NCBI GenBank assembly: GCA_902534325.1
Contig: CACAPQ010000002.1
Coordinates: forward strand, 1-64,000
Length of the DNA stretch: 64,000 bases
DNA from: Paracoccaceae bacterium
Lineage (GTDB): Bacteria > Pseudomonadota > Alphaproteobacteria > Rhodobacterales > Rhodobacteraceae
Direction of reading: 5' to 3'
Shown: positions 1 to 64,000 of the stretch, piece by piece
How positions within the stretch are numbered: position 1 is the stretch's first letter
Layout: each line of letters begins with the position of its first letter
Program-made: the position numbers and the translations under genes
The notes under the pieces: model-generated
What the model was told of the DNA's origin: nothing
Databases searched by the model: none
What the model saw: the letters and a program-made list of their open reading frames with translations, nothing else

Positions 1-26
1 TGATTTCTATTAATTGACAATGTAAG

Positions 27-1406
27 TTACGCATTCGTTATAATTTTCCTAAATTTTTGAGTTATTTCTCTTAATAACAATTCGTCACCTCTAGTCTCAA
101 TATTGAGACGTACATATGGTTCGGTATTGGACTTTCGGAGATTAAACCTCCAAGTTTCGAACGACATCGATAGACCATCCAATTCATTGATAGACTTTGC
201 CTTCGAAGTAAATAAACTATTAACCATTTCCAAGCAGTTTTCAGGATCAGCAACTGTGAAGTTTATCTCACCACTCGATAGAAATTGTCTTTTCCGGTCT
301 AAGATTAAGTCCGACAAACACAAATTTGATTTCGAAATTAACTCCCAAATCATTAGCCATGGGATCATTCCACTGTCGCAGTAGTAGAAATCTTTAAAGT
401 AGTGGTGTGCCGAAATCTCTCCACCGTAGATTGCGCCGTTTTCTCGCATTGCAGCCTTTATAAAGGCGTGCCCTGTTTTTGATGAAACTGCATGACCGCC
501 AAATGTGCTTACAATATCCATAGTATTCCAGACGACACGTGGATCGTGAACAATAGTAGATCCCTTCTCTGCGCGCAAGAAAACTTCAGATAAAAGGCCC
601 ACGACATATTCTCCAGGGATAAAATTTCCAAGGTCGTCAAACAAAAAGCAGCGATCAAAGTCGCCGTCAAAAGCCACACCAAATTCAGCTTTTTCACTAA
701 TTACAACATCAGTTGTTAATGATCGGTTCGCTTTAAGCAGAGGGTTAGGTATTCCATTGGGAAATGACGAGTCTGGATTATGATTTGCATATACAAAGTT
801 TGTCTTTACGGACTCTGCCTCCATTTTTTGCTTTAATGCGTCTACGGTGGGACCCGCAGCTCCATTACCAGAATTGATAACGATTTTGAGAGGTTTAAGA
901 TTTCGCAAATCCACAAACCCCATAACTTTTTCTATATAAGACTCACGGGCGCTAATCCTCTTATCTATCACCGTACCGCGACGTTTTGAGGAAACATAAC
1001 TATTTTTCTCCGCAAGAGATTTGATGCTTGAGAATTCTACTTCAGATAAAGGTTGCGAGCCATGCTTCACAATTTTCATACCATTGTATTCTATAGGATT
1101 ATGTGAAGCAGTGATTTCAATACCGGCGCAAGCACCGAATTCCGATACTGCGGCATAAATCTCCTCCGTCCCAGCAAGACCTATATCTAAAACGTCTGTC
1201 CCGTTGTCACAAACACCCTTCGCCACCTCTCGAGCTAACTCAGGTGATGTCTCTCTGGCATCATAGCCTAAGGCTAAGGTATTTGCATTTAATGTTTGTG
1301 CGGTGGCACGACCTATTCTATATGCAATCTCCTTATTTAGCTCTCCACCAAGTTTTCCACGTACATCATAGGCTTTGAAGCAAGTTAGCGCTTGTATATT
1401 ACTCAT
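27..1406 (-). CDS. manB: Phosphomannomutase/phosphoglucomutase
   Basis: Cytosolic enzyme interconverting mannose-6-phosphate and mannose-1-phosphate (possibly also the glucose phosphates), feeding GDP-mannose synthesis. The 459-residue length is normal for the alpha-D-phosphohexomutase family. The active-site loop TASHNP puts the phosphoserine at about residue 101, the metal-binding loop DGDFDR lies at 247-252, GGEISAHH follows, and the phosphate-binding SNTEPYVRLNIET sits near the C-terminus. The start overlaps the end of the upstream EPS regulator by 8 bp, so the two are probably co-transcribed. manC, which would use the product, lies about 13 kb away in the same EPS locus. Family assignment is secure; preference for mannose is inferred from manC and the polysaccharide context. 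Confidence 0.93.
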   Translation of the reverse strand: MSNIQALTCFKAYDVRGKLGGELNKEIAYRIGRATAQTLNANTLALGYDARETSPELAREVAKGVCDNGTDVLDIGLAGTEEIYAAVSEFGACAGIEITASHNPIEYNGMKIVKHGSQPLSEVEFSSIKSLAEKNSYVSSKRRGTVIDKRISARESYIEKVMGFVDLRNLKPLKIVINSGNGAAGPTVDALKQKMEAESVKTNFVYANHNPDSSFPNGIPNPLLKANRSLTTDVVISEKAEFGVAFDGDFDRCFLFDDLGNFIPGEYVVGLLSEVFLRAEKGSTIVHDPRVVWNTMDIVSTFGGHAVSSKTGHAFIKAAMRENGAIYGGEISAHHYFKDFYYCDSGMIPWLMIWELISKSNLCLSDLILDRKRQFLSSGEINFTVADPENCLEMVNSLFTSKAKSINELDGLSMSFETWRFNLRKSNTEPYVRLNIETRGDELLLREITQKFRKIITNA

Positions 1407-1779
1407 AGAGGCCTTCTTTTTTCTCAGTATTCATTTGATTATCTAAACCTAATTCATTTTCCAGTCTTTTTATCTCCGCTTTCAAATCATTATACTCATC
1501 TTTCTTGAGTTCTAAAAATTGAACTGTGAGAGCAGCTTTTGCTCGAATACCGCGAGGCGTGAGTTCATATATATAGTTTGCTTTGGTTTTAGACTGTGTA
1601 AAGTTTTTTAACTTCACAAAACCCTTGTCAATTAGAGCTGTCACGCAGTAATAGGCAGCTCCATTTGAGATACCAACTCTTTGAGCAATTTCACGGGTTG
1701 AAACAGAAGGATCTGCATCAACAAGCTGCATTACCTTTAAGTTAGTTTCTTGCTTGCGCTGATCTCTTGTACTAGCCAT
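1399..1779 (-). CDS. MarR-family EPS-associated transcriptional regulator
   Basis: Small (126 aa) winged-helix regulator. Residues 15-70 form the helix-turn-helix and wing (STREIAQRVGISNGAAYYCV, then LIDKGFVKLKNF), followed by a C-terminal charged helix rich in Lys/Glu (from about residue 88) that should form a coiled coil or dimer arm. This matches the EPS-associated MarR-like subgroup found next to polysaccharide loci. It overlaps manB by 8 bp and is divergent from the RfaH-like gene. The 240-bp gap between them holds three inverted repeats that could be its operators, which suggests autoregulation and control of the EPS operon. The DNA-binding role is from the family; the targets are inferred. 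Confidence 0.85.
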   Translation of the reverse strand: MASTRDQRKQETNLKVMQLVDADPSVSTREIAQRVGISNGAAYYCVTALIDKGFVKLKNFTQSKTKANYIYELTPRGIRAKAALTVQFLELKKDEYNDLKAEIKRLENELGLDNQMNTEKKEGLYE

Positions 1780-1867
1780 AAATTTTCATTTGAGAACAGC
1801 TACCGCACCATGGTCGACTCATATACCATGCCAGTGAAATATGGTGGTTTTCGATCTGCATTTTATT

Positions 1868-1974
1868 TGCTCAATCTTGAGCAGTATTAATTCAATATTT
1901 GATTGAAGGCAAAATATATTTTATATAGTTTATTAAAATCGACCAAATATTTCCATTACCATAAAAATTTGGTC
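1868..1974. promoter_or_regulatory. Divergent control region with three inverted repeats
   Basis: Between the divergent EPS regulator and RfaH-like gene are three perfect-armed inverted repeats: TGCTCAA-TC-TTGAGCA at 1868-1883, TTCAAT-N5-ATTGAA at 1891-1907, and GACCAAAT-N18-ATTTGGTC with arms at 1941-1948 and 1967-1974. The first has the size and symmetry of a dimeric winged-helix operator. The last lies about 50 bp upstream of the RfaH-like start and could also fold in the transcript. Function is inferred from position and symmetry only. Confidence 0.45.
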
Positions 1975-2022
1975 CCTTTGCTCAAAGTTGAACACTAGCA
2001 TGAAAAATTGAAAAGTTAACTC

Positions 2023-2517
2023 ATGAATTGGTATCTTCTTCAAATCAAACCAAATGGCCACGGTAGGGCATTTGAAAATTTGCAGCGGCAAGGATTTGAC
2101 GTTTTTTGCCCTCTAATTCTCAAAACCACGAAAAAGAACAACAGGTTTTTAAATCGTAAAATTCCGCTCTTTCCCGGATACCTCTTTATGGGTACGCCAA
2201 GAGATCCAATTCCATGGAATAGTATAAACGGTACGCGAGGAGTATCCAAGGTTGTTTCGCTGGACGGCACGTATCGACCAGTAAATAATCAAATTATAGA
2301 AGGTCTGAAGTGCAGATGTGATAAAAATGACGTTGTCCAGAAAATGGGTGGTATTATTGCCGGCGATCGTGTTAAAATCGAACGAGGGCCTTTTTCAGAT
2401 TTTATTTGCAATGTAGAAGAGATTGCAGATAACAAGCGCGTTTGGATACTTATCGATCTCCTTCAGAAGCAAACAAAAACTGAAATTTCATTAGATGATT
2501 TATATAAAATAAATTAA
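2023..2517 (+). CDS. NusG/RfaH-like transcription antiterminator
   Basis: 164-residue NusG-family protein expected to ride on RNA polymerase and promote elongation through long polysaccharide operons. The NGN domain spans about residues 1-100, opening with MNWYLLQIKPNGHGRAFENL and containing FPGYLF and the 'GTRGVSKVV' segment. A KOW-like segment (GDRVKIERGPFSDF) follows at about 115-128. Length and divergence from housekeeping NusG fit the specialised RfaH/LoaP/UpxY-like group that sits at the head of EPS loci. It faces the EPS export genes and is divergent from the MarR-type regulator. No convincing ops element was found in the downstream leader. Confidence 0.85.
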   Translation: MNWYLLQIKPNGHGRAFENLQRQGFDVFCPLILKTTKKNNRFLNRKIPLFPGYLFMGTPRDPIPWNSINGTRGVSKVVSLDGTYRPVNNQIIEGLKCRCDKNDVVQKMGGIIAGDRVKIERGPFSDFICNVEEIADNKRVWILIDLLQKQTKTEISLDDLYKIN

Positions 2518-2804
2518 TTTGTATTTGTCGAGACAGTTATGTTGCCTTTAGCTTCATCACAGGTAATTGTAAGCGTCCCGTCAGTAAGCTTAAATGAAGC
2601 AACACGCTTTTGATCCGAGATATCCTCAATTTCTGCAGCCACGGATAACTTATTTTCACTTACAGTTATCACATTAAGACATTTCTCAAATGTTATTTTT
2701 TCCTGTTGGATTATTATTTCCTCTGCTTCAGCATAAGACAATGTAGAAATTAATAGTAAAGAGACTGCTACGGTTTGTGAGAATATGATTTGCCTTTTTG
2801 TCAT
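2514..2804 (-). CDS. Small secreted hypothetical protein
   Basis: Unrecognised protein of about 96 residues. The N-terminus (MTKRQIIFSQ, then a hydrophobic stretch ending LSYA) is a good Sec signal peptide, leaving a small mature domain with two cysteines (in EKCLN and TITCDEA) that could form a disulfide in the periplasm. I prefer the ATG at 2804, which starts right before the signal peptide; an ATG at 2828 would add eight residues. Its stop codon overlaps the stop of the convergent RfaH-like gene. The EPS-locus position suggests an envelope role, but no function can be assigned. Confidence 0.6.
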   Translation of the reverse strand: MTKRQIIFSQTVAVSLLLISTLSYAEAEEIIIQQEKITFEKCLNVITVSENKLSVAAEIEDISDQKRVASFKLTDGTLTITCDEAKGNITVSTNTN

Positions 2805-2989
2805 TTTATTGTTTTTCACTCGAAACATTTAAATTAAAAAACCAACTGGTCATCCCACCGTTAAAAACTTGCATTGAACTTATTATACTAATTCATATAG
2901 TAGTCACAAGTAGTGAAAAAAAATAGCCATTATTCTGTACTTTGAAAGTTAATCTTTCCAAGCTAACGGTTTTAAGCTTTTAAAAAAAT

Positions 2990-5101
2990 TTGGATCCATA
3001 CTTGCTAATTGTACAAAAGAAGAAGAGTAAATTTTTAGTTTTATTGGCTTGTACTCTTATTGCTTGCCTATCACCTATTTATGTACCAGCGACTGAGATA
3101 AAAAAAGTGGCTTCAGGTAACTTTGGCTTGCCTGGCGTTCTAGACTTACCTACTGCAAAACGTCTTCCTGATGCTGAATTGATTTTAACTCTCCAAAACC
3201 ATGAACACATTTTAGCAACTGGAGTTACATTTCAAGCCTTACCTCGACTTGGCGTCTCTTTTAGATATGCAGGGTTAGGAAGTGGAGGTAATTTTGCACA
3301 GGGACGATTAATTTGGGATAGGAGTTTTGACGCGCATCTTTCAATACTTGATGAAAAGAAATACCTACCAGCAATCTCTATTGGCCTTCGTGATTTTATT
3401 GGTACTGGCTGGTATTCTTCTGAGTATATTGTTGGTACAAAATCAATCGGCAACCTTGAATTGACAACAGGACTAGGCTTTGGCCGTCTAGCTGGACGAA
3501 ATTCTTTTTCCAATCCATTGGGAGCTTTTTCCTCTGGTTTTGATCAAAGAGGACAAGTCGATTTTGGCAGTGGTGGAACTCTAGGCAAAATCAATTGGTT
3601 TCAGGGTGATGCTGCTGTTTTTTATGGCATGAACTACTATTTTGGTGAAAAAATCATAGTTTCAGCAGAATATTCTTCCGACATTATGGCTCAAGAAACT
3701 TCGTACTTAAATGTTAACAGCCCGTGGAACATTGGTATATCATATCAGTTAAATGATTACATTAGTCTCTCAACACAATACTTGTATGGAAGTCAGTTCT
3801 CGGTCACAACCCAGGTTTCAATAAATCCTGGTAGACCACCAATGTTAGGCGGCAAAGAGCTCGCACCAGTCCCCATGAGACTTCGGGGAGAAAACGCTTT
3901 GCCTGTAAATAAGAATTACAAAGATCTTATAGAAAAAGTTTTTGAAGCAGATCGCTTCGAAGTCCATTATTTAAAATTTGAGGAAAATACTGTTAACATT
4001 GTCGTCACAAATACAAAGTTTCGTTCAACCGCGCAGGCCCTGGGACGGATTTCAAGCACTTTACAGAGATTTTCATCAGATAAAATTAAGTTTGCCAACA
4101 TTTCATTTTATTCCCAGGATCTACAAGTGGCAAATTATCGTATAGACTTGGAGAAAGTAACGTTTGAGCAACTCGAACCTGCAGCACCAATAAACAAAGA
4201 TCCTTCAATTGTCGCCATTGATGGAGAAGTTCTTAATATCACAAAAAATAGCCCACGGTTTACATGGGGAGTGGGCCCATACCTCGAACACCGTATTTTT
4301 AACCCGGACAAACCTTTCAGTTTAGAAACGGGTATTGAGGCCGCAGCTGGTTATCTGATAACGCCTGGATTAAAAATTTCAGGTGCAGTTCGCAAGTCAA
4401 TTTTAACCAATTTGACTGATAATCAACGTTTAGATTCTGGATCACAATTGCCTCAAGTATCTTCAAGTTGGCCGCTTTACGATTTAGCAGGGCAAAGTGG
4501 TCATATCCATAAACTGGCATTGTCATATGTCAAAAAGTTAGCGCCAGCGCTATATGGTCGCTCTCACGCTGGACTTTTAGAGCCATTTTTCGCTGGCTTT
4601 GGTGGAGAAGTCCTATACAAACCGGCGCAATCGCCCATTGGCATTGGTGTTGATATCCATCACGTTCGTCAAAGAGATTATGATATGCGCTTTGATTTGC
4701 TCGATTACCAAACAACAGTCGGCCATGTAAGTCTCTACTATGACGCTGGAGGTATGTTTGATATCGAGGTAAATGCAGGACGTTATCTCGCGGGTGATTG
4801 GGGCGCAACAGCTACAATCTCCCGTAAGTTCGGAAGCGGCTGGGAAATAGGAGGCTACGCAACGCTCACGGATGTCCCTTTCGATACGTTTGGTGAAGGT
4901 TCATTTGATAAGGCTTTATACGTAAGTCTGCCAATAGATTGGATTGTTTCATCACCCGTTCAATCAAGACGGCGATTAACTATACGCCCGATCACAAGAG
5001 ATGGTGGCGCATCTTTATCAAGTGCTCGGCAGCTATATCGACAAATCGAATGGTCGCAGAACGCAAGCTTTCAAAGAGAATTTGGAAGACTATGGAAATG
5101 A
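2990..5101 (+). CDS. yjbH: YjbH/GfcD-family outer-membrane polysaccharide protein
   Basis: 703-residue envelope protein of the YjbH domain family, associated with exopolysaccharide secretion (E. coli YjbH, GfcD of group 4 capsule). A TTG start is followed by a Lys-rich n-region and a hydrophobic signal segment (about residues 13-32). The family signature FGLPGVLDLPTAKRLPDAE comes next, and then long stretches of alternating beta-type sequence with many Tyr/Gly residues, as in outer-membrane barrels. It ends in an ATGA overlap with the yjbF-like lipoprotein gene, so the two are translationally coupled. yjbE- and wza-like genes follow. The family is clear; its exact mechanism in export is not established. 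Confidence 0.88.
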   Translation: MDPYLLIVQKKKSKFLVLLACTLIACLSPIYVPATEIKKVASGNFGLPGVLDLPTAKRLPDAELILTLQNHEHILATGVTFQALPRLGVSFRYAGLGSGGNFAQGRLIWDRSFDAHLSILDEKKYLPAISIGLRDFIGTGWYSSEYIVGTKSIGNLELTTGLGFGRLAGRNSFSNPLGAFSSGFDQRGQVDFGSGGTLGKINWFQGDAAVFYGMNYYFGEKIIVSAEYSSDIMAQETSYLNVNSPWNIGISYQLNDYISLSTQYLYGSQFSVTTQVSINPGRPPMLGGKELAPVPMRLRGENALPVNKNYKDLIEKVFEADRFEVHYLKFEENTVNIVVTNTKFRSTAQALGRISSTLQRFSSDKIKFANISFYSQDLQVANYRIDLEKVTFEQLEPAAPINKDPSIVAIDGEVLNITKNSPRFTWGVGPYLEHRIFNPDKPFSLETGIEAAAGYLITPGLKISGAVRKSILTNLTDNQRLDSGSQLPQVSSSWPLYDLAGQSGHIHKLALSYVKKLAPALYGRSHAGLLEPFFAGFGGEVLYKPAQSPIGIGVDIHHVRQRDYDMRFDLLDYQTTVGHVSLYYDAGGMFDIEVNAGRYLAGDWGATATISRKFGSGWEIGGYATLTDVPFDTFGEGSFDKALYVSLPIDWIVSSPVQSRRRLTIRPITRDGGASLSSARQLYRQIEWSQNASFQREFGRLWK

Positions 5102-5769
5102 AAACTTTTCTAATCAATTTTGCGTTAATTTTAATTTTGACTTCCTGCACAAACACTCCAGAGCGTGAAACAGGAGAAATAAAAACTTTACAACTGCTAA
5201 AACAAGCTTTCGACCAAAGAAATCATTCAGAAATATTTGTTGATTCTAGGATTTTGTTAAGTCGAGAAAAAATTGACGCAGCCAATATCCCCGTGCTCTT
5301 CGTCAAACTTAAATCGGGCCAAAACGGCACACTAACCCCTTATCCCGGGCAAGGTATCGGGCAAACATGGTTGGGAGCAGACGGCGCGACCATCACTACG
5401 GAACGAGGGATTTTGAAAGCATCAAGAGGCATGGGTGACGATTTAATGGGTTCTTCTTCTTCAATGCCACCATGGGCGAAAATTAATGAAAACTTGATAC
5501 GCTACGAGCGTAAACTCATCTATATGACTGGAAATAACAAAATTTTAAAACGTTCACTTGAATGCAAAATTCAAAGAAACAGTCTTAAGAAAGTAATTGA
5601 AATTTGGGATGTAAAATTTTCAGTCAGAAAATTTGATGAGAACTGCACTAATAAACAAATTAAAATAAAAAATACTTATTTTGTGGATGATCGCGAAATT
5701 GTTCGAAGGTCATCACAGTTCCACAGTGACACGCTCGGTTATATTCTAACAGAGCGACTAGACCGGTAG
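5098..5769 (+). CDS. yjbF: YjbF/GfcB-family lipoprotein
   Basis: Outer-membrane lipoprotein of about 223 residues that partners YjbH in polysaccharide secretion. The start at 5098 is chosen because ATG overlaps the yjbH stop as ATGA and is followed directly by a lipoprotein signal peptide (MKTFLINFALILILTSCTN, lipobox LTSC). An ATG six bases upstream is also possible. The mid-protein segment QTWLGADGATITTERGILKA and the following GMGDDLM are characteristic of the YjbF family. It sits between yjbH and a yjbE-like gene, in the reverse of the order known from E. coli yjbEFGH. A yjbG/gfcC homologue is not found in the window. Confidence 0.85.
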   Translation: MKTFLINFALILILTSCTNTPERETGEIKTLQLLKQAFDQRNHSEIFVDSRILLSREKIDAANIPVLFVKLKSGQNGTLTPYPGQGIGQTWLGADGATITTERGILKASRGMGDDLMGSSSSMPPWAKINENLIRYERKLIYMTGNNKILKRSLECKIQRNSLKKVIEIWDVKFSVRKFDENCTNKQIKIKNTYFVDDREIVRRSSQFHSDTLGYILTERLDR

Positions 5770-5892
5770 CTAACTAAAAAGTGTTGAAATTTAGCAACAC
5801 TTAATTTTTCTGCTCAGGTTAAAAATTTCATGGTTGATAAAAAAAGATATTTGTGGAATATCAATATTGTACTTTTGCAAAAGGACTAAATA

Positions 5893-6177
5893 ATGAAAAA
5901 ACTATTAGCTAGTTTAGCAATAACAGCACTGGTTGCTCTACCTTTAGGCGCTCAAACATCTGGCTCAGCAGCCGGTGGTTCTAGTGGCGCGGCTGGTGGA
6001 GCTAGTGCTGGTGCAGCTGGAGCTGGAGCTGGAGCAGCCGTTGGTGGTGTCGCAGCAGCATCTGTAGCAGTAGCCGCCGCGGTAGTGGCTGCCGTTGTTG
6101 TAGCAATGACGAACGACGATGCAACAATATCGACGACCACAACTACAACTGACAGTACCGTATATCCGGGCTACTAA
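5893..6177 (+). CDS. yjbE: YjbE/GfcA-like Ala/Gly/Thr-rich secreted protein
   Basis: 94-residue protein with a Sec signal peptide (MKKLLASLAITALVALPLGAQ), an Ala/Gly/Ser-rich low-complexity middle, a strongly hydrophobic stretch (about residues 47-71) and a Thr-rich tail (ISTTTTTTDST). This composition and layout resemble E. coli YjbE and GfcA, the small first proteins of the yjb and group 4 capsule operons. Its position after yjbH and yjbF supports the match, which rests on composition and context rather than conserved catalytic residues. A strong hairpin terminator follows at 6198, so this gene closes the yjb-like unit. ORFs on the opposite strand here are codon-repeat artefacts. Confidence 0.72.
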   Translation: MKKLLASLAITALVALPLGAQTSGSAAGGSSGAAGGASAGAAGAGAGAAVGGVAAASVAVAAAVVAAVVVAMTNDDATISTTTTTTDSTVYPGY

Positions 6178-6197
6178 AGCTAGGAAAAAAATTATCA

Positions 6198-6227
6198 CGC
6201 CCTCGGACGAACTTCGGGGGCGTTTTT
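6198..6227 (+). terminator. Rho-independent terminator after the yjbE-like gene
   Basis: GC-rich hairpin with stem CGCCCTCGGA paired to TTCGGGGGCG (wobbles included), a five-base loop and an immediate T-run. It lies about 20 bp past the yjbE-like stop and separates the yjb-like unit from the co-polymerase/export unit. Confidence 0.85.
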
Positions 6228-6319
6228 AGTTTGTAAGACTTATTTTTGGATCACGCTATTAACTTGTATCCGCATGCAAACTTTTGTATACAAATATATT
6301 ATCTAAAAATGTAGAAATA

Positions 6320-8257
6320 ATGTCTCAAAACCCAAAATTTGAAGATGTCGATTTTGATCTAGGTGAGTTGCTTTCAGCACTCTGGGCACACAAATTTCTT
6401 ATCACTTTGATCACCAGTTTATCGGTCTTCCTATCAGGATATTATGCGATAAACGCTGAAAAAAAATTCACTGCACGAGCAATATTTGAAATCTCTGAAA
6501 ACAATAGTAGTTCTGGTTTTAAATTCCCCGAAGGCATGGGAGCTCTAGTATCTGTCGCGGGCCTAGTAACAAATAGGAGTTCATCTAGCGTGGAAAGCCT
6601 CCTCGAACGCGTAAACGGGCGAGAATTTATTCTTAATTTTAACAACAAATATTCACTTGATCGTGATCCTTATTTTAATACTTACAATCCTGACCATAAA
6701 GACCCATTTTGGAAGGCAACTTTAAAGAAAATAATTGGATGGCAAAAATCTCAATTAGAGAAAGATGCCATTGTGGAACATAACGTTGTCCGCAAGTACC
6801 GAAATTACATAGGGTTTGTTAAAGCAAAAAAAAGTAACACCATCACAGTTTCTGTTACGCATATAGAAGCACAAAAAGCTGCTAGTTACGCAAACAAAAT
6901 AATGGAAGAAATAAAACTACTAGTCAAATCCGATAGTGATGCAGCTCAAAAGTCTCAATTGAATTATCTATCTGAAACGCTAGCAGATGCACTCCAAGAA
7001 ATGGAAGAAGCAGAAAAAAGCCTCAAAAATTATACTTTTGAAAATAGTGCGCTGGCTCAAGAAATCTTCATTAAGGATAGCCTAAAACTTGATGAAATCC
7101 GAATGGAGAGACGCAAAGTCACAGAAATTGCTGATTTACTCTCTATTGTAGGAAGCCTTGTAAAAACTGAAAACCTAGATGGCAGCTCATTTGAGACGCT
7201 CCGATCGAACCACCCGCTTGTTGATGATATCGATTTCCGCCGGGTTTTGGGCATGAGCGAGTCTGTTACTGCTTGGACCTGGCCTGACGTTCAGACTGTT
7301 GAGGCTGTCAGTGCAACTCTAAAAGATAGAATTAATCGATTGGACGGTGATATAAAAACTATTGAAGATAACGCCAAGATCTATGCCACAAGTGCGGAAG
7401 GTTTATCAAAATTTAAGCGCGAGGCTAAAATTGCTGAGGCCACTTACATTGTTCTTATTGAACAAGTCAAATCTCAATCTTTGGCTGCGGGCTTCCAACC
7501 AGAAACCTTCAAGGTTTTTGAGTACGCAACAACACCACTTTCAGCATCATCCCCCAAAAGAAATCAAATTTTAGCATTAGGCACAATACTCGGAATATTC
7601 ATAGGAATTATTTTGGCCCTCATAAATTCAAAGCGCAGGGGTATTTACAATACTCGATCAGCACTGGTTTTTGATGCCAACGCTGATCTTGTCTTAAGAT
7701 CAAAGTCAATTAGGCGTTTGTCGAGAAAACCAATTTCCGACATTATTTCATTTGTTTCAAACCACAAAATAACGGTGCTTGATGAAGCTGTTGTAAAGCT
7801 TTCAAATAAAAAAATTGTTTATGTTTTTAATTCTGGAGGTCGACCATCTGCATCTGATGCTGCCCGTCTCTTAGCTACTCAAAGTGCTCAATCTGGTAGG
7901 AAGGTTGTTCTTTGCGATACAACAGGGCAATCAGAGACGGTTATTAAAGATGGCTCGTCATCGACTAGTTCAGAGTTTTCAACTGTAGATATGGGTGAAA
8001 ATATTAATATATTGTCTAACACAAACGGCTCTTACTTTTTTACCTCAAAACAATTTAACTCAAAAATTAACGATTTGACAAAACACTTTGATCAAGTCTT
8101 CATATGCTCTAGCAATAGTAATGCTCAGTTAGGACTAATGGCGTTGGCAGAATTTGTACCCAGTTTAGTTCTGATTGCAGGCTTGCGAAAGACAAAAAAA
8201 ATAGACATAAAAAATATAAAAATAAAACAGCCTGTAGACGTGCTATTTTATGAATAA
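6320..8257 (+). CDS. Wzz/Wzc-type polysaccharide co-polymerase with degenerate kinase domain
   Basis: Inner-membrane chain-length and export regulator of the PCP-2 (Wzc/Etk/GumC) type, about 645 residues from the ATG at 6320; a TTG at 6284 would extend it. An N-terminal Wzz domain begins with membrane helix 1 (about residues 26-43). A long periplasmic coiled-coil region (about 195-410) follows, then a Pro-rich junction and membrane helix 2 (about 417-435). The cytosolic C-terminal part resembles the BY-kinase P-loop fold (IVYVFNSGGRPSASDAARLL near 510, VVLCDTT near 539), but the Walker A Gly-Lys-Ser/Thr is missing and no Tyr cluster is seen at the tail. It should therefore be catalytically dead. 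It overlaps the wza-like gene by 8 bp. Confidence 0.85.
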   Translation: MSQNPKFEDVDFDLGELLSALWAHKFLITLITSLSVFLSGYYAINAEKKFTARAIFEISENNSSSGFKFPEGMGALVSVAGLVTNRSSSSVESLLERVNGREFILNFNNKYSLDRDPYFNTYNPDHKDPFWKATLKKIIGWQKSQLEKDAIVEHNVVRKYRNYIGFVKAKKSNTITVSVTHIEAQKAASYANKIMEEIKLLVKSDSDAAQKSQLNYLSETLADALQEMEEAEKSLKNYTFENSALAQEIFIKDSLKLDEIRMERRKVTEIADLLSIVGSLVKTENLDGSSFETLRSNHPLVDDIDFRRVLGMSESVTAWTWPDVQTVEAVSATLKDRINRLDGDIKTIEDNAKIYATSAEGLSKFKREAKIAEATYIVLIEQVKSQSLAAGFQPETFKVFEYATTPLSASSPKRNQILALGTILGIFIGIILALINSKRRGIYNTRSALVFDANADLVLRSKSIRRLSRKPISDIISFVSNHKITVLDEAVVKLSNKKIVYVFNSGGRPSASDAARLLATQSAQSGRKVVLCDTTGQSETVIKDGSSSTSSEFSTVDMGENINILSNTNGSYFFTSKQFNSKINDLTKHFDQVFICSSNSNAQLGLMALAEFVPSLVLIAGLRKTKKIDIKNIKIKQPVDVLFYE

Positions 8258-9968
8258 AAGTATTAAAATAATTTTGACTTGTATTTCTACTGTCTTTTTA
8301 GCGAATTGTTCACAAGTTCTCCAGAATGTTGATTTAGAGATAAATACCGAAGATAACTCAGGACAAGAAAATTTTAGTGTAATAGAAAAAACGCTTACGA
8401 TAAACGAGGCAAGAAAACAAAAAAACGCACCTTATGCTCGCGCTTTACTAAAAAATGGCAGAGGTGGGAATTCTAAACCTGTTTCAGAACAGCTGGCGTT
8501 ATTATCCGAATTTCCAAAAAGTGAAACGCCAACTGATTACAAAATTGGTATAGGGGACACCATAACATTTTCAAGATTGGTTGAAAATAGACGTTCGCCC
8601 AAACATATGCCTAGCAAATGGCCAAGACAAACAAGCACATCTAAATATAAATTGGGTATTGGCGATACTTTGGCTTTAACCCTTATCAAAAAAGTCAAGT
8701 CAGAAGCCTCAATGGTACCTGCCGGAGAATTCGGCGATAAGCTTGTAATTACTGCACAGCCAAGTGTTGATAAAACCATAAATTCAACGGGTCGGATTGG
8801 ACCAGACGGGAGTATTCTCCTGTTAGAGGTTGGGCGCCTGGAAGCAGGTGGCAAAACCTTAAATGAATTACGCTCTGAAGTGCGAAACATTTTAATCCGA
8901 AATGGCTTAACCCCAAGATTTCAAATGGAAATTAGCGAATTTAAATCACAAAAAATCTACCTAACCATAAATTCTAGTTCAAAAGTAATCTTTTTAGACG
9001 ATCAAATAATTTCGATAAGAGATATTTTAACTTCAGCGAATGTTGGTTTTCAACCTGATACGATTACCCACATTAAACTCCAGAGGAATGGTGAAAAATA
9101 TCTTATATCACTTCGCGACATTTACAGCGAAAATGCGCCTGAGCTGAATGTTAGATCTGGTGATCATATCTTTGTACAAGATCATTTCACCAAGATAGTG
9201 GCTACTTCTTCGATTGTGGATCATAGAGGCAGTGTCGTATTTGAAGGTGTCGGAGAAATAAAGGCCGTTGGACGCTCACTTGATGATTTACGTAATGAAA
9301 TAAAAAACTTAAGGCAAGATATACAAAATTCTCAAATCAAATTTCAAATCCAGATTACAAATTTCTTCTCACAAAATGCATTGTTAAGCATTGAGGGACA
9401 GCCTGGTAAAGTGATTGCTATAACAGATAGTCCAATCACCTTAGCCAATGTACTTTTAGAGAATGGTTTGAGCGTTGATGGAAAAAATATTGTTCAAATT
9501 AATTTATTGCGAGATGACAGAAGCTATACTTTTACCCTCGATGGTCTCCTAGATATTACTAAGCCAAAAGTGTACTTGCAATCAGGAGACCGTATAGTTG
9601 TAAAACTTTTGCAATATAAAGAAAATAAAGTTTTTATTTTGGGAGGTGTTTCTCCACAAATTTTTAAGATAAATCCTTCAAAACGTGAAACTTTAGCAGA
9701 TGTTTTATTTACTAGTGGCGGGGCTTTAAGCGCTTCCAGTGCAAAACGATCAGAGGTATACCTACTTAGAGGCAGCAATCCAGTAGTGGCGTATCATTTA
9801 GATGCACAAAGCCCAACTCGACTTATTGTGGCTGACGCAATGGAGCTTCGCCCAAATGATATCCTATATGTAGCAGAGCAGCCGATAATGTCTTTCAACC
9901 GAACACTTGCTACGATCTTGCCTCTTAGAATTTTGTTACGCGATATTAAGGATGAGAACATTCCATAA
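8250..9968 (+). CDS. wza: Wza/GfcE-like polysaccharide export lipoprotein with duplicated domains
   Basis: Outer-membrane export channel lipoprotein of 572 residues; Wza is usually about 380. The lipoprotein signal ends in the lipobox LANC with Cys20. Two copies of the poly-export opening motif are visible (YKIGIGDTITF at 97 and YKLGIGDTLAL at 133). A full PES-type segment (DGSILLLEVGRLEAGGKTL) follows, then an SLBB-like domain (about 235-311), then a second PES-like segment (RGSVVFEGVGEIKAVGRSL, about 325-345). Two more SLBB-like domains come last (about 387-463 and 470-551). It overlaps the co-polymerase gene by 8 bp. The extra SLBB domains may replace the missing GfcC/YjbG protein, which is related to them; that is inference. 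Confidence 0.87.
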   Translation: MNKSIKIILTCISTVFLANCSQVLQNVDLEINTEDNSGQENFSVIEKTLTINEARKQKNAPYARALLKNGRGGNSKPVSEQLALLSEFPKSETPTDYKIGIGDTITFSRLVENRRSPKHMPSKWPRQTSTSKYKLGIGDTLALTLIKKVKSEASMVPAGEFGDKLVITAQPSVDKTINSTGRIGPDGSILLLEVGRLEAGGKTLNELRSEVRNILIRNGLTPRFQMEISEFKSQKIYLTINSSSKVIFLDDQIISIRDILTSANVGFQPDTITHIKLQRNGEKYLISLRDIYSENAPELNVRSGDHIFVQDHFTKIVATSSIVDHRGSVVFEGVGEIKAVGRSLDDLRNEIKNLRQDIQNSQIKFQIQITNFFSQNALLSIEGQPGKVIAITDSPITLANVLLENGLSVDGKNIVQINLLRDDRSYTFTLDGLLDITKPKVYLQSGDRIVVKLLQYKENKVFILGGVSPQIFKINPSKRETLADVLFTSGGALSASSAKRSEVYLLRGSNPVVAYHLDAQSPTRLIVADAMELRPNDILYVAEQPIMSFNRTLATILPLRILLRDIKDENIP

Positions 9969-10048
9969 CACTAAATTGCAATCGCCAATTGATTAACAAA
10001 AGAAAAATGATATTAACCAGCGAGCTGATATAGTTACCGGACATTGCT

Positions 10049-11806
10049 TTGCTTAGTCATTTTTTTTCTGATCGCGATAAATCTAATCTAAAGTGGTTTT
10101 GGACAAATTACATGCGTGCCAGGACGAAATGGCTAGTACTCGTTCTTTTATTGATTTTCTTTCAAGGTTTTGTCTATCAGCAGTTTTTGGTTCTTACAGA
10201 ATCAGGTTTGCGTGTAATTTTTGCAAGTGGCGAGTTTAGCGAGCTAATTTGGGTCTGCCTTGCGGTTCTTTTAATTTTTTCAGTGCGGGCATTTACCAGC
10301 TTCGTGATTCCAACAATTTCTGCAAAATTATCGACTTCCGCGCTTTTTGAACTTAGACGCGACTTAACTCACCATATTTTACGATTACCCCAATCGTATT
10401 TTGACGAAACAAGTTCTGGTGAATTAATTCTACGGTTAGTCAATCAAGTTCAGGAATTAAGTACCTTTGTTGGGCAGACAACAGTAAAGGCAATGCGAGA
10501 TGCAGCAACTGTATTAATTGTTTCAAGTTATTTAATTTATAAAAATATTTATCTTTTTAGTATTGCACTGGTGGTAATACCGCTGATTGCATTTTTGATG
10601 ATAGCAGTCGTGAGACGTGTAAGAAAAATGCAAACTTTAGCTGAAAAATCTATCGGTAAATTTATTTCAAATATTGATGAAATGAAAACTGGAATGCGAA
10701 CCACAAAAATGGCTGGCCAGGAGGGTGCCGAAGGTCAACGCATCTCAGGCTCAGCACAATTAATTAGACGCTATACTTATAAGCTTATGCGAACCCATGC
10801 TCTGACGCCGCCAGTGATAGATCTTTCATCTGCGTTTGTGTATATGTTAGTGGTTGGTGGTGGGGGATATATGGCTCTCTCAGATCAATTTGATATGGAC
10901 GGAGCCTCAATTATTGCCTTTCTTATCGGATTAGTAATAGTCTTTGACCCAGCTAGAAACGTGGCTCAGTTTTTCACTCAATTACAGTCATCTCTTATCT
11001 TACTAGAAAGTGTGCATTCAATTTTTACTGTTAAAGCAGAAGAATTTAATTCAGGAAAGATTTACAATGATAATATCAACCCGATTTCAATTAAATTCGA
11101 AAATGTAAACTTTAGTTATAATACCAGCTCCAATACATTAAGAGATCTATCTATTGATTTTAAACCAGGAACAAAAAACGCAATTGTTGGCAGCACAGGT
11201 TCAGGTAAAACAACCATATTAAACTTAATAGGTAGGCTTTATGCCCTAGAGTCGGGAAAAATAACTTTCAATGGTATAGACATAAGCACATTAAACATGA
11301 CCTCTGTTAGAGACCAAATTACCATAGTCTCTCAGGATATAGTAATTTTTGATCAATCACTAGAAGATAACATACGATATGCTGACCCATCAGCAACTAA
11401 AGAAATGATTATAGATGCAGCAAAAAAAGCAAAGATCGATGGCTTACTTCTAGAGCGACAAGAGCAGCCTGTTGGCCCCAATGGAAGTCAACTGTCAGGA
11501 GGGCAAAAGCAGCGAATTGCTTTAGCTCGCGCCTTTCTTAAACCTGCACCTATTATACTATTAGATGAGGCAACATCAGCATTAGATGCTGTCACCGAAG
11601 CAACCATAACTAGATCTTTACAAGAACTTGGAAAAAACAAAACAACCATAGTTGTAGCACATAAATTAAGCAGTATTGAAGATGCAGACATTATTTTCGT
11701 TATGGACAAAGGGTCTTTGGTTGAATCCGGCTCTCATTCAGATTTAATGAAGAAAAAAGGGCAATACAGGGCTATGGTGAAAGCTCAAAAAACAAATACT
11801 GTTTAG
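10049..11806 (+). CDS. MsbA-type ABC exporter (fused permease-ATPase)
   Basis: 585-residue half-transporter. The membrane domain (about residues 25-330) has six hydrophobic segments. The nucleotide-binding domain has Walker A GSTGSGKTT (381-389), Q-loop VSQD (about 427), signature LSGGQKQRIALARA (482-495), Walker B IILLDEATSALD (502-513) and the switch His in VAHKLSS. It would act as a homodimer in the inner membrane. Its place after the Wza-like gene suggests that it moves the polysaccharide, its lipid-linked precursor or a secreted partner. The start used is a TTG at 10049; an ATG about 63 bp downstream would still leave all domains. The substrate cannot be read from sequence. Confidence 0.88.
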   Translation: MLSHFFSDRDKSNLKWFWTNYMRARTKWLVLVLLLIFFQGFVYQQFLVLTESGLRVIFASGEFSELIWVCLAVLLIFSVRAFTSFVIPTISAKLSTSALFELRRDLTHHILRLPQSYFDETSSGELILRLVNQVQELSTFVGQTTVKAMRDAATVLIVSSYLIYKNIYLFSIALVVIPLIAFLMIAVVRRVRKMQTLAEKSIGKFISNIDEMKTGMRTTKMAGQEGAEGQRISGSAQLIRRYTYKLMRTHALTPPVIDLSSAFVYMLVVGGGGYMALSDQFDMDGASIIAFLIGLVIVFDPARNVAQFFTQLQSSLILLESVHSIFTVKAEEFNSGKIYNDNINPISIKFENVNFSYNTSSNTLRDLSIDFKPGTKNAIVGSTGSGKTTILNLIGRLYALESGKITFNGIDISTLNMTSVRDQITIVSQDIVIFDQSLEDNIRYADPSATKEMIIDAAKKAKIDGLLLERQEQPVGPNGSQLSGGQKQRIALARAFLKPAPIILLDEATSALDAVTEATITRSLQELGKNKTTIVVAHKLSSIEDADIIFVMDKGSLVESGSHSDLMKKKGQYRAMVKAQKTNTV

Positions 11807-11919
11807 GTAGCTAATTTATTGGCAGAGAAGATGATTAATCAAAAAAATGATCTAAATAAGCGAGTAAATTCAAAGTAACTACTGGTAAAAATTTGGGCAA
11901 AGTCTCACACTAAGTTTTA

Positions 11920-13200
11920 TTACCCAGACATGGCTAGAATGGGAACTGTATCATAAAAAACCGGTCGACGCTCTAAAAGGGTTTTCCGCGCTATCTCCTT
12001 TTTATCGATCCGCAACAGAACATTTACATATGTAAATTCAAGTAGATCCCTTTGGGCTCTGCTCCCTCCAAAACGTTCAAATTCCGATGAAGCAGTTTTT
12101 AGTTCTTCCCTTGCTTTGTCCCATTTTTTTTCAGATATAGCCTTCCAAGCTTTCGCAACTGCTGGAACAATATCCCCAGCAAAACCACTATTTCCATCAA
12201 TCAATTTGTTTAGATATTCTTCATTTCCTGCCATTGCATGAGCTAATGCCGCATGGATATCTGCAAAACTTTGTCCCATCTTAGGAAAGTTTTGTGCCGC
12301 ATATTCACTTAGTTTATGCCAACGCTCATTAGAAACATTATATCCTGCAAGCTCTGCACGGTAGTAAATCGAGGCTGTGTCAGTTAGTGCATTTATTGGC
12401 AAGCTACTCCCTTTTTCCTGCGATACAGAAGAATCCACGAGCTTCCACATTGAAGTCTCATCACCGTCATGTAAGGCCCACAATGCTTGATGCCAACTCA
12501 AGTGACCGTGTAATAAAGAACGACGATCATAAGTTGGCATCCATGCATTTAAGTATTCACGCCCCGCCAATACTTCGTTTTCTTCATAAAGTATGTGCGC
12601 AAAAAAGTGCGCAGCATTAGCATTTCTAGGATTTAATTTTAAAGCCTTTTCCATCAGCTGCATGGACTTTAGTGTTTGCCCCGTCTCACACAGCGAAATT
12701 GCGTGCATAGACATCATCCACCAATCATCGCCGTATTGCGGCAGAAGTTTTGCAGTGTATTCTAGCAGGTCATTTTCACGGCCTGCTTCCCCTGAAAAAC
12801 CAATCAAGCCAAAAACACTCGTACTCATCTGGGCAATCATCACATCTCTTGGCCATTCCGATACATGGTTTTGAACTGCCACTCTTGCTTTTTTAGCCTC
12901 ACCTGAAAGAATAAGTTCACAACATAAAAAATGAGATTTTTCACGACTAGTTAATCCATCCAATAAATTCTTAGCGTTACGTAGGGCTGCTTTAGCGTTA
13001 GCTAGTTTACCAGAACTCATAAACGCTCTGACTAAAGCCATATAGCCCAGAGCAAAATTTGGATCTGCTTCAATTGCCTGAGAGAACGCCTCCTCAGCTC
13101 CATAATTTGCGCTTAAGAAAGCACGCAAGCCAATATCATAACTATCCCGAGCAAGCCCAGTACTTGTTGTTAGATGGTTTCCATAAAAGTCGGTCAGCAT
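11920..13200 (-). CDS. TTC38-like tetratricopeptide repeat protein
   Basis: 426-residue cytosolic alpha-solenoid protein, about the size of the TTC38 family. TPR-like motifs are visible at residues 40-85 (FSQAIEADPNFALGYMALVR) and 165-210 (MEKALKLNPRNANAAHFFAH). A Trp/His-rich section follows (LLHGHLSWHQALWALHDGD), typical of TTC38. There is no signal peptide. TTC38 homologues are common in marine alphaproteobacteria, but their biochemical role is unknown. It lies just upstream, on the same strand, of the manC/dehydrogenase block, 28 bp from the dehydrogenase gene. Family call good; function unassigned. Confidence 0.8.
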   Translation of the reverse strand: MLTDFYGNHLTTSTGLARDSYDIGLRAFLSANYGAEEAFSQAIEADPNFALGYMALVRAFMSSGKLANAKAALRNAKNLLDGLTSREKSHFLCCELILSGEAKKARVAVQNHVSEWPRDVMIAQMSTSVFGLIGFSGEAGRENDLLEYTAKLLPQYGDDWWMMSMHAISLCETGQTLKSMQLMEKALKLNPRNANAAHFFAHILYEENEVLAGREYLNAWMPTYDRRSLLHGHLSWHQALWALHDGDETSMWKLVDSSVSQEKGSSLPINALTDTASIYYRAELAGYNVSNERWHKLSEYAAQNFPKMGQSFADIHAALAHAMAGNEEYLNKLIDGNSGFAGDIVPAVAKAWKAISEKKWDKAREELKTASSEFERFGGSRAQRDLLEFTYVNVLLRIDKKEIARKTLLERRPVFYDTVPILAMSG

Positions 13201-13228
13201 AATTTTTTATAATACTTTACAAAGAAAT

Positions 13229-14158
13229 TCACAGCTTGTTTTCTTTTTTTGTTTTTAAAATTTTAATTAAACTATTATCACGCTTTATTTTTAATTCGGA
13301 TATGCTGGGATTTTGACTTTCTATACCGTGAATAAGTTTTTCCTTTAATTCTGGTGTCAGAGTTGCCTGCCCTAACGTTTTCCATCGTTCTTCTTGAGAT
13401 GGGCCTAAATGTTCAAGGTAGGATCTATACCCACCTTCTCCTCCGCCTAAATGATAATTCATATGGGGTCCAAGCAATGCAAGACGCAATCCAGGGCCAT
13501 TTGAAATAACGGTATCCACGTCCTTAACATCTGCGATACCTTCGGACACCAGATATACAGCCTCTCTGTATAATGCGGATGTTAAGCGATTAGCTAAATG
13601 CCCTCTCATCTCCTTCTTTATCTGAACTGGTACTCTCTGCAGAGAATTATAGAAAGACTTTGCTCGACTGCTTATTTCTTGACTGAAAACTTTCCCCAAA
13701 ACTATTTCCACAACAGGTATCAAATGAGGAGGGTTCATGGGGTGTCCAACAATGATCCTATCAGGCCAAATGCAACTTTTCTGCAGCTCTGACGGCATTA
13801 AAGATGAAGTACTTGAAGAAATTATAGTATCTTTGGAAACAATTCTCTCTATCTGTGAAATTGTTTCTTGTTTTAAAGAAAGATTTTCTGGGCAATTTTC
13901 TTGAATAAATGTAGAAAATTTCAGATCCCTTATTTTATTGGAAAATTTTACTCCTTTTTTATTTTTGAGGTTATCAAACAGTAGATCTAAAGATCCCCAT
14001 ATTTTATCAATTTCCCGATGGGCTAAATCTTGTTTATTCAAGTATGGATCATAAACTGTAGTCTCGTATCCAAAGGCAGAAAAAAGACCAGCCCAGCTCA
14101 TCCCAATCAGACCAGCACCGACAACGCCTATTTGATTTTCATCATGAGGCAAGTTCAA
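13229..14158 (-). CDS. 3-hydroxyacyl-CoA/carnitine-type dehydrogenase
   Basis: 309-residue NAD-dependent dehydrogenase of the lambda-crystallin/L-carnitine dehydrogenase branch. The Rossmann motif IGVVGAGLIGMSWAG begins at about residue 10. The catalytic region SSSTSSLMPSEL then GHPMNPPHLIPVVEI provides the conserved Ser and the His-Pro-x-Asn. The C-terminal helical domain contains GPGLRLALLGPHMNYHLGGG, which resembles carnitine 3-dehydrogenases more than fatty-acid oxidation enzymes. No thioesterase or enoyl-CoA partner is adjacent. The likely role is oxidation of a 3-hydroxy acid or carnitine; the substrate is not determined. It follows manC on the same strand with a 197-bp gap holding a decayed dioxygenase fragment. 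Confidence 0.78.
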   Translation of the reverse strand: MNLPHDENQIGVVGAGLIGMSWAGLFSAFGYETTVYDPYLNKQDLAHREIDKIWGSLDLLFDNLKNKKGVKFSNKIRDLKFSTFIQENCPENLSLKQETISQIERIVSKDTIISSSTSSLMPSELQKSCIWPDRIIVGHPMNPPHLIPVVEIVLGKVFSQEISSRAKSFYNSLQRVPVQIKKEMRGHLANRLTSALYREAVYLVSEGIADVKDVDTVISNGPGLRLALLGPHMNYHLGGGEGGYRSYLEHLGPSQEERWKTLGQATLTPELKEKLIHGIESQNPSISELKIKRDNSLIKILKTKKENKL

Positions 14159-14200
14159 TTTATACGTGAGCCCTTAACTCTAAAACATTTATGTTGACCT

Positions 14201-14282
14201 TTTCACTTTCTATCAATTTGAGTTGATTTTCAAACTTAACTTGATCTGCCTAACTCTAGCGCCGTATACAAAAAAGCCTGTT
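14201..14282 (-). pseudogene. Decayed 3' fragment of a phytanoyl-CoA dioxygenase-like gene
   Basis: Translation on the minus strand gives QAFLYTALELG and, after a frameshift, ADQVKFENQLKLIESEK. The intact dioxygenase at 16021-17211 ends with QALFLRALESK followed by KADFENQLKLMESKK, so this is a short, frameshifted copy of its last 27 or so codons. It lies between the dehydrogenase and manC genes in the same orientation as the intact copy, and no start or upstream part is visible. It marks a past local duplication or gene loss. Confidence 0.7.
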
Positions 14283-14355
14283 AAATTTTAGAAGATGAGT
14301 CATTACAGACTAGTAGAAAAAAATCTTTAAAATGCTATTTGGTTTATTTTGTAAG

Positions 14356-15783
14356 TCAGTCTCTTTTATATAGATCTTCATAACGTATTATATCATCCTC
14401 ACCAAGATAACTGCCAGTCTGAACCTCTATCAAAAGCATGGGCAACTTTCCAGGGTTTTCCATTCGATGTCTCGAGCCGATGGGTATATAAACCGATTCG
14501 CCTTCAGAGACTAATTTTACCTCATCGCCCAACGTCACCTTAGCTGTTCCTTCAACTACTATCCAGTGCTCTGAGCGATGAAGATGGCTTTGTAAACTAA
14601 GGGCAGCACCTGGGTTTACATAAATTCGCTTTACCTGAAAACGATCTCCAATAGCTATTCTTTCAAACCACCCCCAAGGGCGGTGGTCTTTAGGAAAAAT
14701 TTCTGCTTGGTGGACGTTTAAAGCTTTTAACTCTTCCACCACAAATTTAACGTCTTGTGAACGGTTTTTATTGGCAACCAAAACGGCATCAGGCATTGCA
14801 ACAGCTATAATTTCATTTAACCCTAATCCAACAATTTGCTGTGTTTCATTTTCACTCCTTAACAAGGAGTTTTGACAATCAATTGCATGAGCATTTACTG
14901 AAACCGCAACACCTTTATCGTCAAGAACAGAATTCTCTAGTACGGCATTCCATCCACCTAGATCTGACCAGCCAGCAGAAAAAGGAACAGCAACAATATT
15001 ATTAGCTTTCTCCATTATTGCATAATCTATACTGATATTTTCTACCTCTTCCCAACACTGAGTATCCAGCCTGAGAAAATCAAGATCTGGAACACCTGAT
15101 TCAACTGCATTACTTACATTAAGCAACATTGTTTTCTGATATTTTTCAAAAGCGTTTATAAGATCGTGAGCTCGAAACATAAAAATGCCTGCATTCCATA
15201 AAAAATTTCCTGCTTTGAGCATCTCTGAGGCATCCTGGTAATTAGGTTTTTCGATGAACCTCGCAACCGGACTATAACTTTGATTTTGATTTTTTTTTAA
15301 CTCTAGATAACCATACCCAGTTTCCGCATGAGAAGGTTCGACGCCAAACGTTACTAAATTTCCTTGCTCAATTGCTTCAATTCCAATCACTATTGCCTGA
15401 TGAAATTCATCGACATCTTTTATTATGTGATCTGATGGAGCAACAACCACGATAGCATTTGAGTCTTCCTTTAAAGCATAGATACTTGCCGCAAGGATTG
15501 CAGGTGCAGTATTTTTAACTGATGGTTCAATTATAATAGTCCCTGGATCAATACCCGCTTCTTGTAATTGCTCACCTACAATGAAGCGAAAATCAGAGTT
15601 GGTAATGGTAATATGCGACAAAAAATTAACTATCGGAGAACTCACTGACCTTAGTGCAGCCTCCTGAAACAATGTTTTACCAGAAGTAAATTTTGCAAAT
15701 TGTTTAGGATATGACTTTCGAGATAGTGGCCAAAGTCGAGTTCCAGAGCCTCCAGCCAAAAGAATGGGTTTAATAGCCACCAT
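14356..15783 (-). CDS. manC: Mannose-1-phosphate guanylyltransferase / mannose-6-phosphate isomerase
   Basis: 475-residue bifunctional cytosolic enzyme making GDP-mannose. The nucleotidyltransferase domain opens with AGGSGTRLWPLSRKSYPKQF at about residues 10-29 (pyrophosphorylase signature) and has the sugar-binding FIEKP motif near 188. The C-terminal cupin (about 360-470) carries RPWGWFERI and SLQSHLHRSEHWIVV, the metal-site His cluster of the type II mannose-6-phosphate isomerase domain. With manB in the same window the GDP-mannose route is complete from mannose-6-phosphate. It points away from the export genes on the minus strand and probably has its own promoter. Confidence 0.95.
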   Translation of the reverse strand: MVAIKPILLAGGSGTRLWPLSRKSYPKQFAKFTSGKTLFQEAALRSVSSPIVNFLSHITITNSDFRFIVGEQLQEAGIDPGTIIIEPSVKNTAPAILAASIYALKEDSNAIVVVAPSDHIIKDVDEFHQAIVIGIEAIEQGNLVTFGVEPSHAETGYGYLELKKNQNQSYSPVARFIEKPNYQDASEMLKAGNFLWNAGIFMFRAHDLINAFEKYQKTMLLNVSNAVESGVPDLDFLRLDTQCWEEVENISIDYAIMEKANNIVAVPFSAGWSDLGGWNAVLENSVLDDKGVAVSVNAHAIDCQNSLLRSENETQQIVGLGLNEIIAVAMPDAVLVANKNRSQDVKFVVEELKALNVHQAEIFPKDHRPWGWFERIAIGDRFQVKRIYVNPGAALSLQSHLHRSEHWIVVEGTAKVTLGDEVKLVSEGESVYIPIGSRHRMENPGKLPMLLIEVQTGSYLGEDDIIRYEDLYKRD

Positions 15784-15911
15784 TTTTAGTAGTACCTTTT
15801 ATAAATTCAAAGTTCACTTCCAATGTAAAACCTTCAACTGACACACAACCAAATCTCTAATTTTTCAACTCTACGAACTCAGCAATACAATATGATCAAA
15901 GCCAAGAAAGC

Positions 15912-15936
15912 AAAAAAGGACAGCCCAACTAGGCTC
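15912..15936 (-). terminator. Weak candidate terminator downstream of the dioxygenase gene
   Basis: On the minus strand AGCC-TAGTTG-GGCT is followed by GTCCTTTTTT, a short hairpin plus T-run about 85 bp past the stop of the 16021-17211 gene. The stem is only four pairs, so termination strength is doubtful. Nothing else was recognised in the 237-bp gap between that gene and manC. Confidence 0.3.
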
Positions 15937-16020
15937 TTTCAGTAAATCACCAACCATGGCTATTCAAATTCTATCTTTAGCCACGTTAAATTTATTGATA
16001 AACCCTTAAATTTGCAAAAA

Positions 16021-17211
16021 TTACGCTATTTTTTTACTTTCCATCAATTTGAGCTGATTTTCAAAATCAGCCTTTTCCATTTTACTTTCAAGAGCCCTCA
16101 AAAATAAAGCCTGCTGAGTTTCGGGGGCAAGTCCACCCTTAGGGGGATCATTATCAAGATTAGTTGGAAAAGAATAGCCTTCAGCAGTTGCAGCGATTGC
16201 TGCCTTTATCTCAGAAATCGAAAGTATTTGTTCATCAAGGTGTTTTGCCGCACTTGGATACGTTAAAACACACATCTTAGCACGATCGATCGTTTCCATA
16301 GCTCGACCAAAAGCTGAGGAAACTTGTAATAAATTTGCCATTCGGTGAATATTTGAACTAGCGTTTGAGCCAGCCGCATGAAATATGGCTGGGCTAAAAA
16401 ATAAAGCATCTCCCTTATTCAAGGGAAGCTGAACATAATGATTTTCAAAAACCTCTCGGAAATCTTCTCTACGCCATGCGGCATACCCAGGTCGGTATGA
16501 TTGAGAAAAGGGAAGTAATTTAGTGGGTCCGCTTTCAACTGGCATATCACAGTGAGCAATTGCACCCTGAAGAGTTAATGCTGGCGATAATTCATGGACA
16601 TGGGCTGGATATAATGAACTCACTTCAGCAGTTTGGAAACCTAAATGGTAATCTCTATGTGCCTGCTGAGCATTCCCACCTGGACGTACTAAATTCACCT
16701 GGGCGGTCATCTGATAGTTTGGTCCTAACCATGCCTGGCAGGCCATTTGAATAGCCTCATTTGCAAAATATCTTAAGAAAACATCCGGTGAGCTTTCGCA
16801 TAATTTTTGAAGAGAATTCCAAATTCTGTCATTTGCACCATCAGCTGCAAAGTGATCTGCACCACCCTCGCTATTAACTTTTTCAGAAACTATAATATCT
16901 TCATAAAGTTTGGTGGCCTCATCTATTGCGGATGTATCTTGATAAGCATTACGAAGAACTATAGCGCCCGAGCCATCCTTTAAAACTCCGGCCCATTCAG
17001 CCATTAATACGCTTTTTGATCCCTCATCATTAAAAGCAGTTTTTAGTAACGAAATATCATAAATAGGTATATTCTTTTCAATTTCTGCCGCATGGGGAGT
17101 AGCTTCCATAGGTAGCGTTTGACCAATAATTTCCCTAAATTCGTTAAGATTACATTTTTCTGGATAATAGTAACCAGTGTCGGTTTTCTCTAAGTCTTTC
17201 ATTTTGAACAA
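16021..17211 (-). CDS. Phytanoyl-CoA dioxygenase-family oxygenase
   Basis: 396-residue Fe(II)/2-oxoglutarate-dependent oxygenase. The double-stranded beta-helix core shows the metal triad as HRD at 175-177 and a distal His in FFSPAIFHAAGSN (about 268), with Arg in NIHRMANL (about 280) for 2-oxoglutarate. The N-terminal about 100 residues are longer than in small PhyH proteins. The substrate is unknown; the class hydroxylates or demethylates many small molecules. It is followed by manC on the same strand, and a decayed copy of its 3' end lies beyond manC. Starts at 17211 and four codons downstream are both plausible. Confidence 0.8.
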   Translation of the reverse strand: MFKMKDLEKTDTGYYYPEKCNLNEFREIIGQTLPMEATPHAAEIEKNIPIYDISLLKTAFNDEGSKSVLMAEWAGVLKDGSGAIVLRNAYQDTSAIDEATKLYEDIIVSEKVNSEGGADHFAADGANDRIWNSLQKLCESSPDVFLRYFANEAIQMACQAWLGPNYQMTAQVNLVRPGGNAQQAHRDYHLGFQTAEVSSLYPAHVHELSPALTLQGAIAHCDMPVESGPTKLLPFSQSYRPGYAAWRREDFREVFENHYVQLPLNKGDALFFSPAIFHAAGSNASSNIHRMANLLQVSSAFGRAMETIDRAKMCVLTYPSAAKHLDEQILSISEIKAAIAATAEGYSFPTNLDNDPPKGGLAPETQQALFLRALESKMEKADFENQLKLMESKKIA

Positions 17212-17314
17212 AGCTCACACTTCAATTTCGATTTTTAAATTTACAACTCTTTATTGCACTTAAGTAAAACAAATGAAATATCTCGCTTAGTGAAATTTAG
17301 TTGTAGGTCAGGAA

Positions 17315-18043
17315 ATGAGCGTCAACATAATCTGTATGAAGTGGGGCGACAAATATGGGCCCGATTATGTCAATAAGCTCTACAATATGGTTTCAAAAAA
17401 TCTTACGAAAAAATTTCGTTTCATATGTTTTACTGAAAATGAAAAAGGCCTGAATAATAGGATCGAAACTTTTCCTCTGCCCTCGATTAAAATGCCAAAG
17501 AATAAACCAGAGCGCGGATGGAGAAAACTATCAATCTTACAGAAAGACTTGAATGGATTGAAGGGAACATGCCTGTTTTTAGATTTAGATATAGTTATAG
17601 TTGATAATATAGATCCTATATTTGAATTAAGCGGTGAGTTTTTAATAGCTTTTGATAAACGCAAAAAAAAATCTTCGATCGGAAACTCATCAGTTTTCCG
17701 GTTTGAAGCAGGGGCGCATCACGATATTTACGAAAATTTCAATAATAACTCTTCCACAATTTTAAGCATATTTAGAAATGAACAAGCCTACTTGTCTGAT
17801 ATGATTGTAAAAAAAGGAATTTTTCAATATTGGCCAGAGGGCTGGTGTCCAAGTTTTAAATATCATTGCGTACCTAACTTCCCTCTTAACTACTTCTTAA
17901 CCCCTAAAATTCCTATGGGTGCAAAAATTATACTTTTTCATGGGCTGCCTGAACCAACTGAAGCTGCAGAAGGGAAAAGTGGTAAGTGGTATCGTTATAT
18001 TAAAAAATCTCCCTGGATAAATGAACATTGGCTAATTTCCTGA
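17315..18043 (+). CDS. Putative glycosyltransferase
   Basis: 242-residue cytosolic protein with features of a GT-A fold transferase: an N-terminal Rossmann-like strand (VNIICMKWGDKYG), a DxD-type metal site in CLFLDLDIVIVDN (about residues 86-98), and a C-terminal FHGLPEPTEA. That C-terminal motif resembles the closing segment of bacterial GT8/GT32-like transferases encoded near surface-glycan genes. It is divergent from the dioxygenase gene. It is the only glycosyltransferase-like gene in the left EPS locus. Donor and acceptor are unknown. Confidence 0.65.
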   Translation: MSVNIICMKWGDKYGPDYVNKLYNMVSKNLTKKFRFICFTENEKGLNNRIETFPLPSIKMPKNKPERGWRKLSILQKDLNGLKGTCLFLDLDIVIVDNIDPIFELSGEFLIAFDKRKKKSSIGNSSVFRFEAGAHHDIYENFNNNSSTILSIFRNEQAYLSDMIVKKGIFQYWPEGWCPSFKYHCVPNFPLNYFLTPKIPMGAKIILFHGLPEPTEAAEGKSGKWYRYIKKSPWINEHWLIS

Positions 18044-18105
18044 ACCTAAATTTTTGATTTTAGTCACCTCGCAAAATCAACATTAATATCGTAAAAAAAT
18101 CTAAA

Positions 18106-18339
18106 ATGGTGAAGAGTATTGTTTTAGAGCCCAGCTATCTGCAATTGTTCAAAGGTCGTTATTCACCCCATAGAATTGCGCCGTTGAAAAGAATAGTGCC
18201 GAGATATGTTGCCATTTTGTCTGATGTAGAACAAGAAAATATGGTGGGAAGTGTGAAGCGAACAAAACAACTATATGGTCGAGTTCTGCCTGTACATTAC
18301 GAAAGAGCCAGGCAAAGAGCGTATAATTTTATCGGCTAA
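18106..18339 (+). CDS. Small hypothetical protein upstream of flagellin
   Basis: Possible 77-residue basic protein (many Arg, Lys and Tyr) with no signal peptide, membrane segment or recognised motif. It lies between the glycosyltransferase-like and flagellin genes in the same orientation, 62 bp from the first and 125 bp from the second. The ribosome-binding site is poor (an A-rich tract only). It may be a real small gene, a remnant or chance. Confidence 0.35.
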   Translation: MVKSIVLEPSYLQLFKGRYSPHRIAPLKRIVPRYVAILSDVEQENMVGSVKRTKQLYGRVLPVHYERARQRAYNFIG

Positions 18340-18414
18340 CGAATTGTTTTTTATTATTTTAATTTATTAAATTAAAAAATTTAAATTTTTTTTCCAAAAA
18401 AGCTAAACAATTCG
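18340..18414. repeat. Inverted repeat in the flagellin leader
   Basis: Ten-base perfect arms CGAATTGTTT (18340-18349) and AAACAATTCG (18405-18414) flank 55 bases of almost pure A/T, ending 50 bp before the flagellin start. It could be a transcript stem, a protein site or a weak terminator of the small upstream ORF. No role can be chosen from sequence. Confidence 0.5.
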
Positions 18415-18464
18415 ATATTTGGGTCGTTTATCCTTATTGCGAAGACTATATTGGAAAATTTATA

Positions 18465-20621
18465 ATGGCAAACATAGGTGTTGCGAAAGCAAGTATTTAT
18501 GCTGATCTATCAGCGACGAAGTTCGAAAAAGAAGCAATCAAGGCTGTTGAAAGGGTAGCCAAGACAAGGACAAAAAGTTCTTCAGGCGATCAAGTAAAAT
18601 TCTCAGCAATGGAAGATACTTTACGCTTGGACATCGCAGCGAAAAGCGGCGCCATACGATCCATGACCGCCGCCCAGGGTTACCTTCTCGCTACAATGAA
18701 TGCGTTAGATAGTGGCGACTACATCTTAAAAAAACTACACGATATTGCAGTGCAGGCTTCTGATGGTAATAAAACCACCAATGAGCTTTCCGCTCTTGAT
18801 GTTGGCGCTGAAATTTTAGGTGACGAATTTCATAATCTGATGACCACAGCCAATTTCAAGGGCAAGCCAGTATTCAGCGGAACAAATACTAACATGAAAA
18901 TTGGGACTGGCGTTCAAGATGCCGCAATAGATATCGGTGTTAAGCAAGTAGAATATGACGACCTTTATGATCATATTAACTCGCCTGAAAACTCAATTAC
19001 AACTGGGACCACTTATGAAATTACAAAGCCTCTGACAAATGATCAAAAAGAAACGATTTTAGCGAGAACTTCCGGGTTAAATGCAGCGCAATTAGTTGTG
19101 GGAGCCCAATTTACAGTTATTGACCAAGCTGCCAATCCTAATTCAGAGGGCATCCACACAAAGGATTTATATTATGTCGATGGAAACAATACCGTTACAT
19201 TTGATCCTACTGCGATTGTATTATCCCCAGACACCGACTTCAAAAGCGGTTATTTAGATATCACGATCTCAAACAATGCAGAGACTTCGGATGATCTCAA
19301 TATAATTTCAGGAAATGGTTTATCCGGATCTATCGTTAAAACTGGAAATGCAATACGTTATGTTGATCCTACTCATGGTAGTATGCATATTGGTAATATT
19401 AATCCATCACTACATGGACAAGATAGTAAAGGTCTACGAATTAATTTCTTTGATCAGATAATTATTCCAAATACTTCTACTATTCTTAACGGCGACTTTA
19501 GCAATGGATTAGCAAACTGGACCGCTTATGAGGACAGGGTTAACTTCGGAAATAATTTTACGCTTGCAGACGGAAGCTCAATCCCAACTCCAACTGACTT
19601 ACAAATGGCGACAGTAACCTATGACCAGGGTTCAGGAAATCCTCATCCCAGCGTTTTGCGTAACGATAATGTTGCGCTTTCATCAATGCCAAGCTTTGAC
19701 GTAAATGTAGACAACGGTAAATTAAAGCTGGAACAGGGACGTTTTAGTGTCCAAGTAGGTTACGGTATTGTGCATGGACCCGCGGCAGTGAGCGATACTT
19801 TTTCTGCAACGGTAGGAGATGTTCTTCGATTAGATTATACTGCTACTGGTAATCATGATGATTACCACGTGGCAGGTTATGTTTTTAATACAACAACCAA
19901 TGCAATAACTTTAGCAATAAATGAAACGGGTACGACTGGCAGTGGAAGAAAGTCCGTAGAGATTACTGAAGCTGGTAATTATCGATTTGTTTTCGTAAAC
20001 GGTACTTTTGACAGAAGCGGTGGACTAGTAGTAGGAGCCGATATGACAATTGATAATATTGAGTCAGAAAAACAATACAGTATTCCCGATACCGCTATTC
20101 AACAACTTCTAAGGTCAACTTCTTACTCAAGCTCAAGCGATAATCAACATTTCGTAAAAGATGTTTCTATTTCAGCGAATGATGGAACAAATACAATTAG
20201 TGATACTTCAAAAATATTTAATACAGAATATGAAGGTAAAATAATGGTTGCCCCAACGCTTAACCTTGAAAAACCAGTTAGCTTTGGGGCTACTAACAGT
20301 TTAGGACCAGGAGGCGCTGCAGATCCATCTGTTGTCGTATCAAAAATTGAAGAAGTTCAAACCCGCATTGGCTCGGCAAAAGCTGAAGCCAAAGCTCATT
20401 ATTCTGTTTTAGAAAGTGCGATTGAATCATCAACCGACATGCGCGCTCAATTTTTCTGGGGAGCAGACGCAATCAGTGATCCAGAATTTTTCGCAGACAC
20501 TGCTTACTTTGCCAAACAACAGATCATGCAGAACAATGCTGCCGCCATCTTGGCACAAGCAAATAAAAGTCAGGGCGGCCTTATGACACTGGTAGACTCT
20601 CCAAATGTGATCGAAGCCTAG
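18465..20621 (+). CDS. Large flagellin-like protein with carbohydrate-binding-like insertion
   Basis: 718-residue protein framed by flagellin ends; ordinary flagellins are about 270-500 residues. The N-terminal D0/D1-like helices include MTAAQGYLLATMNALDSGDY and LHDIAVQASDG (about residues 65-105), matching the 'ELAVQAANGT' core of flagellins. The C-terminal helix region (about 625-718) includes VQTRIGSAKAEAKAHYSVLE. The middle (about 150-610) is beta-rich. From about 342 to 545 it resembles a jelly-roll module of the kind seen in CBM4-like and PEP-CTERM-type proteins (NGDFSNGLANWTAYEDR, ending in MTIDNIE). There is no signal peptide, as expected for type III flagellar export. No other flagellar gene lies in the window. 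Confidence 0.75.
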   Translation: MANIGVAKASIYADLSATKFEKEAIKAVERVAKTRTKSSSGDQVKFSAMEDTLRLDIAAKSGAIRSMTAAQGYLLATMNALDSGDYILKKLHDIAVQASDGNKTTNELSALDVGAEILGDEFHNLMTTANFKGKPVFSGTNTNMKIGTGVQDAAIDIGVKQVEYDDLYDHINSPENSITTGTTYEITKPLTNDQKETILARTSGLNAAQLVVGAQFTVIDQAANPNSEGIHTKDLYYVDGNNTVTFDPTAIVLSPDTDFKSGYLDITISNNAETSDDLNIISGNGLSGSIVKTGNAIRYVDPTHGSMHIGNINPSLHGQDSKGLRINFFDQIIIPNTSTILNGDFSNGLANWTAYEDRVNFGNNFTLADGSSIPTPTDLQMATVTYDQGSGNPHPSVLRNDNVALSSMPSFDVNVDNGKLKLEQGRFSVQVGYGIVHGPAAVSDTFSATVGDVLRLDYTATGNHDDYHVAGYVFNTTTNAITLAINETGTTGSGRKSVEITEAGNYRFVFVNGTFDRSGGLVVGADMTIDNIESEKQYSIPDTAIQQLLRSTSYSSSSDNQHFVKDVSISANDGTNTISDTSKIFNTEYEGKIMVAPTLNLEKPVSFGATNSLGPGGAADPSVVVSKIEEVQTRIGSAKAEAKAHYSVLESAIESSTDMRAQFFWGADAISDPEFFADTAYFAKQQIMQNNAAAILAQANKSQGGLMTLVDSPNVIEA

Positions 20622-20680
20622 AATTTGGTGTGAAATTGCAAATTTTTGGTTAATTTTAGAAAATATAGATAAGATTTTCT

Positions 20681-20737
20681 TTGACATACCATATGTAGAT
20701 GTATCACAACACTCTAGACTGCCCAAAAAAGAGGCAG
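20681..20737 (+). promoter_or_regulatory. Candidate promoter and leader hairpin of the nucleobase permease
   Basis: A TTGACA hexamer lies at 20681-20686 with AT-rich -10 candidates (for example TATCAC at 20702). A hairpin CTGCC-N9-GGCAG at 20719-20737 lies in the predicted leader, about 30 bp before the permease start. The good ribosome-binding site ACAGGAG lies 8-9 bp before the ATG. A purine-responsive leader is possible but not shown. Confidence 0.35.
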
Positions 20738-20768
20738 ATATTGGAAGAATAACCTACAGGAGAATTTT

Positions 20769-22088
20769 ATGACCTCTACATCTGACAATATTTATAGCGA
20801 TGCGAATAATACGCCGCCGCTAGCAACAGCTGTACCCCTCGGACTGCAGCATGTTTTGGCTATGTTCGCTTCAAATGTAACTCCCTCGATCATCGTTGCA
20901 GGTGCAGCGGGTTTAGCTTTTGGTGGTGCAGAACAAGTCTACATGATTCAAATGGCTATGCTCTTCGCCGGTATAGCAACCCTATTTCAAACCATTGGTG
21001 TTGGACCAGTTGGATCCCGCTTACCGATCATGCAAGGTACGAGCTTTGCCTTCGTTGGTGTGCTTGCCGGGCTAGCAGCAACCCAGGGATTAAGCGTTGC
21101 TCTCACTTCCTGTATTATTGCAGGCTTAATTCACTTCGCACTTGGATCTGTAATAATTAGTATAAGATCTTGGTTCCCACCGCTAGTTACAGGTCTCGTT
21201 ATCTTAGCGATTGGTCTATATCTTATCCCAGTAGGTATAAAATATGCCGCTGGTGGTGCCGCAGAGTTTCAAATGACTGCGGAAAGCTTCGGTTCGCTAA
21301 AGCATTGGGCTGTCGCACTGACAGTTATAATTGTTGCCTTAGTTGTGAAGTTTAAGGCTTCAGGCACATTATCAAGTGCAGCAATTCTGATTGGTTTAAT
21401 TGCAGGCTATGTCCTTGCCTACATTTTGGGTATGGTTTCTTTTGGCGGTGTTGCCAAAGCCAGCTGGATTACAAGCCTCCAGGTTTTACCATTTGGATTT
21501 GAATTCAATTTAGGTGCGGTTATAGCAGTGACCCTAATATCAATTGTATCTGCAGTCGAAACAGTGGGTGACACCTCTGCAACAACCAAGGCCGGTGCCG
21601 GTCGCGATGCAACAGATGATGAGATATCTGGGGCAACATACGCGGATGGACTTGGAACAGCAGTCGCCGGTGTTTTTGGCGGATTGCCCAACACCTCGTT
21701 CAGCCAAAATGTTGGTATTGTTGGGATGACAGGCGTAATGAGCCGTCACGTTGTCACAATCGCCGGTGTAATTATGGTTATTTGTGGTCTGTTACCAAAA
21801 ATTGGTGCCATAATTGCTTCAATGCCAATGCCAGTTTTAGGCGGAGGCGTTATTGTGATGTTTGGAATGGTTGCAGGCGCAGGCATGAATGTGATGTCTG
21901 ACGTCAAAATGACCCGAAGAAACATGATGATTATAGCGATTTCCTTGACAGTTGGCTTGGGGTTGAACCTCGTACCAAGTGCAGTTCAGTATCTACCAGG
22001 GGTTTGGAAAACATTGGCCACCTCTGCGGTAGCCCCAACTGCATTTTTAGCTATCGTATTAAATCAAATTCTTCCTGAAGATGAATAA
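20769..22088 (+). CDS. NCS2-family nucleobase:cation symporter
   Basis: 439-residue inner-membrane transporter of the xanthine/uracil permease family with about 14 hydrophobic segments. The family signature QGTSFAFVGVL (about residues 94-104) and the loop NTSFSQNVGIVGMTGV (about 304-319) bound the substrate site. It would import xanthine, urate or uracil with a cation. No catabolic enzymes flank it, so the exact base cannot be assigned. It has its own promoter candidate and ribosome-binding site and ends at a strong terminator, so it is probably monocistronic. Confidence 0.9.
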   Translation: MTSTSDNIYSDANNTPPLATAVPLGLQHVLAMFASNVTPSIIVAGAAGLAFGGAEQVYMIQMAMLFAGIATLFQTIGVGPVGSRLPIMQGTSFAFVGVLAGLAATQGLSVALTSCIIAGLIHFALGSVIISIRSWFPPLVTGLVILAIGLYLIPVGIKYAAGGAAEFQMTAESFGSLKHWAVALTVIIVALVVKFKASGTLSSAAILIGLIAGYVLAYILGMVSFGGVAKASWITSLQVLPFGFEFNLGAVIAVTLISIVSAVETVGDTSATTKAGAGRDATDDEISGATYADGLGTAVAGVFGGLPNTSFSQNVGIVGMTGVMSRHVVTIAGVIMVICGLLPKIGAIIASMPMPVLGGGVIVMFGMVAGAGMNVMSDVKMTRRNMMIIAISLTVGLGLNLVPSAVQYLPGVWKTLATSAVAPTAFLAIVLNQILPEDE

Positions 22089-22110
22089 TTAAAAATAATA
22101 CTAAACGGTG

Positions 22111-22146
22111 AAATGACCCTTGGGAAACTAGGGGTCATTTTTTATT
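22111..22146 (+). terminator. Rho-independent terminator after the nucleobase permease
   Basis: Stem AAATGACCC with matching GGGTCATTT, a loop of about 12 bases, and a T-rich tail starting 20-25 bp after the permease stop. Confidence 0.88.
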
Positions 22147-22206
22147 TCAAACCTATTAATTCTTTGTATTATAATTATACCATGAGCTTTTGTGTGAGAG
22201 ATTTTA

Positions 22207-23046
22207 ATGACAAAACTTCTATCTCGAGAACAAGTTAATCAATATCATAATTCTGGATTTGTGAGCCCAGTAGATGTTTTAACTCAAGACGAGATTAAAC
22301 AGAGCATAGAAGAAATAGAAAGTTTCGAAGAAGAAACCGGGCAGCCAATAGATTTTCCGCATAAGTCACGATGTCACCAGCTGTTTGCTTGGGCAGACTA
22401 CTTGGTCCATCACCCCAAAATTCTTGATGCTGTTGAGGATATTATTGGGCCAAACATTCTATGTTATCATGCCACACTTTGGGTGAAACCCAAACAATCC
22501 AACTCATTCGTAAGGTGGCACCAAGACGGTACATATTTTTTCCTCGATCCAGCGAAGCATATAACAGCGTGGGTAGCACTTACAATTGCCGATGAGGAAG
22601 CAGGTTGCATGCAGGTCATTCCAGGCTCTCATAAAAATGATTTTTTTGACCATAACGATGATGCAAACCCAGACAATATGATCCCAAGAGGTCAGGGATT
22701 AGCCATCGAGGTGGAGACTGAAGCAGCTGTGGGAATGCCACTTCAAGCTGGGCAAATGTCCCTTCATCATACAAAGCTTTTTCATGCATCTTTTAACAAC
22801 ATGAGAGATACAAGAAGAATTGGCTTTGGAATTAGCTACATACCCACAGACGTGAAGGACATTGGAAATACACCAGCAAACGCACTCCTCGTAAGAGGCG
22901 AAGATAGATATAATAATTTTTTACCAGAGAAAAGATTAGAGTCTCCTGGATCTCAAAATCAGCTCGATTACCACTTGGGCCTAATGAAACAATTCCGTAA
23001 ACGACAAGATGAAGGCGCTTCGTTTTCAAAGGCCAAAATCGAGTAG
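22207..23046 (+). CDS. Phytanoyl-CoA dioxygenase-family oxygenase
   Basis: 279-residue Fe(II)/2-oxoglutarate oxygenase with an intact triad: His105 and Asp107 in VRWHQDGTYF, distal His193 in KLFHASFNN, and Arg204 in the following DTRRIGFG for the co-substrate. Asp in the HxD motif argues against a halogenase. AGCMQVIPGSHKND is the usual core strand. This branch is abundant in marine bacteria with unknown substrates. It lies convergent to the galactosidase operon with only 11 bp between the stops. It is not closely related in sequence to the dioxygenase at 16 kb. Confidence 0.82.
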   Translation: MTKLLSREQVNQYHNSGFVSPVDVLTQDEIKQSIEEIESFEEETGQPIDFPHKSRCHQLFAWADYLVHHPKILDAVEDIIGPNILCYHATLWVKPKQSNSFVRWHQDGTYFFLDPAKHITAWVALTIADEEAGCMQVIPGSHKNDFFDHNDDANPDNMIPRGQGLAIEVETEAAVGMPLQAGQMSLHHTKLFHASFNNMRDTRRIGFGISYIPTDVKDIGNTPANALLVRGEDRYNNFLPEKRLESPGSQNQLDYHLGLMKQFRKRQDEGASFSKAKIE

Positions 23047-23057
23047 TAATTCATTAC

Positions 23058-24974
23058 TTAAATCACATCTCGCGTAACTGACTGGGGTGGGAAAGTGCGA
23101 CCCGCAACTTCAACACTAGTTGTTCCGTAGTTAAACCAAAACATTTCATTTGAAGTTTCTCGACGCCGCAGGCCCTCCGGCATTTCGATAACTTTGATTT
23201 CCGCTTTTAAACAAATCTCATTAAAAACTTTTGTAAGAGCTTCTTGATCAAACCAGCCACCCAAATAAGTTATGTTTCCCGCAGATACTGCCGCTAAATC
23301 TCCGTTTGCCATAATACGAAATGGATGATCAGAAGACTCTAAAGCCTCACTCCATCCCTTTACCGAACCGCCGCCCTCTAATAGAATTGGCATGTCAGGT
23401 CTTAGTGTTTCAACTCTAGTTGTCGTCACATTTATTTTTGGTAAGTTTGGACCGAGGGGCCTATTTATCCCAAAGTTTTCTGTTGAGCTTCCTGACCGGG
23501 GACCTACTACAGTTGGGCCATCCCTTTTTGAAAACCGCTCTTTTAAATCGTCACTCATATATAGCAAACCTGGAGCAACAACTAATTTGTGCTTAGAAAA
23601 ATCATCCTCAGTCGACAGAATATCTACTGAAAGACCAAGCCCTCTAAGCGCCCGATAATTGTCATAAATTAGGTCGAAATATTCCAGGCCCCTGCCTTGT
23701 GGTAAGGTTCGCCACATCCAGTCAGATTGATAGTCAAATAGCAATGCCACCTCAGAGATGCATTGCTCGACGTCTGAAGCGTCAGCAATTTCTTGAGCTA
23801 CTCGAGTTGCTTCAATGATCGCTGGAGCATCGGCATTATCTGGGCGTAGAAGGCCTGCATGCATCTGTTCTTGAGCGAAAGGAGCTTGTCGCCACCTAAA
23901 GTAACAAACCGCCTCAGCTCCATGCGCAAAAGCTTCCCAAGACCATAATCTAATCATGCCTGGTAAAGGTGAGGGATTATACGGAGCCCAATTTACTGGC
24001 CCAGGTTGTTGTTCCATAACCCACCATCGACCCTTACCAACTGTTCTATAAAGATCATGATGAAAAGCTTGAAAATCAGGATCACCCTGTCGAGCAAAGG
24101 CCTGCTTAAATTCATCTGGTGCCACAACACGATCTTCTAAAAATCCAAGAGGATAACTATCCCAGCTCGCTATATCTAAGTCATCTCCCACTTTGAAATG
24201 ATCAAACTCTGTTGTTTTGCCCATGAAATTATGGGCGATGGGGGCATCAGAATATGACTTGATAATGTCTGTCTGAAGGCGGTTGAAAGAAACAACTTGG
24301 TCAGAACTAAACCTCCGAAAGTCTAAGACATGAGATGGGTTAGGTTGGGTTACCGTAAGATTTGGCAAATCAATTTGATCAAAGTTCTCATATTCCATTG
24401 ACCAAAAAACATTGCCCCAGGCTTCATTGAGTGCCGATATATCGCCATCATTCCCACTTCCTGCATACCGAACCCTGAGCCAATTTTTAAATGCCGACCT
24501 AGCTGAATCACTATAAGAATGAGTAGTATCATGACAGGAATATTCATTATCGGTCTGCCATGCTCCCACATGAGGGTTTTTTCCATATCTTTCTGCCATG
24601 AGCGTAACAATACGAACGCACTCGTCTCGATAACCTTCATGGCTGAAGCAATAGTGTCGCCTTGATCCAAATTTTCTCGGCCGCCCCTCTTTATCGATCG
24701 CAAGCATATCTGGATGCTTTTCCAACATCCACCTTGGAGGTGTTGCAGTAGGCGTCCCAAGCACCACACTCAACCCAGCAGTCCCCAGTATATCGATAAT
24801 CTCATCAAGCCACTCAAATTTTAGCTCGCCAGGTGATGGCTCCATCTTGGACCAAGCAAATTCGCCAATTCTTACCCAGGACAGACCCGCCTCGGCCATT
24901 CTTTTTGCATCCTCTTTCCAGAGATTTTTAGGCCAATGTTCAGGATAATAGCAAACACCGAGAGTACGTTTCAT
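23058..24974 (-). CDS. GH42 beta-galactosidase
   Basis: 638-residue glycoside hydrolase of family 42, close to the usual 650-690. It opens with the TIM-barrel signature LGVCYYPEHWP. The acid/base Glu is in DNEY (about residue 144) and the nucleophile Glu in VMEQQPGPVNW (about 321). A trimerisation-type domain (about 390-580) and a small C-terminal beta domain follow. There is no signal peptide, so it acts on imported galactosides in the cytosol. It is encoded immediately after the GH4 gene (20-bp gap) on the same strand, so the two form one operon facing away from the ABC importer. The product is galactose plus an aglycone. Confidence 0.92.
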   Translation of the reverse strand: MKRTLGVCYYPEHWPKNLWKEDAKRMAEAGLSWVRIGEFAWSKMEPSPGELKFEWLDEIIDILGTAGLSVVLGTPTATPPRWMLEKHPDMLAIDKEGRPRKFGSRRHYCFSHEGYRDECVRIVTLMAERYGKNPHVGAWQTDNEYSCHDTTHSYSDSARSAFKNWLRVRYAGSGNDGDISALNEAWGNVFWSMEYENFDQIDLPNLTVTQPNPSHVLDFRRFSSDQVVSFNRLQTDIIKSYSDAPIAHNFMGKTTEFDHFKVGDDLDIASWDSYPLGFLEDRVVAPDEFKQAFARQGDPDFQAFHHDLYRTVGKGRWWVMEQQPGPVNWAPYNPSPLPGMIRLWSWEAFAHGAEAVCYFRWRQAPFAQEQMHAGLLRPDNADAPAIIEATRVAQEIADASDVEQCISEVALLFDYQSDWMWRTLPQGRGLEYFDLIYDNYRALRGLGLSVDILSTEDDFSKHKLVVAPGLLYMSDDLKERFSKRDGPTVVGPRSGSSTENFGINRPLGPNLPKINVTTTRVETLRPDMPILLEGGGSVKGWSEALESSDHPFRIMANGDLAAVSAGNITYLGGWFDQEALTKVFNEICLKAEIKVIEMPEGLRRRETSNEMFWFNYGTTSVEVAGRTFPPQSVTRDVI

Positions 24975-24994
24975 TTCAAATAATCCTTAATTAA

Positions 24995-26362
24995 TTACCC
25001 ATATGATGCACTTGATTTCAAAAACTCTGGAAGCCAATCTCCATGTGCATCGAGAAGATCGTCAACCATTTGCCAGATTTGCTCTAAATCTAATTCCGCA
25101 CCAGTGTGGGGGTCCATCATTGCAGCATGATAAACATACTGCCTATCTTGCGCGACAAGTGCTTTCACCGTTAACTCTTGAACATTAATATTCGAGCGCA
25201 TGATGGCAATTAATTGAGGAGGAATATCAGTTACACGATTTGGGTGGATGCCTTGTGCATCAATTATGCAGGGCACTTCAACTGCGCACCCTTCTGGGAG
25301 ATCAGGAATGAAACCTTTATTTGAAATATTTCCATAAATAGTACTGGTCGTGTCCGTCCAAACAGAATTGATAATTTGAGATGCATACTCAACAGAGTTG
25401 GGAACTTCTATTTTTCCCTGAGACGTAAATTCTTCAAGCTGATTTTTCCACTCTTCAATTTGTTCCATACAACGTTTTGGATATTCATCTAAAGGGATGC
25501 CAAATTTTTCAATAATATCCTCTCGCCCTGTTTTGATAAACCAGGGTACGTATTCAGCAAAGTGTTCTGAACTCTCAGTCGCAAAATAACCAACGCGCTT
25601 CATCATTTCATAGCGAACTTTGTTGGGGCAACGTGCATGCGTCATACTTTCAGGGCGCGGAAAAAAACCGTCTTCATATCCCTTTTTTAATGCTGGATAA
25701 AGATCATTGTAACTTCCATCATCAAGAAGCTCTTCAAATTTAAGAAAGTACGCAACATGATTTATACCTGCCGAAAGATAACGAATTTTACTGACTGGAA
25801 TTTTTAAGTCAGATGCCAGTTCATTCACTGTATGCTGAACTGAGTGACATAGACCCACCTGTTTGATTTCTGGATATTTCTTGGTAATGGCCCAAGTATT
25901 AATAGCCATGGGATTTACATATTGGAGCATTATCGCATTCGGACAAAGCTCAAGCATATCTTCACAGATTTTCCATAAGTGAGGAACGGTTCTCAATCCC
26001 CGCATAATTCCCCCTATGCCAATTGTATCGGCAATGGTCTGTCGCAAACCAAATTTTTTTGGTATTTCGAAGTCAGTAACGGTGCATGGCTCAAAGCCTC
26101 CAATTTGAAAAGCAACAACAACAAAATCTGCTCCCCTTAAGGCCTCTTTTTGATCAGTGTGAGCGGAGCATGTCGCTTGAACTCCAAGGGAGCTAACAAG
26201 TTTATTAAAGACCATTTCGCTTTCCAATAGCCGCTGCTCATTTATATCCATTAAAGAAAAATGTGCGCCCTTGAGAGCTTCCCATTGCAAAACATCCCCA
26301 ACAATATTTTTCATAAAAACAGTCGAACCAGCTCCGACGAATGCAATTTTTGGAAAACTCAT
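24995..26362 (-). CDS. GH4 alpha-galactosidase/alpha-glucosidase
   Basis: 455-residue NAD- and Mn-dependent glycosidase of family 4, the MelA type. The N-terminal Rossmann motif is FVGAGSTVFMKNIVGD. The metal-binding Cys is in GLCHSVQHT (about residue 174) and the metal His in AGINHVAYFLKFE (about 203). MelA-like length and motifs favour alpha-galactosides, though alpha-glucosides cannot be excluded. It is cytosolic. Its promoter region is shared with the divergent importer ATPase gene and contains a LacI-type operator; the GH42 gene follows downstream. Confidence 0.9.
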   Translation of the reverse strand: MSFPKIAFVGAGSTVFMKNIVGDVLQWEALKGAHFSLMDINEQRLLESEMVFNKLVSSLGVQATCSAHTDQKEALRGADFVVVAFQIGGFEPCTVTDFEIPKKFGLRQTIADTIGIGGIMRGLRTVPHLWKICEDMLELCPNAIMLQYVNPMAINTWAITKKYPEIKQVGLCHSVQHTVNELASDLKIPVSKIRYLSAGINHVAYFLKFEELLDDGSYNDLYPALKKGYEDGFFPRPESMTHARCPNKVRYEMMKRVGYFATESSEHFAEYVPWFIKTGREDIIEKFGIPLDEYPKRCMEQIEEWKNQLEEFTSQGKIEVPNSVEYASQIINSVWTDTTSTIYGNISNKGFIPDLPEGCAVEVPCIIDAQGIHPNRVTDIPPQLIAIMRSNINVQELTVKALVAQDRQYVYHAAMMDPHTGAELDLEQIWQMVDDLLDAHGDWLPEFLKSSASYG

Positions 26363-26402
26363 AATTAATGCACCTTTAGGACAAATTTAATGCCTTGAGA
26401 CA

Positions 26403-26446
26403 TTGACATATAGACAAAAAAAATCTCTTTATTGTAGCGCTAACAT
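26403..26446 (+). promoter_or_regulatory. Importer promoter with LacI-type operator
   Basis: A consensus -35 TTGACA lies at 26403-26408. Seventeen bases later is a weak -10 region (TCTTTA/TTTATT, around 26426-26433). The operator-like palindrome TTGTAGCGCTAACA (26432-26445, symmetric core TAGCGCTA) abuts it, where a repressor would block transcription. A near-identical site occurs at the binding-protein promoter at 30687. The core is typical of LacI/GalR-family operators. The region also serves the divergent GH4 gene. Confidence 0.72.
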
Positions 26447-26458
26447 TGGGGGGTGGAC

Positions 26459-27481
26459 ATGGCAACCGTTAGTCTTCAGGGCTTACATAAATCTTTTGGC
26501 AGCACTAAAGTTATCAAAAACGTCAACGTGGAAGTTGAAGACAGAGAATTTGTCGCTTTAGTTGGTCCATCTGGTTGTGGGAAATCCACGTTACTAAGAA
26601 TGATAGCAGGTCTCGAAACCACTACTTCTGGCGATATCGCAATCGGTGATAGAGTTGTAAATGATGTGATGCCATCTGATAGAAAAGTGGCCATGGTTTT
26701 CCAATCCTATGCGCTCTATCCGCATATGACTGTGAGACAAAATATGTCATTTGGTTTGGAGGTAACGGGACATGAAAAACAAGAAATAGTTGGTAAGGTA
26801 GAAAAAGCTGCAAATATTTTACAGCTTGGCGATTTGCTTGAGAGAAAGCCAAAACAATTATCAGGAGGCCAAAGGCAACGCGTGGCCATCGGCCGCGCTA
26901 TCGTGCGAGATCCAGAAGTTTTTTTATTTGACGAACCACTGTCAAATCTAGATGCGGAACTGCGTGTACAAATGCGCGTTGAGCTTGCCCTCCTTCACAA
27001 GCAATTAAACGCAACCATGATTTATGTTACGCATGATCAAGTAGAGGCAATGACCCTGGCAGACAAAATTGTTGTTTTGAGAGATGGCGTTATAGAACAA
27101 ATTGGAGCGCCCATGGAGCTTTATAATAAACCAGCAAATGAATTTGTTGCTGGTTTTATAGGTTCCCCAAGAATGAATATGGTTCCGGTCCAAACAGCTA
27201 TCGATGCAGGCTGGAAAGGTGCAAAAATAGCTGAGGCTGTCAAAATTGGCGTAAGACCAGAACACTTGATTAGGAGCAAAACAGGACTTGAAGGTGTTGT
27301 TTACTATGTAGAACATCTTGGAGGTCAGACGCTTACACACATTAAATTGCCAAACGATACTGATATTACATTAGTTGAACCTGGCGAACATAATTACAAT
27401 AGGGGAGACAAATTAAAAGTTGAACCTAAATCTAAAACAATGCACGCCTTCGACAAAGGCGCAAAAGCTATTAGGAAATAA
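26459..27481 (+). CDS. Sugar ABC importer ATPase (UgpC/MsmK/MalK type)
   Basis: 340-residue ATPase energising a carbohydrate importer. Walker [10 protein letters not shown] (about residues 37-45), Q-loop [11 protein letters not shown], signature [14 protein letters not shown], Walker [13 protein letters not shown] and the switch His in [10 protein letters not shown] are all intact. A C-terminal TOBE-like domain contains KIGVRPEHL. The ATG at 26459 is preferred, close behind a purine-rich GGGGGGTGG; a GTG at 26453 is also in frame. It is the first gene of the importer operon, 3 bp before the first permease gene, and its promoter carries the LacI-type operator. Confidence 0.93.
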
Positions 27482-27484
27482 ACG

Positions 27485-28492
27485 ATGGGAAATGTGAATC
27501 GTTTCGCTCCCTGGCTGTTTCTATTTCCAGCATTGGTTTATTTTTTCCTGTTAGTTATTTACCCAATCTTTGGATCTTTTTGGATTAGTTTCCATGATTG
27601 GAATGGAACGACATTCCAATGCTCAGATGGTCGAAGTTTGCTCGAATTGGAAGAAGATGAGTCATGCAGACGCGTTCCCGTAATGACCTGGGTTGGCTTG
27701 GAAAATTATGAACGGTTTTTTGAAAAAACTCCCCGAGACTTTGAGCGTGTTAAAAACTATTGGGTCGGGATTTTTACGGGTGAACCTGTTCGTTGGCCGC
27801 GCATCAGCGTTGAGTCAAAAGTGCTACTAAATAACATTAAGTGGCTTGTACTATTTCCTGCTGCAATTCCAATAGGCCTAGCCTTTGCTCTATTTCTAAA
27901 CCAATCACCCGCCTGGGTTAGAATAACCAAATCCATGTTCTTCTTCCCTTTTGTTTTAAGCCCAGCTGTCATCGCTTTCGTCTTTCAATATTTTTATGAT
28001 CCGGCAGGTCCACTTAAAGAAATTTATAGTGCTCTTGGTTGGTCTTCTGGTCTCATTGGTGATCAACACAAGGCAACTTACGGAATAATTGCTGCTGGTT
28101 GGTACCCACAAATTGCATACTGCATGATTATTTATCTTGCTGGCCTAACAGCCATAGAACCAGAGCAAATTGAAGCTGCACGTTTAGATGGTGCCAAAGG
28201 ATGGAAGCTACTTAGAAGGGTGATACTCCCTCAACTTTGGCCCGCCACATTTATCGCGCTGGTTGTAACGATGATCGGCGCACTACGCTCATTTGATTTA
28301 GTTCAGGTAATGACTGGAGGCGGCCCCGGCCGTGGGTCTACAGACGTTTTAGCCCGCTACATGTACCATAAGACAATTTTTGACCAGGACTATGGATATG
28401 GTGCAGCAATTGCAGTCATCCTTTTTTTAATCATGCTTGTTTTTATTGCCATTTTCATTCAACAAATGGTCCGTCGTGACGAGGAGACTTAA
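27485..28492 (+). CDS. Sugar ABC importer permease (MalF type)
   Basis: 335-residue inner-membrane permease. The first hydrophobic segment is at about residues 10-30 and five more lie after residue 115. The EAA loop (EAARLDGAKGWKLLRRVILP, about 236-255) couples to the ATPase. Between the first and second membrane segments there is a long periplasmic stretch (about 35-115) containing two cysteines (FQCSDGR and DESCRRV), which is longer than in typical small CUT1 permeases and could form a disulfide-closed loop. It sits between the ATPase and second permease genes with 2-3 bp spacing. Confidence 0.9.
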   Translation: MGNVNRFAPWLFLFPALVYFFLLVIYPIFGSFWISFHDWNGTTFQCSDGRSLLELEEDESCRRVPVMTWVGLENYERFFEKTPRDFERVKNYWVGIFTGEPVRWPRISVESKVLLNNIKWLVLFPAAIPIGLAFALFLNQSPAWVRITKSMFFFPFVLSPAVIAFVFQYFYDPAGPLKEIYSALGWSSGLIGDQHKATYGIIAAGWYPQIAYCMIIYLAGLTAIEPEQIEAARLDGAKGWKLLRRVILPQLWPATFIALVVTMIGALRSFDLVQVMTGGGPGRGSTDVLARYMYHKTIFDQDYGYGAAIAVILFLIMLVFIAIFIQQMVRRDEET

Positions 28493-28494
28493 GG

Positions 28495-29352
28495 ATGTTT
28501 CCTAGACCAATAGAGACATGGAAGCCTTCAGCTCGGGCTCTATATATTCTGTCAGTCTTAATTGTTCTGCTTGGCTGGTTGCTGCCTCTAATCATAATTT
28601 CAATTGCCAGCTTCATGACGGCTGATCAGTTAAATTCTGGAGGCCGCGGCCTGAACATGCCCAATCCATTTTCTGTGGACGGCTGGACGACTGCTATAAA
28701 AAACGACGCGTTTAGAGGCTCTTTTATAAATTCTTTCTTCATTGTGCTTCCAGTTGTGGCAATTTCAGTGGGATTAGCGACTATGGCAGGCTTTGCGCTT
28801 TCTAAATATCGCTTTCGTGGACAGTTGATTATCTTTGCCATATTCATCGGTGGAAATTTTGTACCATTCCAAATTCTAATGGTTCCAGTTCTTAGGCTGA
28901 CACAAGACCTCGGTATTTATAATACTAAATGGGCGTTAATTTTTTTCCATGGTGCATTTCAAACAGGTTTTTGTGTCTTTTTCATGCGCAATTTCATTGC
29001 TCAGCTTCCATCAGAACTTTTAGAAGCGGCAAGAGTTGAAGGTGCTTCAGAATGGAAAATATTTATTCGCATAGTTCTTCCTTTAGTTAAGCCCGCAATT
29101 GCCGCTCTATCTGTTCTAATTTTTACATTTGTTTGGAACGACTTTTTCTGGAGTCTAGTTTTAACGCCGGCAAGTCCAGACGGGATGTTGGCGCCTGCTG
29201 GTCTAAGTAATATTATAAGAGGACGCTTTTATAATGCTTGGAACGTTATGGCCGCTGGCTCAATGCTCGTTGCTCTACCACCAGTAATTATGTTTTTTCT
29301 TTTACAAAAACAATTTATTGCTGGCCTCACTCTGGGGGCAAACAAGGGTTAA
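28495..29352 (+). CDS. Sugar ABC importer permease (MalG type)
   Basis: 285-residue second permease of the importer with six predicted membrane helices. The EAA motif LEAARVEGASEWKIFIRIVL (about residues 176-195) is intact, and the C-terminal tail QKQFIAGLTLGANKG is characteristic of MalG-type CUT1 permeases. It starts 2 bp after the MalF-type gene, so the two are co-translated, and it ends just before a strong hairpin. It forms the translocation pore with the partner permease. Confidence 0.92.
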   Translation: MFPRPIETWKPSARALYILSVLIVLLGWLLPLIIISIASFMTADQLNSGGRGLNMPNPFSVDGWTTAIKNDAFRGSFINSFFIVLPVVAISVGLATMAGFALSKYRFRGQLIIFAIFIGGNFVPFQILMVPVLRLTQDLGIYNTKWALIFFHGAFQTGFCVFFMRNFIAQLPSELLEAARVEGASEWKIFIRIVLPLVKPAIAALSVLIFTFVWNDFFWSLVLTPASPDGMLAPAGLSNIIRGRFYNAWNVMAAGSMLVALPPVIMFFLLQKQFIAGLTLGANKG

Positions 29353-29357
29353 AAAAG

Positions 29358-29384
29358 TAAAGGCCCCTGTTCAGGGGCCTTGTA
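29358..29384. terminator. Bidirectional terminator between the importer and binding-protein genes
   Basis: Perfect stem AAGGCCCCTG paired with CAGGGGCCTT around a two-base loop, located between convergent genes. On the minus strand it is followed by TTTACTTTTTT, a good Rho-independent terminator for the binding-protein gene; on the plus strand the tail is weaker (TGTAAATT). Confidence 0.88.
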
Positions 29385-29410
29385 AATTAACTACTTAGAA
29401 AGTTAAAACT

Positions 29411-30646
29411 TTAAAGCGCACCAAAAATTCTAGCACGTTCTTCCTCTATCTCTTCCAAGATATCCATCATATCGTCTGGATTAAGCATGAAGTCTTGAAA
29501 GCCTTGCATACCGGCAGATGCCATCTCAGGTGTTGTGTCGCGATCATAGAATTGAGCAGTCTTTGATGCAGCCAAAACCTTAGCACCCTTTTTCAAGAAG
29601 CGGTCATCCAAAGTTGCCGCGTCTTTATGAGTCGGTAGGTTTTTCAATGCACCAGCAAATGTCTCAATATTCTCAGCTTGAGCAACAAACTCTAAAAACT
29701 TCTTAGCGTTATCTTTATTTTGAGCATTTGCAGGCATAAAAATTAAATCCGTAGGTGCATCTTCACCCCGAGCCATTCCGGGATTTATATCAGGAAATTG
29801 CCAGTAATCTAAATTATCCTGTGTCTCTTGTGGTAAATTTGGAACTAAGAAATTACCCATAAGATACATAGCCGCATCTCCGTTTATAAGGGCTGGCTGC
29901 GCTTCTTGCCAAGAATAGTTTTGGTGGTTGTCGATGAAGCAGCCTGCATCTACGGCCTTTTTCCAATTTTTCATAGTATTGACGACACCTTCATCAGTAT
30001 ACTTGATTTTACCAAGCATTAAATTGATGTGGTAATCCAAACCATTTGTTCGCATGTTGAGATAATCGAACCAACCTGCGGCAGTCCATAGGTATTTAGT
30101 CCCGATTGCAACACCCTTTACCCCTTTTGAACTTAAGGTTGTACATGCTGCTAAAAGTTCATCATAAGTATTGAACTCACTTATACCATTAGCTTTCATG
30201 ATATCTGAACGGATATACAGCCCCCACTGATAATATGCATATGGTAAACCATATTGTTTACCACCAAAGGTAACTGAGGGCATTGTTGAAGCCATACCAG
30301 ACTCTAAGCCAGCATTTTTCCAAACGCTTGAAATATCACCAAACAGACCGTCATTTACAAAGCCTGCCATTCTGTTGCCGGCAAACCAGAAACCAATATC
30401 TGGTCCAGTATCTGCGACAAGAAAATTTCTTATAGCTGTTTTGTAAGCTTCATGTTCAATTGTGTTTAATTCAACATTGATGTCAGGATTAGCTGCTTTA
30501 AATTTGTCAACTAATTCGGCAACAACAGCTGCAGGCGCGGCATCTGACTGGTTTGAAGAAATCACAAGGTTTCCTCCCGCCCAGCTAAGGGCAGGCAATG
30601 TTCCCAAAGCGACAGCCGTCACAGCTGTTTTCAAAAATGATTTCAT
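29411..30646 (-). CDS. Sugar ABC transporter substrate-binding protein
   Basis: Periplasmic binding protein (solute-binding family 1) of about 411 residues. The start at 30646 is chosen because ATG is preceded by the ribosome-binding site CAGGGAG and followed directly by a Sec signal peptide (MKSFLKTAVTAVALG, cleavage after LSWA). An upstream in-frame ATG would add an unlikely N-terminal tail. Conserved features include a domain with many Trp/Tyr residues for sugar stacking (YYQWGLYIR, YLWTAAGWFDYL). It is convergent to the ATPase-permease operon instead of part of it, which allows higher expression from its own operator-bearing promoter. Confidence 0.92.
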   Translation of the reverse strand: MKSFLKTAVTAVALGTLPALSWAGGNLVISSNQSDAAPAAVVAELVDKFKAANPDINVELNTIEHEAYKTAIRNFLVADTGPDIGFWFAGNRMAGFVNDGLFGDISSVWKNAGLESGMASTMPSVTFGGKQYGLPYAYYQWGLYIRSDIMKANGISEFNTYDELLAACTTLSSKGVKGVAIGTKYLWTAAGWFDYLNMRTNGLDYHINLMLGKIKYTDEGVVNTMKNWKKAVDAGCFIDNHQNYSWQEAQPALINGDAAMYLMGNFLVPNLPQETQDNLDYWQFPDINPGMARGEDAPTDLIFMPANAQNKDNAKKFLEFVAQAENIETFAGALKNLPTHKDAATLDDRFLKKGAKVLAASKTAQFYDRDTTPEMASAGMQGFQDFMLNPDDMMDILEEIEEERARIFGAL

Positions 30647-30678
30647 TTTAATCTCCCTGTTCATTTTTATAGCGCACA

Positions 30679-30705
30679 TCGTTTACGTTAGCGCCAACAT
30701 GTCAA
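30679..30705 (-). promoter_or_regulatory. Binding-protein promoter with LacI-type operator
   Basis: On the minus strand TTGACA (30705-30700) is followed after a 15-bp spacer by AACGAT (30684-30679). The palindrome GTTGGCGCTAAC (plus-strand 30687-30698) lies inside the spacer. It matches the site at the importer promoter at 12 of 14 or so positions around the shared AGCGC core. One repressor probably controls both transcripts. Confidence 0.7.
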
Positions 30706-30860
30706 GGGTAAAATCATGAAAAGCTATATAATTGGGGAGATTTGTTTCTTGGAAGTAATTTACAAAAATAGATTTTGGGTTCTAAATTTATATTTTTTTA
30801 ATCCTACTAGACTTTAACAATAATTATTCATATCAGAACCTGAGTAGAGGAACGTATAAA

Positions 30861-32474
30861 TTGACGACAAAAGTTTTGATTTTAGGTGGAGGGTTTTCTG
30901 GGTTTTTCACAGCTAGACATCTTAAAAAGCTTTTGAAAAATAAGGTCTCCATTGAACTCATTAACCGAGAGAATTATTTTGTTTTTCAGCCACTATTACC
31001 GGAAGTGGCTGGAGGCTCTATATCAGCCCAAAACGCTGTATCGCCTCTAAGATTTCTAATTCGCGATATTAAAATTCGTAAAGCAGAAGTTGAAAGCATA
31101 GACAAAGAGGCTCAAACTGTAACCATATTTCAAGGCGTTCAACGACGCCCTACTCATCTCGCTTACGATCACCTTGTTATTGCTTTGGGCTCTGACAGTG
31201 ATCTATCACAAACTCCTGGATTACAAGAGCATGCACTTACCATGAAAACTCTCGATGATGCGAGAAGATTAAGAGCTCACGTAATTGAGAGATTAGAGCA
31301 CGCAGATATTACACAGTTGCCTGAGGTAAAAGAAGGTGCCCTTACATTTACAATTATCGGTGGTGGCTTTTCAGGAATTGAAACTGTTGGAGAAATTAAA
31401 GATTTAATCGACAGATCTCTGAAATATTACCCCAACATCGAAGCTTCTGAAATTCGCGTTGTCCTGCTGGAATTTGCCGAGCGTGTACTTAATGAAATGC
31501 CCGCCTCGTTAGCTAGTTATGCAGTTGAGAAATTAGACCAACGAGGTGTAGAATTACAACTTGGGGTAGGCGTTTCTGAGTGCACAGGAACCCAATTAGT
31601 AACCACTGAGGGAGAGGTTATTAATACCCGTACAATTATTGCAACGATAGGAAACTCTCCTTCACCAGTAATAAAAAAGTTTCCAGTTCCCCAAGAGAAC
31701 GGTCGAATTATTGTGGACCGAAACCTAAAGGTGCAAGACACTAAAAATATTTGGTCCATAGGCGACTGTGCAATTATTCCTCTTAATGAGGAGCAAAAAA
31801 GTCGAGAAGATTTTGCTCCGCCAACTGCACAATTTGCTGTTAGAGAGGCCAAAAGCCTCGCTCAAAATATTAAAGCCAAACTTGAAAATAAGCCGCTTAA
31901 AACTTTTCAGTATAATTCGAAGGGAGCTCTCGCATCGCTAGGCGCTGGGCGAGGGGTTGCCGAAATATTTGGTATCAAACTAACAGGTCGGCTCGCATGG
32001 TTGATATGGCGCGCATACTACATACTATTTTTACCAGGTATTCCTACTAAAATTTCAGTTCTATGGAATTGGATCATGGATAGTATGTCACCACGGTCTG
32101 TCGTCCAGCTATATTCAGAAAAAACCCCTGAAGCACGTTATATTCACTATCGTGCTGGGGACCGAATTTATGAAACAGGTTCAAAATCTGACGGTTTCTA
32201 TACAATAATTAGCGGTAAAATCAAAATTACTGGAATTGATAGTGGAACAGGCAAAGAAAAAAGCCGAATTTTGATACCTGGAGACCATTTCGGAGAAAGG
32301 CTTTTGATAGGTGCAACAAGGCGCGTCGCAACGGCGATAGCGGAAGAAGATACAAAAGTTTTGGTTTTCTCCCAACAAGAGTTTTTAAAATTTGCTGAAG
32401 GCCTTCCATTTTTCAAGAAGTATTTTGAAGATCATATGAGAGCATCTGGTTTGGATAAAGATAAGGTCGTGTGA
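30861..32474 (+). CDS. ndh: Type II NADH dehydrogenase with C-terminal cyclic-nucleotide-binding domain
   Basis: 537-residue flavoprotein. The FAD Rossmann motif LGGGFSGFFTARHL lies at residues 8-21 and the second nucleotide motif IIGGGFSGIETVGEI at about 164-178. IWSIGDCAIIP is the conserved FAD-contacting segment, and the hydrophobic region near 370-400 (WRAYYILFLPG) anchors it to the membrane. NDH-2 normally ends near 430; here a CRP-like beta-roll follows (about 430-520: YETGSKSDGFYTIISGKIKI, PGDHFGERLLIG). It would pass electrons from NADH to quinone under possible nucleotide or redox control. The TTG start at 30861 has the nearby ribosome site GAGGAACG. Confidence 0.92.
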   Translation: MTTKVLILGGGFSGFFTARHLKKLLKNKVSIELINRENYFVFQPLLPEVAGGSISAQNAVSPLRFLIRDIKIRKAEVESIDKEAQTVTIFQGVQRRPTHLAYDHLVIALGSDSDLSQTPGLQEHALTMKTLDDARRLRAHVIERLEHADITQLPEVKEGALTFTIIGGGFSGIETVGEIKDLIDRSLKYYPNIEASEIRVVLLEFAERVLNEMPASLASYAVEKLDQRGVELQLGVGVSECTGTQLVTTEGEVINTRTIIATIGNSPSPVIKKFPVPQENGRIIVDRNLKVQDTKNIWSIGDCAIIPLNEEQKSREDFAPPTAQFAVREAKSLAQNIKAKLENKPLKTFQYNSKGALASLGAGRGVAEIFGIKLTGRLAWLIWRAYYILFLPGIPTKISVLWNWIMDSMSPRSVVQLYSEKTPEARYIHYRAGDRIYETGSKSDGFYTIISGKIKITGIDSGTGKEKSRILIPGDHFGERLLIGATRRVATAIAEEDTKVLVFSQQEFLKFAEGLPFFKKYFEDHMRASGLDKDKVV

Positions 32475-32606
32475 GGCTACAGCTTAATCTGTTTCAGTGT
32501 TACCTTTAGATTAAAGCATTCACTATGATTGAAAGCATTTGCAAGGCTTGCTAACTAATTGTTTGCAGAGTAGATAACAATTTAAATTCCCGACTTGGAG
32601 TAAAAA

Positions 32607-33590
32607 ATGGCAAAGCTGGTAACAATCTTTGGTGGATCAGGTTTTATAGGACGATACATTGCCCGCAGAATGGCTAAACAGGGTTGGAGAGTTCGCGTGG
32701 CGGTACGCCGACCAAATGAAGCACTTTTTGTAAAAACTTACGGTGTTGTTGGACAAGTAGAGCCTATTCTTTGCAATATTAGGGATGACGCATCAGTAGA
32801 GGAAGCACTAAACGGTGCAGATGCGGCAGTGAATTGTGTTGGTATTCTTATAGAAGATAAGAAAAATACTTTTTCGGCAGTACAGCACAGTGGCGCAGAA
32901 CGGATAGCAAGACTATCTAAAGAACTTGGAATAGAATTGCTTGTTCATATTTCTGCGATTGGGGCTAACGAAAATTCAAATAGCATTTATTCTTCTACAA
33001 AAGCAAAAGGTGAAAATGCTGTCCTTTCTAATTTTCCGACTGCTGTAATTTTGAGGCCATCTATTGTATTTGGTCAAGAGGATCAATTTTTCAACAGATT
33101 TGCAAAAATGGCAACTATGGCTCCTATTTTGCCACTAGTGGGTGCTAACACCCGTTTCCAACCCGTCTTTGTAGATGATGTGGCAAAAGCAGCGGAGTCT
33201 GCTTTGCTTGAACCGGTACCAAGAGGGATTTACGAATTGGGGGGGCCAGAAATTAAGGATTTCCGGGAGTTGATGGTTGTAATGCTAAAAACAATTAAGC
33301 GTCGCAGATTAATTATTAACACCCCGAGATTTATTGCCAAATTAATGGCGTTTGGATTAACTACGCTGCAAATTCTCACTCTAGGTTTATTCAAAAATTC
33401 TATAATAACTAAAGACCAGATAGAGAACTTGGGCATTGACAATATTGTTTCCGAGCAAGAACAAGGTTTCGAAAATTTAAAAATAGATCCATTAGATATG
33501 GGATCTGTCTTGCCAGAATACCTTTGGCGCTACAGACCGTCGGGTCAATATGATGCGATAAAAGATTCAGCAAAAAACTTAAGATCGTAA
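32607..33590 (+). CDS. NDUFA9-like complex I accessory protein (NAD(P)H-binding)
   Basis: 327-residue atypical short-chain dehydrogenase. The N-terminal motif TIFGGSGFIGRYIARRMAKQ binds NAD(P)H. CVGILIEDKKNTF and HISAIGANENSNSIYSSTKA correspond to the region around the degenerate Tyr-x-x-x-Lys site. This is the family of the mitochondrial NDUFA9 and alphaproteobacterial complex I assembly/accessory proteins. It follows the NDH-2 gene by 130 bp and precedes an MFS gene by 3 bp. Strong ribosome site TTGGAG precedes the ATG. Confidence 0.87.
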   Translation: MAKLVTIFGGSGFIGRYIARRMAKQGWRVRVAVRRPNEALFVKTYGVVGQVEPILCNIRDDASVEEALNGADAAVNCVGILIEDKKNTFSAVQHSGAERIARLSKELGIELLVHISAIGANENSNSIYSSTKAKGENAVLSNFPTAVILRPSIVFGQEDQFFNRFAKMATMAPILPLVGANTRFQPVFVDDVAKAAESALLEPVPRGIYELGGPEIKDFRELMVVMLKTIKRRRLIINTPRFIAKLMAFGLTTLQILTLGLFKNSIITKDQIENLGIDNIVSEQEQGFENLKIDPLDMGSVLPEYLWRYRPSGQYDAIKDSAKNLRS

Positions 33591-33593
33591 AGT

Positions 33594-34769
33594 ATGCGTA
33601 TTGGCATAATCTTACTGTGCTTAGCTTACGTAATTAGCCAATTCTTCCGTAATTTTTTAGCTGTTCTAAGCGAACAATTATATCTCGATATAGGCGCCAC
33701 ATCAGATGACCTGGCTTTTGCTATGGGCTTTTGGTTTTTAACATTTTCATTAATGCAAATACCCGTTGGAACAGCCTTGGATAAAATTGGACCAAAACTG
33801 ACAGGCAGTTCTATTTTCTTATTAGGTGGAGCGGGAGGAAGCGTAATTTTTGCAATGGCAACAACGCCTCTTCATATAACAATCTCGATGGGCTTAATTG
33901 GTGTAGGCTGTTCGCCAGTTTTAATGGGATCCTATTATATTTTTGCTCGAATGTATGACCCAAAAATATTTGCGAGCCTCGCTGCAATAATGATCGGGGT
34001 CGGTTCATTTGGAAATCTAGCTGGGGCTGCACCGCTAGCCTTTACAGCAGATTTATTTGGCTGGCGCTCGACTATGCTTGCACTCGGTTTGGTAAGCGCC
34101 GCAATTTCTGTTGGCTTATTTTTATTCGTGAAAAACCCAAAAATATCTAAAGATATCAATAAAGGCAGTTTTCTAGATCTACTAAAAATTAAAAATCTAT
34201 GGTTCATTTTCCCTTTAGTTTTAATACATTACGCTCCAGTAGCTGGGATACGTGGATTATGGATAGGGCCTTATATTAATGATACCTTCGGTGAAGATGG
34301 CAACTTAGCATTTGCTACAACAGCAATGAGTTTATCTATGATTGCTGGCACTTTTGCCTATGGCCCGATGGATCGGATTTTTGGAACTAGAAAATGGATT
34401 ATCTTTATGGGTTCATCAATCTGTGTGGCTGCAATAGTTGGCCTAGCTTTAGTGGAGCAGATAACATTTGGCATTTCAGTTTCTTTATTTTGCATTCTTG
34501 GCTTTTTTGGAATGTCCTACCCTTTAATGATTGCTCACGGCAGAAGTTTTTCACCTGAGCATTTGACCGGTAGATGCGTAACCTTGTTGAATATGTTTGC
34601 AATCGGTGGGGCTGGTATTTTCCAATTTTTAAGTGGTAAAATTTTTCGTTTTACGCTTGAAACTGAAGGCTCAACTAGTGCGGCTTACATGGCTATCTTC
34701 TTATTTTATGCCTCAAGTTTGTTTATTGGCTTAGTTTTATACTTAAAGGCTAAAGACCGTCTGGATTAA
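33594..34769 (+). CDS. MFS transporter
   Basis: 391-residue inner-membrane carrier with about 12 hydrophobic helices. The loop between helices 2 and 3 carries the major facilitator motif in modified form (GTALDKIGPKLTG, about residues 60-72). The start is 3 bp after the NDUFA9-like gene, so it is probably co-transcribed. The substrate cannot be predicted; the sequence resembles the nitrate/nitrite-like and oxalate/formate-like MFS groups only in general form. Confidence 0.85.
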   Translation: MRIGIILLCLAYVISQFFRNFLAVLSEQLYLDIGATSDDLAFAMGFWFLTFSLMQIPVGTALDKIGPKLTGSSIFLLGGAGGSVIFAMATTPLHITISMGLIGVGCSPVLMGSYYIFARMYDPKIFASLAAIMIGVGSFGNLAGAAPLAFTADLFGWRSTMLALGLVSAAISVGLFLFVKNPKISKDINKGSFLDLLKIKNLWFIFPLVLIHYAPVAGIRGLWIGPYINDTFGEDGNLAFATTAMSLSMIAGTFAYGPMDRIFGTRKWIIFMGSSICVAAIVGLALVEQITFGISVSLFCILGFFGMSYPLMIAHGRSFSPEHLTGRCVTLLNMFAIGGAGIFQFLSGKIFRFTLETEGSTSAAYMAIFLFYASSLFIGLVLYLKAKDRLD

Positions 34770-34856
34770 AAGTCTTCCACAATTTCAAAACGTAGTGTAA
34801 GCACTGCCCGTTAGTTTAGTTTACTGACTAAATTGAAATTAAGAGGAGCCCACCCA

Positions 34857-35879
34857 ATGGGGTACAAAGTTGTAGTTGTTGGAGCGACTGGAAATGTAGG
34901 CCGGGAAATGCTTACCATTTTATCGGAGCGTCAATTTCCAGTGGATGAAATAGCGGCTCTAGCAAGTAGGCGATCTCTGGGTACTGAAGTAAGTTTTGGA
35001 GATCAAACAATTATTACCAAGGATCTAGAAACATTTGATTTCGAAGGTTGGGACATTGCTCTCTTTGCCATAGGTTCTGATGCGACAAAAACATTTGCTC
35101 CGAAAGCTGCAGCTAAAGGTTGTATTGTTATAGATAACAGCTCCCTATACAGGTACGATCCAAAAGTGCCGTTGATCGTACCGGAGGTCAATGCCGAAGC
35201 AATAACCGGGTATTCAGAAAAGAATATTATTGCCAACCCAAACTGCTCCACAGCACAAATGGTTGTCGCATTAAAGCCCCTTCACGACCGTGCCCGCGTT
35301 AAGCGTGTTGTAGTAAGCACTTACCAGTCGGTTTCCGGTGCTGGAAAAGAAGGAATGGACGAACTCTGGGATCAAACAAAGTCCATTTATAACCCTGTAA
35401 CCGACGTCCCTCCCACCAAATTCACAAAGCAAATTGCATTCAATGTTATCCCACATATCGATAAGTTCTTGGATGACGGCAGCACAAAAGAAGAATGGAA
35501 AATGGTGGCAGAAACAAAAAAAATAATCGATACTTCTATCAAAGTGACAGCAACTTGTGTGAGGGTTCCAGTATTTGTTGGCCATTCTGAAGCAATAAAT
35601 ATTGAGTTTGAAGACTTCTTAGATGAGGACGAAGCGCGCGACATTCTTCGCGAGGCTCCTGGCGTTATGGTGATTGATAAGCGTGATGATGGGGGGTACG
35701 TTACACCTGTGGAATGTGCTGGAGACTATGCAACTTTTATTAGTCGATTACGTCAAGATAGTACTATTGAAAATGGTTTAAACCTATGGTGTGTGTCAGA
35801 TAATCTGCGCAAAGGCGCCGCACTTAATGCCGTCCAGATAGCTGAAACACTTGGCCAAAGAGTTCTCAAAAAGGGATAA
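34857..35879 (+). CDS. asd: Aspartate-semialdehyde dehydrogenase
   Basis: 340-residue NADPH-dependent enzyme converting aspartyl phosphate to aspartate semialdehyde on the way to lysine, threonine, methionine and diaminopimelate. The N-terminal motif VVVVGATGNVGREML, catalytic Cys130 in IANPNCSTAQM, QSVSGAGKEGM and the late motif CVRVPVFVGHSE are all intact. The ATG at 34857 is chosen over an upstream TTG because AAGAGGAG lies 9 bp before it. Single-gene unit with an 87-bp upstream gap. Confidence 0.96.
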   Translation: MGYKVVVVGATGNVGREMLTILSERQFPVDEIAALASRRSLGTEVSFGDQTIITKDLETFDFEGWDIALFAIGSDATKTFAPKAAAKGCIVIDNSSLYRYDPKVPLIVPEVNAEAITGYSEKNIIANPNCSTAQMVVALKPLHDRARVKRVVVSTYQSVSGAGKEGMDELWDQTKSIYNPVTDVPPTKFTKQIAFNVIPHIDKFLDDGSTKEEWKMVAETKKIIDTSIKVTATCVRVPVFVGHSEAINIEFEDFLDEDEARDILREAPGVMVIDKRDDGGYVTPVECAGDYATFISRLRQDSTIENGLNLWCVSDNLRKGAALNAVQIAETLGQRVLKKG

Positions 35880-36021
35880 TCGCAAACTACCAGCCTGAGC
35901 TATTTCATACTCTTTCAAAGAGCTTAGTTCGTAAACAGATTAAGGAAGTACTAGCCATTGCAAAACAAAGGCTAGTATAAGACAATTTCATCAAAGCTCA
36001 AAAAAAATAAGGCAAAATAAA

Positions 36022-37398
36022 ATGAAATTTGCTGATACCAGAGATAAGGCAATTCCAGCATACTGTGTTGAACAAGATAGTATTTTTGAAAAGTCCAAAA
36101 CCTTTGACGCAGTTACTAAAGACTGGATTAAACAAAATAACTTTTCAGGCTCTTTCGGTCAGTCTATTTTATGTCCAACCAAAAAAGGTGACACTATTGC
36201 GCTTTTGGGCTTGGGTAATGAAAATTCAAGAAGGCGATCACGCTTTTCCTTAGCTGCTAGTGCAAAATCGCTTCCAGCAGGCAGTTATGAAATTGTGAAC
36301 CCTGAGGCGGTCGAGAACCTAGAAATTGAAGTGCTTGGGTGGCTCATAAATAACTATGTTTTTGACAAATATAAAAATAAAAAAGACAGCCAAGCCTATT
36401 TGTTTAAACCGAAAATGATTGATGCTAATCGCGTTTTGCAATTTGCTGAGGCGGAAGCATTAGCCAGAAATCTTATAAACACACCTACGTCAGATATGGG
36501 CCCAGAAGATTTAGCTTCTGCTGTAAAAAATTTGGCCAATAAATTTGATGCTGATTACTCCGAAATTGTTGGGAAAAATTTAATCCAGCAAAATTTTCCC
36601 CTCATTCATGCTGTTGGGCGCGCGTCTGCTCAAGAGCCAAGATTACTTGAAATTAAGAATGGAAATGCAGGGCCAAAAGTAACTTTGGTAGGTAAAGGGG
36701 TTTGTTTTGATACAGGGGGGTTAAACATTAAGCCTGGCCGCTCAATGAGCCTAATGAAAAAAGATATGGGTGGAGCGGCCAATGTTTTGGCCCTTGCCTA
36801 CATGATACTATCAGCTGGTATGAATATCCAATTACGGGTGCTGATACCAGCAGTAGAAAATTCTATTTCCGAAAATTCATTTCGGCCAGGCGATATACTC
36901 ACGGCTAGAAATGGCTCAACCGTTGAAATTAATAATACTGGCGCCGAGGGCCGACTAGTGCTAGCGGATGCATTGTCCTTCGCAAGCGAGGATAGTCCTG
37001 ATTTAATCATATCAATGGCGACACTTACAGGTGCGGCGCGTGTTGCCGTCGGGGCAGATATTGCGCCGTTTTTTACTGAAAGTAACGAAATTAGCAATAT
37101 ATTAAGAGCCTCAGGTGCTCAGCAAAATGATCCTGTATGGCCTTTGCCGTTTTGGGATCCTTACGAAAAAATGATCGAGCCTGACACAGCTGATTTAGAC
37201 AATGCGCCCAGCGGTGGTTATGGTGGAGCAATCACGGCTGCACTATTTTTACGCCGCTTTATTACAAAACCAAACTCATACATACACTTCGATATATACT
37301 CTTGGTCAGACACAAATAAACCAGGGATACCGAAAGGTGGAATAACACAAGGACCCAGAGCCATGTTTGATGCACTTCCAAAAATTCTAGATATTTAA
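36022..37398 (+). CDS. M17 leucyl aminopeptidase-family protein
   Basis: 458-residue cytosolic metallopeptidase. The catalytic domain (from about residue 165) shows the two-metal site: KGVCFDTGGLNIKPG (Lys and Asp ligands, about 229-243) and MKKDMGGAANVL. The signature normally written NTDAEGRL reads NTGAEGRLVLADAL here (about 305-318), so the first ligand Asp is Gly307 while Glu309 is kept. The N-terminal domain is the short divergent type of alphaproteobacterial PepA-like proteins. It is followed 1 bp later by an NlpC/P60 peptidase gene, a pairing that suggests joint peptide turnover. Confidence 0.88.
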   Translation: MKFADTRDKAIPAYCVEQDSIFEKSKTFDAVTKDWIKQNNFSGSFGQSILCPTKKGDTIALLGLGNENSRRRSRFSLAASAKSLPAGSYEIVNPEAVENLEIEVLGWLINNYVFDKYKNKKDSQAYLFKPKMIDANRVLQFAEAEALARNLINTPTSDMGPEDLASAVKNLANKFDADYSEIVGKNLIQQNFPLIHAVGRASAQEPRLLEIKNGNAGPKVTLVGKGVCFDTGGLNIKPGRSMSLMKKDMGGAANVLALAYMILSAGMNIQLRVLIPAVENSISENSFRPGDILTARNGSTVEINNTGAEGRLVLADALSFASEDSPDLIISMATLTGAARVAVGADIAPFFTESNEISNILRASGAQQNDPVWPLPFWDPYEKMIEPDTADLDNAPSGGYGGAITAALFLRRFITKPNSYIHFDIYSWSDTNKPGIPKGGITQGPRAMFDALPKILDI

Positions 37399-37399
37399 A

Positions 37400-38239
37400 A
37401 TGGACCCCCGTCTGACACCTGCCAATAAGATCGCTGCCTGCTCCACACTAAAAGGTAAAATAAAACATGCAAATTTTGTTGAAGGTAAAAATTACCAAAT
37501 CAATGTGCCATTTGTAGACCTGCTTGATAAACCAGATGGTAAAAGAAATAGACAGCTTATTTATGGTTCAAAAGTCAAATGCTTTGATGAAACTGAAGGT
37601 TGGGCATTTATCCAAAATACATACGACAAGTACGTAGGATACGTTCCTCAAAGTGCAATTGTAAAAGAAACAAAAAAAAATTGTATTGTAATTGCTCCGC
37701 TTGCCCATGTTTTTATAGAGCCAAATTTGAAGTCCAGAAACATTGAGATGCTGCCATTAGCGGCAAGGGTTTCTGGGGAAACGGTTGAAAATGGTTTTTT
37801 GGAGACAGAACTTGGTTGGATTTCAGTTTCACAATTAAAGCGAAAAACAGAAATACCTAAGGATCCCGTTGAAGTCTCTAAGTTGTTACAATATGCGCCT
37901 TATTTATGGGGAGGCAATACTTATTTAGGTATAGATTGTTCTGGCCTTATTCAGGTTTCATTATTGCTTTGTGGTGTAGACTGTCCAGGAGATAGCGACC
38001 AGCAAATGAATACTTTGGGTCATAACCTTGATATTGGTTCACCTAGAAAGAAAGGCGATATTCTTTTCTGGAAAGGGCATGTAGCATGGGCTGTAAATGA
38101 GAGGCAAATTTTACATGCAAACGCTTATCATATGGCAACAGTAATAGAAGAAGCAGACGAAGCTATTGAAAGAATTAATAAACAGGACAACAATAGCGTA
38201 ATTGCCCACAAAAGACTGATAGGAGAATTATATGAGTGA
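37400..38239 (+). CDS. NlpC/P60 (C40) family peptidase with SH3-like domains
   Basis: 279-residue cysteine peptidase acting on D-Glu/meso-DAP bonds of murein peptides. SH3b-like beta modules occupy about residues 20-145 (FVDLLDKPDGKRNRQLIYGS, WAFIQNTYDKYVGYVP). The catalytic domain starts with YLWGGNTYLGIDCSGLIQ (Cys about residue 179), and the His lies in GHVAWAV (about 232). There is no signal peptide, so it probably recycles imported peptides in the cytosol with the adjacent aminopeptidase. It starts 1 bp after the M17 gene and overlaps the agmatinase gene by 8 bp. Confidence 0.9.
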   Translation: MDPRLTPANKIAACSTLKGKIKHANFVEGKNYQINVPFVDLLDKPDGKRNRQLIYGSKVKCFDETEGWAFIQNTYDKYVGYVPQSAIVKETKKNCIVIAPLAHVFIEPNLKSRNIEMLPLAARVSGETVENGFLETELGWISVSQLKRKTEIPKDPVEVSKLLQYAPYLWGGNTYLGIDCSGLIQVSLLLCGVDCPGDSDQQMNTLGHNLDIGSPRKKGDILFWKGHVAWAVNERQILHANAYHMATVIEEADEAIERINKQDNNSVIAHKRLIGELYE

Positions 38240-39182
38240 TCCATTTTTTAAACCAGTTTCAGGTTTTGATCTTCCCAGGTTCGCGGGTGTCCCTACTTTC
38301 ATGAGGCTTCCACATGTTTCACCAGAAACTCCAAAAATCAAAGATGTAGATGTGGGTATTATCGGTGTTCCTTGGGATAGCGGAACGACAAATAGACCAG
38401 GACCTCGTCATGGTCCTCGTCAATTGCGTGATGCGTCAACCATGATAAGAGCGCAGCATCCGGTATCAGGAATAAGGCCATATGAGAAATTGAATTGTGC
38501 TGACCTTGGTGACGTTTCGATAAATCCTGCTGATATCGAAGACAGCATGAATAGGATAACATCTTTTTATAAAAGAGTAGTTGAAAAGGGAATCAAACCC
38601 CTGACAGCGGGTGGCGACCATTTAACATCACTCCCAGTCTTAAGGGCTATTGCAGAAAAAGATCCCCTGGGAATGATACATTTTGATAGTCACACGGATC
38701 TTTTCCACAGTTATTTTGATGGAACAATGTTTACTCATGGAACACCATTTCGTCGTGCAGTTGAGGAAAACCTTCTTGATCCAAAAAGAGTGATCCAAAT
38801 TGGGATACGAGGAACTCAATACGATCGCGAAGATTTAGACTTCGCAGACTCAGTAGGAATTAGAGTCGTGAAGATTGAGGAGTTTTTTGATCGAGGTATT
38901 GAAGACGTTATGGCTGAAGCTAGAGAGATAGTTGGTGAAAAGGAAACTTATATTTCTTATGACATCGATTTTATTGATCCAGCATTTGCTCCAGGGACAG
39001 GTACACCAGAAATTGGTGGTCCTAATAGTTACGAAGCCCTAAAAGTCGTCCGAGAGCTCTCTGGGGTTAAAATAGTCGGTGCTGATATGGTTGAAGTATC
39101 GCCTCCCTTTGACCCCAGTAGCAATACAGCTTTTTTAGGTGTTTCGGTGATGTTTGAGTTACTTTGCCAAATGGTAAATTAG
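38232..39182 (+). CDS. speB: Agmatinase-family ureohydrolase
   Basis: 316-residue binuclear Mn enzyme splitting agmatine (or a related guanidino compound) to putrescine and urea. Metal-binding motifs are intact: GGDHLTS, IHFDSHTDLF and SYDIDFIDPAFAPGTGTPE. The N-terminal GVPWDSGTTNRPGPRHGPR is usual for agmatinases and guanidinobutyrase-like relatives, so the substrate remains open. It overlaps the C40 peptidase gene by 8 bp and is the last gene before tRNA-Met. Confidence 0.9.
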   Translation: MSDPFFKPVSGFDLPRFAGVPTFMRLPHVSPETPKIKDVDVGIIGVPWDSGTTNRPGPRHGPRQLRDASTMIRAQHPVSGIRPYEKLNCADLGDVSINPADIEDSMNRITSFYKRVVEKGIKPLTAGGDHLTSLPVLRAIAEKDPLGMIHFDSHTDLFHSYFDGTMFTHGTPFRRAVEENLLDPKRVIQIGIRGTQYDREDLDFADSVGIRVVKIEEFFDRGIEDVMAEAREIVGEKETYISYDIDFIDPAFAPGTGTPEIGGPNSYEALKVVRELSGVKIVGADMVEVSPPFDPSSNTAFLGVSVMFELLCQMVN

Positions 39183-39238
39183 GCCGAAATTATTTAGTTG
39201 ACCTAGAGACCTAAAGATTTTAGACGATTTCTGTTCAT

Positions 39239-39315
39239 GGCGGAGTAGCTCAGGTGGTTAGAGCAGCGGAATCATAATCCGCGTGTCGGGGGTTCAAGTC
39301 CCTCCTCCGCTACCA
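39239..39315 (+). tRNA. tRNA-Met (anticodon CAT)
   Basis: A 77-base cloverleaf including the encoded CCA. The acceptor stem GGCGGAG pairs with CTCCGCT (G-U at the end), the D-arm is GCTCAGGTGGTTAGAGC, the anticodon stem-loop is GCGGA-ATCATAA-TCCGC with anticodon CAT, and the T-arm is GGGGGTTCAAGTCCCTC. The body matches alphaproteobacterial elongator tRNA-Met rather than initiator (A-U/G-U first pair rather than mismatch). It marks the border between housekeeping genes and the glycan island. Confidence 0.97.
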
Positions 39316-39353
39316 TAAACTTCAATGAAATAGACCAAATTCATCAATCACAC

Positions 39354-39476
39354 CTAATTTATGGTGGATTTAGAATACGGTTTATCTACGTGTTCTTGTA
39401 ACAACTTGCGAAATTTACTACTTGGCTTCTTTTGGTTTTCATACCATTCGGACATTTCTTGGAACTTGAATGTGTT
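39354..39476 (-). pseudogene. Short coding-like remnant after the tRNA
   Basis: Minus-strand frame of 40 codons bounded by stops, reading NTFKFQEMSEWYENQKKPSS and ending in DKPYSKSTIN. Its amino-acid make-up looks protein-like but matches nothing I recognise. It lies directly downstream of the FkbM methyltransferase on the same strand and could be the lost tail of a neighbour or a tiny gene (34 codons from its ATG). No function assigned. Confidence 0.3.
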
Positions 39477-39479
39477 TTA

Positions 39480-40235
39480 TTAACGCTTTACTGATAGAAA
39501 TTTTTCTCCTTTATCTTTGATAAGAATTCTATCCTTTGAAAACTCGAAAAATTTCTCTACGCAACCAGGTACTATTTTGTCATGTAGCTCTGCAAAAACG
39601 GCATCAATATTTCTTAATGATTCCATATCATGCTCAAGCAAGCTTAGCTCTCCACCCTCTATATCAAGTTTAAGCAAGCCTATCTTTTCGCCTTCCTCTA
39701 CTAAGTCAGAAAGCCTAAAAGCTGGAGTTTTTTGAATAAATGATGCATTAGGCTTATCGCTTGGCTTGGCTACTACTGTAAAGCCCCACTCTCCAGTTTC
39801 CCTGTTATTAAGTTGTATGCTCTTTTCCGACGTGCCTACTAAGGCCCCATGCATTATCTTAACATTTTGTAAGTTAGCAACGTTGTATTTTAGCACTTCA
39901 AGGTTTTCGCTAGAAGGCTCAATAACTAGTAATTTTGCGTTTGGAAAAATATCTTTCAGAGCAATTGTTGCAGTACCTATATAACCACCAGCATCAACAA
40001 TTATCCCGCCATAATTTTCTGGCAATAAATACCTTAAAATCTCAAATTCACCACCTAAACATGAAACCGCAACACCTAAATCTGATGTTCCCTTCCTTAC
40101 AGTGATAGTATGCCCTTTAATAACAAGTTTTACCCGCTTCCCTTTCGGAACTGATTTGTACCTAAAGTAATTGGAAATTCCAAGCTCATGTATTAATTTG
40201 AGCTGCCTATAAATTTTAATTAAAAGGCTTTTCAT
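39480..40235 (-). CDS. FkbM-family methyltransferase
   Basis: 251-residue SAM-dependent methyltransferase. Motif I IIVDAGGYIGTATIALKD (about residues 83-100) is followed by the adenosine-binding acidic end in LLVIEPSSENLEVLKYN. The family tail includes DLVEEGEKIGLLKLDIEGGE. FkbM enzymes usually O-methylate sugars or polyketides; here a glycan substrate is inferred from the island. It starts the island on the minus strand, 59 bp from the SDR gene. Confidence 0.85.
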   Translation of the reverse strand: MKSLLIKIYRQLKLIHELGISNYFRYKSVPKGKRVKLVIKGHTITVRKGTSDLGVAVSCLGGEFEILRYLLPENYGGIIVDAGGYIGTATIALKDIFPNAKLLVIEPSSENLEVLKYNVANLQNVKIMHGALVGTSEKSIQLNNRETGEWGFTVVAKPSDKPNASFIQKTPAFRLSDLVEEGEKIGLLKLDIEGGELSLLEHDMESLRNIDAVFAELHDKIVPGCVEKFFEFSKDRILIKDKGEKFLSVKR

Positions 40236-40294
40236 TTGCCACCTCTACCTTTAGCTAGCGAGCCTTTCACCATTCCAGCAGTAAAGCCAAATTC

Positions 40295-41035
40295 TCAAAG
40301 TCCACCATTTGCCGTCCATCCTCCATCTACATAAATATCTGTTCCAGTCATATAAGAAGAAGCATCTGAGACTAAAAAGAGAGCAGGCCCTATTAAGTCT
40401 TCTGGCTCGCCCCATCGTTTCAATAGCGTGTTGTCACTTCTTTGATTGTTAAGTTCGCTATTATTAAAACTTTTTGTTGTCATTGCTGTTTTGATATAAC
40501 CTGGGCATATATTATTGGCCCTAATTCCAAATTCTCCCCAGTCCCTTGCTAAAGCTTTTGTCAGCTGACGTAGACCAGCTTTTGACATTTGATATGAGGG
40601 ATTATTAGGGAAACCTAACTCAGCACCTAAACTTGTTATATTGATGATTGAGCCAGACTTATTCTTTGCCATAATTGGACAAACTGTGGCACACATAACA
40701 AAGGCAGAGTGTAGGTTTATTGACATTGTTTTTTCGTAAGCTTCGTCATCAATGTAAGGGTTACTAGAAGGAATGGTGACACCGGCATTATTTACCAATG
40801 AGTCAATTCGTCCGTACTTATTGTGAACATTCCTTACTAAGTTTCCAATTTCTGTACTATTAGATAAATCAAATTCAATATCGTATGCACCAATTTTTTC
40901 GTCAAAGCCTAAGTCTATGCGTATCACCGTTGCCCCAACTTTTCTCAGGCCAAGGGCGATAGCAAGACCATTACCTCTATTACTACCTGTAACAACAACA
41001 ACTCGGTCCTTCACATCGAATAATTTTTCCATCAT
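40295..41035 (-). CDS. SDR-family oxidoreductase
   Basis: 246-residue classical short-chain dehydrogenase. Cofactor motif VVVTGSNRGNGLAIALGL (about residues 13-30), structural NNAG (about 86), catalytic Ser in NITSLGAELG, Tyr-x-x-x-Lys as YQMSK, and the tail SYMTGTDIYVDGGWT are all intact. It probably oxidises or reduces a sugar or polyol hydroxyl in glycan precursor synthesis. A remnant of a second SDR with a very similar tail occurs at 52.6 kb. It is preceded on the same strand, 4 bp away, by a short unidentified fragment. Confidence 0.88.
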   Translation of the reverse strand: MMEKLFDVKDRVVVVTGSNRGNGLAIALGLRKVGATVIRIDLGFDEKIGAYDIEFDLSNSTEIGNLVRNVHNKYGRIDSLVNNAGVTIPSSNPYIDDEAYEKTMSINLHSAFVMCATVCPIMAKNKSGSIINITSLGAELGFPNNPSYQMSKAGLRQLTKALARDWGEFGIRANNICPGYIKTAMTTKSFNNSELNNQRSDNTLLKRWGEPEDLIGPALFLVSDASSYMTGTDIYVDGGWTANGGL

Positions 41036-41039
41036 TACT

Positions 41040-41249
41040 TCAACACCCCAATCGTTTAAGTGCTTTGCCTTTAATATCGCCTTTTGTCATTTTGTAATCG
41101 AAAATAAGTTCCTTCACTGTAGCGTTATAATTGCCAAATCTAGCAAGACGTGTTTGCATACCTATTCTTTGAGCTATTGATAAGAGAATTAACGCATCTC
41201 GCAAAGGCGTAGATATCTTGATCAATATTGGAATTAATAAGGCGCGCAT
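41040..41249 (-). pseudogene. Possible C-terminal fragment of an unidentified gene
   Basis: A 69-codon frame from an ATG ends 4 bp before the SDR start. It runs on without a stop for about 24 more codons upstream of its ATG (reading ITFGTVEQIKELEMRALL) until a TGA. That pattern, with a natural-looking C-terminus (TKGDIKGKALKRLGC), suggests the end of a gene whose 5' part was lost. I do not recognise the family. A genuine small gene is the alternative. Confidence 0.35.
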
Positions 41250-41487
41250 CTCTAACTCTTTTATTTGTTCAACAGTGCCAAAAGTTATTTTGTTAGTAAA
41301 GGATTTGGCAAGAATTCAATCATTTTAACTTTAATTTTACAAAACAAATAATTAAAATTAAAAAAGCAAGTTCTATGTGATGAAAACATTTCTATAATTA
41401 GTGCGCAGACTTATGCTCATGTCGTTTTGCAGGAATCGTAAAGCATGCTACGGTCATCTTCCACCCGACGAAGATCGGTGAGCATAT

Positions 41488-41913
41488 TTGGAGTTAAAGC
41501 AAGATCAAATGATTGAAAAAGATCACTGCAAGCTGCGAGTTAGCACCTTCTCCAGATGGGGTAACGATGTTGTGCAAGCTATTGCTTTACTTATCGATAA
41601 AGCGCCAATTCGCACTAAGGAATCAAGTCAAAATGAAGGTGAATTCAGCTCTCCTGTAGCACCCTTTCAAGTGATAAATATAGGCAATGGTAAGGCAGAA
41701 AAATTACTCGATTTTATAAAAGCGATAGAAATAGCTACAGGAATTTCTGCGAATATGAAATTTACCTCTATGCAGGCAGGAGACTTTTTAACCACTTTCT
41801 CTGATTGTTCCCTTCTCGAGAACCTAACAGTCTTTACGCCAAAAACATCAATTTTAGATAGGGTTTTAAGTTTTGTAGATTCGTCTAAAGAAATGGATTG
41901 GTCCGATGGCTAG
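41488..41913 (+). pseudogene. C-terminal remnant of a UDP-glucuronate 4-epimerase-like gene
   Basis: 141 codons matching only the last third of a UDP-sugar epimerase. VVQAIALLIDKAP stands where intact enzymes have the IDDIVEG... region, followed by PFQVINIGNGKAEKLLDFIK, then MQAGDFLTTFSDCSLLENL and FTPKTSILDRVLSFVD. The Rossmann domain and the Ser/Tyr/Lys catalytic site (about 200 residues) are absent, and the 240 bp upstream contain no recognisable remainder. It overlaps the methyltransferase gene start by 8 bp. It cannot be a working epimerase. Confidence 0.75.
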
Positions 41914-42661
41914 TGACTATATAAACCCTATTCTTGGAAAGCAAATAGCTAATTCCGGCAGGCCCTCAAAAAACTTTATGTATCGCTTTATTTACAACAA
42001 AATCAGACAAAGTTCTCTGTCTGGTAAGGTTGTGGGAGACTTAGCCTGTAATGATTGTAGGAACATCAAATTCTTTAAAAAAAATGAAATTTCATATTGG
42101 GGGTTTGATTATGACAGAAACATCTTGAAAGGCGCTATTGAAAGATCTCCTGATCTGAATTGTGTATCATGTAATTTGTTGACTGATGAATTACCAAGTT
42201 CAATTTTTGACTTAGTGATATGTACTGAAACGATCGAGCATTTTGGCAATCAGGAAAATAAGTTGAAAGGAGTAAAGAATATTTTAACTACATTGCGATC
42301 AAATGCTAAATTTATGATTAATGTACATGGTCATGAAGAAAATGAAATGATTGGTGCTTTACTGTCTAAAAAATTCAAAAAAATTCAAAAGGTACCTTAT
42401 CGAAATTCCATCTCCCAAAGATATGAGCGCCTGCTCGAAGTGGAAGGGCATATCAGTGTACCAAAAACAAATTTCAAACTAATAATGCATTTTATAATCA
42501 ATTGGTGTCTAGTTTGCATTGAATATCTTGCTAGCTACTTTAAAATAAAAAAATCAGCTTGCGTATACTTTTGCGATGGTCATATCGGTGATTATGAAAA
42601 TCAAAATATCGAGAACTTCGTAATATCGAATGGTTTTAATAGTCCACATGAGCTCCGCTAA
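41906..42661 (+). CDS. Class I SAM-dependent methyltransferase
   Basis: 251-residue methyltransferase. Motif I is a variant VVGDLACNDCRN (about residues 40-51) in place of the usual D-x-G-x-G-x-G. It is followed by WGFDYDRNILKGAIE with the acidic ribose-binding residue, and the motif IV region FDLVICTETIEHFG. The C-terminal part contains a hydrophobic stretch (about 185-215) that could touch the membrane. Substrate unknown, presumably a glycan or lipid precursor. It begins inside the end of the epimerase remnant. Confidence 0.75.
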   Translation: MASDYINPILGKQIANSGRPSKNFMYRFIYNKIRQSSLSGKVVGDLACNDCRNIKFFKKNEISYWGFDYDRNILKGAIERSPDLNCVSCNLLTDELPSSIFDLVICTETIEHFGNQENKLKGVKNILTTLRSNAKFMINVHGHEENEMIGALLSKKFKKIQKVPYRNSISQRYERLLEVEGHISVPKTNFKLIMHFIINWCLVCIEYLASYFKIKKSACVYFCDGHIGDYENQNIENFVISNGFNSPHELR

Positions 42662-42665
42662 AACG

Positions 42666-42791
42666 ATGAAAAAAATTCAAAAAATTTGTTTTTTAGCGCA
42701 AACCCTCCAATTTATGTTAATTAATCGCTATAAAAAAGTAAGCAAACTCCCTTGGGGTGAAAATATATTATTTTTGGAGCGGGAGAGATGA
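42666..42791 (+). CDS. Possible small ORF coupled to the aminotransferase gene
   Basis: A 41-codon frame (MKKIQKICFLAQTLQFMLIN, ending FLERER) fills the gap after the methyltransferase. Its TGA overlaps the ATG of the next gene, an arrangement typical of translational coupling. It has a basic N-terminus and a mildly hydrophobic centre and no recognised family. It may be a leader peptide, a remnant or chance. Confidence 0.3.
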   Translation: MKKIQKICFLAQTLQFMLINRYKKVSKLPWGENILFLERER

Positions 42792-43888
42792 TACCAGTTT
42801 TTGAACCAACTTTAACCGCTGAAGCGCACTCGTACGTGAGCGAGTGTATGAGTACTAATTGGATATCATCACAAGGTGACTTTATTACAAAATTTGAGAC
42901 AAAACTTTCGAAACTTCACGAAGACCGACATTGCGCTGTTACTAGTAGCTGTACAACAGCACTTCATCTAGCTCTGCTCGCTTGTGATATTGGGCCAGGT
43001 GATGAAGTAATTTGTCCTGATTTAACGTTTATTGCGCCAGTTAATATGATTTCACTGACTGGAGCCAAACCAGTTCTTTGTGATGTTGAAACAGATACGT
43101 TTTGTATGTCAGTGGATACTATTCGTCCTAAAATCACTAATCGAACGAAAGCTATAGTGGTCGTGCATGCATTTGGCCACTTAGCGAATATGCCTGAAAT
43201 ATTGGAGTTAGGTAAGAAATATAATCTCCGCGTAATAGAAGATGTTGCGGAAGCGCCAGGTGGTATGATCGACAACAAAATAGCAGGCACCTTCGGTGAT
43301 ATTTCATGTTTTAGTTTTTTTGCAAATAAAATTTTTACATCTGGCGAGGGCGGGGCATGTTTGAGCTCCGATGATAAGATAATTGAAAGCATAAAAATAT
43401 TACGAGATCATGGTATGAGTATGGAAAAACGATATTACCATCCAGTGATCGGATTCAATTACCGGATGACAAACCTACAGGCAGCTATTGGTCTTTCACA
43501 AGTCGAGCAATTTCATGAAATCATACATCGGAGGAAATCAATTGAAGATCTTTATATTAAATTTTTTAAGGACAACGATAAGATAAAATACCGCCATTAC
43601 GCGGATTGGTGTAAAGGTGTATTCTGGCTTGCGACAGTTACTATTCCTGAAATGTCAGATAGAAAACACATCATATCCAAATTAATGGACAAGGGCATTG
43701 AGTGCCGGCAAATGGTTTTTCCAGTTCATGAAGCCCCACCATACCATAAATTGGCCAATGATAGTCTGAAAAACTCTATTTTTATTTCTCATAAAAGTTT
43801 GCATCTTCCATCTTCTTCGAACCTGAACAAAGAGCAAATTCAGTTTATCACCGATAGTGTGGTTACTGCTATAGATGAGCAATGTTAA
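42788..43888 (+). CDS. DegT/DnrJ/EryC1/StrS-family sugar aminotransferase
   Basis: 366-residue PLP enzyme that aminates a nucleotide keto-sugar. Conserved blocks: WISSQGDFITKFE near the N-terminus, SCTTALHLALLACDIGPGDE, VEDVAEAPGG (Asp that holds the PLP ring nitrogen, about residue 158) and SFFANKIFTSGEGGA with the Schiff-base Lys (about 182). GFNYRMTNLQAAIGLSQ follows. It has the ribosome site GCGGGAGAG and starts the long coupled run of sugar genes. It could supply an aminosugar for a nonulosonic acid or an amino-heptose. Confidence 0.92.
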   Translation: MIPVFEPTLTAEAHSYVSECMSTNWISSQGDFITKFETKLSKLHEDRHCAVTSSCTTALHLALLACDIGPGDEVICPDLTFIAPVNMISLTGAKPVLCDVETDTFCMSVDTIRPKITNRTKAIVVVHAFGHLANMPEILELGKKYNLRVIEDVAEAPGGMIDNKIAGTFGDISCFSFFANKIFTSGEGGACLSSDDKIIESIKILRDHGMSMEKRYYHPVIGFNYRMTNLQAAIGLSQVEQFHEIIHRRKSIEDLYIKFFKDNDKIKYRHYADWCKGVFWLATVTIPEMSDRKHIISKLMDKGIECRQMVFPVHEAPPYHKLANDSLKNSIFISHKSLHLPSSSNLNKEQIQFITDSVVTAIDEQC

Positions 43889-43891
43889 ATC

Positions 43892-44602
43892 GTGATTAGT
43901 GTCGCAGCGATATTAGCCGGGGGAAAGGGTGCTCGGTTGCTACCAAGAAGTGGTAAGCTACCGAAGTGTTTGATGGAGTTTGGTGGTAAACCATTCATTT
44001 TACACCAAATTGACTGGTTAATCGATCAAGGCATTGCTAAAGTTTTTGTTTGCACCGGATATAAACACGAGTTGATTGAAAGTTTCCTTTCTGATCAACA
44101 TTATTTGAAAGATTTGGTAACCTGTTCAAGGGAGCCAAATGCATTAGGTACTGCAGGCGCAATAAAATATTTGATAGAAACGAAGCAACTAAATGGGTCA
44201 ATTCTAATCGTAAACGGAGATACGTTTTTTAACTTCAAACTGGACCAGAAGTTGATTATGGACAAATTGAACTCGTATCAAGCATTAATATGGGTGTCAA
44301 AGATTCAAGAAATTGGTCGTTTTGCGCAAATCACAGTTGAAGGTGATAAAGTTACTAAATACAGAGAGAAAGAGGAGTGTGATGGAGAGCATTCAAGTTG
44401 TGGATGCTACGTATTTGACTGTAGGCAAGTTTCCGCTGTAGTGGACCAAATATCTTCTTTAGAGGAAGATTTCTTACCAGGACTGGTACGTAATCAAAAA
44501 CTCGGTTGTATTAAAATAGGTGCAAATGGGTTTTACGATTTTGGTACGGTTGAAAGCTTCGACCAATTACTGGTGTCATCTAATAATTGGATTAGCAAAT
44601 GA
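43892..44602 (+). CDS. hddC: Sugar-phosphate nucleotidyltransferase (HddC-like)
   Basis: 236-residue NTP transferase with signature AILAGGKGARLLPRSGKLPK (about residues 6-25), the metal site VNGDTFF (about 109) and the SCGCYVFD strand. The size and close linkage to an HddA-type kinase fit D-glycero-alpha-D-manno-heptose 1-phosphate guanylyltransferase. Other NDP-sugar substrates are possible. The GTG start lies 3 bp after the aminotransferase gene, and the stop overlaps the kinase ATG (ATGA). GmhA and GmhB, the other two pathway enzymes, are encoded about 11 kb downstream. Confidence 0.82.
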   Translation: MISVAAILAGGKGARLLPRSGKLPKCLMEFGGKPFILHQIDWLIDQGIAKVFVCTGYKHELIESFLSDQHYLKDLVTCSREPNALGTAGAIKYLIETKQLNGSILIVNGDTFFNFKLDQKLIMDKLNSYQALIWVSKIQEIGRFAQITVEGDKVTKYREKEECDGEHSSCGCYVFDCRQVSAVVDQISSLEEDFLPGLVRNQKLGCIKIGANGFYDFGTVESFDQLLVSSNNWISK

Positions 44603-45933
44603 AAAGTACAATTTCAGAAAAGGCTTCTATTAGAGACGCTCTTCAGGAACTTAAGCGCACCGGGCTGGGGATAACATGTATTGTAGATTCTTTCGATGTA
44701 GTAAAGGGCGTAGTATCTGACGGCGACATTAGGCGAGTGCTTTTAGAAAATAATGACCTGGATGTTTCGATAACATCAATTATGAATTCGGATTTCATTT
44801 TTGCTAAAGAGAATGATACGCGACAAGATATGATGAAAAAATTTGATATGAGCGTGAAGGTGCTGCCGATATTGGATCGAAGATCTCACTTGATTACATT
44901 GGCTCAATCATTAGGCCCAATTCCTTTCCAAAAAGCCTCTTACATCCGAGCTCGCGCGCCAGGGCGAATTAGTATAGCTGGTGGTGGAACAGATTTCACT
45001 AATTATTTTATAAATAACGAAGGTTGCGGTTTAGCCGTATCAATCGCCAAGTTCGCGCACGCAACTTTGCGCCCCAGATTAGACCGTGAAGTCAATATTT
45101 ATTCAGGTGATTTCAACGAAACACTTCATTATGACTCTTTCGAAAAAATTGAGTGCGATAAAAAATTGCCTTTAATTACAACTGGCATCAAGCTTCTCAA
45201 ACCTAATTTCGGTTTTGATTTAGAGGTTGGTTCAGACTTTCCGCCTGGATCTGGTCTTGGTGGTTCAGCAAGTATTTTGACTGCAATGGCTGGAGTGTTC
45301 GCCGAGGCCAAGGGTGATAAAATGTCAAAACAGCAAATTGCAGAGTTTGCGTTCCAAGTGGAAAGGCTAGAGTTAGGAATTAGTGGAGGCTGGCAGGATC
45401 AATATGCGACAGTTTATGGCGGGCTCAATTACTTGGAATTTTCATCTTCCCAAAATGAAGTCATGCCAATCCGATTAGAAATTGATGCGATGCGTGAGTT
45501 AGAAGAGCGCTTGGTTTTGTGTTACACCGGTCAACGGCATAGGGGGTGGGAAGTTCAAAATCGTAACATAAAGCAAGGCAATCCTAGGACATTAGAAGTT
45601 CGAAGTGAACTTAAAGAAATTGTGAAAAAAGTTAAAAATGCTTTGCTTAATGGGGATATTGTTAAATTTGCTGAGTTGTTAACCCAAACGTGGCATTTAA
45701 AAAAACTCGAGAACCCAGATACCACAGGACCAGAAATAGATGAAATATTTTCATTAGCTCTAAAGAATGGTGCGTTAGGAGGTAGGCTGCTTGGCACTGG
45801 TGGAGGTGGTTTTTTTATATTTGTTTCTGATATTTGTCGACGTTTTGAACTCATTAATACCCTTGAGAAAGCAGGCCACAAAACTGAAAGCGTAAAGCTT
45901 CACTCTCAAGGGTTAGTAACATGGACGGTATGA
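44599..45933 (+). CDS. hddA: CBS-domain/GHMP kinase fusion (HddA-like heptose kinase)
   Basis: 444-residue fusion. Residues about 1-115 form a CBS pair (SIRDALQELKRTGLGITCIV, VVKGVVSDGDIRRVLLENN, then KVLPILDRR). Residues about 118-444 are a GHMP kinase with the N-terminal RARAPGRISIAGGGTDF, the ATP loop PPGSGLGGSASILTAMAG, and the C-terminal GGRLLGTGGGGFFIF. The kinase part matches D-glycero-alpha-D-manno-heptose-7-phosphate kinases, which normally are about 330-350 residues without CBS. The CBS pair probably senses a nucleotide. ATGA overlaps at both ends couple it to hddC and the neuD-like gene. Confidence 0.85.
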   Translation: MKSTISEKASIRDALQELKRTGLGITCIVDSFDVVKGVVSDGDIRRVLLENNDLDVSITSIMNSDFIFAKENDTRQDMMKKFDMSVKVLPILDRRSHLITLAQSLGPIPFQKASYIRARAPGRISIAGGGTDFTNYFINNEGCGLAVSIAKFAHATLRPRLDREVNIYSGDFNETLHYDSFEKIECDKKLPLITTGIKLLKPNFGFDLEVGSDFPPGSGLGGSASILTAMAGVFAEAKGDKMSKQQIAEFAFQVERLELGISGGWQDQYATVYGGLNYLEFSSSQNEVMPIRLEIDAMRELEERLVLCYTGQRHRGWEVQNRNIKQGNPRTLEVRSELKEIVKKVKNALLNGDIVKFAELLTQTWHLKKLENPDTTGPEIDEIFSLALKNGALGGRLLGTGGGGFFIFVSDICRRFELINTLEKAGHKTESVKLHSQGLVTWTV

Positions 45934-46541
45934 GTAAGTCAGTTATAGTTGTAGGTACTGGCGGATATGCACTTGAATTAATCTCTTTATTGAAAAGTGC
46001 GTGCATTCCAGTAAAAGGATGTATCGGACCAAAGAATAAGTTATCAGAGATTTGGTTGGGTCCTGATAATGAGCTTGGATGTTTCACAGATGACTATTTT
46101 TTTGTCGTTGCAATCGGTGATGTTCAAAAGCGGTCCGAAATATCGAAAAAAATCCTGTCTCTCGGTGGCGAGTTTTTTTCATTTAGACACGAAAATAGTT
46201 TTGTCGCAGAAAATGCTCAAATTGGAGCCGGGTGCGTGATATATCCTGGAGCCATAATCCATTCTAATGCATTACTTGGTGCTGGAGTGTTAGTTAACTC
46301 AGGCGCTACAATTGGGCATGAAACTCAAATTGGAAATTTCAGCAACATTTCACCTGGAGTATCAATCGGAGGAAATTGTACAATAGGTAATTTTGTGCAT
46401 GTGGGTATCGGAAGTACAATCATTGAAAAAGTTTTTGTCTCGGATTTGGTCACTATTGGTGCTGGGGCCGCGGTCATAAGCAATATAGAGCAAACTAATG
46501 CGACTTATATTGGTGTTCCGGCTAACAATTTAAATAGATGA
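45930..46541 (+). CDS. neuD: NeuD-like sugar O/N-acyltransferase
   Basis: About 203 residues. An N-terminal Rossmann-like domain (SVIVVGTGGYALELISLL) is followed by a left-handed beta-helix of hexapeptide repeats (AQIGAGCVIYPGAIIHSNAL, IGNFSNISPGVSIGG, VTIGAGAAVISNIE) ending in TYIGVPANN. The acetyltransferase His lies in ATIGHETQIG. These are traits of the NeuD/PglD group that acetylate nonulosonic acid precursors or amino sugars. The ATG at 45930 overlaps the kinase stop; an in-frame ATG at 45921 is the alternative. Next to a NeuB-like gene, supporting a nonulosonate role. Confidence 0.85.
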   Translation: MSKSVIVVGTGGYALELISLLKSACIPVKGCIGPKNKLSEIWLGPDNELGCFTDDYFFVVAIGDVQKRSEISKKILSLGGEFFSFRHENSFVAENAQIGAGCVIYPGAIIHSNALLGAGVLVNSGATIGHETQIGNFSNISPGVSIGGNCTIGNFVHVGIGSTIIEKVFVSDLVTIGAGAAVISNIEQTNATYIGVPANNLNR

Positions 46542-47389
46542 AAATTTTTGTTTCAACGACTTGGAATGGTATACAATCTAGCGATCTGTACGAGACATTG
46601 CTTCTAATGAATGACTTAGAATGTGATGGTTTTGAACTAGGATCGACACACTTGCCGATAGTTGACCATGGTTTTATTTGTAAATATGCGTACGGGCGAG
46701 AACTTATAACCCATAATTACTTTCCATCAACAACCGATAATCTTATTATTAACTTGGCCTCCTTAGACGAACCAACTCGAAATAAGTCCATCCAATTTTG
46801 TAGGTCAGCAATTAAGTTTGCAAGTGAGATCGGTGCAAGTCACTATACCGTGCATCCTGGATTTTTGAAAACGCCTGTTCTGGCAAAAAGTTCAAGACGA
46901 AATTTTGATTTTAAGTTTCATCCAATTCAGCAAGACTATGAAAAATCGTACCAAGCTATGTTAAAATCAATAACGTATTTGTTAGAATGCTCCTTCGAGT
47001 ATGGTGTGAATTTGTTGATTGAAACTGAAGGATCAGTTACCGCTCCAAACGTATGCTTATTGGAAACGCCTTCTGAGATTAGGCGACTGTTTGAGTATTT
47101 TCCAAGCGGATTAGACCTAAATTTTAATTTGGCGCATTCTCAATTTTCAAGCACGATAAATAAATTTTGTTTATTGGAATTCATTCATGAGTTTTATGAA
47201 AAAATAAGATTTGTTGAAATAAGTGATAATGATGGCTCAGCAGACCAGCACCGACCATTAAATGCTAATAGCTTTGCGCTTCAATATTTAAAAGTGCTTA
47301 AAAACAAAAATCTGATACTCGAATTTAGGAACTCGAAAATCGAAGATATCCAAAATTCAATAACGATAATTAAGAGGAAGCTGCAATGA
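46538..47389 (+). CDS. Sugar phosphate isomerase/epimerase-like TIM-barrel protein
   Basis: 283-residue protein of the xylose isomerase-like/AP endonuclease 2 superfamily. Strand-end metal residues are recognisable: HYTVHPGF, NLLIETEGS, DLNFNLAHSQF and RFVEISDNDGSADQH, the usual His/Glu/Asp set for a divalent ion. ATGA overlaps at both ends link it to the neuD- and neuB-like genes. In this setting it may supply or remodel the sugar used by the NeuB-like synthase, but the reaction is not known. Confidence 0.75.
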   Translation: MKIFVSTTWNGIQSSDLYETLLLMNDLECDGFELGSTHLPIVDHGFICKYAYGRELITHNYFPSTTDNLIINLASLDEPTRNKSIQFCRSAIKFASEIGASHYTVHPGFLKTPVLAKSSRRNFDFKFHPIQQDYEKSYQAMLKSITYLLECSFEYGVNLLIETEGSVTAPNVCLLETPSEIRRLFEYFPSGLDLNFNLAHSQFSSTINKFCLLEFIHEFYEKIRFVEISDNDGSADQHRPLNANSFALQYLKVLKNKNLILEFRNSKIEDIQNSITIIKRKLQ

Positions 47390-48462
47390 AACGAACACGT
47401 GAAATCTTTTTAAGTGATAAATTATCTATATCTGATCAATCTAAATGTTTCTTTATTGCAGAAGCTGGGGTGAACCATAATGGTAATTTAGAAAATGCAA
47501 TCAAATTGATTGATGCGGCTGTCGAAGCTGGCGCAGACGCAGTGAAATTCCAGACTTTTTGCGCAAGTCAGATCGCCACTCAATACGCTCCAAAGTCGAC
47601 CTATCATATAGAGACAACTGGTAATGATGAACATCAATCGTGGCTTGATTTACTAAAATCTCAAGAGTTATCTGTAGAGGAACATGAAGTTTTATTTAAA
47701 TATTCAGCAAAAAAAAATATAATTTTCCTGTCAACTCCATATGATCTCGAAAGTGTCGATTTATTGGAAAATCTAGGGGTTAGTTTGCTTAAGGTAGCCT
47801 CCACGGACCTAAATAACCATCGGCTTTTAAAATATATGGCCAAAACAAGTATTCCAGTAATATTATCTACTGCAATGTCTACAATTGAAGAAGTGTTACA
47901 ATCGCAAAATATTTTACTTAATGCTGGCTGTAGTGAGTTAGCTATTCTGCAATGTACAGGTAGCTATCCTACAATTGATAATGACTTAAATATCGGTGCA
48001 ATGTTACACATAAGGGAAAAAACAAATTGTGTAATTGGTTTTTCTGACCATTCTACTGGTGTTAATGCTGTTTCAATAGCAACCGCAGCCGGTGCAAAAA
48101 TCGTTGAAAAACATTTTACACTAGACCGATCAATGCCGGGCCCAGATCATCGCGCGTCTTTAGAGCCCACAGAGTTGAAAGAATGTATAAACCTTATGCG
48201 TCGGACAGAGACTATGATGGGGCTTGGAGAGAAGATTGTGTTGGATTGCGAAAGTGAAAATAGGAGAAAATTACGAAAGTTCACTGTTGCAGCGAGAGAT
48301 TTTGAAAAGGGGCATGTTTTGCGAGATGAAGATTTGCTGCTGAAACGTACCGGTGGTGAAGGTGTATCAGCCAACGAAGTAGATTCAATAGTTGGGAAAA
48401 CACTTATTAAAGATGTCATCGCTGACCAAGTGGTCGACTTAGATGTAATAGGAGAAAGTTGA
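47386..48462 (+). CDS. neuB: NeuB-family nonulosonic acid synthase
   Basis: 358-residue enzyme condensing phosphoenolpyruvate with a six-carbon amino sugar to form sialic-, legionaminic- or pseudaminic-type acids. NeuB barrel motifs: FFIAEAGVNHNGNLENAIKL, ADAVKFQTF, KVASTDLNNHRLL, LSTAMSTIEEV, VIGFSDHSTG, and VEKHFTLDRSMPGPDHRASL. A C-terminal SAF (antifreeze-like) domain spans about residues 296-358 (FTVAARDFEKGHVLRDEDLL). The specific product cannot be assigned, since no NeuC/LegG-type hydrolysing epimerase is present. It is coupled to its neighbours by an ATGA overlap and zero spacing. Confidence 0.93.
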   Translation: MKRTREIFLSDKLSISDQSKCFFIAEAGVNHNGNLENAIKLIDAAVEAGADAVKFQTFCASQIATQYAPKSTYHIETTGNDEHQSWLDLLKSQELSVEEHEVLFKYSAKKNIIFLSTPYDLESVDLLENLGVSLLKVASTDLNNHRLLKYMAKTSIPVILSTAMSTIEEVLQSQNILLNAGCSELAILQCTGSYPTIDNDLNIGAMLHIREKTNCVIGFSDHSTGVNAVSIATAAGAKIVEKHFTLDRSMPGPDHRASLEPTELKECINLMRRTETMMGLGEKIVLDCESENRRKLRKFTVAARDFEKGHVLRDEDLLLKRTGGEGVSANEVDSIVGKTLIKDVIADQVVDLDVIGES

Positions 48463-49395
48463 GTGAATATACTAGTTACAGGCGGTGCGGGATATATTGG
48501 ATCAATACTGGTTCCGAAGCTTCTACAGCTGGGCTATAAAGTAACGGTCATTGATAATTTTCTTTTTGACCAAAATAGTTTAGCTGATGCTTGTTATTAT
48601 AATAATTTTACGGTGATCAAAGCGGATGTGCGAAATATTCAGGTTATTTTGGAGTATCTGAAAAATGCAGATTTAATAATCCCGTTGGCAGCTCTAGTTG
48701 GGGCTCCAATCTGCTCGCAAGATCCGGTTGGCGCTAGTACTATTAATAGAGGCGCTATCATAGACTTACTATCAGTTACGTCTGCTGATCAAAAATTAAT
48801 AATGCCCACAACAAATAGTGCTTATGGTTCTGGAAATGAAAATAATTATTGTGATGAAAATTCTGAACTCTTTCCAATTTCCCAGTATGCAATAGAAAAA
48901 GTCGAGGTGGAGCGCGCAATTATGTCGCGATCAAATTCGATTAGTTTGAGGCTTGCAACTGTGTTTGGAATGTCACCGAGAATGCGAACTGACCTGTTAG
49001 TAAATGATTTCGTATATAAGGCGTTAAATGATAGATCTTTGGTGTTGTTTGAAAAGCAATTTAAGCGCAATTTTATTCATGTTAGAGATGTAGCAAAAGC
49101 GTTAATTCACGCTATTGAAAATTTTGATTTAATGAGTGGTGAGATTTATAACGTGGGGCTTTCATCAGCTAATATTTCCAAACAAGAGCTGGCTGAGGCG
49201 ATAAAAAAATATATTCCAGAGTTACAAATTTTTGACGCTGAATTTGCAAAGGACCCTGATCAAAGAAATTATATTGTCTCAAATGCTAAGATTGAGGCCA
49301 CGGGTTTTAAAACTTCATTCACGCTTGATGATGGGATACAAGAACTGATTAAAGGCTATAAAATGATCAGTAACAATAAGTATACTAATATATAG
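48463..49395 (+). CDS. NAD-dependent sugar epimerase/dehydratase
   Basis: 310-residue extended SDR acting on a nucleotide sugar. The cofactor motif is ILVTGGAGYIGSILVPKLLQ (residues 3-22). The catalytic set is the Thr/Ser in TTNSAYGSG and Tyr-x-x-x-Lys as YAIEK (about 142-146), and KRNFIHVRDVAKA is the usual substrate-domain motif. The reaction (epimerisation, dehydration or reduction) is open. The GTG start follows the neuB stop without a gap. Confidence 0.88.
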   Translation: MNILVTGGAGYIGSILVPKLLQLGYKVTVIDNFLFDQNSLADACYYNNFTVIKADVRNIQVILEYLKNADLIIPLAALVGAPICSQDPVGASTINRGAIIDLLSVTSADQKLIMPTTNSAYGSGNENNYCDENSELFPISQYAIEKVEVERAIMSRSNSISLRLATVFGMSPRMRTDLLVNDFVYKALNDRSLVLFEKQFKRNFIHVRDVAKALIHAIENFDLMSGEIYNVGLSSANISKQELAEAIKKYIPELQIFDAEFAKDPDQRNYIVSNAKIEATGFKTSFTLDDGIQELIKGYKMISNNKYTNI

Positions 49396-49404
49396 GATAT
49401 TTTC

Positions 49405-51204
49405 ATGATAACTTTGGGGTTGCATGATGGACATGGCGCAAGCGTTGCTCTCTTTGAAAATGATAAACTTTTAGCGGTAATAGAGGAAGAAAGGCCAAGC
49501 CGACGAAAAGGCTACACTGGATTTCCTGTTCTTAGTATTGGAAGGCTGTACGACGAATTTCCTAAGCAAATGCGCCAAATTGATCAGGTTGCTGTTGGAA
49601 CGGTTTTTCATGATTTTTCACTTTTTGCGACCAAGAGGTATCCTGAATTTTCGATAAGTGATTTTTTATATGAAGAAAGGAACTTCTGGCGGCCGTTTTT
49701 ATGTGAAGATAAGAAATTGAATTACATGGATGTAATGCAGCATAAAGTGAACTTGGATAATGAGATCTATCCTTTAAAGGATATCATTTCTAATCCAACT
49801 ACGCAAAATGTTATGCAAATGCGGAAGCACTTCGTCTCAAAATTTTTGGACATTCCAGAAACCAACGTATTTTTTGTTGATCACCACAAGTGTCATGCCA
49901 ATCATGCCTTATTCGGGTCTCAAATTAAAGACGACTGTTTGGTAATTACAATGGACGGGTTTGGCGACGGAACGAATGCTACTGTGGGTGTTTTTAAAGG
50001 TGAACGAATAGAAGAATTGTACCGTACTGATCTCTGCAACATAGGGCGCATTTATCAGTTTATCACTCTGTTACTTGGAATGAAACCTGCAGAACATGAA
50101 TATAAAGTAATGGGCTTAGCAGCTTATGCAAAAGATCAATATATTCGCGAGCCTCTTGAAGTTTTCAGAAATACCTATGGATTGGTGAATGGTCAGTTTC
50201 GCGTGTTAACGGAAATAAAAAACCACTATCAATATTTTAAGAAAAGACTCGAAGGGTATCGTTTTGATGCTATTGCGGGTGCACTTCAAGCATGGGTAGA
50301 AGAAATCCTAGTAGAATTTGTGACTTATTGGATCAAGCAAACTTCAATTCGCAAAGTCGTATTTAGTGGTGGTGTCGCCCTAAATATTAAAGCGTCCAAA
50401 AAAATAGCGGAGATTCCTGATGTCGAATTCATATTTGTTCCTGTGGGTTCAGGTGATGAATCAATCTCTATCGGCGCGGGTTACGAATTATTGCAACAGA
50501 ATTTTATGGCTTCGCAAATTGCAGGTATTTCCAGTCCTTATCTTGGTCCAAAGTTAAGCTCCGAGGCTTGCGAAGAAGTAAGAAATAATGACTTCTTAAA
50601 AAAGAATTTTCAGAGATTTCCCGACGTCACAGTGGAAACTTTGGCGGAGATACTGGCGAATGGGAATGTACTTGCGAACATGGTTGGCGCAATGGAATTT
50701 GGGCCACGCGCGCTGGGAAATAGATCGTTTTTAGCGGATCCGCGTAAGCCAAATATTGTCGAAAAAATTAATGATGCGGTTAAGAATCGAGATTTTTGGA
50801 TGCCGTTTACGCCTAGCATATTAGAAAAATCTGCGGATAGGTATATTCTTAATCCTAAAAGATTACCAGCTCCGTATATGACGATGGCATTTGATACGAC
50901 ACCAGAAGCACAACTTGAAATACCTGCTGCAATACACCCTGTGGATAAAACTGCAAGGCCTCAAATAGTGACGAAGGAAGCAAACACCGATTATTACCTT
51001 TTATTAGAAGCTTTTGAAGCAATTACAGGCGTAGGCTGTTTACTCAACACTTCCTTGAATATCCATGGTAAACCCATTGTTTTCAACCCAATCGACATAG
51101 TAAATGAAATTTTAATGAATCAATTGGTTAAATTAAACTTCATCAGGATAGGCTCCGACCTCTACGTCTCTAAAAGTGTCGAATTTAAAGGATACAAAAA
51201 ATGA
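49405..51204 (+). CDS. NodU/TobZ-family carbamoyltransferase
   Basis: 599-residue enzyme transferring a carbamoyl group to a sugar hydroxyl, using carbamoyl phosphate and ATP. N-terminal YrdC-like/Kae1-like part: LGLHDGHGASVALFE, FFVDHHKCHANHALFGS with the Fe-binding His residues, and MDGFGDGTNATVG. The C-terminal domain contains ANMVGAMEFGPRALGNRSFL and the tail LNTSLNIHGKPIV. It is of normal length. In a surface-glycan cluster it would decorate a monosaccharide. Its stop overlaps the aminotransferase ATG (ATGA). Confidence 0.93.
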   Translation: MITLGLHDGHGASVALFENDKLLAVIEEERPSRRKGYTGFPVLSIGRLYDEFPKQMRQIDQVAVGTVFHDFSLFATKRYPEFSISDFLYEERNFWRPFLCEDKKLNYMDVMQHKVNLDNEIYPLKDIISNPTTQNVMQMRKHFVSKFLDIPETNVFFVDHHKCHANHALFGSQIKDDCLVITMDGFGDGTNATVGVFKGERIEELYRTDLCNIGRIYQFITLLLGMKPAEHEYKVMGLAAYAKDQYIREPLEVFRNTYGLVNGQFRVLTEIKNHYQYFKKRLEGYRFDAIAGALQAWVEEILVEFVTYWIKQTSIRKVVFSGGVALNIKASKKIAEIPDVEFIFVPVGSGDESISIGAGYELLQQNFMASQIAGISSPYLGPKLSSEACEEVRNNDFLKKNFQRFPDVTVETLAEILANGNVLANMVGAMEFGPRALGNRSFLADPRKPNIVEKINDAVKNRDFWMPFTPSILEKSADRYILNPKRLPAPYMTMAFDTTPEAQLEIPAAIHPVDKTARPQIVTKEANTDYYLLLEAFEAITGVGCLLNTSLNIHGKPIVFNPIDIVNEILMNQLVKLNFIRIGSDLYVSKSVEFKGYKK

Positions 51205-52538
51205 TTTCCACAAGGTTTCGTCATATTTGTACAGAGATCCCAAATGAGCGCGATAAAGATATAATTGAAACAATTACCCTTCTTGAGTCGAAACAAGCAA
51301 ATAAAGAATTGCCAGTTGTTTGGGATCGGGCTGATGGTTTTCAAGTATTTGATAGATGGGGAAATTGTTGGATTGATATGACCTCATCAATCTTTGTAGC
51401 TAATACGGGACATAATTCAGAAAACAATCGAAAACACGTACAATCGACATTAGAAAAAGGATTAATGCATGCATACTGCTATCCAACTGTAGAAAGAGCG
51501 GAGTTTCTTAAAAAGTTATTGAGCATGACCCCTAGTTATCTTGAAAAAGCTTCTTTAGCTTCGGCCGGGACAGAAGCTAGTGAAAGAGCATTGAAATTAG
51601 CGAGATTATACAACGCTCAAACTACCCCAGAAAAAAACGTGATTATTGGTGGATCAGGAAATTACCATGGTAAAACCATGGGTGCATTGATGTCTGCAAC
51701 AACGCCTGAAGTACGAAATTGGGTTGGCTATCAAGATCCTAACATGCTACAAATGCCATTTCCTTATCCTTGGATAATGGAGTCTATAAATCTATCCGGA
51801 TCACAATTATTCTTTAACCATATCGAAGAGCTTGAGCAAGATGGTTTAGATTTAAAAAAAATCTGTGCTTTTATCATTGAGCCATATCAAGGTTGGGGAG
51901 CAGTATTCTATCCAGAAGATTACATACGGTCTATGTTTAATTGGTGTCGAGAAAATGATGTATTGTTTATCGCTGATGAGATACAATCTGGTTTCGGTCG
52001 AACCGGCGAGCTCTTTGCTTATCAGCACTATAAGGTTGAACCAGATTTAGTAGTGTGCGGTAAAGGTATTTCCGGTGGTATGCCACTTTCAGCAGTTTTA
52101 GGAGCTTCTAATATAATTGAACTCGATTCAAGTTTAACCAGCACACATGGTGGTCATCCGATAGCATGCGCTGGTGCGCTAGGAAATTTGATTGATTACG
52201 AACGATATAATTTGACACATGAATCAAATAAAAAAGGAACATATTTAAAAAAACGTTTGGATGCACTTAAAAGTAAATTTCCAACACTTATCAGCCGTAT
52301 AGAAGGCCGCGGTATGGTATGGGGTATTTATTTCAAAGATGCGAAAGGTAATTTAGACGTCACTTTTGTAGATAATATGGTAGATAAATTGCTTCAAAAA
52401 GGCATCTTCTCAATTCGAACCGGCCGTGGCGTAATAAAACTAGGACCTCCTTTGATTACTCCAATAGATGCATTGAATGAAGCAATTACGGTTCATGAGG
52501 AGGTTATAGAAGAGTTGTTGTATGAAAGAAATATATAA
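51201..52538 (+). CDS. Class III aminotransferase
   Basis: 445-residue PLP enzyme. Motifs: GTEASERALKLARLYNA, NYHGKTMGALM (His and Gly of the PLP pocket), FIADEIQSGFGRTGELFA (Asp that pairs with the ring nitrogen, about residue 257), and VCGKGISGGMPLSAVLG with the Schiff-base Lys (about 286). Class III enzymes usually act on omega-amino or glutamate-semialdehyde-like substrates. Inside a glycan cluster it may make an amino acid or amine substituent. A truncated SDR remnant follows. Confidence 0.9.
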   Translation: MISTRFRHICTEIPNERDKDIIETITLLESKQANKELPVVWDRADGFQVFDRWGNCWIDMTSSIFVANTGHNSENNRKHVQSTLEKGLMHAYCYPTVERAEFLKKLLSMTPSYLEKASLASAGTEASERALKLARLYNAQTTPEKNVIIGGSGNYHGKTMGALMSATTPEVRNWVGYQDPNMLQMPFPYPWIMESINLSGSQLFFNHIEELEQDGLDLKKICAFIIEPYQGWGAVFYPEDYIRSMFNWCRENDVLFIADEIQSGFGRTGELFAYQHYKVEPDLVVCGKGISGGMPLSAVLGASNIIELDSSLTSTHGGHPIACAGALGNLIDYERYNLTHESNKKGTYLKKRLDALKSKFPTLISRIEGRGMVWGIYFKDAKGNLDVTFVDNMVDKLLQKGIFSIRTGRGVIKLGPPLITPIDALNEAITVHEEVIEELLYERNI

Positions 52539-52564
52539 CCAACTGCGCAACTAAAGGAAACTGA

Positions 52565-52762
52565 GTTAACTCGTCGTCGCCCGCAGGTGTCTATCGTGAA
52601 CAAGATTCTCAATTTGTTAATGAGTTAGTCTCTAGAATCCGAATGAATAGGATGGCGCTACCACACGAATTAAAAGGGCCAATTTTGTTCTTGGCGTTAG
52701 AAACTTGTTCTTATATGACTGGACCAGATATTTATGTAGATGGAGGACTAACAATTTGGTAA
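52565..52762 (+). pseudogene. C-terminal remnant of an SDR oxidoreductase
   Basis: Sixty-five codons after an in-frame stop read VNSSSPAGVYREQ, then MALPHELKGPILFLAL and SYMTGPDIYVDGGLTIW. These are the last quarter of a classical short-chain dehydrogenase, starting at the segment after the catalytic Tyr-Lys. The cofactor and catalytic parts are gone. The VOC gene reuses the end of this fragment, including its GGAGG as ribosome-binding site, and its TTG overlaps the remnant's stop. Confidence 0.75.
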
Positions 52763-53187
52763 CTGAATGGCGCCATGTTGGTATAGCGGTTAGTGACTTA
52801 GATCGCTACATCAGAATTTTCACTGAATATCTTGGAATAAAAAGCTATAAAGAATTCAATGACTTAAATTATGCATATCTCAATCGTTTGGTAGGCAGTC
52901 ATAGCAACAAGATACGTATATGTGTTTTCGATCTTCCAGGAGGTGCTAAAATTGAGTTACTTCAGTATGATATCAAAAAAAAGGCTGAGACTACACCGTT
53001 CTTTATTGGATCAGCACACATCGCATTGACTGTGAACGATCTTGAAGATTTATATTCCAGAAGGGATATATACGATGTGAACTTTGTAAATGCCCCAATG
53101 TATAATCCGGAAAGATCTGTTAAGCTATCTTTCGCTAACATAGGAAATGAGCTAAATCTCGAACTTGTGGAGTTGTTACCTGACTGA
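52756..53187 (+). CDS. VOC/glyoxalase-fold protein
   Basis: About 143 residues from a TTG at 52756, chosen because GGAGG lies 9 bp upstream and the fold begins right there (WRHVGIAVSDLDRYIRIFTE). Two beta-alpha-beta-beta-beta units are visible: the first ends in GGAKIELLQYD, the second starts SAHIALTVNDLEDLYSR and ends NELNLELVELL. Metal-site positions are His in RHVGIAV, Glu in KIELLQ, His in AHIALTV and Glu in LNLELVE. It resembles methylmalonyl-CoA epimerase-like members, and its role in the glycan cluster is unknown. Overlaps neuA. Confidence 0.75.
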   Translation: MVTEWRHVGIAVSDLDRYIRIFTEYLGIKSYKEFNDLNYAYLNRLVGSHSNKIRICVFDLPGGAKIELLQYDIKKKAETTPFFIGSAHIALTVNDLEDLYSRRDIYDVNFVNAPMYNPERSVKLSFANIGNELNLELVELLPD

Positions 53188-53896
53188 GCGAATAAATATT
53201 GGCTTGATATTTTGCCGTGGTGGCTCAAAAGGTATACCTGGTAAAAATATAAAAAATTTTCATGGTCGACCATTGCTGGAGTGGATAGTAGAGGCTGCTA
53301 AAAACTCAAAATTATTTGATTCAATTTATTTATCGACAGATGATCCTAATATTGCAGCGCTAGGTAGGGAAATAGGATTAGAAGTTCCTTTTTTAAGACC
53401 AGCCTCGTTAGCTACTGATACTAGCGATCAATTTAAATCTCATGATCATATCATAAAAAAACTAAAATTAAATGACTTTGAGCATCGGATCTGCGTGATC
53501 AACAATAATCCTTTTATTGGTCAACAGATGTTCAAAGCCTCCTTTCGGGAATTCATGGCTAATGATGAAACACGAATCGTTGTTGACGCCATAAGAATAA
53601 ATTCAGATGAACTTTATTACAGGCAAATGGTAAGGAATAATTCGATATTAGAAATAAAATTTACAGATGACTACATGAGTTCAAATATAAATCGTCAAGC
53701 AGATAAAGATCACTATGCTCCAATAAATAATATACGATGGGGTTTACCTTCTTGGATGCAATCTTACACCGCATATAAGAAAAAGGTAAGTGAAGTGGGC
53801 CATGGATTTATCATACTTCCTAAAATTCGAAATTTTGACTTAGATGATATGTATGATTGGACTATTGCCGAAAAAGTATTTTTCTTAAATGATTAG
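53165..53896 (+). CDS. neuA: NeuA-like acylneuraminate cytidylyltransferase
   Basis: About 243 residues, activating a nonulosonic acid with CTP. The nucleotide-binding motif FCRGGSKGIPGKNIKNFHGR lies near residue 17, FDSIYLSTDDPNIAALG follows, and CVINNNPFIG stands where canonical enzymes read LQPTSP-like. The start is awkward: TTG at 53165 is the only standard start, overlapping the VOC gene by 23 bp, and a CTG at 53180 is also possible. It pairs functionally with the NeuB-like synthase at 47 kb. It overlaps the following glycosyltransferase gene by 8 bp. Confidence 0.87.
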   Translation: MWSCYLTERINIGLIFCRGGSKGIPGKNIKNFHGRPLLEWIVEAAKNSKLFDSIYLSTDDPNIAALGREIGLEVPFLRPASLATDTSDQFKSHDHIIKKLKLNDFEHRICVINNNPFIGQQMFKASFREFMANDETRIVVDAIRINSDELYYRQMVRNNSILEIKFTDDYMSSNINRQADKDHYAPINNIRWGLPSWMQSYTAYKKKVSEVGHGFIILPKIRNFDLDDMYDWTIAEKVFFLND

Positions 53897-54941
53897 ATCA
53901 CTTGTTTACATAGCGGTGTCTTTTGAAGATGTGAGAACTGCAAGCGTAATCCAAACAAAAAACATGATTACAGCCTTTAAGCAAAATAATATAAGTGTAT
54001 TCCCATATTGGAAATACCGTTTCCGGCAGGAAAAAATTTTAAGTTATTTTTTAAATTGGTTTCTAGAAACAAAAATTTTTCACTATTTATATTTAATTAT
54101 TTTACCAATTTTTGTATCTATCAAATATCGAAAAACGCCTGAAAATATATTTTATACAAGAAGTATATTGGTTGGCTATATTATAAATATCATAGTCAAT
54201 AAACCTATTCTCATTGAACTACATACAGCGCCACATTGGAAATTAGAAATACTTTTATTAAGAAACTTAAAAAAAAATACCAAACTAATTTACTTGACAG
54301 ATGCTGTTCGTGAGAAATTTGAATCCTTAAACATTGGGCTGAAATACCAAGTGGCACCTGATGCACATGACTTCCAAATATTAAGTCTGAATGACAGAGC
54401 TGCGAAAATACTAAATAAAAATGCAAGCATTAAAATTGGTTATTTTGGCAAATATAGCGAACAAAAAGGTTCTAACATTCTTAGGGAGATAGTTAAACTC
54501 AATCCTACTTGGGAGTTTTATATTCATACTTTAAACGATAATGATCTGAAAGCCGAAAATATAAAAGAGAATCGCTATCTGAGCAGAGAAGAAGTGAAAT
54601 TAAAAATGATTCAGATGGATTTTTTGCTTTTGTTCGTCGTACCAACCTTTGAAAAAAATGACATATCGAATTATACTTCACCGTTAAAACTTTTTGAGTA
54701 TGCGTCGTCTGGTGGTTTTATAATTGCGTCTGATGTTCCTGTACTCAGAGAGTTGGAAGGTTTTAATGGTATATGCTTTTCAGAGAACAACCCAAAAGCT
54801 TTTGGAGACGCAATTAAAAAGATTATCAACGATGTTCGCCTGCAAACAAATTTACAGAAAGGTGCATTGGGCCTGGCCTTGGCGAATACTTGGTCAACAC
54901 GTGCGAAAAATATAGTAATTTTTGCAAGTGAGACGACTTGA
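53889..54941 (+). CDS. Glycosyltransferase (GT4/GT-B type)
   Basis: 350-residue GT-B fold protein. The C-terminal domain has the donor-side motifs IGYFGKYSEQKGSNILREI (about residue 177) and NYTSPLKLFEYASSGGFIIA, the family 4 E-x7-E type region (about 255-275). The N-terminal domain contains a hydrophobic, Tyr-rich segment (about 50-75) that may associate with the membrane. It probably transfers the activated nonulosonate or another sugar in the repeat unit. It overlaps neuA by 8 bp. Confidence 0.82.
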   Translation: MIRSLVYIAVSFEDVRTASVIQTKNMITAFKQNNISVFPYWKYRFRQEKILSYFLNWFLETKIFHYLYLIILPIFVSIKYRKTPENIFYTRSILVGYIINIIVNKPILIELHTAPHWKLEILLLRNLKKNTKLIYLTDAVREKFESLNIGLKYQVAPDAHDFQILSLNDRAAKILNKNASIKIGYFGKYSEQKGSNILREIVKLNPTWEFYIHTLNDNDLKAENIKENRYLSREEVKLKMIQMDFLLLFVVPTFEKNDISNYTSPLKLFEYASSGGFIIASDVPVLRELEGFNGICFSENNPKAFGDAIKKIINDVRLQTNLQKGALGLALANTWSTRAKNIVIFASETT

Positions 54942-54971
54942 TAGTTTTTTTGGGTAGATCTGACACTATAG

Positions 54972-55257
54972 CGCCATATAATTAGTCAATTGACGCTGCC
55001 AAGTGCAGAGGTTTTTGGCGAGAGTGCTATCCCCGGAAATCAAGCATTGGTTGAAGATGAAAAAATCGGTATCTTATTTGAAAAAGCGATTAGTGTTTCT
55101 TTTAGCTAGCAAAATTGGCGAAGTTGTGTCTGATATTGAACGGTTTAATGAACTCAAAATAAATGCAAAAATCAATTTGGTCTCGAAACACAATTCGGTT
55201 AATCACTCAGATAACTTAAAGGTTTTATACAAGGGAGTATACGGTGAAAAACTTTAA
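54972..55257 (+). pseudogene. Frameshifted remnant of a glycosyltransferase 3' end
   Basis: The 302-bp gap before gmhA has no intact gene. One frame reads SAEVFGESAIPGNQALVEDE then KIGILFEKAI, resembling the 'P-x-I-V-x-D/E-G-x-x-G-x-L' segment of GT4 enzymes, until a TAG at 55107. Another frame, open to 55257, continues with SDIERFNELKINAK and HSDNLKVLYKGV, resembling a GT4 C-terminal helix. A frameshift near 55090-55110 would join them. Its last codons overlap the gmhA start. The open part could also be a small ORF starting at 55003. Confidence 0.5.
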
Positions 55258-55813
55258 AGAATATTGCTTTAGGCAGACAGAAATCGTTGCCCTCTCTAAA
55301 TCATTAAACTTAGTTATCGAGGAAGCGGTTGATCAGATTGCATCTCGCATGAAACTTGGCGGCAAATTATTATTTTGTGGAAACGGTGGCTCTGCTGCAG
55401 AGGCTCAACATCTTGCTGCAGAATTGATGGGGAGATTTAATTACGACCGTTCACCCCTGCCTTCTTTAGCGCTTACTGTCGACACATCTGCGCTTACGGC
55501 AATTTCAAATGATTACGGTTATGAGCACGTATTTTCACGTCAACTAAATGGAATTGCGAGCGCAAACGATGCTTTAGTATCTCTTTCTGCTTCCGGCAAC
55601 AGTACTAGTATAATAAATGCAATTGGAGCGGCAAAAGAACAAAATATCCTGACCGTAACTCTTCTCGGGGGCGACGGAGGAGAGGCGAGAGGTTTGTCTG
55701 ATATTGATATTATAATAGAAAGTACCGAAACATACTTTATACAAGAGTTACACTTAATGATTGGCCATTACATTTGTTATCAGCTAGAAAAAAAACTTTG
55801 TGATCGTCTATGA
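55244..55813 (+). CDS. gmhA: Phosphoheptose isomerase
   Basis: 189-residue SIS-domain enzyme converting sedoheptulose-7-phosphate to D-glycero-D-manno-heptose-7-phosphate. Diagnostic motifs: LLFCGNGGSAAEAQHLAAEL (about residues 42-61), SPLPSLALTVDTSALTAISN, SASGNSTSIINAI, and the C-terminal ELHLMIGHYIC with the catalytic His. Length is normal. The GTG start has GGGAG 7 bp upstream. The stop overlaps gmhB by ATGA. It is the first step of the heptose pathway completed by gmhB, hddA and hddC. Confidence 0.95.
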   Translation: MKNFKEYCFRQTEIVALSKSLNLVIEEAVDQIASRMKLGGKLLFCGNGGSAAEAQHLAAELMGRFNYDRSPLPSLALTVDTSALTAISNDYGYEHVFSRQLNGIASANDALVSLSASGNSTSIINAIGAAKEQNILTVTLLGGDGGEARGLSDIDIIIESTETYFIQELHLMIGHYICYQLEKKLCDRL

Positions 55814-56328
55814 AAAGTTTCCAAAAATCTATTATTTTCGATCGTGATAATACATTGATTAAGGATTATGGATATACCCATAAAATAGAGCATTTACGAT
55901 GGATGCCAGGTTCGCTGTCGATGCTACGTAGACTAAATAATAAAAAGTTTGGGTTATTCATTGCAACTAATCAAGGTGGAATCGCTTTAGGTAAATTTTC
56001 TGAAAGTGAAATGTTAATATTTCATTATGAGATGAGTAACCAAGCACTCCAGTTTAAGATTAAATTTATCGATATAATGTACTGTAAACATCATCAAAAA
56101 TCTAAAGATCATAAAAAAAGATATTGCTATTGCAGAAAGCCCAAGCCCGGTATGCTAATGAAAATTATTAGACAGCATAAATTGAACCCATCACAGTGTA
56201 TTTATGTTGGAGATAAATGGACAGACTATTTGTGCGCGCGTAATGCTGGAATAAAGTTTCTTTCAGCGCCTAAATGCTATGGACAAAAATTTTATCATGA
56301 TCTTGAACTGAAATTGGCATCAAAGTAA
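55810..56328 (+). CDS. gmhB: D-glycero-D-manno-heptose-1,7-bisphosphate 7-phosphatase
   Basis: 172-residue HAD-IIIA phosphatase. The nucleophile motif FDRDNTLIKDYGYT (residues 10-23) and FIATNQGGIALGKF (motif II) are present. The Cys/His zinc loop is CKHHQKSKDHKKRYCYCRKP, and motif III/IV is YVGDKWTDYLCARNAG. The zinc loop and size are specific to GmhB/histidinol-phosphatase-like members. It is coupled to gmhA by ATGA, and the next gene's ATG overlaps its stop codon by one base. Confidence 0.92.
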   Translation: MKSFQKSIIFDRDNTLIKDYGYTHKIEHLRWMPGSLSMLRRLNNKKFGLFIATNQGGIALGKFSESEMLIFHYEMSNQALQFKIKFIDIMYCKHHQKSKDHKKRYCYCRKPKPGMLMKIIRQHKLNPSQCIYVGDKWTDYLCARNAGIKFLSAPKCYGQKFYHDLELKLASK

Positions 56329-57551
56329 TGAGAGAAATTCGTATTCTTTTTATCGTCAACTCCCATGTTGAGATAGATAATCACCTCCCTATCATAAAAT
56401 GTTTAAACGAATTGCGCGACACTATATATATAGATATTTTGATTGCCAATGAACGATTTTATGTTTACACGGACAGCTTTAATTATGAAAATCTTAAGGC
56501 CTTCCAAATTAAAACAGTTGGAAATTTTCACAAAAGCAAAATTTTGAAGGTAATATTAAATAACAAACTTAGTGTTGAGCAAAGCTCATTAAGATTAAAG
56601 CATAAATTTTTAAATGGACTGTTTTACTACTTAAAAACTCACGTATTAAAACATTTTAATTTTGCAAAGGCTGACGTTGCGAAAGACTATAATTTTGTAT
56701 TTGCTACTATTGGTATATTGGAGGCTATAAAAAAACTTGGAAAAATAACCTCGTTAAATCGCATTACGTTTTCGCAGAATGATTTGCAGAAAATAGTATT
56801 ATTACCAGAAACATATTCACAATTTAAAAGTAAAGAGCAAGAATTCCCTGTTACTAGTAGGGAAATTTCCATCGCTTCACAAAGTTTTCACGCAATATTA
56901 ATTTGTAAGTCTATTGAGTCAGGTATCAGTTTTTCAAATAAAGCCCAAAATATCATTGAAATTGGATGGCCGAGATATTCTAAGACTTGGTGCGAGAAAA
57001 TAGATGTTTTCTATGGCGGCCCAGAAAATAATAGCGGACCTAAGAAAATTTTGTTTTTGCCAATAAAAGCGTCACCTGATGGAAGCTGGGTTCGGGAGCA
57101 GATACGAAAACACATTAATTTCGCCATCAATTACGCGAAAAAGGAAAGGCTCGACTTACTCATAAAGAGGCATCCTCGGTGTAACGTCCCAAAGTCTTAC
57201 TGGAGAAAAGTAATGAGCAATCTCAAATTGTCTATGCGTTTAGATACTATTAAGTGCATTATCAAAAGTAATGTTATATACACACCTGGGACTTCTTTGC
57301 TGGGCCACGTATTGTGGAGCGATAAAGTGATAATCTTGGACGACGCATGGGTGGATAGTGCTATTCAAAGCTTCATTTACAAAGAATATTGTCATACATT
57401 TGATGATAAGTTAAAGTTAGTTCCACCAAAGAAGAAAAGCTTAGAGGAAAAGGTCATTTTTCTTCAGGATGAATTTCAACTTGGTTTAGATGCTGTTTCT
57501 TATGATGCAAAGCTAAAAAATCAATTGTCTAAAATAATTACCATTAATTGA
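56328..57551 (+). CDS. Uncharacterised glycan-cluster protein, possibly GT-B-like
   Basis: 407-residue cytosolic protein I do not recognise with confidence. The start RILFIVNSHVEIDNHLPIIK looks like the first strand-helix of a GT-B or CDP-glycerol-transferase-like fold. The second half has KKILFLPIKASPDGSWVREQ and LDLLIKRHPRCNVPK, similar to the 'KxHP' segment of capsule or teichoic-acid-type transferases, then NVIYTPGTSLLGHVLW, where related proteins have a Ser/Thr-rich motif. It is strongly basic, Lys-rich and lacks membrane segments. Context after gmhAB suggests a glycosyl- or polyol-phosphate transferase; this is tentative. Confidence 0.6.
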   Translation: MREIRILFIVNSHVEIDNHLPIIKCLNELRDTIYIDILIANERFYVYTDSFNYENLKAFQIKTVGNFHKSKILKVILNNKLSVEQSSLRLKHKFLNGLFYYLKTHVLKHFNFAKADVAKDYNFVFATIGILEAIKKLGKITSLNRITFSQNDLQKIVLLPETYSQFKSKEQEFPVTSREISIASQSFHAILICKSIESGISFSNKAQNIIEIGWPRYSKTWCEKIDVFYGGPENNSGPKKILFLPIKASPDGSWVREQIRKHINFAINYAKKERLDLLIKRHPRCNVPKSYWRKVMSNLKLSMRLDTIKCIIKSNVIYTPGTSLLGHVLWSDKVIILDDAWVDSAIQSFIYKEYCHTFDDKLKLVPPKKKSLEEKVIFLQDEFQLGLDAVSYDAKLKNQLSKIITIN

Positions 57552-57605
57552 GAGAAGTTTTTTGCTGATACACATAGTAAAACTTATAAGAAGTTTTGAT
57601 TTAAA
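57551..57605 (+). repeat. 55-bp direct repeat, copy 1 (truncated ABC gene start)
   Basis: This copy is identical to 58424-58478 except for two adjacent bases at 57592-57593. It reproduces the ribosome-binding region and first 14 or so codons of the ABC transporter gene (LLIHIVKLIR) but then hits a stop (TTGA after AAA). It sits immediately after the 56328 gene and just before the methyltransferase gene, so it is a duplicated gene start left by insertion or rearrangement. Confidence 0.9.
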
Positions 57606-58364
57606 TTGAGTGTGTATTTGCTAAAGGGGTTAACTAGTTTCACCATGTCAGAATTTGATAAAAGCCTTAAAAAAATTGGTATAAAAAGATCTCGGGGTTA
57701 TGAGTTCTATTTTAAAAATTACATATTCAGTCCAATTGATTTAAGAGGGAAGACAATCTTAGACGTTGGGGGCGGAAATGGTATAGCATCTTTTTATGCA
57801 GTCAAATATCTAGGTGCAAAAAGTAGTTTAGTAATCGATCCTCAAGAAGACGGATCAAGCGATGAGATGCATTCTCAATACGATGCTTTCCTCGACTTAT
57901 TTGGAAAAGGCGTGGAATTCTATCAAGGATATACAAATGAACTAGCGGACGAGCAAAAGTATGATGTGCTTCTGATGCATAATGTAATTAATCATGTAGG
58001 TGAAGATATAGTCCATAAATTACATTACGATAATGATACGAAGATAATTTTTAAAGAGAGAATATGTGATATTTTGTCAAAAGGAAAACTCGGCGGCCAT
58101 CTAATAGTAGCTGACTGTGGAAGGAGAAATATTTTTGGGGATTTGAAAATCCATAATCCTATCGCCCCGGCGATAAACTGGACGATACATCAACAACCCC
58201 ATGTCTGGCAAGAAATTTTGGAAGAGATTGGCTGTAAACACTTAAAAACAAATTGGACTGCTAGACGTGAACTTGGATTTTATGGTAAATTCTTGCTTTC
58301 AAATCCTCTTATGAGCTACTTAACCAACAGCACGTTTGTCTCATTTTACAAAATTGAAAGCTAA
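57606..58364 (+). CDS. Class I SAM-dependent methyltransferase
   Basis: 252-residue methyltransferase with motif I KTILDVGGGNGIASFYAVK (about residues 50-68), acidic ribose-binding Asp in LVIDPQEDGS, and motif IV region YDVLLMHNVINHVGED. The segment HLIVADCGRRNIFG suggests a Trm/UbiE-like small-molecule fold. The TTG at 57606 is used; an ATG at 57645 is a shorter option. The gene is framed by a 55-bp direct repeat of the ABC transporter 5' end, so it was probably inserted between that gene and its original upstream neighbour. Substrate unknown. Confidence 0.78.
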   Translation: MSVYLLKGLTSFTMSEFDKSLKKIGIKRSRGYEFYFKNYIFSPIDLRGKTILDVGGGNGIASFYAVKYLGAKSSLVIDPQEDGSSDEMHSQYDAFLDLFGKGVEFYQGYTNELADEQKYDVLLMHNVINHVGEDIVHKLHYDNDTKIIFKERICDILSKGKLGGHLIVADCGRRNIFGDLKIHNPIAPAINWTIHQQPHVWQEILEEIGCKHLKTNWTARRELGFYGKFLLSNPLMSYLTNSTFVSFYKIES

Positions 58365-58423
58365 CTTTTTGAAGTGAAAAAAATATGTTTGAATGCATAA
58401 GTATTGTATAAATTAGAGCGGTT

Positions 58424-58478
58424 AGAGAAGTTTTTTGCTGATACACATAGTAAAACTTATAAGACTTTTTGATTTAAA
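58424..58478 (+). repeat. 55-bp direct repeat, copy 2 (intact ABC gene start)
   Basis: Functional copy of the repeat at 57551-57605, offset by 873 bp. It carries AGAGAAG and the TTG start of the ABC transporter and continues into an open reading frame, so this copy is the ancestral one in coding terms. Confidence 0.9.
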
Positions 58479-60120
58479 AGAAAAAATTTTTATATTTGCC
58501 ATAATTGGCCTAGCACTAGCGTGCAGTATATTAGAATTAATGTTTCTGATTGTATTTGTACCCCTGATATCTTATTTTTTTCAAGGTCAAGAGGATGCTA
58601 CATATGACTCTGAGATAGGAACATTATTAACGGGATTATTCGGTGCCGACACCTTGCTATCATTATGTTTAGTATTAATGATTAGTAAAACCATTGCTTC
58701 TATTCTATATCAATTTTTTGCAGCAAAATTTTCATTTAACACTAGATTTATCGTCTCTCGTTGGCTTCTGGAAAGTTATCTTAAGGCTGACATTTTGCGG
58801 CATCTTTCAACGAATTCGGCAGAATTAATTAGGAATATCACCGGAGAGGCAGGCGCGATTGGATCGGGTGTTCTTATGCCGTGTTTTGTATTGATAAACG
58901 AGTGTCTATTCGCGACATTGTTAATTTCAGGTCTAGTAGTATTCTATGGAACAGAGACTATCCTAGTATTTGTTTTAATTATTTGTGCCGTGATCTTGTT
59001 TTTAGGTTTTTTCAAACTCAAACTAAAGCATTGGGGAGCACAACGGCAAATATATGATGAAAAAGTCATACAATATGCACAAGAAAGTCTCAATTCGATT
59101 ATCGATATTCGGTTAAACAATCTTAAAGATTTGTTTATCGGCAGATTTTCCAAAGCTGCTTTTGCCTCATCTCGATATAACTCATTGAATATGTTTTTTA
59201 ATCAGTTACCTCGAATCTATTTCGAGTTTTTAATTTTTGGAATAGTTATAGCTGCTCTCCTAGCGCATCAAAAAGGCTATGCAAAGATAGATGTTGAGCT
59301 ATTTGCTTTGTTTTTTGTATCTGCGGTGCGCCTAATGCCTTCCGCAAATCGAATAGTAATAAATTTGCAATCCCTGAGTTATTATTCAAAAAGCATAGAG
59401 GTTGTTTTGAGCGAGCTTGATCGGTCTGTTTTGCCAAAAACAGAATTGGAAAATCCAAGAGCATTTGATAGGCTAAAAATTGCAGAAATATCATTGAGAA
59501 ACATATGTTTTAGTTATCCAAACTCGAAACAGAAAGTACTACAAAATTTTGATTTGACGCTAAAACCCGGCGACAGTTTGTCCATAGTGGGACCCTCCGG
59601 ATCAGGGAAAAGTACGCTGGTATCCATAATTTTAGGACTGTTGAGGCCGCAATCAGGCGAAACATATGTTAATTCAAAATCCCTTCAGTCTTGCGTGGAC
59701 GCATATTGGGATAATGTAGCGTACGTTCCACAGAAAGTGTATCTCATTGATGATACAGTGCTAAGCATCATCGTTGGAGATATTTCTAAAGTTAATGAAG
59801 AACTTCTGCATAAAATATTAGATCTTTGCGAATTAAATGAGGTGATTGAACTTTTGCCTAAAAAAATTCTGACAAAGGTAGGTGAAAATGGTTCTTTGTT
59901 AAGCGGCGGGCAAGCGCAAAGAATTGGTCTGGCTCGAGCTCTTTATAAGAACCGCACTGTTCTTATATTGGATGAGGCCACTAGCGCTATGGACGAAATG
60001 TTAAGTGAAAAGATTTTAAATAATTTAATAGAATTTCAGAGGGAGCGTATTCTCATTTCGATTACACACTCGTCAAAGTTGGCTAAACTTTGTGACCGAA
60101 AAATTACCTTATCTAAATAA
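58435..60120 (+). CDS. ABC transporter, PglK-like lipid-linked oligosaccharide flippase candidate
   Basis: 561-residue fused membrane-ATPase protein, the length of Campylobacter PglK (564). Six hydrophobic segments lie in residues 15-305. The ATPase has Walker A GPSGSGKST (about 385-393), Q-loop YVPQKVYLIDD, signature LSGGQAQRIGLARAL, Walker B TVLILDEATSAMD and the switch His in SITHSSK. A TTG start is used, with AGAGAAG just upstream inside the repeated segment. No Wzx flippase or Wzy polymerase is visible in the island, so this exporter may flip the finished oligosaccharide. That role is inferred from size and context. Confidence 0.85.
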   Translation: MLIHIVKLIRLFDLKEKIFIFAIIGLALACSILELMFLIVFVPLISYFFQGQEDATYDSEIGTLLTGLFGADTLLSLCLVLMISKTIASILYQFFAAKFSFNTRFIVSRWLLESYLKADILRHLSTNSAELIRNITGEAGAIGSGVLMPCFVLINECLFATLLISGLVVFYGTETILVFVLIICAVILFLGFFKLKLKHWGAQRQIYDEKVIQYAQESLNSIIDIRLNNLKDLFIGRFSKAAFASSRYNSLNMFFNQLPRIYFEFLIFGIVIAALLAHQKGYAKIDVELFALFFVSAVRLMPSANRIVINLQSLSYYSKSIEVVLSELDRSVLPKTELENPRAFDRLKIAEISLRNICFSYPNSKQKVLQNFDLTLKPGDSLSIVGPSGSGKSTLVSIILGLLRPQSGETYVNSKSLQSCVDAYWDNVAYVPQKVYLIDDTVLSIIVGDISKVNEELLHKILDLCELNEVIELLPKKILTKVGENGSLLSGGQAQRIGLARALYKNRTVLILDEATSAMDEMLSEKILNNLIEFQRERILISITHSSKLAKLCDRKITLSK

Positions 60121-60138
60121 TAAAATTTCACTATATAA

Positions 60139-60410
60139 TGGGTTAATTCTTTTTCACGCTTAGCTTCCGATCAAGAAATCCACCTATCATTAGAATATGG
60201 AAAAAAATATCCTAAGGTTAGCTTTGCAAAGGGTTCGCTCGCTAATACTCAAATTGCAATTCATTCTGCAGAAATATAGTGTTTGAGAAGCTTCTAAAAT
60301 TTCATTTTGAGAGACCACTAGGGGATTATTACTATAATAAACGTCCTAAGAAAACATTAAGCTTTATTCAATATTCACAAGTTTCTGACCAAATGATAAT
60401 AAAAGCATAA
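60139..60410 (+). pseudogene. Possible decayed gene in the 516-bp gap after the ABC transporter
   Basis: The gap from 60121 to 60636 has no intact gene. Frame 1 (60139-60279) reads QEIHLSLEYGKKYPKVSFAK and GSLANTQIAIHSAEI before a TAG. A second frame from about 60250 continues VFEKLLKFHFERPLGDYYYN and ends SQVSDQMIIKA at a TAA (60408). Both look like real protein, and a frameshift near 60275 would join them into about 85 codons. I do not recognise the family. From 60411 to 60636 nothing is seen except AT-rich sequence and presumably the promoter of the next gene. Confidence 0.4.
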
Positions 60411-60636
60411 ATTTTTTGGAAAATTCAACTTAGCTTCCACTAAAAATTACATCCTCCATATCATATGTCGTTATGCTAAAAAAAGGTAAATTACATTATC
60501 ACAATCGACATGTTCCCAACCGTTTCCAGGTTATGCAACACATATCTAGCGCTAATTAAACGGGCTATAGAGATATTAAAAATTTAATGATACTGACTAA
60601 TTAGAGGTAATCTTATTCGGAGATAGAGTTTTTAGA

Positions 60637-62022
60637 ATGAAAATTAAACCTGCTAAATGGTTATTCTTACCGCTAGAGATAAAAGTAAGAGAATTGGAGA
60701 GCAAGGTATTGTTAAGTTGTTGTGCAGCGGAGAGCGGCTTCTGTACAATTATCGGCCCTAATGGTTTTAACTTGAAGAAGGACCTTCCAAATGGAGTGTA
60801 TTTTGATAAATGCATCTCGCCTAATAAACTGGAATTTTTGAGAGAACAAAAAATTGAGTGTAACAATAAAATTGTATGTTTGGATGAGGAAGGTTTGGTT
60901 CATCAGAAAGATCATTACATTAGGGAAAGGACATCAATACAAACAATAAAATTGACAGATAAGCTATTTTGCTGGGGTGATGATCAATGTCACCTTTTGC
61001 AGTGTGAATATAATAATGAAAAAGATAAATTTTTGTCGACGGGGTCCCCCCGTGTGGATGTTTGGGCTTCTAGTGATCGCCGTTCCGTCGTCGACCAGGC
61101 TGACGCGCTAAAAAACAAATACGGAGAATATATATTATTTCCCTCTAATTTTTCCGCAGTCAATAATGCTAATGGCGATGATTTTATATTAAGGCAGTAT
61201 AAAAGCTACGGCCTTATAAATGAAAAAGAAGAAGAGCAATTTCTAAGGGACCGCCTTTCATACCAGAGAGATATATTTGAAGGTTTCAAGGCGATGATTT
61301 TTGATACATGCCAAGAATTCAAACATATTAATTTCGTTGTAAGGATGCATCCGGGTGATAACATGACCTTTTGGCAGAATTTTGCCGAAAAAATTCCAAA
61401 TTTGTTTTGTAGCTATGAAGGAAGCCTTCTTGCAGCAATAAAAGGTAGTATTCTTGTAATACATAATAATTGCACATCTGCCATAGAAGGTTTTTATGCG
61501 CACCATCCGGTGATCGCTTATAATCCAATAGAGAAAGATTCAAGGTTCGAGCATAACCTGCCTAATCGAATGAGCATACAAACATATAATATTGCAGACC
61601 TTCACGAGAAAATTACGGATCTTATCAATGGGAAAATTCAATTTCATCGTGATGAGTTCATAGATCTTATTAATAATCACATCATTCATCATGATCGTGA
61701 GTTAGCAAGCGATAGGATCGCTAAAGCGCTACATTCCTTAGAAATCGAATGTGCAACATTATGTACAGACAACTACATATCCAATGAGAAATCTATTTTT
61801 AGTAGGTTTAAAAGGCAGCTAATTAAGTTTTTCAACATTGATTTTAATTTACATATGACACGAGATTACAAAAGACAAAAAAACCCTGGGATATGTATTT
61901 CCGAAATAGAATGCTTAATAAGTGATTATAAAACTTTTTATAAACGCTTTGGTAATATATCTGTATTTGAATTAGGCACAAATCAGTTTTTAATTTATCC
62001 CCATCATTTGGTCGATAATTAG
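60637..62022 (+). CDS. Surface carbohydrate biosynthesis protein
   Basis: 461-residue protein that fits the family of 'surface carbohydrate biosynthesis' proteins with a GT-B-like or CDP-glycerol-transferase-like shape. Its N-terminus KWLFLPLEIKVRELESKVLL and the following CCAAESGFCTIIGPNG are characteristic, as is IVCLDEEGLVHQKD. The second half has FVVRMHPGDNMTFW, which resembles the donor-binding HP motif, and ILVIHNNCTSAIEGFYAHHP. Probably a glycosyltransferase-like step in assembly; the sugar is unknown. It is preceded by the 516-bp gap and thus has its own promoter. Confidence 0.72.
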   Translation: MKIKPAKWLFLPLEIKVRELESKVLLSCCAAESGFCTIIGPNGFNLKKDLPNGVYFDKCISPNKLEFLREQKIECNNKIVCLDEEGLVHQKDHYIRERTSIQTIKLTDKLFCWGDDQCHLLQCEYNNEKDKFLSTGSPRVDVWASSDRRSVVDQADALKNKYGEYILFPSNFSAVNNANGDDFILRQYKSYGLINEKEEEQFLRDRLSYQRDIFEGFKAMIFDTCQEFKHINFVVRMHPGDNMTFWQNFAEKIPNLFCSYEGSLLAAIKGSILVIHNNCTSAIEGFYAHHPVIAYNPIEKDSRFEHNLPNRMSIQTYNIADLHEKITDLINGKIQFHRDEFIDLINNHIIHHDRELASDRIAKALHSLEIECATLCTDNYISNEKSIFSRFKRQLIKFFNIDFNLHMTRDYKRQKNPGICISEIECLISDYKTFYKRFGNISVFELGTNQFLIYPHHLVDN

Positions 62023-62185
62023 TACGAATAAATATTTTTGGATTCAGCCGTGTTGTTATAACATATGGTGATTTTTAAATTTCATGTGGTTTTTACAAAT
62101 GGTGGCCTGAAAATGCTTGTATAGGAGTAAAATATTCATTTGTTTTAGCAGATCAATTGAAGATTGCGTACTTGTCTTAGGAAGT

Positions 62186-63463
62186 TCATAAATGGTGAAA
62201 CTCTAACAGGCCATTTTTCAATAAAATTTCTGCTTCAGCGAGAGCATATTTAAGTGGTAAGTTTATGATCTGGCAAATATCGAATATTGTGTTTTTGCCG
62301 TCGCAGTATGCGAGAAAGTTCATCCTAGCGATAATTTCATCATAGTTTCCTTTCTTACTAATGTTAGGATATAGACCACGTTTGCCGAGCTGTGGTTCAC
62401 CATAGGTTGTACAACTTGGTATCAAACCTAATTCAATCGCTTCAACTATTGACTCTAGAACGTTTATTGATCCTTCGAGCCCACTTTGAGTTATCAATTC
62501 TAAATTATCTTCACTTGTATGATACTCTGGGTATTCACCATATTTTGATCTACAAAAACCTGCAAATGGTAAATTAATACCCGGAGCGCAATATTGCCGT
62601 TCATCTGACCCTCGTTCAAGATACGAATAACTTTTAGTTTCCGGTTTTCCTATCAATGCAGCACTAATAGCTTTATCGGCCAAATTGTTGCCGTATGGAC
62701 TTTTTACATGACTATAAGCGCGTTCATCACCGACACAAGAAACCACAAATCCGCAGATGGTATTTTGTTTTAAGTAATTCTTATTTTCTGACAGATACGC
62801 AATAGCCCCTATAGTTTCAGGTAAAAAGAGGAACCTGTAAGTATACTTGAGGCACTGTTTCTTAGAGACTAATTTTTGATAAAGCGCCATGAGAACAATT
62901 GGCCCAGATAATTCATTGTTAGCCATGGAGGGATGACATATGTACGACGAGAAAATAATTTCGGACTTCATTTCTCCTTGGACAACGACTTCTCCCAATT
63001 CCATGCTACCATCGAATAGGTTGCTGCCAATGTATGCGCGATATCGACCATTAGGGAGATCTTTTTTCATACTTTCCGACATGCAAAAACCCCAACTGCG
63101 GTTGTAGTAACTTGTAACGTAGGGGATTGCATTTGGTAAATCGGGTTGGGTATAAATATGTCGAAGTAAATCTTTCTTGTCTAATATTAAATCAATCGGT
63201 TCAGAATATCCAACAACATGTAGATTATTTTTAGCAAAATGAGCGAACTTTTCTCCGGTATCTATGTGTTCAATCCATGCATCGTCTATTTCCCATTCTT
63301 GAGGGATTTCCCAATCAAAAACATTTTTTCCACTTGGATAACTCTTTATTACTAACTCAGGTACAATTCTAGAAATGTACTCAAGCGTTTGCCTCACGCC
63401 ACTTCCGGTCAATGACCTATTGATTGGGAACAAATCGCGTGCCCACTTTTCTAGATCGTTCAT
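62186..63463 (-). CDS. DUF4910-type aminopeptidase-like protein
   Basis: 425-residue protein of the DUF4910/winged-helix-containing M28-like family that recurs in surface-glycan clusters. It starts with LEKWARDLFPINRSLTGSGV, the family hallmark. The metal-site candidates follow: SSYICHPSMANNELSGP (His, then Asn-Glu), FLPETIGAIAYL (Glu pair), RGSDERQYCAPGI (Asp-Glu) and PEYHTSEDNL (His), matching an M28-like zinc pocket. A C-terminal winged helix spans about residues 345-425. Some relatives act in nonribosomal or polysaccharide modification, but the substrate is unknown. It is on the opposite strand to its neighbours. Confidence 0.85.
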   Translation of the reverse strand: MNDLEKWARDLFPINRSLTGSGVRQTLEYISRIVPELVIKSYPSGKNVFDWEIPQEWEIDDAWIEHIDTGEKFAHFAKNNLHVVGYSEPIDLILDKKDLLRHIYTQPDLPNAIPYVTSYYNRSWGFCMSESMKKDLPNGRYRAYIGSNLFDGSMELGEVVVQGEMKSEIIFSSYICHPSMANNELSGPIVLMALYQKLVSKKQCLKYTYRFLFLPETIGAIAYLSENKNYLKQNTICGFVVSCVGDERAYSHVKSPYGNNLADKAISAALIGKPETKSYSYLERGSDERQYCAPGINLPFAGFCRSKYGEYPEYHTSEDNLELITQSGLEGSINVLESIVEAIELGLIPSCTTYGEPQLGKRGLYPNISKKGNYDEIIARMNFLAYCDGKNTIFDICQIINLPLKYALAEAEILLKNGLLEFHHL

Positions 63464-63522
63464 CTTTTCTTCCTCATTAACCTTGATAATATAAAATTAT
63501 GTTAGAGTGAGGGTATCAGGGT

Positions 63523-64000
63523 ATGGCGATAGGTTTCAACTATCAAGATTTTGTGGAACACTTCCATGCATTAGGGATTGTTTTCGGGCAAAATGTTTCT
63601 TGCCATGCAGCACTTTTTTCTTTTGGTAAATGTAATGCTGTGGATGCAGTTGAAGCGCTTAAATCTGTTGTGGGCGAAAATGCGACAATTGCAGCTCCAG
63701 CTTATCACTTCGATGAAAGGCCATTTGATATTTGTAGCTCAAGCTTTTCTGGGATTGGAAAATTCTCACAAGTTTTATTTGCAGAGGAAGGGGCAGTGAG
63801 ATCTAGATGTCCCGTGCATAGTCATATTGCGCTTGGGCCTAAAGCCAAAGAGTTGTTAGGAAATGACCCTCATTATTCATTTGGTCCTAACTCAGACTTT
63901 GATTGGTTCTTAACGAATAACTTTGACTTAGTTTTATTAGGTTGCTCGTTCAATAACGGGGCTACATTTCTACATCACATTGAAGCATTAATGCAAGTTC
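63523..64000 (+). CDS. AAC(3)-family N-acetyltransferase (partial, runs off the window)
   Basis: The open frame from the ATG at 63523 continues to the end of the window (159 codons). GIVFGQNVSCHAALFSFGK and VDAVEALKSVVGENATIAAP form the start, and PVHSHIALGPKAKELLGNDP and LVLLGCSFNNGATFLHHIE are typical of the aminoglycoside 3-N-acetyltransferase family. Family members in polysaccharide clusters acetylate amino-sugars of surface glycans instead of causing resistance. That reading is preferred here because of the DUF4910 neighbour and the cluster. The C-terminal half is outside the window. Confidence 0.85.
   Translation, partial: MAIGFNYQDFVEHFHALGIVFGQNVSCHAALFSFGKCNAVDAVEALKSVVGENATIAAPAYHFDERPFDICSSSFSGIGKFSQVLFAEEGAVRSRCPVHSHIALGPKAKELLGNDPHYSFGPNSDFDWFLTNNFDLVLLGCSFNNGATFLHHIEALMQV

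Follow-up and report, generated by a model that had tools for sequence, protein, structure and literature searches.

What substrate does a NeuB-type synthase receive when the enzymes that usually prepare it are missing from its gene neighbourhood? The question is raised by a stretch of 64,000 nucleotides (positions 1 to 64,000 of contig CACAPQ010000002.1, assembly GCA_902534325.1), here called the window, from a Paracoccaceae bacterium whose genome was examined as 74 contigs (2.09 Mb, 77.8% complete). A preliminary description of positions 45930-53896 listed neuD-, neuB- and neuA-like genes, which are present by family profile matches, and saw no NeuC/LegG/PseG-type hydrolase and no PseB/LegB dehydratase, with which a gene-by-gene check of that stretch agrees. 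It further proposed that NeuB might take a substrate out of the ordinary and that the product might be a new carbamoylated or longer-chain ulosonic acid. The unusual substrate and the longer chain gain support, as far as sequence can give it, because a Cj1427-type dehydrogenase, a perosamine-synthase-like DegT protein and GmhA/GmhB-like genes are present that the description had not recognised; carbamoylation is suggested by a single gene, that of the carbamoyltransferase. We consider it somewhat probable that the product of the cluster, built from GDP-manno-heptose, is a CMP-activated ten-carbon ulosonic acid.

The unit is larger than first described, and extends over positions 42788-56328 (Table 1), with the DegT and HddC-like genes lying upstream of the original stretch, at 42788-44602, and the GmhA/GmhB-like genes downstream of it, at 55244-56328. 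The HddC, CBS-HddA, NeuD, TIM-barrel, NeuB, Cj1427-type, carbamoyltransferase and class III aminotransferase genes form a single run with overlaps or with gaps of at most 9 bp, and within this run heptose and nonulosonic acid (NulO) genes are interleaved. In the whole cluster a DegT aminotransferase and a NeuD each occur once. A relative of the carbamoyltransferase (40% identical) lies near the TIM-barrel and NeuB genes of another locus, L014.

Table 1. Genes of the cluster in the window, with the profile or structure match for each product.
Product	Position	Strand	Match
DegT aminotransferase, perosamine-synthase-like, Lys motif SFFANKIFTSGEGG	42788..43888	+	PF01041 356 bits
HddC-like sugar-1-phosphate nucleotidyltransferase	43892..44602	+	PF00483
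CBS domain fused to HddA-like GHMP heptose-phosphate kinase	44599..45933	+	PF00571 + PF00288 + PF08544
NeuD-type sugar N-acyltransferase	45921..46541	+	TIGR03570 165.6 bits, cutoff 160.8 (passed)
TIM-barrel (AP_endonuc_2) protein, neuB-linked family	46538..47389	+	PF01261 66 bits
NeuB-family PEP-condensing synthase with SAF domain	47386..48462	+	PF03102 275 bits, PF08666 25.8 bits
Cj1427-type NAD enzyme ("epimerase" of the preliminary description)	48463..49395	+	PDB 6vo6/6vo8 361 bits
NodU-type O-carbamoyltransferase (putative tailoring enzyme)	49405..51204	+	PF16861 180 bits, PF02543 95 bits
Class III aminotransferase	51201..52538	+	PF00202 277 bits
VOC/glyoxalase-fold protein	52705..53187	+	PF13669 33.6 bits
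NeuA/PseF-like cytidylyltransferase	53165..53896	+	PF02348 76.6 bits; PseF TIGR03584 121.6 bits, cutoff 205.7
Glycosyltransferase group 1	53889..54941	+	PF13692 29.6 bits
GmhA-like sedoheptulose-7-phosphate isomerase	55244..55813	+	TIGR00441 180.5 bits, cutoff 209.45
GmhB-like heptose bisphosphate phosphatase	55810..56328	+	NF006506 119.2 bits, cutoff 178

One pointer to a heptose is the product of 48463-49395, which is 54% identical to Cj1427 over 305 amino acids and is predicted to be a Cj1427-type GDP-heptose C4-dehydrogenase. In a PDB search its best matches, 6vo6 and 6vo8, are far ahead of the next (76.5 bits), and both titles name Cj1427, that of 6vo8 also GDP-D-glycero-D-mannoheptose; the predicted structure is poor (pLDDT 57.1), and its structure search was therefore used solely for PDB titles. 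By our own reading the dehydratase position (TTNSAYG) has no Glu, and we rejected a 4,6-dehydratase. Twenty-one plasmid records carry Cj1427-type proteins at E<=1e-30. Seven of these are at least 52% identical, the next being 38%, and all seven have an HddA-like kinase or an HddC/GmhB-like gene within 8 kb (a count over the seven close records, the other 14 being at 38% or less). The family is not heptose-linked throughout, since loci L014 and L015 have weaker relatives (34 and 37%) in genomes with no HddA match.

HddA-, HddC-, GmhA- and GmhB-like proteins are all present in the window, each below the cutoff of its NCBIfam equivalog. The kinase scores 214.7 bits against HddA (NF049969, cutoff 600; next family 89.5) and is the only HddA match in the genome; the GmhB-like protein exceeds the cutoff of the broader HAD-IIIA model TIGR01662 (94 versus 44.6 bits). 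The nucleotidyltransferase scores slightly better as a mannose-1-phosphate guanylyltransferase (89.1 bits, cutoff 440) than as HddC (79.8 bits, cutoff 300). For the DegT protein the best PDB match is perosamine synthase (3bn1/3dr7, 287 bits). Lys rather than His at the DegT motif separates aminotransferases from PLP 3-dehydrases; the Lys is kept here, and a 3-dehydrase was rejected.

The analysis establishes what the genes are, how they are linked, and that the TIM-barrel subtype accompanies heptose genes; from this we infer each reaction, the reaction order and the NeuB substrate of a route that would run from GDP-manno-heptose through the 4-keto and 4-amino to the 4-acylamino-heptose. The Cj1427-type enzyme would oxidise C4 of GDP-manno-heptose, the DegT protein would aminate C4 of the GDP-4-keto-heptose, and NeuD would acylate the amine. 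Free 4-acylamino-heptose would then be released, with the TIM barrel as the candidate enzyme. NeuB would join this sugar to PEP, giving 7-acylamino-3,7-dideoxy-dec-2-ulosonic acid, and activation would fall to the NeuA-like enzyme; the carbamoyltransferase and the class III aminotransferase may be tailoring enzymes. A hydrolysing 2-epimerase of the NeuC/LegG type would not be needed, because C2 of the precursor already has the manno configuration.

The main rival, which we regard as unlikely, is that the cluster serves two separate sugars, with GDP-4-amino-heptose used directly and NeuB making a nine-carbon NulO from a hexose supplied elsewhere. Surface-sugar regions commonly contain multiple pathways, and this contig has a pseudaminic acid (Pse) locus as well. 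The seven close plasmid loci carry heptose genes with no neuB match in 17 kb. A Sinorhizobium locus has Cj1427-type, kinase, HddC-GmhB and DegT genes, the last of the same kind as in the window, and no neuB match by blastp in 35 kb, so GDP-4-amino-heptose may form without NeuB. Against two sugars stand the single DegT and single NeuD for both pathways in 42788-56328, the interleaving of heptose and NulO genes in one run, and the genome itself (77.8% complete), in which a profile search found no PF02350 hydrolysing 2-epimerase (a search of this one family; ManNAc-forming epimerases also include the AGE and NanE families).

The NeuB of the window has both expected domains, and scores below the cutoffs of NeuB_NnaB (TIGR03569, 361.9 versus 399.65 bits) and PseI (TIGR03586, 254.8 versus 340.25 bits). 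K53, H236 and D247, which we take to be further active-site positions, are retained. Of the 13 pocket residues of N. meningitidis NeuB listed in the excerpted text of PMC6795526, nine are kept (E25, Q55, T110, K129, Y186, S213, H215, E234 and R314) and four differ (N74D, F112Y, N184G and F288K). In a tree with 15 TIM-linked NeuB proteins (that of L061, largely N in sequence, was excluded), the phylogeny that the preliminary description had called for, the window NeuB stands apart from PseI, LegI and NeuC-linked references and pairs with the NeuB of locus L062; this pairing is moderately supported (87/96) in a tree whose backbone is open. Within the cluster no LegB was found (the former "epimerase" scores 70.1 bits against a TIGR04180 cutoff of 475) and no LegC (the DegT protein scores 321.2 bits against a cutoff of 420; a reference LegC, from L066, scores 506.6); against PseB the "epimerase" scores 18.7 bits, with a cutoff of 407.75.

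Outside the window, at positions 69000-76842 of the same contig and 15 kb past the end of the original stretch, there is a pseudaminic locus with PseB (529.6 bits), PseG (301.7), PseI (484.6) and PseC (527.2), each of them over its cutoff. The acyltransferase encoded there resembles a formyltransferase, and the cytidylyltransferase is putative. The preliminary description had named standard precursor genes elsewhere in the genome, together with a NeuB of known clade, as what would count against it; PseB and PseG do occur, and NeuB falls outside the known reference groups used. That NeuB is a second Pse-type synthase fed by the nearby PseB, PseC and PseG is very improbable: the Pse genes share the contig, but their locus has its own PseI, for which reason supply from downstream was set aside, and the window NeuB is both below the PseI cutoff and apart from PseI in the tree.

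For the step proposed for the TIM barrel, sugar release, we know of no precedent in the AP_endonuc_2 fold. The fold itself is indicated by the PF01261 match, a model with pLDDT 84.5 and Z scores of 23-27 among the matches listed; the nearest structures are MJ1311, isomerases/epimerases and endonuclease IV, and alignment by VIA-align does not separate the isomerase from the endonuclease IV relatives. The family is small, and we found 16 clear members (the window, L006, L013-L020 and L060-L065, with L012 being the L019 locus and counted once). Weak loci L021-L023 (among 11 loci, with no neuB match), weak genome matches of at most 51 bits and plasmid matches H23 and H24 were left out. No member was found in phages; among viral contigs one search gave none and another one weak locus (L086). 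All 16 have neuB within 5 kb and a DegT gene within 3 kb, and the latter speaks against two separate sugars; the Lys motif is kept in 14 of the DegT proteins, while L014 and L015 gave no match. PF02350 is over its cutoff in four of the 16 genomes or records.

Only two of the 16 TIM genes have an HddA-like kinase gene alongside, those of the window and of L062, a distant Pelagibacterales locus (taken from the order to which a Pelagibacteraceae genome belongs). The same two TIM barrels form a clade (97/92) and are alone in having N197 and E227, presumed to be derived residues, where the other 14 have D and H. The predicted metal-ligand positions are thus Glu, Asn, Glu, Glu in the pair and Glu, Asp, His, Glu in the others, the latter being presumably the ligand set of D-tagatose 3-epimerase-like enzymes. 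We rejected a decayed gene in the window, since both substitutions recur in L062 and the two proteins retain E162, H200 and E262. The TIM-barrel subtype goes with heptose genes, which again argues against separate sugars.

L062 has the heptose and NulO gene set in a different order: GmhA, GmhB, HddC fused to a formyltransferase, NeuB (42% identical), TIM barrel (33%), CBS-GHMP kinase, Cj1427-type enzyme (51%; 50% to Cj1427 itself) and DegT (45%). Through this fusion the HddC-like domain is linked to N-acylation. The two heptose-type loci share ancestry, and so the agreement between the window and L062 counts as one event. Heptose marker genes do not separate the TIM loci cleanly. Three other TIM genomes or records have HddA matches elsewhere: at 403 bits on a separate contig in G1013, at 130 bits some 200 kb off on the L006 plasmid, and weakly in G1346. 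A SIS-domain gene that lies 12 kb from the TIM gene of L006 is matched by GmhA-like proteins from L062 and L084, and L016, L060 and L063 have HddC-like matches of 48-68 bits.

Locus L063 (NeuB, GNAT-TIM fusion, DegT, GDP-mannose 4,6-dehydratase, NeuA) may be a six-carbon counterpart of the same logic. It also bears on another alternative, which we consider improbable, that the Cj1427-type enzyme oxidises GDP-mannose and the product is an unusual nine-carbon, 7-acylamino Kdn-like acid. GDP-mannose dehydratase is matched at 394 bits or more in 10 of the 16 genomes or records with a TIM gene, including that of L062 (527.8 bits), and in L063 the match lies within the cluster; the Cj1427 relatives of L014 and L015 are near TIM, DegT and NeuB genes; and the window nucleotidyltransferase leans to the mannose model. 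Yet the enzymes of the window and of L062 are far nearer to Cj1427, both loci have the HddA-like kinase alongside and GmhA/GmhB-like genes, and the best GDP-mannose dehydratase match in the window genome is 61.4 bits.

The decanulosonate reading is supported by the Cj1427 identity, the heptose linkage of all seven close plasmid loci, the interleaved run, the L062 gene set, the N197/E227 subtype with HddA, DegT at all 16 loci, the gene content of L063, and the occurrence of PF02350 in four of the 16 TIM genomes or records. The fuller claim, a ten-carbon relative of the sialic acids together with a TIM barrel as founding member of a new NDP-sugar-releasing enzyme family, we put forward tentatively, as somewhat short of an even chance. 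If true, the family would define a way of making ulosonic acids out of GDP-manno sugars that dispenses with NeuC, LegG and PseG and has two branches, a six-carbon (GDP-mannose-derived) and a seven-carbon (GDP-heptose-derived) one. Catalogues list sialic-acid-like sugars as acids of nine carbons; a GDP-heptose-fed NeuB pathway would add one carbon to the backbone and join two pathways treated apart. Genome scans keyed to NeuC, LegG or PseG would overlook this supply of NeuB, for which the TIM-barrel family could serve as a marker gene among alphaproteobacteria and Bacteroidota. The product can also be sought by its mass: the compound predicted from 4-acetamido-heptose is C12H21NO10 (339.1165 Da), with a computed DMB adduct [M+H]+ of 456.161, or 499.167 if it bears one carbamoyl, and N-formyl in place of N-acetyl would lower these values by 14.016. 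A literature search (listings and abstract openings, with few subscription papers) found nothing pertinent to TIM-barrel or GDP-mannose NulO genes, 4-amino-heptose or ten-carbon ulosonic acids, and no paper matching decanulosonic or deculosonic terms.

Among known systems, the nearest PDB relative of the TIM barrel in both fold and sequence, among the matches listed, is MJ1311 (3wqo; Z 27.3, 2.1 A over 247 residues; profile E 1.1e-20), an uncharacterised protein of the D-tagatose 3-epimerase-like/endonuclease IV superfamily, which lacks the HNYFP motif and has D and H where the window copy has N and E. The closest solved relative of the DegT protein, the Caulobacter GDP-perosamine synthase 3bn1, has the same type of Lys motif, but acts on 4-keto-6-deoxy-mannose, whereas a 4-keto-heptose is predicted here. 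In the capsular heptose pathway of Campylobacter jejuni, as given in the excerpted text of PMC10680097, GmhA, HddA, GmhB, HddC and Cj1427 lead to GDP-4-keto-manno-heptose; the window has the same five enzyme types. In C. jejuni the keto sugar is epimerised and reduced, whereas the predicted next enzymes here are an aminotransferase, NeuD and NeuB. Alphaproteobacterial legionaminic clusters (for example L066, L068 and L069) contain LegB, LegC, NeuC/LegG, NeuB/LegI, an acetyltransferase, a nucleotidyltransferase and NeuA. By annotated genes, they have in common with the window the series of activated sugar, 4-keto intermediate, 4-amination, N-acylation, NeuB and NeuA; unlike them, the cluster described here has no dehydratase and no hydrolysing 2-epimerase, and has instead or in addition the TIM barrel, the heptose genes and the Cj1427-type dehydrogenase.

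The gene map of the window places the nonulosonic acid (NulO) genes where the preliminary description had put them, and profile searches identify NeuD, a PF01261 TIM barrel, NeuB with its SAF domain, an extended SDR, a carbamoyltransferase, a class III aminotransferase and a VOC protein, as well as a NeuA/PseF-like cytidylyltransferase. NeuD is immediately preceded by HddC-like and CBS-HddA-like genes, and genes of GmhA-like and GmhB-like type follow 1.3 kb past the NeuA-like gene. These four heptose genes are of the right type, each scoring below its NCBIfam equivalog cutoff, and the CBS-HddA-like kinase is the sole HddA match in the window's genome. The DegT protein, whose closest PDB relative is the perosamine synthase of Caulobacter, falls below the LegC cutoff and retains the aminotransferase lysine motif.

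The usual precursor enzymes had been reported absent, and family searches agree: none of NeuC, LegG, PseG, PseB or LegB is among the named genes, and PF02350 has no match in the window's genome (2.09 Mb, 74 contigs, 77.8% complete). Standard precursor genes elsewhere in the genome had been named as one of two things that together would count against the accompanying proposal of an unusual NeuB substrate, and half of that objection applies. PseB and PseG do occur on the same contig, in a pseudaminic locus starting 15 kb past the end of the described gene stretch, but a separate PseI serves that pathway; use of its intermediates by the cluster is unlikely. The pseudaminic locus also has a weak formyltransferase match at the place expected for PseH. 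It further encodes a protein of 678 aa that matches glutamate-1-semialdehyde aminotransferase models in its C-terminal part and resembles, by eye, an SpsF-type cytidylyltransferase in its N-terminal part; an SpsF-like bifunctional protein is mentioned for a Vibrio Pse cluster in PMC7371886.

The gene first described as an epimerase has as its top PDB matches 6vo6 and 6vo8 (361 bits; runner-up 76.5), whose titles name Cj1427, the C. jejuni GDP-heptose C4-dehydrogenase, and for 6vo8 also GDP-D-glycero-D-mannoheptose. Identity with Cj1427 is 54% over 305 residues. As a specificity check, plasmid records gave 21 matches at E<=1e-30; identity is 52% or more in seven of them and drops to 38% in the next best. 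In all seven closest records, a gene for an HddA-like kinase or one of HddC/GmhB-like type lies no more than 8 kb away (identified through NCBIfam and through blastp comparison with genes of the window, with matches below the NCBIfam equivalog cutoffs). One of the seven, Solidesulfovibrio locus L084, encodes an L-2-hydroxyglutarate oxidase (327.7 against a curated cutoff of 299), which fits the 2-hydroxyglutarate by-product; the FAD oxidase on the window's contig (see table) could be a recycler of the by-product of a Cj1427-type enzyme. Six viral contigs (L073-L078) have Cj1427-type genes of 50-51% identity, with GDP-fucose-synthase-like genes close by.

The TIM barrel is rare, being present in one of 292 genomes of the order, two of 385 of the class and one of 398 of the phylum, with the window's own genome counted in each draw. 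An Azospirillum plasmid supplied one relative, a collection of 84,980 genomes returned 11 loci of which eight are clear, and three further draws (197, 296 and 136 genomes) added six members. All 16 clear members have neuB within 5 kb, a DegT gene within 3 kb and an N-acyltransferase of NeuD, GNAT or formyltransferase type (for L019, read via L012; in L063, a GNAT-TIM fusion). The NeuA-like gene is found in 15 of the 16 fetched loci, being absent from the 9 kb of L018, and the three weak loci (L021-L023) gave no neuB match. Four of the 16 genomes or records have a PF02350 match above the cutoff, that of L016 being 9 kb from the TIM gene. The gene order of L063 (NeuB, GNAT-TIM, DegT, GDP-mannose 4,6-dehydratase, NeuA) suggests a pathway derived from GDP-mannose, in which a 2-epimerase would be unnecessary because C2 is already manno. 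A nine-carbon product based on GDP-mannose is a possible alternative; in L014 and L015 the Cj1427 relatives are weaker and HddA matches are absent. GDP-mannose dehydratase matches of at least 394 bits occur in 10 of the 16 genomes or records (nine exceed the cutoff), the window's genome not among them, a co-occurrence that lends weak support because the gene is common for other reasons.

Only the window and L062 (from a draw on the order of a Pelagibacteraceae genome), two of the 16 loci, have an HddA-like gene beside the TIM barrel; HddA matches occur elsewhere in three more of the TIM genomes or records. L062 contains GmhA-like, GmhB-like, HddC-formyltransferase fusion, NeuB, TIM, CBS-GHMP kinase, Cj1427-type and DegT genes. 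Its gene order differs from that of the window, its TIM, NeuB, Cj1427-type and DegT proteins are 33-51% identical to the window's, and its genome also has a GDP-mannose dehydratase. One TIM subtype occurs jointly with these heptose genes: the two barrels alone carry Asn and Glu at positions taken by Asp and His in the other 14 and in MJ1311, the closest PDB relative. The two barrels group as a clade (97/92), and the DegT proteins (100/100) and NeuBs (87/96) likewise pair. This is suggestive of the whole module having switched once, anciently, to a heptose substrate, and falls short of statistical proof because it is one event. The split is imperfect, in that L006 has a GmhA-type SIS-domain gene 12 kb from its TIM gene, and L016, L060 and L063 give HddC-like matches of 48-68 bits.

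The window's NeuB falls outside the LegI, PseI and NeuC-linked references, in a tree whose backbone is without resolution. Relative to the 13 pocket residues of N. meningitidis NeuB listed in PMC6795526, it retains nine, R314 included, and changes four (N74D, F112Y, N184G and F288K). Positions 74, 184 and 288 also vary among NeuC-linked and LegI references. Phe112 is replaced by Tyr in 10 of the 15 TIM-linked NeuBs (those of the window and L062 included). The same change is seen in two of the three second NeuBs of TIM loci that branch deeply, and in no LegI, NeuC-linked or PseI reference.

Positions of features in the window, on its contig and in other loci
Feature	Sequence	Position	Assignment
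Flagellin-like protein	window	18465-20621	718 aa; PF00669, 34.8 bits; large central insert
ORF	window	41488-41913	no NCBIfam match at E 1e-6; resembles remnant of sugar-nucleotide epimerase (by eye)
DegT	window	42788	
TIM barrel	window	46538-47389	PF01261
Cj1427-type	window	48463-49395	
ABC transporter ORF	window	58435-60120	PF00005
Similar ORF in TIM locus	L013	6695-8482	by eye
Similar ORF in TIM locus	L062	4862-6562	by eye
Surface carbohydrate biosynthesis protein	window	60637-62022	TIGR04396, 265.9 bits (cutoff 125)
Pseudaminic locus	contig, outside window	69000-76842	PseB, PseG, PseI, PseC, each above curated cutoff
Second NeuB-family gene	contig, outside window	75811	
FAD oxidase	contig, outside window	80334-81392	nearest L-2-hydroxyglutarate oxidase; 209.5 bits (cutoff 299, not reached)
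Two-part protein	L062	2843-4294	C-terminal half cytidylyltransferase; N-terminal half, which has no Pfam match, resembles by eye a degenerate NeuB barrel

From these gene identities, their linkage and their conservation, we infer a pathway in which GDP-manno-heptose would be converted to its 4-keto form and then to 4-amino and 4-acylamino heptose; the 4-acylamino sugar would be released, condensed by NeuB to a dec-2-ulosonic acid and activated with CMP. When enzyme genes are matched between the window and L062, only the TIM barrel has no step assigned to it, and only sugar release has no enzyme. The TIM barrel, a candidate for the release step, might instead epimerise, because its fold is common to epimerases, isomerases and endonuclease IV. 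The main rival explanation is that amino-heptose and NulO are separate products: Sinorhizobium locus L087 has heptose and DegT genes and no neuB match within 35 kb. In the window, the run of genes that begins with HddC and ends with the class III aminotransferase has heptose genes alternating with NulO genes, and adjacent genes of this run overlap or lie no more than 9 bp apart.

We found no paper on decanulosonic or deculosonic acids and nothing on point for TIM-barrel, GDP-mannose or heptose routes to NulO, in a search with most subscription journals outside its coverage, which is limited evidence of absence. On the boldest reading, the cluster would bring a backbone of new length together with a new family of enzymes.
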